Part shown: one piece after another, positions 1-45,418 of the stretch | Layout of the letters: each line of letters begins with the position of its first letter | Position numbering within the stretch: position 1 is the first letter of the stretch | DNA from: Actinomycetes bacterium | GTDB taxonomy: Bacteria; Actinomycetota; Acidimicrobiia; Acidimicrobiales; SZUA-35 | Assembly (NCBI GenBank): GCA_024280015.1 | Contig: JAJRQY010000065.1 | Coordinates: 1-45,418, forward strand | DNA: 45,418 nucleotides | Direction of reading: 5' to 3' | The notes under the pieces: generated by a model | Databases searched by the model: none | Told to the model about the DNA's origin: nothing | The model's input: only the letters and a program-made list of their open reading frames with translations | Made by a program: the position numbers and the translations under genes

Positions 1-1
1 A

Positions 2-274
2 ACGCTGGTGGCGAAACCGACCGCGGAGTCCGTCGTCGCTGTCGTGATTCTTGGTGTGGCCGGAACAGGCGTAGCACGAGTGCTTGCAGCGTCACTCTCG
101 GGCCGGACTGGTGCAAGCCGAGGCGCACTTGTCACCTACCTGGTACCCATTGTTGCCATCTCGTTGGGTGTGCTAGTACGGGACGAGTCCATAGAGGTGG
201 TCGAGGTCGTAGGAACCATGGTCGTGCTTGGAGGCGCCTACCTCACAACCCGAGCGCAACACCCAGCAAACTAG
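2..274 (+). CDS. EamA/DMT-family transporter, C-terminal fragment
   Basis: This is the 3' end of a membrane transporter gene whose start lies left of the window; the frame is open from base 2. About 90 residues are visible with three hydrophobic segments: one around SVVAVVILGVAGTGVARVLA, one around LVTYLVPIVAISLGVLV, and a last one near VGTMVVLGGAYLTT. The pattern of a helix, a 'LVPIVA...LGVL' helix, a short acidic loop (RDESIE) and a final glycine-rich helix is typical of the last helices of EamA drug/metabolite transporters. The substrate cannot be told from the fragment. It ends 121 bases before the convergent CAP-domain gene; the gap shows nothing I can name. Confidence 0.65.
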   Translation, partial: TLVAKPTAESVVAVVILGVAGTGVARVLAASLSGRTGASRGALVTYLVPIVAISLGVLVRDESIEVVEVVGTMVVLGGAYLTTRAQHPAN

Positions 275-394
275 CCGCGCCCGGCACATCTTCGGCTGCT
301 GTAATTCGTGTCGTCGAGGACAACATTGACCTGTCCCATCACCTTCCACGCTTGCGAGCAGCGGCCTCGTTCCCCAAGGTCACCGAGTCGGCCC

Positions 395-1246
395 CTACTG
401 GTTCAGTTGAGCGAACAAGAAGGTCAAGAGTTCGGGATCAACGGGTTCGGCTGGGATGGCCCGCAGAACAGGCCGCCCGTCATCGGTCTGTGACACGTCC
501 TGGGATGTGGTCGGTGCAGAAGTCGATGATGCCGACGGCTCACTGGTCGAAGTGTTCGAGTCTTGAGTTGTCGTCGGCTGTGAATCTGACGTGGTCGTCG
601 TCGTGTTCGAACCTTGCGTGGTCGTACCAGGCGTCGAATCTGAGGTTGTTGCGACGGTTTCAGAGGTGGTTGAAGAAGAGGTCGATGGAACAGTTGTTGT
701 CGCCCCGACCTTGGCCATAAACCGGTGGGTCGTCCACATCCGGCCGTTGTCGTCATAGACCACCCCAGTCCCAATGTGAGTGAAGCTGGGATCGACCAGG
801 TTCGCATAGTGGGTCGGACTATTAACAAAGGCAGTGAATAGTTGATCGAACTGATCGGAGTTGGCGACTCCAACATTCTCTCCCAACTTGGCCCACTGCG
901 AAGTCACACCAACGGACAGGTCCGCAGCGTGAGAAAGCACACCGTTCTGACTGAGCTGCACCGCCCACTGACGCGAAGCACTAACGAGTTCGGTGTCGAT
1001 AGCCAACGGAGCAAGTCCCTGCTCGGACCGCAAGGTGTTGATCCGAGCAACGAACGCCGCTTCGTCATCAACTTCCGCCGCCAAGGCTGGAGGAGCAGAT
1101 GAGGCGATGAGGGTCAGGGTCCAACCCATCGTGACCAGGAGCAGGCCAAGAGCACGCCATGAAACAGAACGCCGCGAAACAGAACGCCGCGAAACAGAAC
1201 GCCAAGAAGACACAATCGAGATTCGAATGTTGGAGAAGGCTTGCAT
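395..1246 (-). CDS. Secreted CAP (SCP/PR-1)-domain protein with Ser/Thr-rich tail
   Basis: The protein has about 283 residues. The ATG at 1246 is chosen because it precedes an Arg-rich n-region and a hydrophobic core (LGLLLVTMGWTLTLIASS) ending at an AxA-like site (PALAAE), i.e. an export signal; longer readings upstream carry no export signal. The mature N-terminal part is a CAP/SCP fold of about 125 residues: FVARINTLRSEQGLAPL, LSHAA, GENVG, SPTHYANLVDPSFTHIGTGV and MWTTHRF are the family's landmark positions. A Thr/Ser-rich, low-complexity tail of about 100 residues follows, probably a cell-wall-spanning or glycosylated stalk. Bacterial CAP proteins are extracellular and mostly of unknown function. 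The gene is divergent from the ligase gene at 1325. Confidence 0.8.
   Translation of the reverse strand: MQAFSNIRISIVSSWRSVSRRSVSRRSVSWRALGLLLVTMGWTLTLIASSAPPALAAEVDDEAAFVARINTLRSEQGLAPLAIDTELVSASRQWAVQLSQNGVLSHAADLSVGVTSQWAKLGENVGVANSDQFDQLFTAFVNSPTHYANLVDPSFTHIGTGVVYDDNGRMWTTHRFMAKVGATTTVPSTSSSTTSETVATTSDSTPGTTTQGSNTTTTTSDSQPTTTQDSNTSTSEPSASSTSAPTTSQDVSQTDDGRPVLRAIPAEPVDPELLTFLFAQLNQ
1161..1205 (-). repeat. 15-bp tandem repeat, three copies, in a signal-peptide n-region
   Basis: Three head-to-tail 15-base units (GAAACAGAACGCCGC on the plus strand, the third differing at its last two bases) lie inside the CAP-protein gene. They code for repeated Ser-Val-Ser-Arg-Arg/Trp pentapeptides just before the hydrophobic core of the signal sequence. 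The unit is a multiple of three, so copy-number change would lengthen or shorten the positively charged n-region without shifting the frame. Confidence 0.85.
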
Positions 1247-1324
1247 CAACCCACCCGGTCGGCAGACTGGAGGCTGATTTGAGCTAGTGAGGATCTTGCC
1301 CCCGAAGTGTGTTTGACTCTCTAG

Positions 1325-2851
1325 GTGAATCTTTCCCAGCAATTCTGCGATCCACCAGCGGACCGGCCAGCACTTGTCGCCGGTGGACGTACCACCAGCT
1401 ATGCCCAACTGGCCAAGCGGGTCGATCAATGGCGGGCCGCCCTTGTCGCCACCGGTCTACAACGCGGCGATCGTGTTGGGCTTCTATCTGGCAATGATGA
1501 AGCGTTCGTCCTTGGCTACTTGGCTTGCCTGACTGCAGGACTGGTCACGGTCCCGCTCAGCCCCCTGTCGCCAGCAGCCGAACTGCACCGCCAACTCAGT
1601 GCAGTCGACGCCACAGCCATCATCATTGGTCATGCTGGACTTGACGTGTGGGCCACCCTGGCCACAAATCCTGGATGCGAACTGTCCCACAGCTTTCGAG
1701 CCCAGAGCATCAAGGAAGACGCGACAACACTTCCGGAACTCACTGTCAACGGACTGGACCTGTCACCGGCTGCGCCACCCGCTCCTGTTGCCGATGTCAG
1801 TAGTGATGACCCGGCGGTTTTCCTGTTCACTTCCGGTACTGCTGGTGACCCAAAGCCTGCCGTTCTCACCCACGGCAACCTGTCAACCAGCATGCAATCG
1901 GTCACCACCAATAACCCAGAGTTTTTTGCTGAGCATCAAGTGGCCTTGGCCGTAATCCCGCTCTTCCATGTCTTTGGCATCAACCTCATCGTCAACCTGG
2001 CCCTGGTTAGTGGTGCAACCCTCGTACTTGAAGACCATGCGGGAGCGGCCCGAACAACCGAACTGGTCCGCGAAAACAAGGTCACCATCCTGGCTGGGCC
2101 ACCAACCCTGTGGGCCCTTCTTGCCGCCGATGAGACGGCGACACCGCAAGATTATGTTTCGGTCAAGCTGGCTGTTTCTGGAGCCGCACGTCTGGAGCCG
2201 GCCTTGGCCGTGCGGGTGCAGGAGAAGCTTGGGGTTAAGGTCAGCGAGGGGTATGGACTCACCGAAACTGGGGGAGTGCTGTCCTCGGCAATGGGCACTG
2301 ATGCTCCGGTTGGCTCCGTTGGACGGCTCATGCCCGGGGTTGAAGTCAGGCTGGTGGACCCCGAAGGGGAGAACGTCCTGGTCGGCGATGTTGGTGAGGT
2401 ATGGGTCCGAGGCCCAATGCTCTCGCCAGGCTATTGGATCAAGGATGGAACCGGTGGCGGCCGGGTCGACCCAAGCAGCCAGACCGATGACGGCTGGCTC
2501 CGAACCGGTGACCTTGCCGTAGTCGATGAGTTTGGGCAACTGGCCATCGTAACCAGGATCAAGGACCTGATCATTGTCTCCGGATTCAATGTCCACCCAA
2601 CCGAGGTAGAAACAGCTTTGATGACCCACCCGTCGGTCAATGCTGCCGGAGTTCGAGGCGAGCCCGACCCCTTCACCGGTGAGCGGGTTGTTGCCTTCGT
2701 TGTTGCCAATGAGGGTTATCAGATTGACGAGGCCGTCCTGCGAGAGCATTGCGCCACTGAGCTCGCTCGTTACAAGATCCCCAACCGGATACAGCCGGTG
2801 CTTGAGTTGCCCATCAGCGCCATCGGAAAGCTCAAGCGTCAAGACTTGTAG
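1325..2851 (+). CDS. AMP-dependent acyl-CoA synthetase/ligase family protein
   Basis: The protein has 508 residues, normal for the ANL superfamily, with a GTG start. These enzymes adenylate a carboxylate and transfer it to CoA. Landmarks: the phosphate loop FTSGTAGDPKPAVLTHGN at about residues 168-185, GYGLTETGG (A5), the TGDLA..DEFGQLAIVTRIKDLIIVSGFNVHPTEVE block (A7-A8), and a C-terminal GKLKRQDL carrying the A10 lysine. The phosphate loop reads PKPA where the family normally has PKG, an unusual proline at residue 178. There is no signal peptide, so the protein should be cytoplasmic. The substrate cannot be decided from sequence; a fatty or aryl acid is likely. It is divergent from the CAP gene and converges on the DUF4214 gene. 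Confidence 0.85.
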   Translation: MNLSQQFCDPPADRPALVAGGRTTSYAQLAKRVDQWRAALVATGLQRGDRVGLLSGNDEAFVLGYLACLTAGLVTVPLSPLSPAAELHRQLSAVDATAIIIGHAGLDVWATLATNPGCELSHSFRAQSIKEDATTLPELTVNGLDLSPAAPPAPVADVSSDDPAVFLFTSGTAGDPKPAVLTHGNLSTSMQSVTTNNPEFFAEHQVALAVIPLFHVFGINLIVNLALVSGATLVLEDHAGAARTTELVRENKVTILAGPPTLWALLAADETATPQDYVSVKLAVSGAARLEPALAVRVQEKLGVKVSEGYGLTETGGVLSSAMGTDAPVGSVGRLMPGVEVRLVDPEGENVLVGDVGEVWVRGPMLSPGYWIKDGTGGGRVDPSSQTDDGWLRTGDLAVVDEFGQLAIVTRIKDLIIVSGFNVHPTEVETALMTHPSVNAAGVRGEPDPFTGERVVAFVVANEGYQIDEAVLREHCATELARYKIPNRIQPVLELPISAIGKLKRQDL

Positions 2852-2871
2852 GGGCTCAGTGCAGCGGCCAA

Positions 2872-2907
2872 CACCGGTCGTGACCTGCCTACGGCAGGGT
2901 GCCGGTG
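2872..2907. terminator. Hairpin between convergent genes, likely bidirectional terminator
   Basis: CACCGG (2872-2877) pairs with CCGGTG (2902-2907) and, inside it, CCTGCC (2884-2889) pairs with GGCAGG (2893-2898) around a 3-base loop. The element sits where the ligase gene (ending 2851) and the minus-strand DUF4214 gene (ending 2889) converge and overlaps the last codons of the latter. There is no obvious U-tract, as is common in high-G+C actinobacteria. Confidence 0.5.
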
Positions 2908-5177
2908 GCCAGAAGGAACTCGGCGCTATTGGAGAAGCCAACCATGACGTCGCCCCGAGAGGCTGATTTATCCAACTGTCCAACCCAATACAACTGACCG
3001 CTGGCCTCGGGCTCCCGAGTCAAGACATTTCGGTAGACCAGCTGGACGAAGTCGTCATCATTGAGCGAACCGTACTTGTCGACAAATTCGGGGCTGGTAG
3101 CGAACTGAGCCGAGATGGTTTCCAAGCTGGCGCCAGCATTGGCCTGGCCGAGCCAATAGCTAAAGCCGGAAGAATCTGGCGCCCGAAGGAAGTAGGCCAA
3201 GTAGAGCCGGTAAAGGCCAGCCTCGATGGATGACTGTGGTGCAGTCGTACCCGTCTGGTTGATGTATTCCGGTGCCTCGGAGAAGCCGACCATCATGGTT
3301 CCTCGGCTCATTCCCGAGTTGAGTCTGCCCAACCAATAGTTGAACCCTTCAACATCAGCCTGGCGGCCTATGACCTCGGTGTAGACAAGGTTTACGAAGT
3401 CGGCGTTGCTGAGATTGCCGTATTTGGCGGTGAACTCGGTGCTGGCAGCAAGAGTTTGAGACATGGTTTCGAGACTGACTCCAAGGGCGCGCTGACCCAA
3501 CCAATAGTTCATGCCGCTGGCATCGGGGTCTCGGTCGAAGTAGGCGTTGTAGAGCCGAGCGACCTGACCGTCCAAGGAGAACGGTCGTACGGTTGTGGTT
3601 GTTGCGCCAACAAAGAGTGATCGTGCTTCGCCACTGGTTCCTGCCGCTGTCGTTCCCGTAACCCGGTATTGGAAGACGCCCGGGCTCAAACTGCTATCGG
3701 ACAATGCGGTACCGGCGGTAGTACCGATGGTGACGAAGTTGCCGCCGTCCTTGGACCGTTCCAGGGTGTAGACCGCCCCAGCGCTGCCGGCCGAACTCAT
3801 TGGCTCCCAGGTCAAGGTGCGAGACAGGCCGCTGCCGTTCGCTTTCAGCAGGTAGGGGTCGCCCTCAGCGTCGAAGGTAGTGGAGGAGGTTGTGCCGTCA
3901 CTTGCGACGGAGGTGACGACGAGGTCATAGTCAGCGAAGTTCGTTAGTCCGCCAAGGGTGCCGGCAAAAGACGACCAGTGAAGGTTGATCTGATTGTCGA
4001 TCGTGGTGCCCTGTCGGGCATCAAGTTGATAGCTCACTGGTGGCATGCCCTGCTGGCTGAGGTTGATGGACCAAGAAGCCGAGAGCTGACCCGGTCCAGC
4101 AGAGACGTCGGTCAGGGTTGGGGCCAATGGCTTGGCCGAGACGTTCCAGCCAATGCCGTCCATGACTCCGAGGATGGCCGCGTCGATTGCCCGATCGGTT
4201 TGGCCCAGTCCAAGAGCGGGCGACATCATCGAGCCGGGTTGGCCAGGCTGGTAGCTCTCATCGAAGTGAGAGAAGCTGCTGCCGTTGAGGAAGGAGCTTG
4301 GAGCGTAGAGCCTGCGTAGCTGTTCGCCGCCAATATTGATGTAGAGATTGTTGGATGTGAGTGCAGTACTGATGTTGCCAGCATTGATGATTGATGAGCC
4401 GTTGAAGCGGGCCAGCCGGTCAAAGACCAGGGGAGGGTTGTTGATACCTGGGCTCTGCCCGCCAGGTTGCTGAGCTGTTCCGATGAAGCCGAGCCCGTGA
4501 CCAATCTCGTGCAACATGGTGGAATACAAGTCTCGGCGGTTGGAGGGAACGGTGCCGGTACCCGCGTACCAGCCATTGGTGGTGTTGTAGAGATTGGAGG
4601 CAATGCCAATTTCAATCTCGGCTTCGGAGGGCCGCATGTCGTATCCGACCAGGGCATTGGCTAGAGCTGTTGGATACCAATCTGAGGTCGGCAACGCGGC
4701 AGAGTTTTCAAGATGGGTCGGACGGGCCCAACCCAGATAGCCGGGCTGCAGGGCTTCCCACCGAAAGTCCAACACAACGGGTGCTCCGCTTGGGATGGAC
4801 AGGACCGCATTCCAATCGGCGACGGCGGCATTGACCACGTTCTGCACATCTACCGGGGGGACCGAAACGAAGTTGACCGAAATCTGTCCGCCGACAGCGG
4901 AAGCCTGTAATCCGGCAGCGCGGGACTGGTCTGGGAGTACACCCTGGTTCGATGAGGCGAGCATCGCCGCGATCTCTTCCTTGGCCTCCGGAGAATTCAG
5001 GTCGATCGAAGGATCAAAAACCTCGATGATGACAGGAACCGTAGGTTCGGGAACGGTAGGTTCGGGAGGCCCAGGTGTCTGCAACCCACTAGCGGGCATG
5101 ACGGGAGCAACGATCGCAGTTGCTCCCAACAGGAGTCCAACAAAAATGGATGAGCTGATTCGATTTCGCGCAGACAC
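2889..5177 (-). CDS. Secreted metalloprotease-like protein with fibronectin-like region and C-terminal DUF4214 repeats
   Basis: The protein has about 762 residues. The GTG at 5177 is preferred: AGGGAAG lies just upstream and it places an Arg/Ser n-region before the hydrophobic core of a signal peptide (SSIFVGLLLGATAIVAPVMP). A zinc-protease-like segment holds LHEIGHGLGFIG (H223, E224, H227), followed by SHFDES and SMMSPALGLGQ...DAAILGVMDGIGW, an arrangement seen in secreted M10-like proteins. The eleventh motif position is Gly, not the usual third His/Asp ligand. About residues 360-530 resemble two fibronectin-like beta domains. Residues about 533-762 hold paired DUF4214 repeats (LYNAYFDRDPDASGMNYW, LYLAYFLRAPDSSGFSYW). 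It is probably extracellular; substrate unknown. Confidence 0.75.
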   Translation of the reverse strand: MSARNRISSSIFVGLLLGATAIVAPVMPASGLQTPGPPEPTVPEPTVPVIIEVFDPSIDLNSPEAKEEIAAMLASSNQGVLPDQSRAAGLQASAVGGQISVNFVSVPPVDVQNVVNAAVADWNAVLSIPSGAPVVLDFRWEALQPGYLGWARPTHLENSAALPTSDWYPTALANALVGYDMRPSEAEIEIGIASNLYNTTNGWYAGTGTVPSNRRDLYSTMLHEIGHGLGFIGTAQQPGGQSPGINNPPLVFDRLARFNGSSIINAGNISTALTSNNLYINIGGEQLRRLYAPSSFLNGSSFSHFDESYQPGQPGSMMSPALGLGQTDRAIDAAILGVMDGIGWNVSAKPLAPTLTDVSAGPGQLSASWSINLSQQGMPPVSYQLDARQGTTIDNQINLHWSSFAGTLGGLTNFADYDLVVTSVASDGTTSSTTFDAEGDPYLLKANGSGLSRTLTWEPMSSAGSAGAVYTLERSKDGGNFVTIGTTAGTALSDSSLSPGVFQYRVTGTTAAGTSGEARSLFVGATTTTVRPFSLDGQVARLYNAYFDRDPDASGMNYWLGQRALGVSLETMSQTLAASTEFTAKYGNLSNADFVNLVYTEVIGRQADVEGFNYWLGRLNSGMSRGTMMVGFSEAPEYINQTGTTAPQSSIEAGLYRLYLAYFLRAPDSSGFSYWLGQANAGASLETISAQFATSPEFVDKYGSLNDDDFVQLVYRNVLTREPEASGQLYWVGQLDKSASRGDVMVGFSNSAEFLLATGTLP

Positions 5178-5305
5178 GTCTTCCCTATCGGCAGAGAAAG
5201 CACCTCTGCTTGAGCAAGCTTGGCGGCTGATTGAGATTATTTTGACGCGACCCAAAGAAAATGATGGCAAGGCTGCCATCAGGCGCAGTCATTGAGGCTG
5301 CTGGG

Positions 5306-6124
5306 TCAGCCTTCCTCTGCTTGTGGGCCAGGGCAGTCCTCGCCATGCTCACCACCGCCGCCGGGGGTGACCATTGGATCGGCACAAGCCAGAAGAGAAT
5401 CAACATCGATGTGGATGTCTTCGCCGGATTCGATGCGTTCGCGCATGTCGTCCATCCACTCCAGGTAGGCGTCGCCCGTGGTGTCTTCCTCAGACAAGAT
5501 GGCCCGCTCGTGGAACACAACTAGCTCAAGCTCGAGCAGGCTGTAGGTGCCTGCATGGGCTGGCATGTTGCCAAGCGTTCCAGCCACTCGTTGGCCGTCG
5601 GCCCGTTCGGCTCCGTAGGCCTCACCGTTGATGGCGGTTGAACCACGAGCAACGTGCACCATCTGATCAATTGGATCAGGGAAGGTTTCAAGAACAGAGC
5701 CTCCACTTAGCTGGTAGCCAACCCCGCCACCGCCACTGGCGCCATGGCAAGAAGCGCAAGTGGAAAAGGCCTCGGCCGCATCAATGAAGAGGAGATCTTC
5801 GGTCGGAGGAAGCTGCATGGTTCCGGCAAAAGAAATAGCCCAGATTGGCAGAAAGAATACTAGAACGAGTGCCCACATTGGGATGCGATTCCGCTTGCGT
5901 GCACGCTGCACCGCTTCGGATTCCGGCTTGGCCGGTTCAGGCTCGGAGTCCTTGGGAATGGCGGCAGCAGCGGCGGCGATAGCCGGTGGCCCGCTCGGAA
6001 CCGGGTCAGCTTTGGCTGGCGTGACCGATGACGAGGCGGCGGCCGCAGGAGCAGCATCATCGTCGCCACCCTTGCCCTTGGCGGCCTTACTTCGTTTCAA
6101 GAGATGTTCGGGGATCTCAGTCAC
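5306..6124 (-). CDS. Membrane-anchored monoheme c-type cytochrome
   Basis: The protein has 272 residues with a GTG start. It begins with the motif MTEIPEHLLKRSKAAKGKG, then an Ala/Pro/Glu-rich linker, a basic stretch (RARKRNR) and one transmembrane helix at about residues 82-100, placing the rest outside the membrane. The heme motif CASCH is at residues 123-127 and a plausible Met axial ligand lies in the NMPAHAG segment. It should carry electrons for the quinol oxidoreductase encoded divergently from 6454. Support for that link is the shared N-terminal IPEHL motif, which reappears in the subunit IV-like gene at 8217. The C-terminus is acidic and Gly-rich. Family-level identity is secure; the partner is inferred. 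Confidence 0.88.
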   Translation of the reverse strand: MTEIPEHLLKRSKAAKGKGGDDDAAPAAAASSSVTPAKADPVPSGPPAIAAAAAAIPKDSEPEPAKPESEAVQRARKRNRIPMWALVLVFFLPIWAISFAGTMQLPPTEDLLFIDAAEAFSTCASCHGASGGGGVGYQLSGGSVLETFPDPIDQMVHVARGSTAINGEAYGAERADGQRVAGTLGNMPAHAGTYSLLELELVVFHERAILSEEDTTGDAYLEWMDDMRERIESGEDIHIDVDSLLACADPMVTPGGGGEHGEDCPGPQAEEG

Positions 6125-6175
6125 GGGTTGCTCTCACTTGCTGGTGCGGTGCTTGAACTGGGGCCTCGTGCCCGT

Positions 6176-6207
6176 GTTATGCCCAGTTGAATTCGTGACT
6201 CAACTGG
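6176..6207 (-). promoter_or_regulatory. Candidate promoter with overlapping inverted repeat for the divergent cytochrome c gene
   Basis: On the minus strand TTGAGT (6203-6198) and CATAAC (6181-6176) are 16 bases apart and could be -35/-10 elements giving a leader of about 45 bases. A perfect 8-bp inverted repeat, CCAGTTGA (6183-6190) and TCAACTGG (6200-6207), overlaps the -35 and spacer, the position expected for an operator. The rest of the 329-base divergent region (6125-6453) shows only weak plus-strand candidates (TTGTCA at 6315, TAGATT at 6340, spaced 19 bases). All of this is pattern-based. Confidence 0.33.
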
Positions 6208-6453
6208 ACAGGAGCGGAGGCATTGCTGACGTGTAACTTCGGCTGGCCGGATTTGGCCGCAGAAACGCCAATACTAGACCGAATATTGTCGTGACCACGA
6301 TTATTGGTGGAGTTTGTCATGTCGAGCCTCTGGGGATGTAGATTATTGAGGCGTTGACTTCAGTCGACAGATTTGCGACCGCGCTCGGCTACCCGAGAAC
6401 AGTCGCTACCGCAAGCCCTTTCAGCCCGCAGATACCCCCGAGGAGTTCCACCG

Positions 6454-6897
6454 ATGGTTGCCCTAGTGGTGTCGGTACTCATCTCAATACTTATGGCCGC
6501 CGGCATCTGGTGGTATTCCAGACGTCGACCTGTCGGAGCCGTCATGACTTGGGGCGAAGCTGCGGTCTTCTCGGCCTACATCTTCTTCTTGATGTTTATT
6601 GTGTTTGGCATTGTCCCTCACCAGTGGTTGACGTTGGCTGAGAACGAGTGGAGCTTTCGCTCGGACAAGTTTGTCTACGGCTGGGGCGACATTGTTCGTC
6701 CCCAAAGCCAGGGTGGCTGGCTGCCGTTCGACATCACCCGTCGGGTCATCTCCGATGTCGCCGCGGCCCTCATCTACATCGTCTTTTTGGGGATCATGTC
6801 TGGCATGTGGGCTTCTTGGCAGGCCCGAGGCAAGGCCAAGACCTCAACGGAAGTAGCCAAGAGCACCTATGGCCGACCACTGGTGAAGCGGGGCTGA
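6454..6897 (+). CDS. Unknown membrane protein, first gene of the b6f-like cluster
   Basis: The protein has 147 residues. The ATG at 6454 has AGGAG eight bases upstream, which fixes the start. Hydrophobic segments lie at about residues 1-20 (MVALVVSVLISILMAAGIWW), 32-52 (around AVFSAYIFFLMFIVFGIVP) and 105-128 (around VAAALIYIVFLGIMSGMWASW), with a charged C-terminal tail. The loop between helices 2 and 3 is Trp-rich. I do not recognise a named family. Its position, three bases before the ferredoxin gene and on the same strand as all following redox genes, suggests an accessory or assembly subunit of the quinol oxidoreductase; this is inference from context. Confidence 0.75.
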   Translation: MVALVVSVLISILMAAGIWWYSRRRPVGAVMTWGEAAVFSAYIFFLMFIVFGIVPHQWLTLAENEWSFRSDKFVYGWGDIVRPQSQGGWLPFDITRRVISDVAAALIYIVFLGIMSGMWASWQARGKAKTSTEVAKSTYGRPLVKRG

Positions 6898-6900
6898 TCC

Positions 6901-7317
6901 GTGGGCTATACCGATGCGAACCCCCCGCTCCCCGAATTCCGGGACGACTATGTCTTGGTTGAAGTTGACGCCGACTATCTGGCCAAGGCCGTCAAGCCAA
7001 AACAGTTCATTCACATTGACCAGTCCGAGTGCATTACCTGCGAGGGCTGCGTCGACATCTGCCCGTGGAAGTGCATCCACATGCAGAAGACTGATTCGAT
7101 CTCGGAAAGCTTCGGTATTGCCAAACCCGGCGATGATCCAGCCGATGCCTTCATCTTCACCATCGACGATGATGTCTGCACCCGCTGCGCCCTGTGCGTT
7201 GACCGTTGCCCGACCGGGGTCATCATCCTCGGCAAGATCTCAGACGCCAGCCCGACCGGCGATCACCACCAGCGAACCCCTACCCATGGCTATGGCTATG
7301 GAATGCGGCTTGGCTAG
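6901..7317 (+). CDS. 2[4Fe-4S] ferredoxin of the b6f-like gene cluster
   Basis: The protein has 138 residues with a GTG start three bases after the preceding stop. It has two complete 4Fe-4S motifs: C44-x2-C47-x2-C50-x3-C54-P, with an additional Cys at 58, and C93-x2-C96-x2-C99-x3-C103-P. There are no membrane segments, so it should lie in the cytoplasm or on the cytoplasmic face. The region between the clusters is longer than in a minimal bacterial ferredoxin, and there is a ~40-residue N-terminal part and a Gly/Tyr-rich tail (GYGYGMRLG). Its place between a membrane protein and the cytochrome b genes suggests it is a subunit or immediate electron partner of that complex. A free ferredoxin serving complex I copy 2 is another possibility. 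Confidence 0.9.
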   Translation: MGYTDANPPLPEFRDDYVLVEVDADYLAKAVKPKQFIHIDQSECITCEGCVDICPWKCIHMQKTDSISESFGIAKPGDDPADAFIFTIDDDVCTRCALCVDRCPTGVIILGKISDASPTGDHHQRTPTHGYGYGMRLG

Positions 7318-7371
7318 CTCGAACCTCTTTTACTCCTAACCCTTCTCACCGAAACGCGACCCAGGAAGCTC

Positions 7372-8163
7372 ATGGCAAAGTCGATACAAGACAAGCCTTC
7401 AATGGCTGAAAAAGCGGCAACACAGATGACTGACGTCATGAATACTGTGCAAGGCGGCCAGGTATGGAATTCGATCTTCCGACCTGGCTCGGTCTTCCGC
7501 AAGGGCTACACCGACAGCCCGCGTAACCGTTCCTACGTCATCATGAACTCGGTCTTGTACCACCTTCACCCAGTAAAGGTGAAGCGCCACGCAGTCAAGG
7601 TGTCCTACACCTTGTGCCTTGGCGGTCTTAGTTTCTTCCTCTTCATCGTACTGACGGTTACCGGCATCTTCTTGATGTTCTTCTACCGTCCTACGGCTGC
7701 CGCAGCCTGGGGCGACATCTACACCCTGCAAACCTCGGTGACCTTCGGATTGCTGGTTCGAAACATGCACCGATGGGGCGCTCACCTCATGGTGCTTTCG
7801 GTCTTCTTGCACATGGCCCGAGTCTTTTACCACGGCGCATACAAGGCCCCTCGTGAGTTCAACTGGGTGATTGGCACCATGCTGCTGCAGTTCACCCTCC
7901 TTCTTTCCTTCACTGGCTACCTGCTGCCTTGGGATCAGCTAGCCCTTTGGGCGGTAACCGTTGGCACCAACATGATGGGTTACACCCCAGTGTTCGGCGA
8001 CCAGGTCAAATTTGTGCTCCTTGGCGGGAAAGTCATTGGAACCACCACCCTGCTTCGTTGGTACGTGCTCCACGTACTGATGTTGCCGTTCGTAACCGTT
8101 ATCTTCATGGCTATCCATTTCTGGAGAGTTCGAAAGGACGGTGGGATTTCCGGGCCGCTTTAG
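7372..8163 (+). CDS. petB: Cytochrome b6-like subunit (N-terminal half of split cytochrome b)
   Basis: The protein has 263 residues; the ATG is preceded by an AGGA box. It is the four-helix heme-binding half of a quinol:acceptor oxidoreductase. Heme b ligands are H133 and H147 (13 residues apart) and H234 and H249 (14 residues between them, the b6f-type rather than bc1-type spacing). The end of the protein, RKDGGISGPL, matches the cytochrome b6 terminus. C82 in the segment TLCLGGLSF aligns with the Cys that covalently binds heme ci in cytochrome b6 and in Firmicute relatives. An N-terminal ~60-residue extension precedes the conserved core. The protein should work with the subunit IV-like product of 8217-8975 and the Rieske protein. 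Confidence 0.95.
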   Translation: MAKSIQDKPSMAEKAATQMTDVMNTVQGGQVWNSIFRPGSVFRKGYTDSPRNRSYVIMNSVLYHLHPVKVKRHAVKVSYTLCLGGLSFFLFIVLTVTGIFLMFFYRPTAAAAWGDIYTLQTSVTFGLLVRNMHRWGAHLMVLSVFLHMARVFYHGAYKAPREFNWVIGTMLLQFTLLLSFTGYLLPWDQLALWAVTVGTNMMGYTPVFGDQVKFVLLGGKVIGTTTLLRWYVLHVLMLPFVTVIFMAIHFWRVRKDGGISGPL

Positions 8164-8216
8164 ACCCAACTGATCCCATTGGACACCACGATCTTCCGGA
8201 CAAGAGGAACCACCGC

Positions 8217-8975
8217 ATGACAGAAATTCCAGAACATCTCCGCAAAAGAGCAGCCTAGGCCAGAAAAAAAGCTGAGGCCACACCTGAGGCTGACGCGCCT
8301 GCGGCCAGCGAGGATGCGCCGGTCAGTGAAGCGGCATCAAAAATCCCCGCCCACCTGTTGGAACGCTCCAAGTCTGCGAAGGGCAAGGGGGCAGTAGCGA
8401 CTGCGGCACCAGCTGCAGCAGCATCTGCGGTTGCCGCCGCTACCGCGGTTGCCGATGGTCCGGTCATGACCGGAGCAGCTGGCCACACCCAGCGACTTCT
8501 GACGGTGGTCAAGTCCGGCTCAATCCAAGACATCAAGATGAAGCCAATGGACAAGGTCCACGTCTGGCCCCACCTCATCATTGTCGAGTTTGGTGCTGCC
8601 CTGTTTTGCCTTGGGTTCCTCACCATCTTCTCCATTTTCGTCAATGCACCCTTGCTCATCCTGGCCAACGTCAACCAGACGCCAAACCCTTCCAAGGCCC
8701 CGTGGTACTTCCTCGGTCTGCAGGAAATGTTGACCATGTTTCACCCGATGGTTGCTGGTGTGACGGTGCCTGGTATCGGCCTCATCATCCTGACGATGGC
8801 CCCCTATATCGACAAGAACCCCAGCAACAAGCCGGAGGATCGCAAATTTGCCATCAGCTTGTTCACCACGTTCATGATGTTCTGGTCGGTTCTGGTCATG
8901 ATTGGCTCATTCTTCCGTGGGCCCGGTTTCAACTTTGTCTTCCCATGGGCCGACGGCCTGTTCTTCGAGCTGTAG
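8217..8975 (+). CDS. petD: Cytochrome b subunit IV-like protein (C-terminal half of split cytochrome b), interrupted by an in-frame TAG
   Basis: This is the quinol-site half of the split cytochrome b. The core has three helices (around HLIIVEFGAALFCLGFL, VPGIGLIILTMAPYI and LFTTFMMFWSVLVMIGSFF) and the Qo-site segment SKAPWYFLGLQEM, in which Ala replaces the Glu of the classical PEWY. The ATG at 8217 has an AAGAGG box and opens MTEIPEHLRKRAA, but codon 14 (8256-8258) is TAG. The same frame then stays open to 8975, and the sequence after the stop continues in character, including a second motif copy IPAHLLERSKSAKGKG. Without readthrough the first usable start is the TTG at 8358. One base change would restore AAG, CAG or GAG, so an assembly error, a real nonsense mutation or restart at 8358 are all possible. 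Confidence 0.85.
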
Positions 8976-8985
8976 AGAGGTCGTT

Positions 8986-9852
8986 ATGGTAATTATCCTC
9001 GTAGTCGGCATCATTGTTCTCGCCCTTCTTGCGCTGATCGGCACCTTGGCGTCGCTTCGCAGCAAGGACACCGAGTCCGCCATCGGTCAACTTTCCGGAG
9101 AAGTGGCGAAGCGTGATCGCGGAGCGGTCGATCTGCAGAGTTCTCAGCCTGGACAGGACGTAGCCGTTGGAGCAGAGATCGAAAAAGCCGTTGCCGAACA
9201 ACGTTCAGGCAAGCTGGTAGCAGCTGGTCCGAAAGCTCCCGTCGCCTATGTGCCACCGGATCCCGAGACACTCGGCGTCGCTCGCCGTCAATTCCTCAAT
9301 CGGGGCATCCTGGCCACCTTCAGCTTCGGCCTCACCGGATTCGGCTTGGCCTGCATTGGCTTCTTGTGGCCACAAGGTTCATCCGGGTTCGGCTCGCGGA
9401 TCACCGTCGGACGCCTGCCTGATATCCAGGCCGCAATCAAGGCTGGCGGCGGATTCTTCTATGTTCCCGAAGGCCGCATGTGGGTCACTGAGTACCCGCA
9501 CTTCGCCCTGGAAAAGGCGAAGTCGACCTACTCGTTCTACGATCAGGTTTCCCAAGGGCTTGAAGTTGGTGTCGTTGCCTTGTTCCAGACGTGCCCTCAC
9601 CTTGGCTGTCGTGTTCCCGAATGCGGAACTTCCCAATGGTTCGAGTGCCCCTGCCACGGCTCTCAGTACAACCGCGTCGGTGAGAAGAAGGGCGGCCCTG
9701 CCCCCCGAGGAATGGATCGTTTCCCCATGGAAGTCAGCGCTGGGAATGAACTCATTGTTGACACCGGAGCGGTCATCAAGGGCCCACCGATTGGTACAAA
9801 CACTACGGGTCAAGAGGCCGAGGGACCGAACTGCGTCGGAGGTGGCCACTGA
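8986..9852 (+). CDS. Rieske [2Fe-2S] iron-sulfur protein
   Basis: The protein has 288 residues; the ATG at 8986 with GAGAGG upstream is chosen because it gives a clean N-terminal helix. Two hydrophobic segments lie at about residues 2-22 and 106-128, the second preceded by ARRQFLNRG, a twin-arginine-like sequence. The Rieske domain binds the cluster through C203, H205 (CPHLGC) and C221, H224 (CPCHGS), with C208 and C223 as the disulfide pair. It moves electrons from quinol at the Qo site to cytochrome c. The extra N-terminal helix and charged linker (about 80 residues) recall the multi-helix QcrA of Actinobacteria more than chloroplast PetC. It starts 10 bases after the cytochrome b gene and overlaps the next gene by one base. 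Confidence 0.96.
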   Translation: MVIILVVGIIVLALLALIGTLASLRSKDTESAIGQLSGEVAKRDRGAVDLQSSQPGQDVAVGAEIEKAVAEQRSGKLVAAGPKAPVAYVPPDPETLGVARRQFLNRGILATFSFGLTGFGLACIGFLWPQGSSGFGSRITVGRLPDIQAAIKAGGGFFYVPEGRMWVTEYPHFALEKAKSTYSFYDQVSQGLEVGVVALFQTCPHLGCRVPECGTSQWFECPCHGSQYNRVGEKKGGPAPRGMDRFPMEVSAGNELIVDTGAVIKGPPIGTNTTGQEAEGPNCVGGGH

Positions 9853-11408
9853 TGAGTTCAGTCGCTCTTCTTGGAATTGACTACCGGGGTATTGGCCTCA
9901 CCGTTGCTTCCATTGTCCTCATTGCCTTCGTTGCCCTCTTTATTCGCAATATCTTCCTGGCCAAGCCCGAACTTGGATCAGAAATTGAGCTCGCCGCTAA
10001 CCGGGTTCCCTATCTAAGCGATGAAGAACTCGAAGGACCCAAGCTGGACAAGTCGCTGAGCTTCGCCCTTGTCTTGTTGGCCCTCGTGTCTGTCTCTCTT
10101 CCCTTCTACTGGCTAGCTGAGCCGGGGCGTCAAGAAGGTGCGGTCGATGCCTACCAGCTGAACTTCGAAAGTCGAGGCGAAGGCAGCTACTTGCGTGGTG
10201 CTCAGTGCGTGAATTGCCACGCCGCCGGTGGAGTCGGCGGTTCGGCCCCTTATGTCTTGCAGGACGTGGACGGACAGTTCATTGCCAACGCAACTTGGCA
10301 GGCTCCGGCACTCAACAATATTTTCAACCGGTACGACGAAGAAGAGGTCACCTACATCCTCAACTATGGTCGTCCAGGCTCGCCTATGGCTGCCTGGGGA
10401 ACGCCTGGCGGTGGACCGCTGACCACCCAACAAGTCCAGAACATCATCGAGTACATCCAGACCTTCCAGGTACAGAGCCTCGACCCAATCGTGATAGCGA
10501 CTGCGGAGGATTCCGTGGCTGCTCAGGCTGCGGCTGATGAGCTGGCCCAGGAAGTCCAAGAGGAGCTCCAGCGATCCATTGATGATGGAGAGTTCGAGAC
10601 GGTTGGTGAAGCCGTCTTCAACCTTGGCTATTTCAGTGGATTCAAAGCAGGTTCATTGAGCTGCGCTCGTTGCCACACCGCAGGCTGGTCTCTTGGCCCT
10701 GATACTCCGCGTGATGTTGGGGCCGATCCGCTCTCAACCGGAGTGGCTGCTTGTGGCGGCGGTGACCCCTCAGGCATTGGCTACAGCCTCTGTGGCGGAG
10801 TGACCGACCGATTCCCCGACGACAGCTGGAAGAATCCCGATGGATCCTGGGCCCCATCAGGTGGACACTCAAGTCTGGCTGCCAACGGAACACTGGACTA
10901 TAAGTACTACCTTTCTTCTGCTAACGAAGAGATCCGATTGGACGCTTCGGGTAGGCCCATCGCCGACCAGACTGATGACGAGGGCAATCCGATCCCCTAC
11001 ACCATCTTGAGCGGTGATCAGAATGGAGATCTGGCCATCTGCGGGTTCAATTCCAAGCTATGGGAGCCCAACGGTGTTGCCGCCAACGCCTACCCATTCG
11101 ATCCCCAGTTCGTGCCCGTCTATGACGAGGAGAGCGGCAATTTCCTTGCTCCCCCAGAACTGGATCCGGCCAGCCTGTCGGGCTTGGTTATCGAATTCGC
11201 TGATGGACGGGTCGGTGGTGATTGCGCCATTGTGGAAATGCCAGAACGTACCAGTCGAGCGCAATTCGACTTCATCTCCAATGGCTCCGAAGCAGGAGCG
11301 GGATACGGCAAGGGTGGCCAGAGCCATCGAGGCATGATGCCAGGCTTTGCCGGGCTGCTACCGGCCGAGTACATTCAAGAAGCCGTTGACTACGTGCGAG
11401 GTCTGTGA
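9852..11408 (+). CDS. Membrane-anchored diheme c-type cytochrome
   Basis: The protein has 518 residues and starts on the A of TGATG, so translation is probably coupled to the Rieske gene. There are two N-terminal hydrophobic segments (about residues 12-36 and 68-88). Two heme c motifs are visible: CVNCH at 119-123 and CARCH at 271-275, each in its own cytochrome c-like domain. The region after residue 300 is long and Gly/Pro-rich, with Cys pairs (AACGGG, SLCGG, CGFN) not in heme motifs. A diheme cytochrome fused to the quinol oxidoreductase is the actinobacterial QcrC arrangement, though this protein is about twice QcrC length. It probably passes electrons from Rieske to a terminal oxidase encoded outside the window. 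Confidence 0.92.
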   Translation: MSSVALLGIDYRGIGLTVASIVLIAFVALFIRNIFLAKPELGSEIELAANRVPYLSDEELEGPKLDKSLSFALVLLALVSVSLPFYWLAEPGRQEGAVDAYQLNFESRGEGSYLRGAQCVNCHAAGGVGGSAPYVLQDVDGQFIANATWQAPALNNIFNRYDEEEVTYILNYGRPGSPMAAWGTPGGGPLTTQQVQNIIEYIQTFQVQSLDPIVIATAEDSVAAQAAADELAQEVQEELQRSIDDGEFETVGEAVFNLGYFSGFKAGSLSCARCHTAGWSLGPDTPRDVGADPLSTGVAACGGGDPSGIGYSLCGGVTDRFPDDSWKNPDGSWAPSGGHSSLAANGTLDYKYYLSSANEEIRLDASGRPIADQTDDEGNPIPYTILSGDQNGDLAICGFNSKLWEPNGVAANAYPFDPQFVPVYDEESGNFLAPPELDPASLSGLVIEFADGRVGGDCAIVEMPERTSRAQFDFISNGSEAGAGYGKGGQSHRGMMPGFAGLLPAEYIQEAVDYVRGL

Positions 11409-12352
11409 TGTTGTCTTTCCTCTCGACTACTGGGTTCGCCTTTATTGGTGGCGTGGCATTTGATCCGTTCTTCCGCGGTGTACTTGTGGTCATGGTCGGC
11501 GTTGTTGTCCTGATGGGTAGCACCTACCTGCTGGTAGCAACCAACGCAGGACCGCGTGTTGGCGGGCTGATCGCCGCCGCCGCCCTCTTTGGTTGGATGG
11601 CCATGATGGGCGTCTTCTGGACCATTTATGGCATTGGATGGAAGGGCGAGGCCGAGTCTTGGAGTCTGGTTGAGATCACCAGCGACAGTCCGAGCAGAGG
11701 TGACGACGGTCTGCTGTTCTCCGGTGATGAAACCGTGATCGAACTTGGTGACTCACTTCAGAGCTTCTCTGTCGCCGACGGAGCCTTGTCTGAGGATCCC
11801 GACATTGCTCAGCAGGAGGCACTGGACTTTGCCAGAGCCAATGCCGATGACTTGGCTGGCTGGCGCTATCTGGTGACATCTAACCCTCGTCGAGGTGAGG
11901 CTCAGGCTTCAGCTGATGAGTATTTGCACGCCCACGAGGTCTTTGCCAGTACGGCGGACTACGTACCTCTGCGATTTGGTGCCTACAACATTGGTGGCAA
12001 GCCCCTCCTGGTTGATGATCCCAACGTTGTTGACCGGGTTCTGCACAAGCTGGACACCACCTTTGTTCACTTCTGGCACCCTCAAGAACTGATCATCATC
12101 CAGGTTCAGGGAGCGGTTGACGTTGCCGCCCTGCCTGGCGACGCGCCTCCTGTTGCCTCCCCTGACCCGGACAAGCCCATTGTCAGCGTGGTCATGGAAC
12201 GTGATCGTGGTGGACCACTACCCGTTCTCTTTGGTGGGACACGTGTCACACCGGCTCTTTTTGGAATATTTAATGGCATCATCTTTGGTCTCCTCGTGTG
12301 GTCCATGCATCTGCGTGACCGTCGCGAAGAGGCCATTCGAGCAGCCGCCTAA
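11408..12352 (+). CDS. Unknown membrane protein, last gene of the b6f-like cluster
   Basis: The protein has 314 residues; the ATG at 11408 overlaps the stop of the diheme cytochrome gene (TGATG). It has two N-terminal helices (about residues 19-44 and 50-72), a large hydrophilic domain of about 190 residues, and a C-terminal helix (ALFGIFNGIIFGLLVWSMHL) with a basic tail. There is no CxxCH, Fe-S motif or known copper motif. I do not recognise the family. Tight coupling to the cytochrome gene and position before nuoA1 suggest an accessory subunit of the quinol oxidoreductase or a factor linking it to complex I; this is inference. Confidence 0.75.
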   Translation: MLSFLSTTGFAFIGGVAFDPFFRGVLVVMVGVVVLMGSTYLLVATNAGPRVGGLIAAAALFGWMAMMGVFWTIYGIGWKGEAESWSLVEITSDSPSRGDDGLLFSGDETVIELGDSLQSFSVADGALSEDPDIAQQEALDFARANADDLAGWRYLVTSNPRRGEAQASADEYLHAHEVFASTADYVPLRFGAYNIGGKPLLVDDPNVVDRVLHKLDTTFVHFWHPQELIIIQVQGAVDVAALPGDAPPVASPDPDKPIVSVVMERDRGGPLPVLFGGTRVTPALFGIFNGIIFGLLVWSMHLRDRREEAIRAAA

Positions 12353-12419
12353 GTTCATACTCAACGCCCGCTGGTCCACCTGCAGCAGCGTGAGAGAATT
12401 CGTTTGAAAGGAATCCCCC

Positions 12420-12983
12420 ATGGCCCAGTACCTACCGGTGGTGGCGTTGTTTGTCCTTGGGACTGGGTTCGCAGCAATCAATCTGGTTGCTTCGCGAATC
12501 GTCGCTCCAGGTCGTCCAACCGAAGAGAAACTCGCACCCTATGAGTGCGGAATCGTGCCTGGTCGTGAGCCGCCCCATCGGTTCCCGGTTCGCTTCTATC
12601 TCATTGCCATGTTGTTCATCGTGTTCGACATCGAGATCGTCTTTCTTTACCCTTGGGCTGTTGCTCATGCAGGCCTCGGTCGGTTCGGCTTAATCGCCAT
12701 CCTCATCTTCTCTGCCCTGGTTTTTGAGTCGTTCCTCTACCTGGTTTCCAAGGGAGCCCTCGATTGGGGAACCCTGCAGGTCAACCGTCGCCAATCAACC
12801 ATGGTGAGCGCCGAGCGCACGGTGAACTCGACCGTGCGTCGTGTTGGCATGGAAGGTCGCTATGACGAGGTCGAGATCATTCCTGCCTCTGAGGTTGTCC
12901 GTGACCTAGAACGCGGTGACCTTGAGCGTGACAATGCAGCAAGCCAGGAAGCCAAGAATCAGAAGGACGGTGCTGCAGTCTGA
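12420..12983 (+). CDS. nuoA: NADH-quinone oxidoreductase subunit A, copy 1
   Basis: The protein has 187 residues, first gene of the 14-gene copy 1 operon, with AAAGGA upstream of the ATG. Three helices carry the NuoA signatures: the loop [14 protein letters not shown] with the conserved Cys of the A/ND switch loop, then [27 protein letters not shown]. NuoA, H, J and K form the membrane part that joins the quinone site to the proton channels. It is longer than the usual ~120-130 residues because of a charged C-terminal extension of about 60 residues (from about residue 125) rich in Glu, Arg and Asp, absent from copy 2. A 67-base gap separates it from the b6f-like cluster, so cotranscription is possible. 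Confidence 0.97.
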
Positions 12984-13570
12984 TGGCCAAGCTTGATGAT
13001 TTTGAATTCGACGGAATCGGTGCACTTGAGCACAATGTGATTACTGGCCAAGTCGAGAGCCTGATCAACTGGGCTCGGGCCCGTTCCAGCTGGCCCGCAT
13101 CGTTCGGTCTGGCCTGCTGCGCCATTGAAATGATGGCAACGGGCGGTGCCCACTACGACATCTCTCGCCTTGGCATGGAAGTCTTCCGTGCCTCGCCTCG
13201 TCAGGCCGATGTGATGATCGTTGCTGGTCGAGTCAGCCAGAAGATGGCACCCATTCTTCGCCAGGTCTATGACCAGATGATGGAACCTAAGTGGGTCATC
13301 GCCATGGGAGTCTGCGCCTCCAGCGGTGGCATGTTCAACAACTACGCCATCGTGCAGGGTGTTGATCAGATTGTTCCCGTTGATGTCTATGCACCCGGCT
13401 GCCCTCCTGGACCTCAAACCCTTCTCCATGCCATCAATACCCTGCACATGAAGATCGAGAGCGGGGAGTTGATGCGCCGCCGTGAGTCCAGCGGGTCCGG
13501 CGCTGGCGTCATGATTGAGCAATTGGACGGCCAAGGCCAGTCCATGGTGACCAGTCTGGGTCGACGATGA
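12983..13570 (+). CDS. nuoB: NADH-quinone oxidoreductase subunit B, copy 1
   Basis: The protein has 195 residues and starts inside the TGATG of nuoA. It carries the terminal cluster N2 through C45, C46, C111 and C140 ([25 protein letters not shown]), next to the quinone pocket it shares with NuoD. The [13 protein letters not shown] form is the type I associate with actinobacterial complex I. A Ser/Gly-rich C-terminal tail follows residue 165. It is cytoplasmic and peripheral, attached to the membrane arm. The start of nuoC overlaps by four bases (ATGA). Confidence 0.98.
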
Positions 13571-14142
13571 CCACCGACGAGACACAAGACACCGAAGACA
13601 CCGAAACAGACGACACCGAAACGAATGATGCCCCAAGCCCAGAAATGGCTTTCGGTTGTTTGGTCAGTTACTCCCGTGGGCAGAAGGTCCTACACACCCC
13701 GAAGGATCAATGGTTCTCGGTGGCTGAGGCTCTCCTGGCTGATGGCTACCGCATGTGTATCGACCTGACAGCGGTCGACTATTTGACCTACAAAGGTCAT
13801 CGTTCGCTACCGGAGGGGATCACCCCCCAACGGTTTGAAGTTGTTGCCATTTTCGCCAATTTCACCACTCGTGACCGACTCAGGGTTCGTACCCAGGTGT
13901 CGGTTGATGAGCCGACAATCGATTCCCTCTATGTGCTCTATCCGGGAAGCGACTTCATGGAACGTGAAGTCTTTGACATGTTCGGTCTCACCTTCCATCG
14001 ACACCCCGACCTGTCTCGGATCCTGATGCCCGAATCGTGGGAGGGTCATCCCTTGCGTAAGGACTACGCCATCGGTTCAATCCCGGTCCAGTTCAAAGGC
14101 ACAGCAACAACCAACTCCACCGGAGGAGGTGGCGGATCGTGA
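13567..14142 (+). CDS. nuoC: NADH-quinone oxidoreductase subunit C, copy 1
   Basis: The protein has 191 residues with an ATGA overlap with nuoB. The C-terminal signature [25 protein letters not shown]...EGHPLRKDY is the complex I 30-kDa subunit motif. The first ~27 residues are a Thr/Asp/Glu-only leader built from repeats of the codons GACACCGAA, not part of the fold. NuoC stabilises the Q module next to NuoD; it binds no cofactor. Its protein ends in a Gly/Ser/Thr tail. Confidence 0.97.
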
Positions 14143-15452
14143 CCATTACCGAATCCGATCAAGAAAACATCGACCAGCCAGAGAAGCCGGTCGGGCAGCT
14201 ACACCTGCTTCCCCATCGAGACAATGTGTTGCGCATGAGCGAAGTTCGCATGGCCGAGACGGCCAACGAACGTATTGTCGGCGAGACCGACCAGACCATG
14301 TTGATGAACATGGGCCCAGCTCACCCAAGTACCCACGGCGTCCTGCGACTCATGCTGGAACTGGATGGCGAAACCGTTGTCCGGTCCAAGCCCATTGTTG
14401 GCTATCTCCACACTGGAATGGAGAAGCAGGCCGAGGCTCTGACCTTCCTGCAAGGCGGCACCAACGTCACCCGGATGGACTACATCTCCCCCCTCTTCAC
14501 CGAGCTTGCCTTCTCGCTTGCGGTTGAAGAGCTCTTGGAGATAGAGGTTCCGGACCGGGCCATCTGGATCCGCATGCTCATGACCGAGCTCAATCGGATT
14601 GCCTCCCACCTCTTGTTCATGGCCACCAACGGCATGGACCTTGGCGCAGTCTCCATGATGCTGTATGGCTGGCGTGAGCGTGAGCAGATCCTCCGCTTCT
14701 TCGAGGAGACCACCGGTCTTCGCATGAACCACAACTACATCCGTCCCGGCGGGGTTGCCGCCGACTTGCCTGACGGTTGGCAAGAAGATGTTCTGGCCCT
14801 GACTGCCATGCTTCCTGCCCGGTTGGACGAGTACGACATCTTGATGACCGGTCAACCAATCTGGCGTGACCGCCTACAAGGTGTTGGTTTGTTCACTGCT
14901 GATGAGGCCATTGCCTTGTCAACAACCGGACCGATTCTTCGCTCCACTGGTGTCGCCCGTGACCTGCGTCGTGATGAGCCCTACCTCAACTATGACCAGG
15001 TCGACTTTGACGTGGTTGTTGGAACCTTTGGCGACTGTTTCGATCGCTACGCCATCCGTCTGAATGAGATTCGCGAATCCATCCGCATCGTGAACCAGTG
15101 TGTGGAGAAGATGCCAAAGGGTGACTGGCGCGCCATTGATGCCAAGGTCACACCACCGCCACGAGTCCGCATTGATGAGTCAATGGAAGCCCTCATTCAC
15201 CACTTCAAGATCTTTACCGAAGGATTCAAAGTTCCTGAGGGTGAGGTCTACGCCGCGGTCGAATCCCCTCGCGGCGAGCTTGGCTGCTACATCGTCAGCG
15301 ATGGCGGTTCGAAGCCCTATCGCATGCATGTGCGAGGCCCCAGTTTCATCAATATCCAAACCCTTCCTCACATGATGGCTGGCGGCTTGCTGGCTGATGG
15401 AGTTGCGATCTTGTCCTCTGCCGATCCAATCATGGGCGAGTCTGACCGATGA
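14139..15452 (+). CDS. nuoD: NADH-quinone oxidoreductase subunit D, copy 1
   Basis: The protein has 437 residues; the GTG start overlaps nuoC (GTGA). This 49-kDa subunit lines the quinone-binding cavity. MNMGPAHPSTHG holds the conserved His, and RMDYIS holds Y115, the counterpart of the quinone-headgroup Tyr. At the position that is dimethylated Arg in mitochondrial NDUFS2 this protein has T92 (GYLHTGMEKQ), as I recall for mycobacterial NuoD. The N-terminus carries a ~50-residue extension before the conserved core. The Ni-Fe Cys of related hydrogenases are absent, as expected. It ends in an ATGA overlap with nuoE. Confidence 0.98.
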   Translation: MTITESDQENIDQPEKPVGQLHLLPHRDNVLRMSEVRMAETANERIVGETDQTMLMNMGPAHPSTHGVLRLMLELDGETVVRSKPIVGYLHTGMEKQAEALTFLQGGTNVTRMDYISPLFTELAFSLAVEELLEIEVPDRAIWIRMLMTELNRIASHLLFMATNGMDLGAVSMMLYGWREREQILRFFEETTGLRMNHNYIRPGGVAADLPDGWQEDVLALTAMLPARLDEYDILMTGQPIWRDRLQGVGLFTADEAIALSTTGPILRSTGVARDLRRDEPYLNYDQVDFDVVVGTFGDCFDRYAIRLNEIRESIRIVNQCVEKMPKGDWRAIDAKVTPPPRVRIDESMEALIHHFKIFTEGFKVPEGEVYAAVESPRGELGCYIVSDGGSKPYRMHVRGPSFINIQTLPHMMAGGLLADGVAILSSADPIMGESDR

Positions 15453-16078
15453 GCAGGCTCAACACTGCCAATGAAACCTTGGCCAAAGAGATCATCGCTC
15501 GCTATCCGCGCCCAAAGTCTGCCCTCATTCCCCTCCTTCATCTAGCCCAGGAACAAGACGGATATGTGGCCGACGACGCCATGTTGCATCTGGCTGAACT
15601 GGTTGGAGTTGAGCCCGCCGAAGTGCTTGGCACCTGCACCTTTTATGAGATGTTCAAGCGTGAGCCGGTCGGCAAGTACATCCTCAACATCTGTACCAAC
15701 CTGAGCTGCCAGCTCACGGGTGGAGAAGAGTTGTTGCATCACGCCGAGAAAACTCTTGGCATCCGCCCCGGCGACATCAGTGATGATGGCTTGTTCACCA
15801 TCGAAGACGTCGAGTGCATTGCTGCCTGTACCGAAGCGCCTTGCATGCAGGTCAACTATCGCTATGAGTACCGCTTGAGTACCGACGATTTTGATCAGGT
15901 CATTTCCGACATTCGGGCGGGTAAGCGCAAGGACTTGCCCGAGCATGGCACTCTTGGATTGGTCCGCCAGCACATTCCCGCCGACCGACTTGCCGGAATC
16001 GAATCTCCAGAAGAAGCGGGCACCCCCGACTGGTTCGCTAGTCGCCAGCCTGCTCCAGACGAATCAGGAAAGGCCTGA
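15449..16078 (+). CDS. nuoE: NADH-quinone oxidoreductase subunit E (24 kDa, [2Fe-2S] N1a)
   Basis: The protein has 209 residues. The thioredoxin-like domain binds cluster N1a through C82 and C87 (CTNLSC) and C123 and C127 (CIAAC). It forms the NADH-oxidising module with NuoF and NuoG. A C-terminal tail of about 45 residues, rich in Pro, Ala and Glu, extends past the domain. It overlaps nuoD by four bases and nuoF by one. There is no second nuoE in copy 2, so this is the only NADH module in the window. Confidence 0.98.
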   Translation: MSRLNTANETLAKEIIARYPRPKSALIPLLHLAQEQDGYVADDAMLHLAELVGVEPAEVLGTCTFYEMFKREPVGKYILNICTNLSCQLTGGEELLHHAEKTLGIRPGDISDDGLFTIEDVECIAACTEAPCMQVNYRYEYRLSTDDFDQVISDIRAGKRKDLPEHGTLGLVRQHIPADRLAGIESPEEAGTPDWFASRQPAPDESGKA

Positions 16079-17469
16079 TGGTGTCTACTAACGAATATGT
16101 CCCCCATGCTGCCGGCTATGTCGACAACAAGGGTCCAAAAATTGTAACCAGCCGCTTTCCTCACGAGGACAGCCACACCCTGGTCCGAGCCCTAGCTACT
16201 GGCGGCTATGACGGCCTGAAGGACGCCATCCGGCGCACTCCTGCCGACGTCGCTGGCGAAGTCAAGAATGCCGTCCTGCTTGGGCGGGGCGGTGCCGGGT
16301 TCCCTGCAGGAATCAAGTGGGGGTTCATGCCGCCAGTCTGGCCCCGATACCTGGTGGTTAACGGCGACGAGTCCGAGCCCGGTACCTATAAGGATCGCCT
16401 CCTTATGGAACGCGACCCTCACCAGCTCATCGAAGGCTGTGTGATTGCTTGTTATGCCCTTGGCCTCAACCAGTGCTTCTTATACGTTCGCGGCGAGATG
16501 GCTGTTGCCCAAGAACGGATCGCCCAGGCTCTAAACGACGCATACGCTGCTGGCTACGTCGGTAAGAACATTCTCGGTACCGACGTCTCTATTGACGTTG
16601 TGTTGCACTGGGGAGCTGGTGCCTACATCGTTGGTGAAGAAACCGCCCTCATCGAGAGCCTCGAAGGCAATCGGGGGATGCCACGCCTCAAGCCGCCATT
16701 TTTCCCGGCAGCCAAAGGCCTCTATATGAAGCCAACCATTGTCAACAATGTTGAGACCCTGGCCAACCTTCCCTGGTTGATGGTCAATGGTGCGGACAAG
16801 TTCAAGACCTATGGCTCCGAGAAATCTCCCGGTACTCGAATGCTGGCCATTAGCGGCCATGTCAATCGACCTGGTGTGTATGAAGTCGAGCAGGGAGTCG
16901 TCACCTTCCGTGACCTGTTCTACGGCGAGCAGTACTGCCAAGGAATCAAGGACGGCAACGAGCTGAAAGCCTTTGTTCCCGGCGGCGGCTCGGCCCCCTG
17001 GTTCTTTGAAGATCAGCTGGACGTTCCCATTGAAGCTTCAGAAGTCGGGCCCCAGGGTTCGATGTTGGGTTCTGGCGCCATCATGGTCATGGACGAAACA
17101 ACAGACATCGTCAAAGCCTGTCTTCGCCTCGTTCGCTTCTACGCCCGAGAGTCATGCGGCAAGTGCACCCCGTGTCGTGAAGGCACGGCCTGGGAAGAAA
17201 AAGTCTTGCAGCGAATCCTCGATGGCCACGGACGCCCCGAAGACTTGGACCTCTTGCTGGAAATAGGCCAGAGCATAAGTCCCGGGGTGTATCCAGTCGC
17301 CGGATTCAAAGGTGAGGATTTGGACCCTGTGCCCTTCCCCCCAAAGCAGACAACAATTTGCCCACTCGGTCCATCGTCGGTCGCACCCATCACCTCTGCG
17401 GTGCGCCGCTTCCGGTCTGAGTTCGAAGCCCTGATCCCGGAGACCGTCGTCTTGGAGAATCTCTCGTGA
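16078..17469 (+). CDS. nuoF: NADH-quinone oxidoreductase subunit F (51 kDa, FMN and [4Fe-4S] N3)
   Basis: The protein has 463 residues, full length for the family. FMN/NADH-binding segments are visible: GRGGAGFPAGIKWGFMP, VVNGDESEPGTYKDR and GAGAYIVGEETALIESLEG. Cluster N3 ligands are C360, C363 and C366 (SCGKCTPCREG) and C428 in TICPLG. It oxidises NADH and passes electrons to N3 and on through NuoG. It starts on the TGATG of nuoE and ends in a GTGA overlap with nuoG. Confidence 0.98.
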   Translation: MVSTNEYVPHAAGYVDNKGPKIVTSRFPHEDSHTLVRALATGGYDGLKDAIRRTPADVAGEVKNAVLLGRGGAGFPAGIKWGFMPPVWPRYLVVNGDESEPGTYKDRLLMERDPHQLIEGCVIACYALGLNQCFLYVRGEMAVAQERIAQALNDAYAAGYVGKNILGTDVSIDVVLHWGAGAYIVGEETALIESLEGNRGMPRLKPPFFPAAKGLYMKPTIVNNVETLANLPWLMVNGADKFKTYGSEKSPGTRMLAISGHVNRPGVYEVEQGVVTFRDLFYGEQYCQGIKDGNELKAFVPGGGSAPWFFEDQLDVPIEASEVGPQGSMLGSGAIMVMDETTDIVKACLRLVRFYARESCGKCTPCREGTAWEEKVLQRILDGHGRPEDLDLLLEIGQSISPGVYPVAGFKGEDLDPVPFPPKQTTICPLGPSSVAPITSAVRRFRSEFEALIPETVVLENLS

Positions 17470-19904
17470 GCACTACCGAATCGACTGAAGCAGTAACCGG
17501 GGTCCCGTTCTTCCTCAACGGTCAAGCCCTCAGTGCCAACGACGGTGAACTTCTCATTGATGCCTGCGAGCGCAACGGCGTACACATCCCGCGTTTCTGC
17601 TATCACGAGCGTCTTACCCCGGTTGGCATGTGTCGCATGTGCCTGGTCGAGGTCGACACTGGTCGTGGAGCCGCCTTGCAGCCAAGCTGCATGCTGCCGG
17701 TTACCCCCGAAATGAAGGTCAACACCGAGACCGAGGCGACCAAGCGAGCTCAGAGCGGCATCCTCGAACTGTTCTTGATCAATCACCCACTGGATTGCCC
17801 AGTTTGTGACAAGGGTGGCGAATGCCCGTTGCAGGACAACGCCTATGCCTTTGGACCGGGCGAGACCCGCTTCGTCGAAGAGAAACGGCACTACGAGAAA
17901 CCAATCCCGATTAGTGATCTGGTCAACCTTGACCGAGAACGCTGCATCTTGTGCGATCGCTGCACCCGCTTCTCCAAAGAGGTTGCCGGTGACCCCCTGA
18001 TCCACTTCATCGATCGTGGCAACGAAACCCAGGTCAATACTTTTCCCGATCACCCGTTTTCCTCTTACTTCAGCGGCAACACAGTGCAGATCTGTCCCGT
18101 TGGCGCCCTCACTGCTACTCCTTACCGATTCAAGGCTCGCCCTTGGGATCTGACGGCAACCGAGTCGACTGCCACCGTCGACTCCACTGGCGCCAGGATT
18201 GCTCTCCAGTCCTCTCGTGACGAAATGGTTCGTGTGCTCGGCGTTGACAGTGAGGCCGTGAACTGGGGTTGGCTTTCGGACAAGGAACGCTTCAGCTATG
18301 AAGCCGCAAACTCCGATGCTCGCCTCACCGAGCCCCTGGCCAAAGCTGGATCATCGTTCGATTCAATCCGGTGGAACAATGCCATTGGCCAGACGGCGAA
18401 GGCCCTCAGTATTGGTTCGGACCGGGTCGGTGTGCTCGGAGGCGCGCGGCTCAGTGTCGAGGCCCAATATGTCTGGTCGAAACTTCTGCAGGGCTCTGGC
18501 ATTTCCAATGTCGATGCCAATATCGGTGACGGCATCGCAGCCGACCTTGTTCTTGGCCTGCCAAAAACCACGATTGCCGAGGCCGTAGCGCCGGGTTCCA
18601 TCATTGTTCTGATGGCACCTGATCCAAAAGAAGAACTACCAACCTTGTTCTTACGGCTGCGACATGCCGCGGTCGAGTCTGGCGTAACCATTGTCGAGAT
18701 CACTCCGACAGCTACCAGCCTGACCACGCACGCTTCGCTCAGCATTCACCCTGCTCCCGGCTCGCTGGGCGCGGTTACCGAGGCGATGGCCAACCAATTG
18801 TTTGGCACCTCGGTCGGTGGGGTCGACGGATCCGATCTTGAAGCTGTGGCCGCAACCATTGCCAAAGGTTCTACCGATGGTTCGAACGTGACCGTCATTG
18901 TTGGGCGGTCCAACCTGGCCGAGTCTGCTGACTTCGTCAGCGATGCTGTGCAGTCCCTACTGCGACTGGCCCCGGAAGCAAAATTCCTGCCTGCCCTCCG
19001 ACGCGGCAACCTGATGGGTGCCCTCGAAATGGGCCTCACTCCCGAGTTCGGGCCGGGCGGAAACCCCAGCGACGAGCCAGGGCTCGATACCGAAGCCATC
19101 CTGCGAGCAGCAGTCAACGGCAAGATCGACACCCTCCTGCTCCTTGGGGCCGACCCAATCGCCGACTTCCCCGATCGCAATCTTGTCACGAGCGCCTTCA
19201 ACGAGGTCAATACCGTGGTTGCCGTCGATACCTTCTTGACCGACTCATCGGCCCGGGCGGATCTGGTCTTGCCCGCTGCTGGCTTTGGTGAGGTCGACGG
19301 CAGTTTCTTGAACCTGGAAGGCCGCCTCAGTCCGCTGCAGGCCAAGGTCACCGCCAAGGGTCAAGCTCGCGATGATTGGATGATTGCCGCCGAGATTGCC
19401 GAGTCTCTCGGGATGGACCTCGGCTTCACGACCTTAGATGAGGTTCGCTCGGATCTTTCGGCTTCGATACCTTCGTTTGGGGCGGTCGACTGGGATGCCC
19501 TCGGTCGCTCTGATGACGGACCCCTACTCGATCAAGGTCGCACCTGGTCAGTTGATTTTGGTAGCCGCACCGAAGTCCCCGCAGTCGATGGCTACGGATT
19601 GGCTCTCGCCGTTGACCGCAAGCTTTGGGACCAAGGCACCATGATCCACAACTCCGCCACGCTGGCCGAGCTTCCTGAACAAGCTCAGCTGAGTGTTTCT
19701 GCAATCGACTTCGAGAAACTCGGTGTGCGCGACGGCGAGGTAGTCACCATCGAGTCCGGATCGATTCGAGCCGACGTTGGTGTTGTTGCTGATACCGGTC
19801 TCCCTCGGGGCACCGCTCGGATCCACTTCCGACTACCGGGTTTGGATATCGGCGAGCTCATTGATTGTGAACAGTCCGTTACCACAATTCGGGTGGCACG
19901 CTAA
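17466..19904 (+). CDS. nuoG: NADH-quinone oxidoreductase subunit G (75 kDa), without cluster N7
   Basis: The protein has 812 residues with a GTG start. N-terminal [2Fe-2S] N1b ligands are C45, C56, C59 and C75; N5 is bound by H107, C111, C114 and C120; N4 by C160, C163, C166 and C210. The rest is a molybdopterin-oxidoreductase fold without its cofactor. In many actinobacterial and E. coli-type NuoG proteins a further cluster, N7, follows the ARP(F/W)DL segment; here residues 229-275 contain no Cys at all (ATESTATVDSTGAR, then WLSDKERF where a WxCDKGRF-type Cys is expected). The chain N3-N1b-N4-N5-N6-N2 is intact, so electron flow should be unaffected. Confidence 0.97.
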   Translation: MSTTESTEAVTGVPFFLNGQALSANDGELLIDACERNGVHIPRFCYHERLTPVGMCRMCLVEVDTGRGAALQPSCMLPVTPEMKVNTETEATKRAQSGILELFLINHPLDCPVCDKGGECPLQDNAYAFGPGETRFVEEKRHYEKPIPISDLVNLDRERCILCDRCTRFSKEVAGDPLIHFIDRGNETQVNTFPDHPFSSYFSGNTVQICPVGALTATPYRFKARPWDLTATESTATVDSTGARIALQSSRDEMVRVLGVDSEAVNWGWLSDKERFSYEAANSDARLTEPLAKAGSSFDSIRWNNAIGQTAKALSIGSDRVGVLGGARLSVEAQYVWSKLLQGSGISNVDANIGDGIAADLVLGLPKTTIAEAVAPGSIIVLMAPDPKEELPTLFLRLRHAAVESGVTIVEITPTATSLTTHASLSIHPAPGSLGAVTEAMANQLFGTSVGGVDGSDLEAVAATIAKGSTDGSNVTVIVGRSNLAESADFVSDAVQSLLRLAPEAKFLPALRRGNLMGALEMGLTPEFGPGGNPSDEPGLDTEAILRAAVNGKIDTLLLLGADPIADFPDRNLVTSAFNEVNTVVAVDTFLTDSSARADLVLPAAGFGEVDGSFLNLEGRLSPLQAKVTAKGQARDDWMIAAEIAESLGMDLGFTTLDEVRSDLSASIPSFGAVDWDALGRSDDGPLLDQGRTWSVDFGSRTEVPAVDGYGLALAVDRKLWDQGTMIHNSATLAELPEQAQLSVSAIDFEKLGVRDGEVVTIESGSIRADVGVVADTGLPRGTARIHFRLPGLDIGELIDCEQSVTTIRVAR

Positions 19905-21250
19905 TGGGACATCCTTTCCTCAACGACGGCGTCGATTTCGGCGATGTGATTTTTGCCGTCATCATGGCAGTGGTCGCCCTGGTCGTGACCTTGGTAATGA
20001 CCATGCTGATGGTCTGGTTCGAACGCAAGGTGGTGAGCCGCCTGCAGAACCGGGTTGGTCCCAATGTTGCTGGCCCCTTCGGGCTGTTCCAAACCCTGGC
20101 TGACGGCATGAAGCTCCTGTTCAAGGAAGATCTCATCCCGTCCAAAGCCGACAGGGTTCTGTTCATCCTTGCTCCGTTCCTGGCCGTTGTTCCCGCCTTC
20201 TTGACCTTCACCGTTGTTCCTATTGCCGGAGACTTCTCCGATGGCAAGACGGGGACAAGCACCTTGCCTGAATTCCTTGGTGGACGGGAGTTCCTGTGGC
20301 AAGTAGCTGACTTGCCGATGGGAATCTTGTTCTTCTTGGCCATGAGTTCACTGGCCGTGTACGGAACGGTTCTGGCTGGTTACGGCTCTGGTTCCAAGTA
20401 CCCCCTGATCAGTTCGATTCGGGCCACCGCCCAGGCCATCTCCTATGAAGCTGCCCTCGGTCTGTCTCTGGCAACGGTCTTGTTAGTTTCTGGCACGCTG
20501 AGTACCCATGGCATGGTCATGAACCAGGCCGGCGACTCATTCTTGGGATTCAATTTCGCTGGCTGGCATGTTGTGACCACCGGTTTCATTCCCTTTGTTG
20601 TCTTCCTCATTGCCGCTACGGCCGAACTGAACCGGCCGCCCTTCGACCTGGTCGAAGCCGAGCAGGAGCTGGTCGGTGGGTTCCACACTGAGTATTCATC
20701 CTTCCGCTTTGCCCTCTTCTTCCTGGCCGAGTTCATGAACACGGTCACCATGGGCGGCATCATCGTCACCCTGTTCTTTGGTGGGCCCGCTGGTCCTCAG
20801 TTGCTGCCAATTGGTGCGGCCATGGGATTCATCTGGTTCTTCTTGAAGCTGCTGGTCTTCCTGTTCATCTTCGTCTGGTTCCGAGCCACCCTTCCCCGGG
20901 TTCGCTATGACCAGTTGATGGACCTTGGTTGGAAAGTCCTTATCCCAGTCTCCTTGGGCTGGCTCATCATGATCGGCGGAATCCGCCTTGTCTCCTCCGG
21001 CGACATGAGCTTCTCCGACAGCAAGCTCGTCGACATTTTTGTTGTCATTGGAGCTGGACTTACCATTGGGGTCTTGGCCTCGTACTTGCTGATGGCAGCC
21101 ATCCGCACGGCCAGAGACGAGCGCTTGGCTGCTCAGGGACTCGTTGAAGTTCCCTACCTGGCTCCGGCCTCAGACATTCTGGCTGAGGCAACAAACTCTC
21201 ATGCTGGTGCCCCTGGCGATCAGTCCGGCTCAACAGGAGGAGGTCACTGA
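19904..21250 (+). CDS. nuoH: NADH-quinone oxidoreductase subunit H, copy 1
   Basis: The protein has 448 residues and starts on the TAATG of nuoG. This membrane subunit forms much of the quinone chamber and the entry to the proton path. Conserved signatures are present: the first-helix [27 protein letters not shown], and the acidic loop [26 protein letters not shown]. About eight to nine helices are visible. The C-terminal tail of about 60 residues is hydrophilic and ends in Gly/Ser/His. Compare NuoH2, which lacks the ERK motif. Confidence 0.98.
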
Positions 21251-21960
21251 TGGGTTACCTCGAAGGCTTTGCCGTCACACTGCGACAATGGCCACGCAAG
21301 CAGAAGGTCAGTACCGAATACCGCGGTGGCCGTCCAGGCAAGGACGGTCAGCCCTCAGCCAAAGACACCAAGATCGACAAGCCCGAACGGGCGCACGGTC
21401 GCCATGTCCTGAACCGGTACGAAGACGGTATGGAAAAGTGCATTGGGTGCGAACTTTGTGCTGGCGTTTGCCCGGCCAAGTGCATCTATGTTCGTGGCGC
21501 CGACAACCCAATGGATGATCCGAAGTCTCCCGGTGAGCGCTTTGGTTTCGTCTATGAGATCAACTATCTGCGATGCATCCATTGTGATCTGTGCGTCGAG
21601 GCTTGCCCGACCCAGGCCATTACCGAGACCAAGTTGTTTGAGTTCAGCTTCACCAACCGAGCTGACGCCATCTATACCAAGGATGAGCTTCTCGTCGACG
21701 ATGACGGCAAGCCACAGTTCCTCCCGTGGGAAGACTGGCGCCCCGGTGACGACGACAACACCTCGGGCTGGATGCGAGCAACCTCCAGTGCCGGGCGCGC
21801 CGACTACCAGAACAAGGTTGGTTGGGCCGGAGAGCTTGGCTACGGAGTACGTCCGCCAGAAAAGGGTCAGGCTTTTGAGTCCGAACTTGGCGCTCCAGAA
21901 ATCGGTGGAGAGACCGGTTCAGCCAACCCAGACGACACAGACCATGGAGGTCACCACTAA
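21250..21960 (+). CDS. nuoI: NADH-quinone oxidoreductase subunit I, copy 1
   Basis: The protein has 236 residues with a TGATG start. Two 4Fe-4S clusters (N6a, N6b) are bound by C64, C67, C70 and C109, C112, C115 plus C74 and C119. These pass electrons from NuoG to N2. The protein carries a C-terminal extension of about 75 residues past the ferredoxin fold, ending in Asp/Gly/His, which copy 2 lacks. An amphipathic N-terminal helix ([14 protein letters not shown]) should lie on the membrane surface. Confidence 0.98.
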
Positions 21961-22538
21961 TGGTTGATGTCATTGTCTTCATTATTTCTGCCAGTGTCAT
22001 TCTTGGTGGGGCCATCGGAGTGATCTTCAATCCGAACCCCGTGCACGCCGCGCTGTCCCTGATTGCCACCTTCTTTGGTGTCGCCATCTTGTTTGTCCTG
22101 CAGGAAGTGCATTTCCTGGCCCTGGTGCAAGTCGTGGTCTATGGGGGTGCGGTTGTTGTGCTCTTCCTCTTCGTCATCATGTTGCTCGGAGTCGAAGAGA
22201 TTGAACGCTTTGACGAAGAGCCAATTGAAGGGCAACGCATTGCCGCCCTTGGTGGCTCGCTGATCTTGCTCGGCGTGATCCTGGCTGGGTTGTTCTTGTC
22301 CGGCCCTGGCGGCGAAGACGGTGCGGTTGCCATCACCGGTCAGGCGGCACAAATGGTGCCTCTCACCAACGAAACCGATGTCGTGCAACTAGCGAACGAT
22401 CTTTTCACTCGTCATGTCTTTGCTTTTGAAGCCACTGGCCTCCTCCTAACTATCGCCACCGTTGGTGCTGTTGTCCTGGTCAAGAACCGGGGCGCGGAAG
22501 ATCTGGTTGTTGATGAACCAGGGACGTCAGTGCGATGA
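21960..22538 (+). CDS. nuoJ: NADH-quinone oxidoreductase subunit J, copy 1
   Basis: The protein has 192 residues with a TAATG start. Five helices are visible: the opening VDVIVFIISASVILGGAIGVIF, then NPVHAALSLIATFFGVAILFVLQEVHFLALVQVVVYGGAVVVLFLFVIMLLG, the NuoJ signature including the pi-bulge helix. A hydrophilic loop and a last helix (GLLLTIATVGAVVLV) follow. Unlike all earlier genes of the operon, its stop is not directly followed by the next subunit: 82 bases separate it from nuoK, and these hold a small reading frame (see 22535). Confidence 0.97.
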   Translation: MVDVIVFIISASVILGGAIGVIFNPNPVHAALSLIATFFGVAILFVLQEVHFLALVQVVVYGGAVVVLFLFVIMLLGVEEIERFDEEPIEGQRIAALGGSLILLGVILAGLFLSGPGGEDGAVAITGQAAQMVPLTNETDVVQLANDLFTRHVFAFEATGLLLTIATVGAVVLVKNRGAEDLVVDEPGTSVR

Positions 22539-22630
22539 ATAGTCCAATGCGCAGCACGACAGTCGCCCAGACAGCTAGCAGCAACCCGACAAGTAGTAGA
22601 ACTAGTCAGACAGGTTCGTCATGGAAGTAA
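22535..22630 (+). CDS. Possible small coupling ORF between nuoJ and nuoK
   Basis: A 31-codon frame begins at an ATGA overlap with the nuoJ stop and ends at a TAA 10 bases inside nuoK. Its Ser/Thr-rich product begins [12 protein letters not shown]. Every other junction in nuoA1-nuoJ1 is a 1- or 4-base overlap, so a ribosome leaving nuoJ could continue through this frame and deliver itself to the nuoK start, which has only a weak AGG box. There is no homology I recognise and no strong upstream box of its own, so it may be chance in a T-poor spacer. Confidence 0.35.
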
Positions 22631-22926
22631 CAACGACCTGGTACCTCGTCCTCAGCGCCGTACTGTTCTCTCTCGGGGCTTTTGGATTGTTGGTCCGTCG
22701 AAACCCACTCGTCATGTTCATGTGCGTCGAGCTCATGCTTAATGCTGTCAACATCAGCTTTGTCGCCTTCTCCCGGTCGCTGCAGGATCTGGCCGGACAG
22801 ACCGCGGTGTTCTTTGTTCTGGTCGTAGCCGCCGCCGAAGTGGTGGTTGGCCTATCGATTGTTGTTTCTCTGCTTCGGCGGAACCCAAGTGCGACGGTCG
22901 ATGACTTCGCCGAGATGAAGGGTTAG
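22621..22926 (+). CDS. nuoK: NADH-quinone oxidoreductase subunit K, copy 1
   Basis: The protein has 101 residues and three helices. The segments [23 protein letters not shown] and [24 protein letters not shown] carry the two conserved membrane glutamates of the E-channel (one in CVELML, one in AAAEVVVG). It is a normal length for the family. Its start follows an 82-base spacer that contains the small frame at 22535. NuoL begins seven bases after its stop. Confidence 0.98.
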
Positions 22927-22932
22927 CCCGCA

Positions 22933-25296
22933 ATGCTTGAAGCCGCTTGGCTCATTCCCGCATTCCCCCTGGCCGGATTCCTGATGTTGGTGCTCTTTGG
23001 GCGCCGCATGGGTGAGCCAGTCGCTGGCTGGTTTGCCACCGCCGCCATTGGAGGAAGCTTCCTTTCCACCGTTGTGGTCTTTATTGGCTTGCTCGGTGAG
23101 GATCCGTCAGAACGATTCTTCCTGCAGAAGATCTTCACCTGGATTCCTTCGGGAACATTCAGTGTTGATCTTGGCTTCTTTGTCGACCCGCTCTCCATCA
23201 CCATGTGTTTGTTTGTAACCGGTGTTGGCTCGCTCATCCACCTCTACTCCATTGGCTATATGCACGGGGATGCCAACTTCTCCAAGTTCTTCCTCTACCT
23301 CAACCTGTTCGCCGCCTCCATGCTGATGCTGGTACTTGGTGACAACTTGTTGATCACCTTCCTTGGCTGGGAGGGCGTTGGCGCCTGTTCCTACCTGCTG
23401 ATCTCCTTCTGGTTTGAAGATCCGGCCAATGCTTCGGCAGGAAAGAAGGCCTTTGTCACCAACCGGGTTGGTGACTTCGGCTTCATGCTCGGAACGTTCC
23501 TGCTGTTCAACCACATTGGTTCCATTCGCTACGCCGATGTACTGACCAGCCATATCAGCACCGGTACCGCAACGGTCATCGTGTTGCTGTTCTTGCTGGC
23601 AGCTGCCGGCAAGTCAGCCCAGATCCCCCTCTTTGTCTGGCTGCCCGATGCCATGGCTGGCCCAACCCCGGTCTCGGCCCTGATCCACGCCGCAACCATG
23701 GTGACCTCCGGTGTTTACTTGCTCACCAGGCTCAACCCTGTTCTGGCCCAAGCCGACCCGTGGGCCACCAGCGTGATTGCCTGGCTGGGGGCAATGACTG
23801 CTCTGGTTGCCGCGCTGGCGGCCATCAGCCAGACCGACATCAAGAAGGTCCTGGCTTACTCAACGGTCTCCCAGCTCGGCTATCTCTTCCTGGCAGTCGG
23901 GGTTGGTGCCTACGTGCCCGCCATCTTCCACATGGTTACCCATGCCTTCTTCAAGGCTCTGCTGTTCCTCGGGTCCGGCTCAGTCATCCACGGCATGCAC
24001 GACGAGCAAGACATGCGACGTATGGGCGGACTGGCCAAGCTGATGCCAATCACCGCAGGAACGTTCATTGTTGGCTGGCTGGCTATCGCCGGTGTGCCCC
24101 CATTCTCGGGATTCTGGAGCAAGGACGAGATCCTGCTCTTTGCCTGGAATGACAACAAGCTGCTCTGGCTCGTTGGTTTCGTAACCGCCCTGCTGACCGC
24201 CTTCTATATGACCCGCCAGGTCATTCTCACCTTCTTCGGCCGTACTCGTTTCTGGGACGCAACTGCCGGTGAGATTGGTGAGGCTTTTGACACCATTGCC
24301 GAGCGCGCCCAGGCCAAGTTTGTTGCTGCGGCCGAAGGCGTCACCGTTGCTAGTGCTGCGGTTGACAAAGCAAAGCTTGACCTCGACAAGCGAACCGGTG
24401 CTGTTACCAAGGCACAAACAGGCCTTGAAGAGGCAACCAGCGCCTTGGCCGCTTCGAGCGAAGGAGCCGACGGCTACGACAAGCTGGTCAGGGCCGTTGA
24501 CAAGGCAACCAAGGGTGTGCCCAAGGCCGAAGCGGCACTCCAAAAGGCCGTCAGCAAGACGGCCGAACTAGAACTGGCAGTCGAAAAAGCTGAGTCGGCC
24601 ATTGCCGAAACCCAGATTGAATCCAAGCAGGCTGCCAGCATCAGTTATGACCTGCCTGGCGATGCCCAGTACGTGACTGCCTTCAGTGAGGCGCCCGACA
24701 TCACCGCCGTAGCCGACGACATGCCAGACAGCTATCGCCACCGGCAGGAATACCACCCTCATGAGTCTCCCTGGACCATGACCGCACCCCTCGTTGTCCT
24801 GGCCTTTGCTGCCGCCGCTGGTGGCCTGATGAACCTGCCGTTCACTCACAAGTTGCATTTCCTGGCCAACTGGTTAGAGCCGTCACTGTTCGCCAATGAG
24901 GTCCACGTCTCAACCTCGACCTCAGGCAAATGGATGCTGGCCGTGGTGGCTGTTCTCGGTGGCTTGAGTGCCATTGTTGCCGCTTTCGCTGTCTATCTAC
25001 GAGGTAGAGGCGACCCAGCAAAGATCGAACGCAAGGACCTGGCTCTAGCGGTCACCTGGGATTCGGTCCTAGCCAAGTTCATGGGCGGCCCAGGGCGGGC
25101 ACTGTTTGATGGTGCCTCCTGGTTTGACAAGACCTTCGTTGATGGTGCCGTCAATGGCGCAGCCGCTGCAGCACAGGCCACCGGCAAGGGCCTCAAGCCA
25201 AGCCAATCTGGCCTGGCGAGACAGTACGCATTGTTCATCACCGGCACCGCCGGTCTTATCGGACTGTGGTTCGTTCTCCGATTGGTTGCATCATGA
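22933..25296 (+). CDS. nuoL: NADH-quinone oxidoreductase subunit L, copy 1, with a large helical insert
   Basis: The protein has 787 residues, well above the usual ~620-660. The antiporter-like core is intact: LGWEGVGACSYLLI, the KSAQIPLFVWLPDAMAGPTPVSALIHAATM block, DIKKVLAYSTVSQLGY and PPFSGFWSKDEIL. Between residue ~442 and the HPHES segment at 608-612 lies a hydrophilic insert of about 165 residues, rich in Ala, Lys, Glu and Thr and free of Pro and hydrophobic stretches for most of its length, with the heptad look of a coiled coil. In typical NuoL this loop is about 15-30 residues. The C-terminal part resumes with helices and the lateral-helix region. The protein pumps protons at the tip of the membrane arm. 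Confidence 0.97.
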   Translation: MLEAAWLIPAFPLAGFLMLVLFGRRMGEPVAGWFATAAIGGSFLSTVVVFIGLLGEDPSERFFLQKIFTWIPSGTFSVDLGFFVDPLSITMCLFVTGVGSLIHLYSIGYMHGDANFSKFFLYLNLFAASMLMLVLGDNLLITFLGWEGVGACSYLLISFWFEDPANASAGKKAFVTNRVGDFGFMLGTFLLFNHIGSIRYADVLTSHISTGTATVIVLLFLLAAAGKSAQIPLFVWLPDAMAGPTPVSALIHAATMVTSGVYLLTRLNPVLAQADPWATSVIAWLGAMTALVAALAAISQTDIKKVLAYSTVSQLGYLFLAVGVGAYVPAIFHMVTHAFFKALLFLGSGSVIHGMHDEQDMRRMGGLAKLMPITAGTFIVGWLAIAGVPPFSGFWSKDEILLFAWNDNKLLWLVGFVTALLTAFYMTRQVILTFFGRTRFWDATAGEIGEAFDTIAERAQAKFVAAAEGVTVASAAVDKAKLDLDKRTGAVTKAQTGLEEATSALAASSEGADGYDKLVRAVDKATKGVPKAEAALQKAVSKTAELELAVEKAESAIAETQIESKQAASISYDLPGDAQYVTAFSEAPDITAVADDMPDSYRHRQEYHPHESPWTMTAPLVVLAFAAAAGGLMNLPFTHKLHFLANWLEPSLFANEVHVSTSTSGKWMLAVVAVLGGLSAIVAAFAVYLRGRGDPAKIERKDLALAVTWDSVLAKFMGGPGRALFDGASWFDKTFVDGAVNGAAAAAQATGKGLKPSQSGLARQYALFITGTAGLIGLWFVLRLVAS

Positions 25297-26963
25297 TCGC
25301 CACTCTTTCTGGAACCTCGATCCTGGCCTCTGAGGCTGCTTCGTTCTCGGTTCTTCCTGCCCTGATCCTGGTCCCCCTGCTGACCGCGATCGTCATCTTG
25401 TTGCTCCCGGCCAATCGGGTAGCCGAACTCAAGCTCACGGCGCTTGCTGGCTCAGCCATTGCTGGTGCCATGGCCATCTGGATGATGGCTGCCTTTGACA
25501 AGAATGATGCTGGCTTCCAGTTCGTTGTCAACCAGCCATGGTTGGAGAGCATGGGGCTCAACTGGCATTTCGCCGTTGATGGCATCTCCCTGTTCATGGT
25601 GGTCCTCACGGGAATCCTGTTCCCCATTGCCATCCTGGCTACAGAGCCCCACCACGATCCCAAGCCCTACTACATGTGGCTCATGATCTTGATGGCTGGG
25701 TCCTTCGGCGTGTTCATGGCCTTGGATCTCCTCCTGTTCTTCGTCTTCTTCGAAGTGGTTCTCATCCCCATGTACTTCCTGATTGGTGGTTGGGGCCACG
25801 GGCAACGTATTTATGCCGCCCTGAAGTTCTTCATCTACACCATGACCGGCTCGGCCCTCATGCTGGTTGGCATTGTCAGCCTGGCCCTGTTAACGGCTTC
25901 TCGGACCGGCAATGCGCTCACCTTTGATGTGACCCAACTGGCCGAGGCCCAAGCTCTTGGGACGACGGCTCAGCGGCTGATTTTCCTCAGCTTCGCCCTG
26001 GCGTTCGCCGTCAAGGTTCCCCTCTTCCCGCTCCACACCTGGCTGCCAGACGCTCACACCGAAGCGCCAACCGCGGGCTCGGTCATCCTGGCTGGCGTCA
26101 TGCTCAAGCTCGGCACCTACGGCTACATCCGCTTTGGTGTCTACCTGTTCCCCCAGGCCGCGCACGACCTGGCCTGGATCTTCCTGACTCTGGGTGTGAT
26201 CGGCATTCTCTATGCTGCGGCGGTTGCCACCATGCAGAAGGACTTGAAGCGACTGGTTGCGTACTCCTCGGTCGCCCACCTTGGCTTCATCGTGCTTGGA
26301 ATCTTCTCCCTGAATACCCAAGGTCTGACCGGAGCGGTATTTCAGATGGTGGCCCACGGAGTTTCCACTGGTGCCTTGTTCATCCTGGTTGGTTGGATCT
26401 ACGAGCGGCGACATACTCGCCAAATCGCCGAACTTGGTGGTCTGCAAAAGGCTGCGCCAATCTTTGCTGCCGCCTTCACCCTGGTCATGCTGTCCAGCGT
26501 TGGCTTGCCCGGTCTGAATGGCTTCAACGGTGAGTTTCTCATCCTGCTCGGTGGATTCCAGGCTGCTCGTTGGTGGACCGTATTTGCGGTGCTTGGAGTG
26601 ATCCTTGCTGCGCTCTATCTGCTCTGGGCCTACCAGCGTGTGTTCCATGGCACCCCCGAAGGCGACAACGCCACCATGCCGGAGCTGAGACTGTCTGAGG
26701 GTCTGGTGATCTTGCCCCTTCTGTTCTTGATCGTGGCCATGGGTGTGTACCCCAAGCCGATGTTGGAGCGGATTGAGCCTTCGGTCGAGCGATTGGTGGC
26801 CCACGTCGAAGCCAACGTTGAGGGCTTTAGCGAACCGGGCCCCGAGCGTGTACCTGAGCACCCAGGGGATGCTCGCACACTGATGGACAAGCTGGAAGAG
26901 GCCGAAGCCAATGCTGACCTCGGCGAGGAATCGGATTCCCACGAAGGTGAGAGCGACGAATAA
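25293..26963 (+). CDS. nuoM: NADH-quinone oxidoreductase subunit M, copy 1
   Basis: The protein has 556 residues; the ATG at 25293 overlaps the nuoL stop (ATGA) and is preferred to an upstream in-frame codon inside nuoL. Antiporter-like signatures: LLFFVFFEVVLIPMYFLIGGWG, KVPLFPLHTWLPDAHTEAPTAGSVILAGVMLKLGTYG and LKRLVAYSSVAHLGF. A charged C-terminal extension of about 60 residues (rich in Glu, ending in an Asp/Glu/Ser tail) follows the last helix and is absent from copy 2. It pumps protons in the middle-distal membrane arm. Confidence 0.98.
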   Translation: MIATLSGTSILASEAASFSVLPALILVPLLTAIVILLLPANRVAELKLTALAGSAIAGAMAIWMMAAFDKNDAGFQFVVNQPWLESMGLNWHFAVDGISLFMVVLTGILFPIAILATEPHHDPKPYYMWLMILMAGSFGVFMALDLLLFFVFFEVVLIPMYFLIGGWGHGQRIYAALKFFIYTMTGSALMLVGIVSLALLTASRTGNALTFDVTQLAEAQALGTTAQRLIFLSFALAFAVKVPLFPLHTWLPDAHTEAPTAGSVILAGVMLKLGTYGYIRFGVYLFPQAAHDLAWIFLTLGVIGILYAAAVATMQKDLKRLVAYSSVAHLGFIVLGIFSLNTQGLTGAVFQMVAHGVSTGALFILVGWIYERRHTRQIAELGGLQKAAPIFAAAFTLVMLSSVGLPGLNGFNGEFLILLGGFQAARWWTVFAVLGVILAALYLLWAYQRVFHGTPEGDNATMPELRLSEGLVILPLLFLIVAMGVYPKPMLERIEPSVERLVAHVEANVEGFSEPGPERVPEHPGDARTLMDKLEEAEANADLGEESDSHEGESDE

Positions 26964-28717
26964 TGACTGTTCTTTCTGATATTTCCCTTCAAGCTGGCCA
27001 TCTTGTTCAAGCAACCCTGTTTGCCCAGACAACCCAGCCGGTGGCTACGCCCACCATTGAGTGGCTCTACCTGGCGCCAATCATTATCTTGGCCTTGGGC
27101 GGAATCCTGCTCATCACGCTGACGTCGATCGCTCCAGGAGCTCGAGCTAATCACATCCCCACCTTGTTCACGGTTGCCTGTGGCATGACTGGCTTAGTTT
27201 TTTTGCCGGTGATTGCTGGTCGCCTGAACAATCTTGTTTCTGATGCTGCGGCTTCTGGCACTGCCGCTCGTCCGTCAGTCAACTTGGTCAGTTCAGCCTT
27301 GGTGGTTGATCACTTCACCTTGTGGATCACTGGCCTGATTTGTGTTGCCGTCATCCTGGTTGCACTGGTTCTGGATGGCTACTTGGGCCGTGAAGGGTTG
27401 GAGTGCCCCGAGTGGTACGCCTTGCTTTTGATCTCGGCCAGTGGCGGCATCATCCTGGCGTCGGCGGAAGACCTGATCGTCTCGTTCTTGGGACTAGAGA
27501 TCCTGTCAATTGCGGTGTATGTGCTGGCTTCGCTTCACTTGCGTCGTTCGGACTCTCAGGAAGCTGGCTTCAAGTATTTCATTCTTGGGGCGCTGTCCTC
27601 GGCCTTCTTCCTCTACGGAATCGCCCTGGTCTATGGAGCAACGGGCTCGACCACGATGAACGGCATTGCCCGCTCCATGGAGGGCCTCAATGCTGCGGGC
27701 CTGTCGCCGGCCAAGAACTCTTCGATGGTCATGGTTGGCTTGGCCATGCTGTTGGTCGGTTTCGGCTTCAAGGTCTCGGCCTTCCCGCTCCATATCTGGA
27801 CCCCTGACGTGTATCAGGGCTCACCAACCCCGATTGTTGGCTTCATGGCCTCCGCGGTGAAGGTGGCAGCCTTTGGCGGAATGATGCGGGTCTTCCTCAT
27901 TGCCTTTGGTGGAACGTTCGCCTCGGACTGGCGTCTGTTGGTGATGGGCATGGCTGGCCTCTCGGTTCTGATCGGATCGTTCTTGGCCATCGTGCAAACC
28001 AATATCAAGCGGACCATGGCCTTCTCCTCCATTGCTCATGCTGGCTTCATGCTGGTTGGCATGTATGCCGCCGCCAGTCCATCCGCAGCCGGTGACTCCG
28101 GGCGCCGGGCCGTGCTGTTCTACCTGCTGGCCTACACCTTCATGTCCATTGGAACCTTCGCGGTGATCACCGTTGTTGGTCGCCAAGGTGATGGGGATCA
28201 CAGTATTGAGGCCTACCGGGGATTAGCCAAGCGTGAGCCGATTCTGGCTGCGGCGTTTGCCGTCTTGTTGTTTGGCCAGGTTGGTGCACCCTTTACCGCT
28301 GGCTTCTTCGCCAAGTTCCGGGTGATTGCTGCTGCAGCCCAGGTCGATGAGACCGGTGGCTATGTGTTGGCCGGTGTTGCCATGATCGGTGCCGCCATTG
28401 GAGCGTTCTTGTATTTGAGGGTTGTCGTCGCCATGTTCTTGGACGACACGCCATCGGTAGCTGCTGGCTTGGCTCACGCAGCTGTTGCTGAGGCAGATGG
28501 TGCTGGCGGACATGCAGATGCTCCGGATGATGTTGCGGTGTCTGGTGATGCTGTGCTCGTTAGCGAACGTGTACTGGTCAGCGATCAGGCCTTAGACGTT
28601 CCACCCCTGGCCCTTGGTGTCGCCGTCTTGGCCGCGGCTGTGACCGTTCTTCTCGGCGTCTTTCCTGATCTTGGCGCTGGAGTCCTAGCCGAAGCTGCTC
28701 TCTCCCTCGTCCGCTAA
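26963..28717 (+). CDS. nuoN: NADH-quinone oxidoreductase subunit N, copy 1
   Basis: The protein has 584 residues with a TAATG start; last gene of copy 1. Signatures: DLIVSFLGLEILSIAVYVLASLHLRRSDSQEAGFKYFILGALSSAFFLYGIALVYG, FKVSAFPLHIWTPDVYQGSPTPIVGFMA and NIKRTMAFSSIAHAGFML. It is longer than the E. coli protein (about 485): an N-terminal extension of about 30 residues and a hydrophilic, Asp/Ala-rich loop of about 50 residues before the last helix (from about SVAAGLAHAAVAEADG). The following 420 bases hold no confident gene. Confidence 0.97.
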   Translation: MTVLSDISLQAGHLVQATLFAQTTQPVATPTIEWLYLAPIIILALGGILLITLTSIAPGARANHIPTLFTVACGMTGLVFLPVIAGRLNNLVSDAAASGTAARPSVNLVSSALVVDHFTLWITGLICVAVILVALVLDGYLGREGLECPEWYALLLISASGGIILASAEDLIVSFLGLEILSIAVYVLASLHLRRSDSQEAGFKYFILGALSSAFFLYGIALVYGATGSTTMNGIARSMEGLNAAGLSPAKNSSMVMVGLAMLLVGFGFKVSAFPLHIWTPDVYQGSPTPIVGFMASAVKVAAFGGMMRVFLIAFGGTFASDWRLLVMGMAGLSVLIGSFLAIVQTNIKRTMAFSSIAHAGFMLVGMYAAASPSAAGDSGRRAVLFYLLAYTFMSIGTFAVITVVGRQGDGDHSIEAYRGLAKREPILAAAFAVLLFGQVGAPFTAGFFAKFRVIAAAAQVDETGGYVLAGVAMIGAAIGAFLYLRVVVAMFLDDTPSVAAGLAHAAVAEADGAGGHADAPDDVAVSGDAVLVSERVLVSDQALDVPPLALGVAVLAAAVTVLLGVFPDLGAGVLAEAALSLVR

Positions 28718-28739
28718 CCCTCGGCCCAGCCCCAGCGCA

Positions 28740-28787
28740 TTCTGGCACCGGCAGAGCATCGTGTTCGGCACCAGCTCGGTGCCAGAA
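28740..28787. repeat. Inverted repeat downstream of nuoN1, possible terminator or dispersed palindrome
   Basis: TTCTGGCACCG (28740-28750) and CGGTGCCAGAA (28777-28787) form 11-bp perfect arms around 26 bases. A shorter alternative pairing inside (GGCACC with GGTGCC) is also possible. It begins 22 bases after nuoN1, suitable for a terminator, but there is no T-run. The same TTCTGGCACCG arm recurs in the inverted repeat at 31054-31117, so this may be a repeat family rather than a simple terminator. The remainder of the gap to 29104 shows no feature beyond the weak frame on the minus strand at 28865. Confidence 0.55.
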
Positions 28788-28864
28788 CGCCTAGCGATTG
28801 GCCGAAAACTAGCGGCGTCCTTTGACAACAATCTTGACCACCCAGAGAAGTGTGCGCCCGGTGG

Positions 28865-29056
28865 TTAGTCTGCTTCTGGGGTGGGATTGATCGTTTTACA
28901 AAGTTTCCCAACCACCCTTGTTTGCAGACTCTGCCCTGCTAACTGGATGCCCCGCCAACTCTGGGGCCCATTCATGCGGCATCGGTAGTCAAGTTCGGCA
29001 TCGATCTCGTCTCGGGGCACTTCAGGACCATCCAGCTGGTCATCGGGAACAGCCAT
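28865..29056 (-). pseudogene. Weak minus-strand frame, possible gene remnant
   Basis: A 63-codon frame (MAVPDDQLDGPEVPRDEIDA at its start) has a protein-like composition, and the reading continues protein-like for about 19 codons upstream of the ATG to a stop at 29114-29116. There is no ribosome binding site before the ATG and no family is recognised. It could be the tail of a decayed gene cut off when the toxin-antitoxin pair was inserted, or chance. Listed only because it is the sole candidate in this gap. Confidence 0.2.
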
Positions 29057-29104
29057 GAGGTAGGCGAAGGTGAAGAACGGTTCGAACTCGCAGAGGGTGC
29101 CGTC

Positions 29105-29133
29105 GTGACAGTGTCACTCACCTGCCCTACAAT
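29105..29133 (+). promoter_or_regulatory. Promoter with palindromic operator for the toxin-antitoxin pair
   Basis: GTGACA (29105-29110) and TACAAT (29128-29133), each one base off the sigma-70 consensus, are separated by exactly 17 bases. A start of transcription about seven bases after the -10 would coincide with the antitoxin GTG at 29141, giving a leaderless mRNA. The -35 hexamer is half of a perfect palindrome, GTGACA-G-TGTCAC (29105-29117), the expected place for autoregulation by an antitoxin. Confidence 0.6.
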
Positions 29134-29140
29134 CGGGTCT

Positions 29141-29383
29141 GTGTCTACGATCGAGCTTCCTGACGATGTCGCGGCAGCGCTAGCCGCCGCAGCAGCGGAG
29201 CGCGACATGACCGCAGACGAGCTTGCTGCCGAAGCGTTGGCTGGCCAGTTTGGGCCGACCGCTGTTGAGCCTGTCGATGCTCTTGGAGCATTCATCGGCA
29301 GCGTCGAGACCGGCGACCCAGATTGGGCATCAACAGATACAGCTGTATTGCGCCAGGCTGCCGGCTCGCGGCGTTCCGCTTGA
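29141..29383 (+). CDS. vapB: VapB-like antitoxin
   Basis: The protein has 80 residues with a GTG start. The N-terminus STIELPDDVAAALAAAAAER followed by DMTADELAAEALAGQ has the strand-helix-helix pattern of a ribbon-helix-helix DNA-binding domain; the rest is acidic and probably disordered, suitable for wrapping the toxin. No Shine-Dalgarno is present, consistent with a leaderless message from the promoter at 29105-29133. The toxin gene begins at its stop codon. The family name VapB is assigned from the PIN-domain partner rather than from a recognised match. Confidence 0.75.
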   Translation: MSTIELPDDVAAALAAAAAERDMTADELAAEALAGQFGPTAVEPVDALGAFIGSVETGDPDWASTDTAVLRQAAGSRRSA

Positions 29384-29811
29384 GACTGAACGTGCTGCTG
29401 GTTGACACCAACGTTTGGCTGGCGGCAGCCGACCGCAGCTCACAACACCACCGTGCCTGCGCAGCGTTGCTTGCCAAGCACACTGGCGGTCTTGCCTCCA
29501 CGGTCCCAGTCATTGCCGAGACCGCCTGGCTGCTGCTTGACCGTGCCGGAGCCAATGCTCAACAACAGTTTCTTGCTGCCGTTGTTGCTGAACAAATCGA
29601 AGTGATCGATTTAACTGTCGCTGACTGGCATCGGGTCCATCAACTCATCAGCACCTATACCGACCTTGGCCTGGACATCATCGACGCATCCACTATGGCT
29701 GTCGCTGAACGTCTCAACCAAACCACCATTGCCACATTGGACGAACGAGATTTTCGGGTCGTGAGACCCGCCCATATCGAAGCGTTCGAACTTCTCCCTG
29801 GACCGAACTGA
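29380..29811 (+). CDS. vapC: PIN-domain ribonuclease toxin (VapC type)
   Basis: The protein has about 143 residues. The start is uncertain: TTG at 29380 overlaps the antitoxin stop (TTGA, suited to coupling), while GTG at 29392 would give MLLVDTNVW directly. The PIN acidic residues are all visible: D in LLVDTNVWL, E in VIAETAW, D in LDIIDAS, and D in TLDERDF. VapC toxins are Mg-dependent ribonucleases that cut RNA when not bound by antitoxin. The pair forms a two-gene unit between the two complex I operons, on the same strand. Identification as a PIN toxin is secure; the RNA target is unknown. Confidence 0.9.
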   Translation: MRLNVLLVDTNVWLAAADRSSQHHRACAALLAKHTGGLASTVPVIAETAWLLLDRAGANAQQQFLAAVVAEQIEVIDLTVADWHRVHQLISTYTDLGLDIIDASTMAVAERLNQTTIATLDERDFRVVRPAHIEAFELLPGPN

Positions 29812-29904
29812 ACTCAAGAGCAAGGCCTTAAGTCAATAAGCCAACGGATTCCCAGGAACTGTGAGGGCGTGCCACAGATCATTACTTGGGAACTGCGGTT
29901 TCCG

Positions 29905-31014
29905 CTAGCCGCCGGAGACGGCGGAATCGCCCTCAGGATTGGCCTGGCTGTCGTCATAGGGGTCATCCAGCCAGCCGTCGGGCAAGGAAACCTTCTGAGG
30001 GCCACGAGTGTGACCACGGGCGACCCTCCGGTTCTCCTCGGGCAAGGGGGCATCGGCGATGCCGCCAAGGATGGACTCCAACTCATCCATGCTGGAGACA
30101 TTGCTGAGCATGCCTCGAGTCTTGCCCCCAACCGGGTAGCCCTTCAGGTACCAGCCGGTGTGCTTGCGAAATTCCCGGATCCCTCGGTCAACCCCAAACC
30201 AGTCCAATAACGAAGCAGCGTGCTGGGCCATCACCGGGACAACCTCGGCAATGGTCTTGGCTGGTGGCACCTCGTCGCCGCGAAGGGCAGCATCAAGCTC
30301 GGCAAACAACCAGGGCCGGCCAAGACAGCCGCGCCCAATAACCACCCCATCACAGCCGGTCTCCGCCATCATCGCCACCGCGTCACCGGCCTCCCAGATG
30401 TCCCCATTTCCCAGGATGGGAACCCCGGGAATCGCTTCCTTTAGAAGGCCAATGGTGGTCCAGTTGGCTTGGCCCGAATACAGCTGGGCCACGGTCCGGC
30501 CGTGCAGGGCAATGGCGGCCACCCCAAGGTCAGCGGCAATACGACCGGTCTCCAGGTAGGTGACATGCTCATCATCAATCCCGACCCGCATCTTCACCGT
30601 GACCGGTACGGAGCCTGCGTTGTCGACCGCAGCTTTCACCACCGCGGCAAATAACTTACGCTTGTAGGGGAGTGCCCCGCCACCACCGTTTTTGGTCACC
30701 TTGCGCACGGGGCAACCAAAATTCAAGTCCAGGTGATCGATGCGCCCTTCGCCGACCAGGCGCTTGACTGCTTCTCCCATATAGGTCGGCTCAACCCCAG
30801 CAAGTTGCAAGCTGCAGGGCGACTCGTCAGGGTCGAAGCTCGCCAGCTTGTCGGTTTTCTCATTGCCCTCGACTAGGGCCCGGGCTGACACCATCTCATT
30901 GACGAAGAGTCCGCCGCCAAACTGGCGGCAGAGACGTCGGTAGGGGGCATTGGTCACGCCAGCCATGGGGGCCAGGATGACTGGTGTTGGTAGTTCGATG
31001 TCACCAATTTTCAC
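29905..31014 (-). CDS. dusB: tRNA-dihydrouridine synthase
   Basis: The protein has 369 residues; the GTG at 31014 is chosen because it yields the family's typical start (MKIGDIELPTPVILAPMAGVTNAPYR). This FMN enzyme reduces uridines of tRNA. Signatures: APMAGVTNAPYR, LQLAGVEP, HLDLNFGCPVRKVTKNGGGGAL with the catalytic Cys at about residue 101, VTVKMRVGID, IALHGRTVAQLYSG, GNGDIWEAGDA and DGVVIGRGCLGRPW. A charged C-terminal tail of about 45 residues extends beyond the helical domain. The gene is divergent from glgB and convergent with vapC. Its 5' region is G-rich (see 31027-31061). Confidence 0.95.
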   Translation of the reverse strand: MKIGDIELPTPVILAPMAGVTNAPYRRLCRQFGGGLFVNEMVSARALVEGNEKTDKLASFDPDESPCSLQLAGVEPTYMGEAVKRLVGEGRIDHLDLNFGCPVRKVTKNGGGGALPYKRKLFAAVVKAAVDNAGSVPVTVKMRVGIDDEHVTYLETGRIAADLGVAAIALHGRTVAQLYSGQANWTTIGLLKEAIPGVPILGNGDIWEAGDAVAMMAETGCDGVVIGRGCLGRPWLFAELDAALRGDEVPPAKTIAEVVPVMAQHAASLLDWFGVDRGIREFRKHTGWYLKGYPVGGKTRGMLSNVSSMDELESILGGIADAPLPEENRRVARGHTRGPQKVSLPDGWLDDPYDDSQANPEGDSAVSGG

Positions 31015-31026
31015 CCGCTCAGTCTG

Positions 31027-31061
31027 CCCCCAAAACCTCCCTCCTGCCCCCAAAACCTCCC
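31027..31061 (-). promoter_or_regulatory. Direct repeat forming a G-quadruplex motif in the dus leader
   Basis: On the plus strand C5-N7-C3-N5-C5-N7-C3, so on the minus (dus-coding) strand four G-runs with loops of 7, 5 and 7, which satisfies the usual G3+N1-7 rule. It arises from a 20-base unit (CTGCCCCCAAAACCTCCCT plus one base) occurring twice in tandem at about 31024-31063. It ends 13 bases upstream of the dus GTG, so it lies in the promoter or 5' leader. Confidence 0.45.
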
Positions 31062-31117
31062 TTCTGGCACCGGTAGCGATCCATATTCGACATCAGGCCG
31101 GTGCCAGAAGGGAGGTT
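31054..31117. repeat. Perfect 20-bp inverted repeat in the dus-glgB divergent region
   Basis: AACCTCCCTTCTGGCACCGG (31054-31073) is exactly complementary to 31098-31117 across 24 bases. It sits between two divergent start codons (31014 and 31139), so it is not at a natural terminator position. The TTCTGGCACCG core equals the arm of the repeat at 28740-28787, suggesting a dispersed palindrome. It could act on either leader by forming a very stable hairpin. Confidence 0.7.
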
Positions 31118-31138
31118 GGTGGCGCTCTTGCCGGGCGG

Positions 31139-33100
31139 ATGGACCTAACCTCGTACCCGATGTTGATCTCTGATGATGATCGCTGGCTCTTCAGCGAAGG
31201 TGCCCACAGCCACTTGCATGAAGTTCTCGGTGCGCAACCGCTAACGGACTGGGCCGATCCGGGCCGCCGTTTCGCTGTCTGGGCCCCGTCGGCAACAAGA
31301 GTTTGGGTCATTGGCGACTTCAACGGCTGGCAGTCCTGCGACGACGGGATTCTGGAACCCCAAGGCAACACCGGAATCTGGGCTGGGCAGGTAGCGGCGG
31401 CAACGGTAGGTGACCGCTACAAGTTCCGGATCGTGACCGCAGCCGGACAAACCATTGAGCGAGCCGACCCGTTGGCCTTCGCCACCGAGCTTCCACCCTC
31501 GACCGCATCGGTCGTCACTGACCTGAACTATGAGTGGCGCGACCAGGAGTGGCTGGGCAAGCGGGAGACCCAGCAACGCCACGACCAGCCAATCTCCATC
31601 TACGAAATGCATGTCGGATCGTGGCTTCACCCCGAGCCAAACCGAAGCCTTTCCTGGTCTGAGCTAGCCAATCCGCTGGCCGACCATCTGGAACAATACG
31701 GTTTCACCCACGTCGAGCTAATGCCAATCATGGAACACCCCTTTTACGGTTCGTGGGGCTATCAGACCACGTCCTACTTCGCCCCGACGGCGCGCTATGG
31801 CCTACCAACCGAATTCATGGGCTTTGTCGATCGGCTCCACCAGCGGGGCATCGGTGTCATCCTCGATTGGGTGCCCTCGCACTTTCCTGCCGATGAGTTT
31901 GCGCTTGGAAACTTCGACGGAACCCACCTGTATGAACACGGAGATCCCAAGGAAGGCTGGCACCCCGACTGGAAGAGCTACATCTTTAACTATGGACGCC
32001 ACGAAGTGCGGTCGTTCCTGGTCTCCAGTGCGATGTCCTGGATCGAGCGCTACCACATTGATGGAATCCGCGTCGACGCCGTTGCCTCCATGCTGTACCG
32101 CGACTACTCGCGCGAACAGGGCGAATGGGTCCCCAATGTCTATGGCGGCCGTGAGAACCTGGAAGCCATCCAGTTCCTACGCGAGTTCAATAGTGCCATT
32201 GGCGAATCGCACCCCGATGTGTTGACCATTGCCGAAGAATCCACCGCCTTCCCCGGCGTTACTCGACCGGCCGCTGATGGTGGCCTTGGCTTCCACTACA
32301 AGTGGGACATGGGTTGGATGCATGACACCCTGCTCTACCTCGGACGAGACAGTGCTCACCGTCGTTATCACCACAACGAGATCACCTTCCGGTCGCTATA
32401 CGCCTTCAGCGAGCATTATGTCCTTCCCCTTTCCCACGATGAGGTCGTACACGGCAAGGGTTCCATCCTGGAGAAAATGCACGGAACTGATCGCTGGCAG
32501 AAGTTCGCCAATCTTCGCTTGCTGTATGCCAATCAGTGGCTGAGTCCAGGTAAGAAGCTCTTGTTCATGGGACAAGAATTCGGGATGAGTGGTGAATGGA
32601 ATCATGATGAGCCGCTGACTTGGGACGAGATCGATGACCCCAAACACGGCGGTGTCGCCAACCTTGTTGGTGCCCTCAACCGGTTGTACCAAACCGAACC
32701 GGCTTTGCATCAGCGAGATAACGATGCTGCAGGATTTGATTGGGTAATCATGGATGACGGCGAAAATTCTGTTCTTGGTTGGATTCGCCACGGGAACGAC
32801 GGCACCTTGCCCGTTCTCTGCTTGTTGAACCTGACGCCGGTTGTCCGCGAGAACTATCGAGTTGGTGTGCCTGTTGGGGGAGACTGGCAGATCTTGCTCA
32901 ACACCGACAATGTGGACTTTGGCGGCTCTGGAGTTGGCTTACAGGTCGGTCACGATCGGTCAGAAGCTGTCCGACTTTCTCTCGTCGTTGCGGCATCAGA
33001 ACCCGGAGCGCATGGCCGAGAACAAGCTCTCTCACTGGTGCTACCACCACTTGCTGCGGTGGTCCTTACCCCTCTTCTTGAGCCAACAAATCTCACCTGA
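31139..33100 (+). CDS. glgB: 1,4-alpha-glucan branching enzyme
   Basis: The protein has 653 residues from the ATG at 31139; no strong box is visible and the ATG at 31159 is an alternative. It makes alpha-1,6 branches in glycogen. An N-terminal CBM48-like module (RRFAVWAPSATRVWVIGDFNGW) precedes the GH13 barrel: HVELMPIMEHPFYGSWGYQ, GVILDWVPSHFP, GIRVDAVASMLYRDYSR with the nucleophile D313, TIAEEST with the acid/base Glu (366/367) and LPLSHDEVVHGKGS with D434, then a beta C-domain. It lacks the extra N-terminal module of the 728-residue E. coli type. It is unrelated to the flanking respiratory genes; the same-strand nuo2 operon starts 84 bases later. Confidence 0.95.
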   Translation: MDLTSYPMLISDDDRWLFSEGAHSHLHEVLGAQPLTDWADPGRRFAVWAPSATRVWVIGDFNGWQSCDDGILEPQGNTGIWAGQVAAATVGDRYKFRIVTAAGQTIERADPLAFATELPPSTASVVTDLNYEWRDQEWLGKRETQQRHDQPISIYEMHVGSWLHPEPNRSLSWSELANPLADHLEQYGFTHVELMPIMEHPFYGSWGYQTTSYFAPTARYGLPTEFMGFVDRLHQRGIGVILDWVPSHFPADEFALGNFDGTHLYEHGDPKEGWHPDWKSYIFNYGRHEVRSFLVSSAMSWIERYHIDGIRVDAVASMLYRDYSREQGEWVPNVYGGRENLEAIQFLREFNSAIGESHPDVLTIAEESTAFPGVTRPAADGGLGFHYKWDMGWMHDTLLYLGRDSAHRRYHHNEITFRSLYAFSEHYVLPLSHDEVVHGKGSILEKMHGTDRWQKFANLRLLYANQWLSPGKKLLFMGQEFGMSGEWNHDEPLTWDEIDDPKHGGVANLVGALNRLYQTEPALHQRDNDAAGFDWVIMDDGENSVLGWIRHGNDGTLPVLCLLNLTPVVRENYRVGVPVGGDWQILLNTDNVDFGGSGVGLQVGHDRSEAVRLSLVVAASEPGAHGREQALSLVLPPLAAVVLTPLLEPTNLT

Positions 33101-33152
33101 AGCGGTCGTCCTAGCACAAGCTAACCAAGAGATTCCTTCACAACCTTGGTTC

Positions 33153-33186
33153 GAGGGGTCCAGGCGAGATAACATCTCTCGCCGTG
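33153..33186 (+). promoter_or_regulatory. nuoA2 translation start with a hairpin between the ribosome binding site and GTG
   Basis: GAGGGG (33153-33158) is the only good Shine-Dalgarno candidate but lies 25 bases before the GTG at 33184. Between them GGCGAGA (33163-33169) and TCTCGCC (33177-33183) form a perfect 7-bp stem with a 7-base loop, ending directly at the start codon. Folding would leave only four bases between box and GTG. A second 7-bp inverted repeat, AACCAAG (33123-33129) with CTTGGTT (33145-33151), lies just upstream. Confidence 0.45.
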
Positions 33187-33558
33187 TCGGTCTATTCAGA
33201 TTTTCTCCGCGAGTACCTAGTTGTAGCCCTCTTTGGGCTGCTCGCTTTTGCCACCGTTGGCGCCTTTGTTGGACTCGCCAGTCTGATCCGACCCGACCGG
33301 CCAACGCCAGCCAAGCTCGAGAACTACGAAAGCGGCGTCGACCCCGTCGGAGACGGCTGGTCCCAGAGCCAGATTCGGTACTACATCTTCGCCTTGCTCT
33401 TCGTCATGTTTGACGTTGAAGCAGTCTTCATTTTTCCATGGGCCGTTGGCCTAGACCAGTTCGGCTGGTTCGGATTGATCGAAATGGTCATCTTCATCTT
33501 CATTCTCGCCCTCGGTCTGGCCTATGCCTGGCGCAAGGACGTGCTCCGCTGGGTGTAA
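33184..33558 (+). CDS. nuoA: NADH-quinone oxidoreductase subunit A, copy 2
   Basis: The protein has 124 residues, normal length, with a GTG start behind the hairpin described at 33153. NuoA signatures: PAKLENYESGVDPVG, in which Ser takes the place of the usual Cys of the YECG loop motif, and QIRYYIFALLFVMFDVEAVFIFPWA. It lacks the C-terminal extension of copy 1. It opens an operon of 11 nuo genes and is followed by a 142-base spacer before nuoB, the largest gap within either operon. Confidence 0.96.
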   Translation: MSVYSDFLREYLVVALFGLLAFATVGAFVGLASLIRPDRPTPAKLENYESGVDPVGDGWSQSQIRYYIFALLFVMFDVEAVFIFPWAVGLDQFGWFGLIEMVIFIFILALGLAYAWRKDVLRWV

Positions 33559-33700
33559 GCCCTGACTCGCAAGACACCGCACATCAGTGCAAATACACAC
33601 GTCAGTACAGATAGATCGATACACCGCAGATCAGCACACCCGCAATACAAGTACCCGAACGACACCACCCGAACGACACAGTAGGTAGAGAGGCGCCCAG
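33559..33700 (+). other. T-poor spacer with direct repeats between nuoA2 and nuoB2
   Basis: The 142 bases are rich in A and C and poor in T, unlike the surrounding genes. They contain a 13-bp direct repeat ACCCGAACGACAC (33653-33665 and 33667-33679) and looser CA/CAG-rich quasi-repeats. A GTG-started frame of 33 codons (33587-33688) ends 12 bases before the nuoB2 ATG, but I have no reason to call it a gene. An AGAGAGG box precedes nuoB2. Confidence 0.5.
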
Positions 33701-34210
33701 ATGGGTCTGGTTGAATCAGGAAAGCTGCCAAAGCCCCTGACAACAATTCTGAATACCAGCCGCAAGTACTCCCTCTGGGTTTACCAGTGGGGTCTAGCTT
33801 GCTGCGCCATCGAGATGGGTGCCGCTTTTGGTTCTCCTCGCTATGACGTGATGCGCCTCGGGGTCATCCCGCTGCCCGCTAGCCCACGCCAGGCCGACCT
33901 TGTTGTCATCTCCGGAACAGTCACCGACAAGATGGCTCCCGCCATTCGACGGTTGTACGAGCAGATGCCGGAGCCAAAGTACGTCATCTCCATGGGATCC
34001 TGCGCCAACTGCGGTGGCCCCTATTGGGACAGCTACTCAGTAACCAAGGGAGTGGACCAGATCATTCCCGTCGATGTCTATGTTCCCGGCTGCCCTCCCC
34101 GGCCCGAAGCCTTGCTCGAAGGCATTGTGCTGTTGCAAGAGATCATCCAGAACGAAGACATGGCCGAGAAGTGGAAGAACGATCCGCTAGCCGTCGGGGT
34201 GGTTGATTGA
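33701..34210 (+). CDS. nuoB: NADH-quinone oxidoreductase subunit B, copy 2
   Basis: The protein has 169 residues; the ATG has AGAGAGG upstream. Cluster N2 ligands are all present: C34, C35, C101 and C131 ([28 protein letters not shown]). The MGSCANCGG form differs from the MGVCASSGG of copy 1, showing that the two operons are anciently diverged rather than a recent duplication. Its stop overlaps the nuoC2 ATG by one base (TGATG). Confidence 0.98.
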
Positions 34211-34908
34211 TGGCTGATGCAACCGAAACAGAAGAACCAGTCGTGGTCGACGAGGCTCGCTCCGCCTTGCTGGAAGCAATCACCGCCGATCTGGGTGATG
34301 CCCTTGTTGGCTCGCACCTGCTTCCCGGCAAGGATCTCTGGATCCGGGTCAGCAGCGAGTCCTGGGGTTCAACCGCCAGTTATCTGCGAAGCAAGCAACA
34401 GTTCCGCTTCTTCAACTTCCTTTCCGCCATTGATTGGCTGCCGTCTCCGTTTGGCCGTTCACATGGTTCATCCGTCGATGTTGCGCTTGGCAATGAAGAC
34501 GAGGCCGAGGTTGAAACCACTCTTGGTTCGGGCTATGCCGGCGGCGAAACCCGCTTTCAGGTGCTAGCTCGAGTACACAGCCTGACCACCAATATGGGAA
34601 TCACGGTCAAGGCCGACTTCCCCGAAGACTCTCTCAGTGTCGGAACCTGGATCAATGACTACCCCGGGGCAAACTGGCACGAGCGAGAAGCAGCCGAGAT
34701 GTTCGGCGTGCACTTCGCTGGCCATCCAAATCTGACTGCCCTGTACCTGCCTTCGGCCTTCGAAGGTCATCCTCTTCGCAAGGACTTTCCCCTCCTGTCT
34801 CGCATGGTCAAGCCATGGCCCGGCATCGTTGACGTTGAGGCCATGCCAGAAATTGAACAGTCTGCAACTGCTGATTCGTCTGCCTCGACGGAGAACCCCG
34901 AATCATGA
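34210..34908 (+). CDS. nuoC: NADH-quinone oxidoreductase subunit C, copy 2
   Basis: The protein has 232 residues from the ATG at 34210. The 30-kDa signature reads [40 protein letters not shown]. An internal hydrophilic stretch (about residues 85-115, GNEDEAEVETTLGSGYAGG) is longer than in copy 1, and the C-terminus has a ~30-residue Ser/Glu tail. It is fused neither to NuoB nor NuoD. It overlaps nuoD2 by four bases (ATGA). Confidence 0.96.
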   Translation: MADATETEEPVVVDEARSALLEAITADLGDALVGSHLLPGKDLWIRVSSESWGSTASYLRSKQQFRFFNFLSAIDWLPSPFGRSHGSSVDVALGNEDEAEVETTLGSGYAGGETRFQVLARVHSLTTNMGITVKADFPEDSLSVGTWINDYPGANWHEREAAEMFGVHFAGHPNLTALYLPSAFEGHPLRKDFPLLSRMVKPWPGIVDVEAMPEIEQSATADSSASTENPES

Positions 34909-36077
34909 CCGCCATTAGCGATCGCCGACAACTGGCTTACATCGCCGCCCAAGCGGCCGACGCCCGAGTCAATATCGAGCTTGAAGCCGAGGGGATGACC
35001 CTCAATATCGGGCCCCAGCACCCCGCCACCCACGGAACCCTTCGCATTGTTGCCCGCCTGGACGGCGAGCAAGTAGTCGAAGCCAACCCGATCATGGGCT
35101 ACATGCATCGTGGCTATGAGAAGCTGGCCGAGGTTCGCACCTATCCCCAAGTCACTGCCCTCATCAACCGGATTGACTGGCTTGGCAGCTTCGCCAATGA
35201 GGTTCCTTTCATCCTGGCCAGCGAGCAGCTCATGGGCATCGAAGCCCCCGAGCGAGCCCAGCACATTCGCACCATCTTGTTTGAGATGGCCCGCATCGCC
35301 AACGTCACCCTCTTCCTGGGCGACATGGGCGTGCAGCTCGGCGCCGTCACCCCAATCTTCTACGCCTTCCGCGACCGCGAACACATCCTCAACCAGATCG
35401 AATCGGCCACCGGCGGCCGATTCCACCCCAACTTCGACCGCATTGGCGGCCTGAAGGACGACCTGCCCGCAGGCTGGATTGACGAAACCAAGCGTTCACT
35501 GAAAGAGATCCGCAAGTTCTGTGACCAGATGGAAGATCTGATCATCGGAAACGAGATCTTCCAGGCTCGTACCCGCAACATCGGCGTCATTCCGGCTGAT
35601 ATTGCTCTGAGCTACGGCATGAGCGGCGCCAACCTGCGCGCCTCGGGAGTTGATTGGGACCTGCGTCGCGATTCACCAGTCGGCTTGGCCTATGACAAGG
35701 TCGACTGGAAGGTTTGGACCCACACCGACGGCGACTCCTTCGCCCGCTACTGGGTCCGGCTGCAAGAAACCCGGGAAAGCTGCAAGATTGTCGAGCAATT
35801 GCTGGACACGATTCCCTCTGGCCCGATCATGGCCAAGGTTCCTCGCATCATCAAGGTCCCCGCCGGCGAAGCCTTTATTGAAACCGAGAACCCACTCGGC
35901 GTAATGGGCTACTACGTTGTCAGCCAAGGCGGCCTCGAACCCTTCCGGGTCAAGATCCGCTCCGCCAGTTTCTCCAATATGTCCATCTCCCCTTGGCTAC
36001 TCAAGGGCGCCTACGTCCCGGACGTGATCACAATCCTTGCCTCGCTCTATTTCATCCTGGGAGACATCGACCGATGA
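34905..36077 (+). CDS. nuoD: NADH-quinone oxidoreductase subunit D, copy 2, with atypical quinone-site residue
   Basis: The protein has 390 residues with an ATGA overlap with nuoC2. The 49-kDa fold is clear: LNIGPQHPATHGTLRIV with the conserved His, GYMHRGYEKLAEVRTYPQ, and a C-terminus ending LYFILGDIDR. R69 in MHRG aligns with Arg85 of mature NDUFS2, which NDUFAF7 dimethylates in mitochondria. W92 in NRIDWLGS aligns without gaps with Y115 of NuoD1, the quinone-headgroup Tyr (Tyr87 in Thermus Nqo4). So this subunit keeps the methylation site and changes the ligand Tyr, the reverse of copy 1. nuoH2 follows at an ATGA overlap, leaving no room for nuoEFG. Confidence 0.97.
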   Translation: MTAISDRRQLAYIAAQAADARVNIELEAEGMTLNIGPQHPATHGTLRIVARLDGEQVVEANPIMGYMHRGYEKLAEVRTYPQVTALINRIDWLGSFANEVPFILASEQLMGIEAPERAQHIRTILFEMARIANVTLFLGDMGVQLGAVTPIFYAFRDREHILNQIESATGGRFHPNFDRIGGLKDDLPAGWIDETKRSLKEIRKFCDQMEDLIIGNEIFQARTRNIGVIPADIALSYGMSGANLRASGVDWDLRRDSPVGLAYDKVDWKVWTHTDGDSFARYWVRLQETRESCKIVEQLLDTIPSGPIMAKVPRIIKVPAGEAFIETENPLGVMGYYVVSQGGLEPFRVKIRSASFSNMSISPWLLKGAYVPDVITILASLYFILGDIDR

Positions 36078-37135
36078 TGCTCGCCTGGATCTGGTCAGAT
36101 TGGCCATGGACACTGGACACGGTTGTCCGACTGATATTCGCCATTGTCGTGGTCTTGTTGCCAGCGGGCGTCACCGTCTATCTCTACTTGTTCAAGATGG
36201 TCTCCTTCATGCAGAGCCGCCTCGGCCCTATGGAGGCTGGACCGTATGGATCGATGCAGCTCCTCGCTGAGGTTGGCAAGAACCTGCAGAAGGAAGACAT
36301 CTTCCCGGCAAAGGCCGACCGAACGATCTTTGCCTTGGCCCCCTATGTCGTGCTGATGAGCACCTTCTTGTTGGCTGTCGTCATCCCCTTCGGCCCACAA
36401 GCCACCTTCGTCAACCTTGACACTGGCGTCTTCTTCGCTCTGGCTGTCTCCTCTGTCTCTGTCGTCGGTGTCATCATGGCTGGCTGGGCTTCGGCCTCCA
36501 AGTACTCACTGCTTGGCGGCTTGCGAGCCGCCGGTCAGCTCATCGCCTACGAACTGCCCCTGATCTTGGCGGTTGTCGGCGTGGTCATCCAGGCTGGAAC
36601 CCTCAATCTGCAAGGCATCGTCACTGCCCAGACCCAGGGTGAAATCTTCGGCTTTGGTGGCCTTGGCCATCCGTTCATCCTCACCCAATTCATCGGCTTC
36701 TTCATCTTCCTGGTCGCGGTACAAGCCGAACTGACCCAGGTCCCCTTCGACATGCCAATTGCCGAGTCCGAACTCGTCTCTGGCTACATGACCGAATACT
36801 CGGGCTTTCGTTTCCTGATGTTCTTCATCGCCGAGTTCGCAACCGCCAATATCTTCGCCTTCCTCGGAGCCACCCTCTTCCTTGGTGGCTGGCAGGTTCC
36901 CCCATTCGTCCATGATCTGCTCGGGGTCGACGCCAACTGGCAATACTTCAACCTCATCGGTCCCGGCGTCATGCTGTTTAAGATGCTGGTCCTGACCTTC
37001 GTCGTCTATTGGGTGCGATTCACCTTCCCCCGCTTCCGTGAAGATCAGTTGCAGAAGTTCGCTTGGAAGTTCCTGATCCCGCTTTCGCTGGTCAACATCG
37101 CCATCACTGGTGTTCTCAAGGTGGCCTTCTCATGA
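36074..37135 (+). CDS. nuoH: NADH-quinone oxidoreductase subunit H, copy 2, divergent type
   Basis: The protein has 353 residues; the ATG at 36074 overlaps the nuoD2 stop. About eight helices are visible. The family is secure from FPAKADR, SKYSLLGGLRAAGQLIAYELPL, PFDMPIAESELVSGYMTEYSGFRF and FPRFREDQL. The first-helix motif that reads [16 protein letters not shown] in copy 1 is YLFKMVSFMQSRLGPM here, so the conserved Glu and Arg are missing. In the acidic loop, copy 1 VEAEQEL is IAESEL. These residues line the quinone chamber. The C-terminal tail of NuoH1 is absent. Confidence 0.96.
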   Translation: MMLAWIWSDWPWTLDTVVRLIFAIVVVLLPAGVTVYLYLFKMVSFMQSRLGPMEAGPYGSMQLLAEVGKNLQKEDIFPAKADRTIFALAPYVVLMSTFLLAVVIPFGPQATFVNLDTGVFFALAVSSVSVVGVIMAGWASASKYSLLGGLRAAGQLIAYELPLILAVVGVVIQAGTLNLQGIVTAQTQGEIFGFGGLGHPFILTQFIGFFIFLVAVQAELTQVPFDMPIAESELVSGYMTEYSGFRFLMFFIAEFATANIFAFLGATLFLGGWQVPPFVHDLLGVDANWQYFNLIGPGVMLFKMLVLTFVVYWVRFTFPRFREDQLQKFAWKFLIPLSLVNIAITGVLKVAFS

Positions 37136-37635
37136 GTCTTGTTCCCGGCCTGATTACCGGCCTCGGTGTCACCTTCAAAGAAATCATCAAAACGATGACC
37201 ACGGGGGCCGAAACCGTCCAGTACCCCCACGTCAAGGAAGACCCACCGGCCCGTGCCCGTGGTGTCATTGCCTTACACCAAGACAACTGCACCGCTTGCA
37301 TGTTGTGTGTTCGGGAGTGCCCCGACTGGTGCATCTATATCGAAGGCCACAAGACCCTGGCTCCGCCCCGTCGTGCCGGTGGAAAGCCCCGAACCGTCAA
37401 TGCCCTTGACCGCTTCGACATCGACTACGGCTTGTGCATGTACTGCGGGATCTGTGTTGAGGTTTGTCCTTTCGACGCCATCTTCTGGAGTCCGGAGTAC
37501 GAATACTCCGAACCCCGCATCGCCGACCTGCTTCACGACAAAACCCGCCTGAGCCAGTGGATGGAAACCGTTCCCGAGTTTGAGTCCTATGAAGCTGGCT
37601 CCGCAGCCAAGGTCAAGAAGGTGCCACGCCCATGA
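37132..37635 (+). CDS. nuoI: NADH-quinone oxidoreductase subunit I, copy 2
   Basis: The protein has 167 residues; the ATG at 37132 overlaps nuoH2 (ATGA). It has two 4Fe-4S clusters: C53, C56, C59, C63 (CTACMLCVREC) and C102, C105, C108, C112 (CMYCGICVEVC). An N-terminal amphipathic helix (LITGLGVTFKEIIKTM) should rest on the membrane. Without NuoEFG, these clusters would be the entry point for electrons from an external donor such as ferredoxin. It ends in an ATGA overlap with nuoJ2. Confidence 0.97.
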   Translation: MSLVPGLITGLGVTFKEIIKTMTTGAETVQYPHVKEDPPARARGVIALHQDNCTACMLCVRECPDWCIYIEGHKTLAPPRRAGGKPRTVNALDRFDIDYGLCMYCGICVEVCPFDAIFWSPEYEYSEPRIADLLHDKTRLSQWMETVPEFESYEAGSAAKVKKVPRP

Positions 37636-38180
37636 GCGCCTTCCTTCTTGCCCAAACAGACGTGATTGCTCTGACTGACACCGAAGCCTGGGTCATCAAC
37701 GGGTTCTTCTATGTACTGGCCGTTGTTGGCTTGCTGGCTGCCCTCAAGATGGTCACCACCAAGAATGTGGTCCACGCCGCCTTGTACCTGCTCATCGTTC
37801 TCAGCGTTGTTGCCGGGGTCTACATCATCCTCGGCGCCGAGTTTGCCGCTGCTACCCAGGTCATGGTCTATATCGGTGCGGTCATGGTGCTGCTCTTGTT
37901 CGGTGTCATGCTGACCCGGGCCAAGATTGGTGACGATGGCGATCTGGACTATGACCAGAAATGGATCGGGGCTCTCACCTCGGTCTCCATGTTTGCCGTT
38001 ATGGGCTACTCCCTGTGGGAAGCCTTCGAAGATGACAAGCTGCCATCTGACATGATGCCCCAACGCACCGGCGAAGTAGCCAACTCGATCTTCAGCCAGT
38101 ACATCGTGCCCTTCGAGGCACTCTCGATGCTTCTGCTCGCTGCCCTCATCGGGGCCGTCGTTGTGGCCAGGAGGGATTAG
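37632..38180 (+). CDS. nuoJ: NADH-quinone oxidoreductase subunit J, copy 2
   Basis: The protein has 182 residues. NuoJ signatures: NVVHAALYLLIVLSVVAGVYIILGAEFAAATQVMVYIGAVMVLLLFGVMLTRA, and a last helix ALSMLLLAALIGAVVVARRD. A short hydrophobic N-terminus precedes the first helix. It overlaps nuoI2 by four bases; nuoK2 starts three bases after its stop, with AGGAGG inside its final codons providing the ribosome binding site. Confidence 0.97.
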   Translation: MSAFLLAQTDVIALTDTEAWVINGFFYVLAVVGLLAALKMVTTKNVVHAALYLLIVLSVVAGVYIILGAEFAAATQVMVYIGAVMVLLLFGVMLTRAKIGDDGDLDYDQKWIGALTSVSMFAVMGYSLWEAFEDDKLPSDMMPQRTGEVANSIFSQYIVPFEALSMLLLAALIGAVVVARRD

Positions 38181-38183
38181 CTA

Positions 38184-38483
38184 ATGTTCCTAAACCAGTT
38201 CCTCTTCTTTGCCGCTGGCCTGTTCAGTATTGGCGTGTATGGCGTGCTCACCCGTAAGAACGGCGTCTTAGTCCTGATGTCCATTGAGTTGATCCTCAAC
38301 GCGGTGAATATCAACCTGGTGGCCTTCGGAGCCTTCAATCAAGACATCTCCGGCCAAGTTTTTGCCCTTTTCGTGATCGCTGTCGCTGCAGCCGAAGTGG
38401 GAGTTGGGTTGGCCATCGTGCTGCTCATCTTCCGCAACCGTCGCAGTATTGACATCGCTGAAGCCGACCTTCTCAAGGGTTGA
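38184..38483 (+). CDS. nuoK: NADH-quinone oxidoreductase subunit K, copy 2
   Basis: The protein has 99 residues and three helices. Both conserved membrane glutamates are present ([18 protein letters not shown] and [18 protein letters not shown]). It is a normal length for the family and more compact at its junction than copy 1, having no spacer before it. It is separated from nuoL2 by 12 bases. Confidence 0.98.
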
Positions 38484-38495
38484 TCGGGAGCCTCT

Positions 38496-40805
38496 GTGAA
38501 CCTTCTTCTTGCTGCTGAAGCGGCCGTCCAGGCCCCAGCCATCTTTGACTATGTATGGCTCATTCCGGCCATCATGGCCACCTCGTTTGTCCTCATCTTG
38601 TTCTTCTCCAAGCGGCTAAACATCAATCCTCACTTCATTGGTGTTCCCGCTATTGGCTCGGCCTTCCTGCTTGCGCTGGTTATTGCCTTCTCCTGGGTTG
38701 GCTACAACGGTGATGTTTCCGAGGCCGGTGGTGTCACAGGATCTTGTAGCGGCCGAGACCTTCAAGTCATCGAAGGTGGGCATGAGGCCGAAGCCGAAGC
38801 CGATGCTGGGCACGGTGAAGAAGCTGACGCCGAAGCCGCTGCCGAACACGGTGGAGAGGCCGATGCCGAAGCCACTGGCGAACATGGTGGCGGTCATGAG
38901 CGATTCAGTCCTTGCCCCGTCGTCAATGATGTAACCTGGTTCCAGAATGGCGGACCGGTGCAAGATGGTGGGTCCGACATCAATATCGGAACCCTGGTCG
39001 ATGGTCAGGCCGCCATGCTGTTGGTGGTTGTCACCCTGATCTCGGGCCTTGTCCATGTCTATTCAACCGACTATGTCGCTGGCGATCGCCGCTATACCCA
39101 CTATTTCGCCTTCCTGTCCTTCTTCACTGCCTCCATGCTGTTCATGGTTCTGTCCTCCAGCACAGTTCAACTGCTGGTCGGCTGGGAGTTGGTTGGCGTC
39201 TCCTCCTTCGTACTTATTGGGCATTGGTGGGAAGAGAAGGACAATTCTGACGCCGCCATGAAGGCTTTCCTCACCAACAGGGTTGGTGACATTGGCCTCC
39301 TTATTGGCCTCATAATCTTGTACTTTGCCGCAGGCAAGACCTTTGACATCGTCGCCATCAACGAGGCTGCCGTGTCAGGCATGATCTCCAAGAACACCCT
39401 GTTGGCCGCCGGGCTCTTTTTGATGACCGCGGTCATGTCCAAGTCCGGGCAGTTCGTCCTCCACACCTGGCTACCCGACGCCATGGCTGGACCAACACCC
39501 GTCTCGGCCCTGATCCACGCCGCCACCATGGTGGTGGCCGGGGTCTACCTCATCGGTCGCTTGTACCCCGTCTTCTATGTTGGATTCGGCATGGACGGCG
39601 GAGCCCTCAACGTCATGGCCTTCATTGGCGCCATCACCTGCGTTGGTGCTGGTGCGCTGGCCTTTGTTCAGGATGACATCAAGAAGGTGTTGGCCTACTC
39701 AACGGTCTCCCAACTCGGTTACATGGTGCTGGCCCTTGGTGTTGGTGCCTACACCGCTGGCATGTTCCACCTCTTCACCCACGCCATCTTCAAGGCTTGC
39801 CTGTTCCTCGGTGCTGGCTCGGTTAGTCACGCTTGCCACCACAGTTTCGACATGAAGAAGGACATGGGCGGACTGCGCAAGTTCATGCCAAAGACGTTCT
39901 GGACCTTCGTGATTGCTTCGGGAGCCCTGGCCGGGATCCCACCCCTGGCCGGTTTCTGGTCCAAGGACGAGATCCTGGTTGGAGCTGGGGCGTTCCCCGG
40001 CACCGGCGGCAATGGAACCTACTGGATGCCCTTCATCTTTGGCATGATCGCCGCCGGTATGACTGCGGGCTACATGACCCGAGTGATCTGGCTCACTTTC
40101 TTTGGTGAGTACCGGGGACATGAGCATCCGCACGAGTCCGGTCCACGTATCACCACCCCGCTCATCATCTTGGCCGTCGGTGCGGTGTTCGCTGGCTTCT
40201 TGAATGTGCCCAAGGGACTGCCGATCCTTGGTGATCTCTTTGGTGAGTCCTTCGTTAGCTGGGTTGAGCCAGCCAGTATCAGTTCGTTCCCATCCATCAA
40301 GCACGGCAACCCCAGCCTCTGGCTCGCCATGCTTGCCACCTCCATTGGCCTCTTTAGTGGCTTCGTCGTGTGGACGTACTACAACAAGCTGTACGCCAAG
40401 GACCCCCTGGCCACCGAGGTCACCGGTGGGTTGCGAGACAAGAGTTCGCTGGCCCGAGCTGGCCACACCTTGCTGGTCGAGAAGTACTACTTGGACCATC
40501 TCTACACCGACATCATTGCCGGTGGGGTCAAGGGTCCGGTGGCCAAGGCGGCCTACTGGTTCAACCAGAACATCTTGGATGGCATCATCAATTCCATTGG
40601 AAACGGGACGACCTCACTCGGTCGCTTCGTTTACAAGTACATCGACCAGGGCACCATTGATGGTGCGGTCAACGCGTCAGGAGCAGGAGCCGCTGGCTCC
40701 GGCGACATCCTGCGCAAGGTTCAGTCCGGACAGATTCGACAGTACGCAACCTTGATGTTTGCAGCAGCAGCTCTTCTCGCTGCCGTCTTCATCATCGCGG
40801 TGTAA
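38496..40805 (+). CDS. nuoL: NADH-quinone oxidoreductase subunit L, copy 2, with a His/Glu/Ala repeat insert
   Basis: The protein has 769 residues with a GTG start. The core signatures are intact: LVGWELVGVSSFVLIGHWWE, KSGQFVLHTWLPDAMAGPTPVSALIHAATM, DIKKVLAYSTVSQLGYM and PPLAGFWSKDEIL. Between the second and third helices, on what should be the outer (P) side, is an insert at about residues 84-140 bounded by two Cys (C84, C140). It holds a 12-residue unit EADAEAAAEHGG / EADAEATGEHGG and a looser earlier copy. It lacks the long coiled-coil insert of NuoL1, so the two NuoL proteins differ in opposite places. It overlaps no neighbour. Confidence 0.97.
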   Translation: MNLLLAAEAAVQAPAIFDYVWLIPAIMATSFVLILFFSKRLNINPHFIGVPAIGSAFLLALVIAFSWVGYNGDVSEAGGVTGSCSGRDLQVIEGGHEAEAEADAGHGEEADAEAAAEHGGEADAEATGEHGGGHERFSPCPVVNDVTWFQNGGPVQDGGSDINIGTLVDGQAAMLLVVVTLISGLVHVYSTDYVAGDRRYTHYFAFLSFFTASMLFMVLSSSTVQLLVGWELVGVSSFVLIGHWWEEKDNSDAAMKAFLTNRVGDIGLLIGLIILYFAAGKTFDIVAINEAAVSGMISKNTLLAAGLFLMTAVMSKSGQFVLHTWLPDAMAGPTPVSALIHAATMVVAGVYLIGRLYPVFYVGFGMDGGALNVMAFIGAITCVGAGALAFVQDDIKKVLAYSTVSQLGYMVLALGVGAYTAGMFHLFTHAIFKACLFLGAGSVSHACHHSFDMKKDMGGLRKFMPKTFWTFVIASGALAGIPPLAGFWSKDEILVGAGAFPGTGGNGTYWMPFIFGMIAAGMTAGYMTRVIWLTFFGEYRGHEHPHESGPRITTPLIILAVGAVFAGFLNVPKGLPILGDLFGESFVSWVEPASISSFPSIKHGNPSLWLAMLATSIGLFSGFVVWTYYNKLYAKDPLATEVTGGLRDKSSLARAGHTLLVEKYYLDHLYTDIIAGGVKGPVAKAAYWFNQNILDGIINSIGNGTTSLGRFVYKYIDQGTIDGAVNASGAGAAGSGDILRKVQSGQIRQYATLMFAAAALLAAVFIIAV

Positions 40806-40817
40806 GGGAAACAGCAA

Positions 40818-42371
40818 ATGGAACACACCTTCCTCGCCGACTACGGCATCTCACTCATGGTCTTCTTACCTCTGGTAGGAGCGGCCTTGATGATGCTGAT
40901 CTCGGGCAAGAACGAAGAGATTCACAAGCAGATTGCTTTGGGCACGACGGTCCTGACCGGTCTGGTCGGCGGCTGGCTTGTCACCGACTTCTACCGACTT
41001 GGCTCCGAGCACTGGGGCGAGCTTCGATACGGCGTTGACAAGTCCTGGATCGACATTGTCAATGCCCGCTACACCGTTGCCGTTGATGGCATCTCTATCC
41101 CACTTATCGCCCTGACCCTGCTGGTGGTGCCACTGGTCATTGTTTATAGCTGGAACCACATTCCCAATCCCGGCAATGCCAAAGCCTTCCTCATGCTCAT
41201 CCTGGTGCTCCACACCGGAATGCTTGGCAGCTTCGTCGCTCAGGACCTGGTGCTGTTCTTCGTCTTCTTCGAAGTTGTTCTGCTCCCCATGTACTTCATG
41301 ATCGGTGTTTGGGGCGGCGAGCAACGGCTCTACGCCGCCATCAAGTTCTTCTTGTTCACCCTGTTCGGCTCGGCCTTGATGCTGGTTAGCTTCCTGGCCC
41401 TGTACTGGGCAACCGGTGGAACAACCTTCAATATGGTCGAGCTGGCCGCCCTGGTGCAGTCCAGCGACATCAAGATCGGAACCCAGGTCTTGATCTTTGG
41501 CGGCATGTTCATGGGCTTTGGCATCAAGGTGCCAATGTTCCCCTTCCACACCTGGCTGCCTGATGCTCATACCCAGGCTCCAACTCAAGGTTCGGTCATC
41601 CTGGCTGCAGTCTTGTTGAAGCTCGGGACCTACGGCTTCATCCGGATTGCCATCCAGATCCTTCCCGAGGCTGCCATCAAGTGGGCTCCGTGGATTGGCT
41701 TGCTGGCTGTCATCGGCATCATCTATGGCGCCCTTGGCTGCCTGGCTCAGACCGACATGAAGCGCCTCATCGCCTTCTCCTCGGTGGCCCATATGGGTTA
41801 CGTCATGCTTGGCATCGCCACCATGACCGACTTCGGTCTGAATGCCGCCATCTTCGGCATGGTTGCTCACGGCCTGATCACCGGCATGTTGTTCTTCGTT
41901 GCCGGCTCCATCAAGGAGCGTTACCACACCCTGGAAATCAAGCGGCTTGGAGGCTTGCTGATCTCGGCCCCTCGCATGGGTTGGATCCTGGGCTTCTGCG
42001 TCATGGCATCGCTTGGCTTGCCTGGCCTTGCCGGATTCTGGGGTGAGTTCCCGGCCATTCTCGCTGCCTACCAGCCGCAAGAGGGCATCTCCGAAAGCCT
42101 GTTCCGGGTCTATATGGTCGTCGCCGCTATCGGCACGGTGCTGGCCGCCGGCTACCTGCTTTGGCTGCTTCAGCGCACCGCATTCGGAAACCCGTCAGAA
42201 GAGTTCGAAGACGACCCAGCAATCACCGATGTTGTCTTCACCGAATGGGTGGCGTGGATTCCGCTCCTCGCCCTGATTGTCTTGTTCGGCTTTGTCCCCG
42301 GTCTGATGTTTGACCTCACCGATGGCCCAGTCACCGCTCTCGCCAATGCCCTCGCGGCAGCCGGGAAGTAG
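40818..42371 (+). CDS. nuoM: NADH-quinone oxidoreductase subunit M, copy 2
   Basis: The protein has 517 residues, normal length. Signatures: LVLFFVFFEVVLLPMYFMIGVWGGEQRLYAAIKFFLF, IKVPMFPFHTWLPDAHTQAPTQGSVILAAVLLKLGTYG and MKRLIAFSSVAHMGYVM. It has no charged C-terminal extension like NuoM1. It starts 12 bases after nuoL2 and ends six bases before nuoN2. Confidence 0.98.
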   Translation: MEHTFLADYGISLMVFLPLVGAALMMLISGKNEEIHKQIALGTTVLTGLVGGWLVTDFYRLGSEHWGELRYGVDKSWIDIVNARYTVAVDGISIPLIALTLLVVPLVIVYSWNHIPNPGNAKAFLMLILVLHTGMLGSFVAQDLVLFFVFFEVVLLPMYFMIGVWGGEQRLYAAIKFFLFTLFGSALMLVSFLALYWATGGTTFNMVELAALVQSSDIKIGTQVLIFGGMFMGFGIKVPMFPFHTWLPDAHTQAPTQGSVILAAVLLKLGTYGFIRIAIQILPEAAIKWAPWIGLLAVIGIIYGALGCLAQTDMKRLIAFSSVAHMGYVMLGIATMTDFGLNAAIFGMVAHGLITGMLFFVAGSIKERYHTLEIKRLGGLLISAPRMGWILGFCVMASLGLPGLAGFWGEFPAILAAYQPQEGISESLFRVYMVVAAIGTVLAAGYLLWLLQRTAFGNPSEEFEDDPAITDVVFTEWVAWIPLLALIVLFGFVPGLMFDLTDGPVTALANALAAAGK

Positions 42372-42377
42372 CTGACG

Positions 42378-43898
42378 ATGCTCGCCCTTGCCGCCAGCAC
42401 CATTGCTCAGATTGCCTTGGAGCCGTTTTCGCGGCCCGAGATCGATTGGCATGCGGTTGCTCCAGAACTGATCCTGCTGGCTCTTGGCGCGCTGATCACT
42501 GTGATCGATCTGGTCGGGTTGGAGAAGGTCCGCAAGTGGATGCCGACCCTGACCAGCTTCGCCTTCTTGGCCGCGCTGATCCCGGTTCTGACCTTGTGGA
42601 ACGATGGTGGGGAACTGCCTCGCTCTCTGTTTGATGGCGCCTACGTCGTCGATCGCTACTCGCTGGTTCTCAAGGGACTGTTCCTGCTCACTGGCTATGT
42701 GGTCGTGTTGTTGTCAACCAACTACATGAGCGAGGGCGACTACTACGACAGTGAGTACTACCAACTCATTGCTGCTTCGATCTTGGGCATGGTTGTGATG
42801 ACCTCGTCTCGGGACCTGATCTCGATCTTCGTTGCCCTGGAGCTACTTTCCATCCCCGCCTACCTCATGGCGGCCTGGCGAAAGCGAGACCTGAAGTCGA
42901 ACGAAGCTGGCCTGAAGTACATGCTGATGGGCGTGTTCGCCTCGGGCATTCTGCTGTATGGCATGTCCCTTCTGTACGGAGTGTCAGGCTCGACCAAGCT
43001 GACTGACATTGCGACGGCCCTGTCGACGGGTAGCTCTAAACCACTGTTCACCCTGGCCATTGTCTTCACCATCATTGGCTTCGGGTTCAAGGTTTCGGCT
43101 GTGCCCTTCCACACCTGGGCTCCAGACACCTACGAGGGTGCGCCGACTCCCTTGACTGCCTTCTTGGCCGTTGCTTCCAAGGCGGCAGGGTTTGTGGCCA
43201 TGATCAATGTGATCATCGTCGCCTTCCCGGGACAAGCCGATGTGGTTGAACCTCTCATGGCTGTCCTTGCTGCGGTGACCATGACGGTTGGCAACTTCAT
43301 TGCTCTGCGTCAGACCAATATGGTTCGCATGCTGGCCTATTCCGGTGTGGCCCAAGCCGGCTACATCATGGCCCCGCTGGCGGTCTACGGAACCAACGGG
43401 GACCGAGTTCCTTCGGCCATGGTGACGTACCTGGTGATCTATGCCGCCATGAACCTGGGCGCCTTCGCCGTCATCTTGGTTGCTGCCCGAAAGACTCGCT
43501 CAGCAGAGATTTCCAGCTTCGGTGGCATGTTTGGGTACGCCCCAGGGCTGACCTTGGCCATGACCCTCTTCTTGTTCTCCTTGGCCGGCATCCCACCGGT
43601 TGGCGGCTGGTGGGCCAAGTTCGAGATCTTCCGAGTGCTGACCGAAGGACATCGGGCCATCGGAATCGTGTTGGCGGTCATCTTGGCTGTGAACTCGGTG
43701 ATTGCCGCCTTCTACTACCTCAGCATCACCAAGCAGATGTGGTTCATGCCAACACCCGATGGTGATGAGTCGCCGGTCACGATCCCGCCAGCACTGCAGG
43801 TCGCGCTGGTCCTGACGGTGATTGTCACGCTGGCTTCAGGCATCTTGCCTGGCCTGGTCAGTGATATGGCTGGCAATCTTCAACTAGCTCTTCCCTGA
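42378..43898 (+). CDS. nuoN: NADH-quinone oxidoreductase subunit N, copy 2
   Basis: The protein has 506 residues; last nuo gene of copy 2. Signatures: DLISIFVALELLSIPAYLMAAWRKRDLKSNEAGLKYMLMGVFASGILLYGMSLLYG, FKVSAVPFHTWAPDTYEGAPTPLTAFLA and NMVRMLAYSGVAQAGYIM. Its length is close to the usual value and it lacks the hydrophilic loop before the last helix of NuoN1. The methyltransferase gene starts 32 bases downstream on the same strand with no terminator-like hairpin in between, so it is probably the twelfth gene of this operon. Confidence 0.97.
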   Translation: MLALAASTIAQIALEPFSRPEIDWHAVAPELILLALGALITVIDLVGLEKVRKWMPTLTSFAFLAALIPVLTLWNDGGELPRSLFDGAYVVDRYSLVLKGLFLLTGYVVVLLSTNYMSEGDYYDSEYYQLIAASILGMVVMTSSRDLISIFVALELLSIPAYLMAAWRKRDLKSNEAGLKYMLMGVFASGILLYGMSLLYGVSGSTKLTDIATALSTGSSKPLFTLAIVFTIIGFGFKVSAVPFHTWAPDTYEGAPTPLTAFLAVASKAAGFVAMINVIIVAFPGQADVVEPLMAVLAAVTMTVGNFIALRQTNMVRMLAYSGVAQAGYIMAPLAVYGTNGDRVPSAMVTYLVIYAAMNLGAFAVILVAARKTRSAEISSFGGMFGYAPGLTLAMTLFLFSLAGIPPVGGWWAKFEIFRVLTEGHRAIGIVLAVILAVNSVIAAFYYLSITKQMWFMPTPDGDESPVTIPPALQVALVLTVIVTLASGILPGLVSDMAGNLQLALP

Positions 43899-43930
43899 GC
43901 TTTCGTTCGGCCCAAAGTGTCTTCGCGCTC

Positions 43931-44911
43931 ATGAGCAACCCCGAGCGTTTTGATCACTATATGGAACGGGTGCTCTATGGCCCGGAGGGCTTCTACACCT
44001 CTGGCCGTGGTATTGCCGGCCGCGGTTCTGGGAGTGATGGTGGTGACTTCATCACCAGTCCGGAAGTCGGTGCCTTGTTTGGCCGAGTGATTGTGAACGC
44101 CTTGGATTCTTGGTGGGATGAGCTTGGCCAACCATCGGTCTTTCGGATCATTGACGCTGGGACCGGACCAGGCACCTTGCTAACCAGCCTTGCCTACGCA
44201 GCGAAGAACAATGAGGTTCGCTGTGCTTCGGTGTGGGAACTCATTGGTGTCGACCGTGCCTCTGGCATTGGCTTGCCCGATGACATGTCGAACTCGGTAG
44301 TGATCGCCAATGAATTGCTGGATAACCTGGTGTTTCGGATCATCGAGCACCAAGCCGATGGCTGGGCCGAAGTCCTTGTGGACAATGGAAGCGAACACCT
44401 GGTTGCCGCTGAGTCGACTTCGGATTCCGAGCTGAGCTCGGCTATCGCCCTTGCCGCCGATGTCGACGTCGGCCAGCGAGTGCCGATTCTGTCTGCCGCA
44501 GCAACATGGGTCAACGATGTGATTGCCCGGGGGGCCGAACGCTTACTGGTGTTTGACTATGGCATGGCAACCACGACTGGTTTGGTCGAGCGTGGCGGTT
44601 GGTTGCGGACCTACCGTGACCACAACCGGGGCGATGATCCGTTGCTGGCCCCGGGGGAGTGGGACATCACGACTGACCTTGCCGTGGATCAGCTCCCTAC
44701 ACCTACCCGCCTAACCACTCAGGCAGAATGGCTGACCCAGTGGGGGATCGAGGCTCTGGTCGAAGAGGGCCGGGAGTATTGGCGGGCACATGCGTCCGCA
44801 CCAGACGTCACCGCCATGCGGATGCGCAGCCGGATTGGTGAGGCCGAAGCGCTGACCGACCCAGTCGGCCTCGGTGGCTGGCTTGCCCTGGAGTACCACC
44901 GCGCTGCCTGA
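43931..44911 (+). CDS. MidA/NDUFAF7-family SAM-dependent methyltransferase, probable complex I factor
   Basis: The protein has 326 residues. It matches the NDUFAF7/MidA pattern along its length: FDHYMERVLYGPEGFYTSG, GDFITSPEVGALFG, the SAM loop IIDAGTGPGTLL (D75), VVIANELLDNLVFRII...GWAEVLV, and LLVFDYG...LRTYRDHNRGDDPLLAPGEWDITTDL. In mitochondria NDUFAF7 dimethylates NDUFS2 Arg85 and is needed for complex I assembly. Here the gene directly follows nuoN2, and NuoD2 (not NuoD1) has the matching Arg. The likely role, methylating NuoD2 R69 during assembly, is inference from family and context. The start has no strong Shine-Dalgarno, which fits coupling to nuoN2. A hairpin at 44942 probably ends the transcript. 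Confidence 0.88.
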   Translation: MSNPERFDHYMERVLYGPEGFYTSGRGIAGRGSGSDGGDFITSPEVGALFGRVIVNALDSWWDELGQPSVFRIIDAGTGPGTLLTSLAYAAKNNEVRCASVWELIGVDRASGIGLPDDMSNSVVIANELLDNLVFRIIEHQADGWAEVLVDNGSEHLVAAESTSDSELSSAIALAADVDVGQRVPILSAAATWVNDVIARGAERLLVFDYGMATTTGLVERGGWLRTYRDHNRGDDPLLAPGEWDITTDLAVDQLPTPTRLTTQAEWLTQWGIEALVEEGREYWRAHASAPDVTAMRMRSRIGEAEALTDPVGLGGWLALEYHRAA

Positions 44912-44941
44912 CACTCCCTTCCTGGTCCTGGGCGCGTCAAG

Positions 44942-44961
44942 AAGGCGCGTTCAAGCGCCTT
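44942..44961. terminator. Hairpin between convergent genes, likely bidirectional terminator
   Basis: AAGGCGC (44942-44948) pairs with GCGCCTT (44955-44961) around GTTCAA; flanking TCAAG/GATG can extend the stem imperfectly. It lies 31 bases after the methyltransferase stop and before the end of the minus-strand HNH gene (45008). There is no T-run, only a short CTGTCTTGTTG. Confidence 0.55.
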
Positions 44962-45007
44962 GATGCTGTCTTGTTGCCGCCCAGCCCGCCCAGCCCAGCG
45001 GGTAAAC

Positions 45008-45418
45008 CTATTGCCGGCTGGGCTGTCGGTTGGGTTGTCGCCTGTGTTGTCGCCTGGGTTTGTTGCCCTGCGGTCCTTTTGACTGCAACCAGTCTTGGAG
45101 CCGATCCGGGACCACGTTGGCGTGGTGGGTGCCGTCGGGTTGATAAATCTTGAGGGTCCGATCCGGCAACAGTTTGATGTTCCAGTGGCCTTCATGGACC
45201 CGATGATGGTGGGTGGAGCACAGGGGAACAAGGTTGTCGAGGTCCGTGAGCCCGTCGGGGTCCCATTCCAGAATGTGGTGGGCTTGACACCACGAGATTG
45301 GTCGGTCACACCCAGCCCAGGCACAAGTGGTATGCATGGTATTTAATGCTGACCACTGGGCGGGGGTGGCGGTGCGTTGAGCCCGCCCAACATTGATGGG
45401 AACGCCTTCGGCGTCAAT
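45008..45418 (-). CDS. HNH endonuclease-domain protein (13E12/DUF222 type), C-terminal fragment
   Basis: The reading frame is open to the right edge, so the N-terminal part is outside the window; 136 residues are visible. The start of the visible part (GVPINVGRAQRTATPAQWSAL) is the conserved run-in to the HNH domain of the actinobacterial 13E12 repeat family. The HNH core follows: CAWAGCDRPISWCQAHHILEWDPDG...NLVPLCSTHHHRVHEG, with the zinc Cys pairs and HH/N/H residues. The C-terminal tail is rich in Gln, Arg and Pro (RRQHRRQPNRQPSRQ) and is encoded by short direct repeats. The family is multicopy in Actinobacteria and its function is unclear. Confidence 0.88.
   Translation of the reverse strand: MDAEGVPINVGRAQRTATPAQWSALNTMHTTCAWAGCDRPISWCQAHHILEWDPDGLTDLDNLVPLCSTHHHRVHEGHWNIKLLPDRTLKIYQPDGTHHANVVPDRLQDWLQSKGPQGNKPRRQHRRQPNRQPSRQ

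What the first reader, a model, noticed from the sequence alone, without database searches (positions are those of the whole stretch)
6901..7317. A 2[4Fe-4S] ferredoxin built into a cytochrome b6f-like operon
Seen: the gene lies three bases after a membrane protein and just before the cytochrome b6-like gene, with two complete Cys motifs plus an additional C58. Known: in chloroplasts ferredoxin supplies electrons for cyclic flow to the b6f Qi side, and heme ci is the suggested contact. Inference: the complex may accept electrons at its cytoplasmic face from this ferredoxin, or bifurcate electrons from quinol to ferredoxin and cytochrome c. The same ferredoxin could feed the NuoEFG-less complex I.
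Basis: partly seen in the sequence, partly recalled or inferred. Interest (0 to 1): 0.6.

Follow-up and report, generated by a model that had tools for sequence, protein, structure and literature searches.

The report
Ferredoxin partner of respiratory complex III
Many deep-branching Actinomycetota carry a small iron-sulfur protein gene wedged, almost without exception, between two membrane-protein genes of their respiratory complex III, which suggests that the complex exchanges electrons with the cell interior and not only with its quinone pool.

Summary
A 138-aa 2[4Fe-4S] ferredoxin gene lies 3 nt after a 3-TM protein and 54 nt before a heme-ci-type cytochrome b6. The arrangement is a conserved cassette. 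In 148 genomes of the class, all but two of 120 strong orthologs lie 5-312 bp upstream of the orthologous cyt b, the two being one extra copy and one contig fragment. In other classes of the phylum 80 of 84 do; the other four lack cyt b on their contig. Lineages with only canonical QcrB lack the gene. Its closest relative found is not NuoI but a ferredoxin domain fused to a NAD(P)H/FAD oxidoreductase beside cyt b in a second Rieske/cytb complex of this genome, the layout of anammox complexes whose subunits comigrate. Best reading: a cytoplasmic electron-transfer partner or subunit of complex III. Direction is unresolved. Against an obligate role: the gene was lost about five times with the operon otherwise intact. 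OFOR does not co-occur with it (p = 0.5). The EFG-less complex I co-occurs within Acidimicrobiia (86 of 86 near-complete genomes) but not strictly across the phylum. The ci cysteine persists in Fd-less operons, so it is no marker for Fd. Novelty: new variant of a known kind. No biochemistry exists.

The parts
6901..7317 (+). 2[4Fe-4S] ferredoxin, 138 aa, GTG start; no signal peptide or TM seen
   Evidence: AF2 model pLDDT 77
7030..7074 (+). cluster-binding motif I, C44xxC47xxC50xxxC54P, plus invariant Cys58 (CPWxC)
7177..7209 (+). cluster-binding motif II, C93xxC96xxC99xxxC103P
6454..6897 (+). conserved 3-TM protein (147 aa) with a basic C-terminal tail ending YGRPLVKRG; no Pfam family; found upstream of Fd in 147 of 158 loci and kept in Fd-less operons
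7372..8163 (+). cytochrome b6-type N-half of cytochrome b (263 aa)
   Evidence: (NF040969 299.7 bits)
7615..7617 (+). codon of Cys82, aligned to b6 Cys35 that binds heme ci
8217..8975 (+). subunit IV (petD-like) with long N-terminal extension; in-frame TAG at 8256-8258 that the one relative compared residue by residue (L146) does not have
8986..9852 (+). Rieske protein, CPCHGSQY cluster motif (Ser and Tyr)
9852..11408 (+). membrane cytochrome c with two CxxCH motifs
11405..12352 (+). conserved unknown membrane protein (315 aa) at the end of the complex III block
5306..6124 (-). divergent membrane-anchored cytochrome c sharing the N-terminal IPEHLLKRS motif with subunit IV
33701..43898 (+). second complex I operon without NuoE/F/G, candidate Fd partner

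Best explanation
The gene encodes a dedicated cytoplasmic 2[4Fe-4S] electron-transfer partner, probably a peripheral subunit, of a b6f-type menaquinol:cytochrome c reductase. It would dock on the cytoplasmic (N) side of cytochrome b, possibly helped by the adjacent 3-TM protein, and pass electrons between cytoplasmic redox carriers and the N-side hemes (bH/ci) and quinone site. Shown: gene structure, cassette conservation, co-inheritance with this cyt b type, and kinship with a ferredoxin domain fused to a NAD(P)H/FAD oxidoreductase beside a paralogous cyt b. Inferred: docking, cofactor loading and electron transfer. Direction is open: ferredoxin to menaquinone is downhill and somewhat more likely (about 0.55 against 0.45); output to ferredoxin is not excluded because the Rieske motif predicts a high potential.
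For: Linkage 118/118 testable orthologs in the class and 80/84 in the wider phylum, counting fused-type copies; the four others have no cyt b on their contig. TM-Fd spacing mostly -4 to +6 nt. Fd and main-type cyt b co-occur, Fisher p = 2e-16 in genomes at least 90% complete. Named hosts include Salsipaludibacter albus, isolate EGI L10123, Ca. Microthrix and Nitriliruptorales/Euzebyaceae MAGs. Nine Cys invariant. The family profile scores fused cyt-b-linked ferredoxin domains 44-66 bits and the two NuoI 42-43; the reverse profile scores standalone Fds 55-73 and NuoI 27-41. The own-genome paralog operon is FAD/NAD(P)H-2Fer4, cyt b, subunit IV, Rieske, cyt c. Anammox complexes of this layout comigrate, and AF3 models trace [4Fe-4S] clusters to heme cN (PMC12954380). 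Genomes of about 1 Mb keep it.
Against: About five independent losses with the rest of the operon intact (G114, G036, G018, and two or more in family f75), so it is not required for the complex. No copurification or redox data. No structure of a cyt-b-bound ferredoxin is in the PDB copy. Conserved cyt b residues that depart in Fd-less lineages are few and give no clear docking patch. The Fd has no membrane anchor of its own.
Confidence: 0.62

Rival explanations
1. Bifurcating output: menaquinol oxidised at Qo sends one electron to Rieske/cytochrome c and the other through bL, bH/ci to this ferredoxin, making reduced ferredoxin for biosynthesis or CO2 fixation.
For: The main-type Rieske motif is CPCHGSxY (Ser and Tyr), which predicts high potential and so a low-potential bL by the argument used for anammox (PMC12954380). 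Fd is kept in near-complete genomes lacking OFOR. An isolate with this operon (L146) is reported to fix CO2 by the Fd-dependent roTCA cycle (PMC11697166).
Against: Thermodynamically demanding with menaquinone; the cassette is also in streamlined genomes of about 1 Mb; competing Qi-site quinone reduction would short-circuit it; no potentials measured.
Confidence: 0.27
2. The ferredoxin is a shuttle between complex III and the EFG-less complex I (Fd:menaquinone oxidoreductase).
For: In Acidimicrobiia at least 90% complete, 86 of 86 Fd+ genomes have NuoD2 and 16 of 23 Fd- lack it (p = 4e-14); two of four genomes with cyt b but no Fd lack it too.
Against: Most of that signal is co-loss in a few families. 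Across the phylum it breaks: G266, G286, G305 have NuoD2 without Fd; G335, G402, G232, G168 have Fd without NuoD2; large complete genomes (f55, about 7-10 Mb) have NuoD2 without Fd. The independent-pairs test is not significant, median p 0.5.
Confidence: 0.25
3. An ordinary soluble ferredoxin for 2-oxoacid:ferredoxin oxidoreductases that happens to sit in the operon.
For: OFORs are common in the class (PMC11697166) and the fold is that of generic 2[4Fe-4S] ferredoxins.
Against: OFOR presence does not track Fd in either direction (p = 0.5). The fixed location over several classes fits a dedicated partner better.
Confidence: 0.15
4. Assembly or cofactor-delivery protein, or structural subunit, without a catalytic redox role.
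For: Dispensable in several lineages; a novel TM gene is co-inherited.
Against: All eight cluster ligands plus Cys58 are invariant in 40 homologs, and the fused relative is an oxidoreductase.
Confidence: 0.1

Closest known systems
Anammox Rieske/cytb complexes Kuste4569-4574 and Kustd1480-1485 (PMC12954380)
   Same: b6f-type split cyt b, Rieske and multiheme c, with a [4Fe-4S]-bearing cytoplasmic subunit encoded in the same cluster
   Different: Theirs carries FAD/NAD(P) and more clusters; here only the two-cluster ferredoxin remains in the main complex. This genome's paralog has the fused form but lacks the heme-ci Cys, whereas the anammox models include heme cN
Cytochrome b6f with ferredoxin-linked cyclic electron flow
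   Same: Split cyt b6/subunit IV, heme-ci Cys; ferredoxin or FNR proposed to feed the Qi side via heme ci (PMC5683061)
   Different: Here 2[4Fe-4S], not plant [2Fe-2S], ferredoxin; encoded inside the operon; menaquinone (expected from general knowledge), no photosynthesis; membrane cytochrome c, not cytochrome f
NuoI / photosynthetic NDH-1 ferredoxin docking
   Same: Same 2[4Fe-4S] fold, and an extra Cys after the first motif in this organism's NuoI proteins
   Different: Scores below the NuoI cut-off (42.7 vs 113 bits) and is closer to the cyt-b-linked fused domain
Actinobacterial QcrABC (bc1-type complex III)
   Same: Phylum-level functional counterpart
   Different: Genomes with only QcrB-type cyt b lack the Fd

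Membership tests
2[4Fe-4S] bacterial-type ferredoxin | two CxxCxxCxxxCP motifs in a dicluster domain | tested here: met
   AF2 model matches dicluster and polyferredoxin folds
b6f-type (heme-ci) Rieske/cytb complex | cyt b split into b6 and subunit IV | tested here: met
   separate ORFs 7372-8163 and 8217-8975
b6f-type (heme-ci) Rieske/cytb complex | Cys for heme ci | tested here: met
   Cys82 aligns to b6 Cys35; motif kept in Fd-type and Fd-less cyt b compared
b6f-type (heme-ci) Rieske/cytb complex | cytochrome f | tested here: not met
   the operon has membrane cytochromes c of CBB3/Cytochrom_C type instead
Anammox-type Rieske/cytb with N-side NAD(P)H oxidoreductase | [4Fe-4S]-bearing cytoplasmic subunit encoded with cyt b | tested here: met
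Anammox-type Rieske/cytb with N-side NAD(P)H oxidoreductase | FAD/NAD(P) domain in that subunit | tested here: not met
   absent from the 138-aa protein; present only in the paralog operon
Anammox-type Rieske/cytb with N-side NAD(P)H oxidoreductase | comigration of the subunits | not testable with these tools
   needs native gels or complexome profiling
NuoI | score over the NuoI family cut-off | tested here: not met
   TIGR01971 42.7 vs 113.05 bits
Ext (selenite/tellurite operon) b-type cytochrome ExtPQ | ExtP and ExtQ both over cut-off | tested here: not met
   cyt b passes ExtP (299.7 vs 290) but subunit IV fails ExtQ (46.5 vs 150)
Ferredoxin:quinone reductase (function) | Fd-dependent quinone reduction at the N side | not testable with these tools
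   needs biochemistry

The most novel reading that the evidence does not exclude
A whole lineage of respiring bacteria uses complex III as a three-way junction: a built-in ferredoxin lets the b6f-type complex exchange electrons with the cytoplasm at heme ci/bH, either as a respiratory ferredoxin:menaquinone entry point (the counterpart of the proposed FQR route of cyclic photosynthesis) or as a quinol-driven ferredoxin-reducing bifurcator, in some members coupled to an EFG-less complex I.
Probability: 0.4. Interest if true: 0.8.

Novelty: new variant of a known kind. Interest (0 to 1): 0.56.

Why it matters
Whether ferredoxin exchanges electrons with the N side of b6f complexes through heme ci is a debated question in photosynthesis. 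Here the ferredoxin is genetically tied to such a complex, with natural gain and loss variants and a reported culturable carrier, so the question becomes testable. It would also change how respiratory energy budgets are drawn for abundant aquatic and soil Actinomycetota, whose complex III is usually drawn as a plain menaquinol:cytochrome c reductase.

Tried and rejected
(1) About 20 ferredoxin hits in other classes showed one in-frame stop (TGA, TAG or TAA). Those translated were natural C-terminal stops read through by the search, not recoding. (2) OFOR as the partner: no association. (3) A strict Fd/EFG-less-complex-I link, first suggested by the class data, failed as a prediction in the phylum set. 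(4) Mapping a docking patch from cyt b residues that depart in Fd-less lineages: too few changes, and the conserved columns were defined on Fd+ rows only, so biased; only Y46H recurs in two lineages. (5) Fold search of the 3-TM protein: no Foldseek hit with E below 4; the VIA second look gave Z up to 7.1 against unrelated helical membrane proteins, uninformative for a small helical protein; Pfam gave only scattered chance hits. (6) Terminator and promoter scans of 6100-9100: as many as in shuffles. (8) Literature searches found no description of this cassette; the library lacks most subscription papers, including Ten Brink et al. 2013. (9) The His proposed to bind the extra anammox heme could not be tested without the Kuenenia sequences.

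Full report
Observation. The ferredoxin ORF 6901-7317 (+) is real: GTG start, 138 aa, two CxxCxxCxxxCP motifs and Cys58. The preceding 3-TM gene (most likely start 6454) ends at 6897 and cyt b starts at 7372. The block continues with subunit IV, Rieske, a membrane cytochrome c and an unknown membrane protein, then a complete nuoA-N; a second nuo operon without E, F, G follows 5 kb further on.

Conservation. In 148 genomes of the same class, 120 strong Fd matches and 125 main-type cyt b matches were compared by coordinates. 118 pairs are adjacent on the same strand (gap 5-312, median 112 bp). The two unpaired Fds are an extra copy in G107 and a fragment in G076, which has no cyt b match. Of the seven unpaired cyt b, three (G111, G096, G139) have partial Fd hits just upstream, two at a contig end; G084 starts 64 bp from its contig end; G114, G036 and G018 are true losses. 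In the wider phylum (296 genomes, of which 275 lie outside the class or were not in the first set) 80 of 84 Fd hits, including fused-type ones, sit next to a cyt b. Cyt b without Fd there: G256, G266, G286, G305 (losses, three of them inspected), plus contig-edge or split cases and one fused-type copy in G187. Named carriers are Acidimicrobiia and Nitriliruptoria-type lineages. The 3-TM protein precedes the Fd in 147 of 158 loci, often overlapping by 1-4 nt, and stays in Fd-less operons. The gene is therefore co-inherited with this complex but dispensable. On a cyt b tree the fewest changes of Fd presence is five; the inner branches around the f75 losses are poorly supported.

What it resembles. 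The AF2 model (pLDDT 77, 40 sequences) is an ordinary dicluster fold related to polyferredoxins and NuoI; a PDB profile search gives polyferredoxins first. A profile of the family scores the ferredoxin domain of GltD-like oxidoreductases encoded beside paralogous cyt b genes higher than NuoI; the margin is clear for two domains (66 bits) and slight for the others (44-50 against 42-43), and is wider with the reverse profile. In this genome that paralog operon (contig C3) reads Fer4_20/Pyr_redox_2/2xFer4 protein, cyt b, subunit IV, Rieske, cyt c, next to a large NarG-like molybdoprotein (the last named by eye). This is the layout of the Kuenenia complexes, whose subunits comigrate and whose AF3 models run [4Fe-4S] clusters from heme cN (or a predicted extra heme) to FAD (PMC12954380). 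The actinomycetotal fused-type cyt b copies examined lack the heme-ci Cys (Tyr or Arg at that position), while Fd-type and Fd-less main cyt b have it. Heme ci is therefore not diagnostic of ferredoxin exchange.

Function. Shown: genetics and kinship only. Inferred: a cytoplasmic partner or subunit of complex III. The Rieske motif of the main type is CPCHGSxY throughout the loci examined (fused type mostly ..F), which by published reasoning suggests a high potential and leaves quinol-to-ferredoxin bifurcation thermodynamically open; ferredoxin-to-menaquinone is downhill and simpler. That these bacteria use menaquinone is general knowledge, not tested here. Phylogenetic profiles: cyt b main type p = 2e-16; OFOR p = 0.5; NuoD2 p = 4e-14 in the class (86 of 86 Fd+ genomes have it), but this comes largely from families that lost several of these genes together. 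The prediction that Fd-less cyt b lineages elsewhere would lack NuoD2 held for one (G256) and failed for three (G266, G286, G305), and four Fd+ genomes at least 90% complete had no NuoD2 match. NuoD2 in other classes was called at E 1e-100 and about 50% identity, so orthology there is less sure. Completeness classes were taken from the search tables by hand; genomes near 90% could shift a cell by one or two. Fisher tests here ignore relatedness.

Verdict. A robust, apparently undescribed cassette that is a variant of a known kind (Rieske/cytb with a cytoplasmic Fe-S module); mechanism and direction untested.

Noticed in passing
window 8256-8258: In-frame TAG in the N-terminal extension of subunit IV (MTEIPEHLRKRAA*ARKKAEA...). 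The isolate EGI L10123 (L146) reads through without a stop (MTEIPEHLRKRAEEARKKAEA...). Either an assembly error or a tolerated nonsense codon with a downstream start.
   Followed up: partly
window 6023-6124 (-), 8217-8309 (+), 8337-8429 (+): A short motif IPEHLLKRS(K/R)xAKxKG begins the divergent cytochrome c and occurs twice in the subunit IV extension; these are the only three matches found in this genome and several relatives have it in both proteins. It may be a shared binding or assembly tag.
   Followed up: partly
L035 (G000:C3) 6581-10736: Second Rieske/cytb operon with a fused NAD(P)H/FAD/2[4Fe-4S] oxidoreductase, next to a NarG-like molybdoprotein at 12220-15861 (named by eye); its cyt b lacks the heme-ci Cys.
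   Followed up: partly
window 12420-28717 and 33701-43898: Two complex I operons in one 45-kb stretch, one complete and one without NuoE/F/G; NuoD2 was found in 127 of 148 class genomes.
   Followed up: partly
window 9852-11408: The two-heme cytochrome c is 518 aa here against 377-420 aa in the relatives read (L146, L045, L046), an insertion not examined.
   Followed up: no
G107:C1:604493-604903 (L028, L037): A second Fd copy with the same score as the first and no cyt b motif found nearby: gene duplication or assembly artefact.
   Followed up: no
window 11405-12352: Conserved 315-aa membrane protein at the end of the complex III block with no Pfam or NCBIfam family; relatives in L045, L046 and L146.
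   Followed up: no
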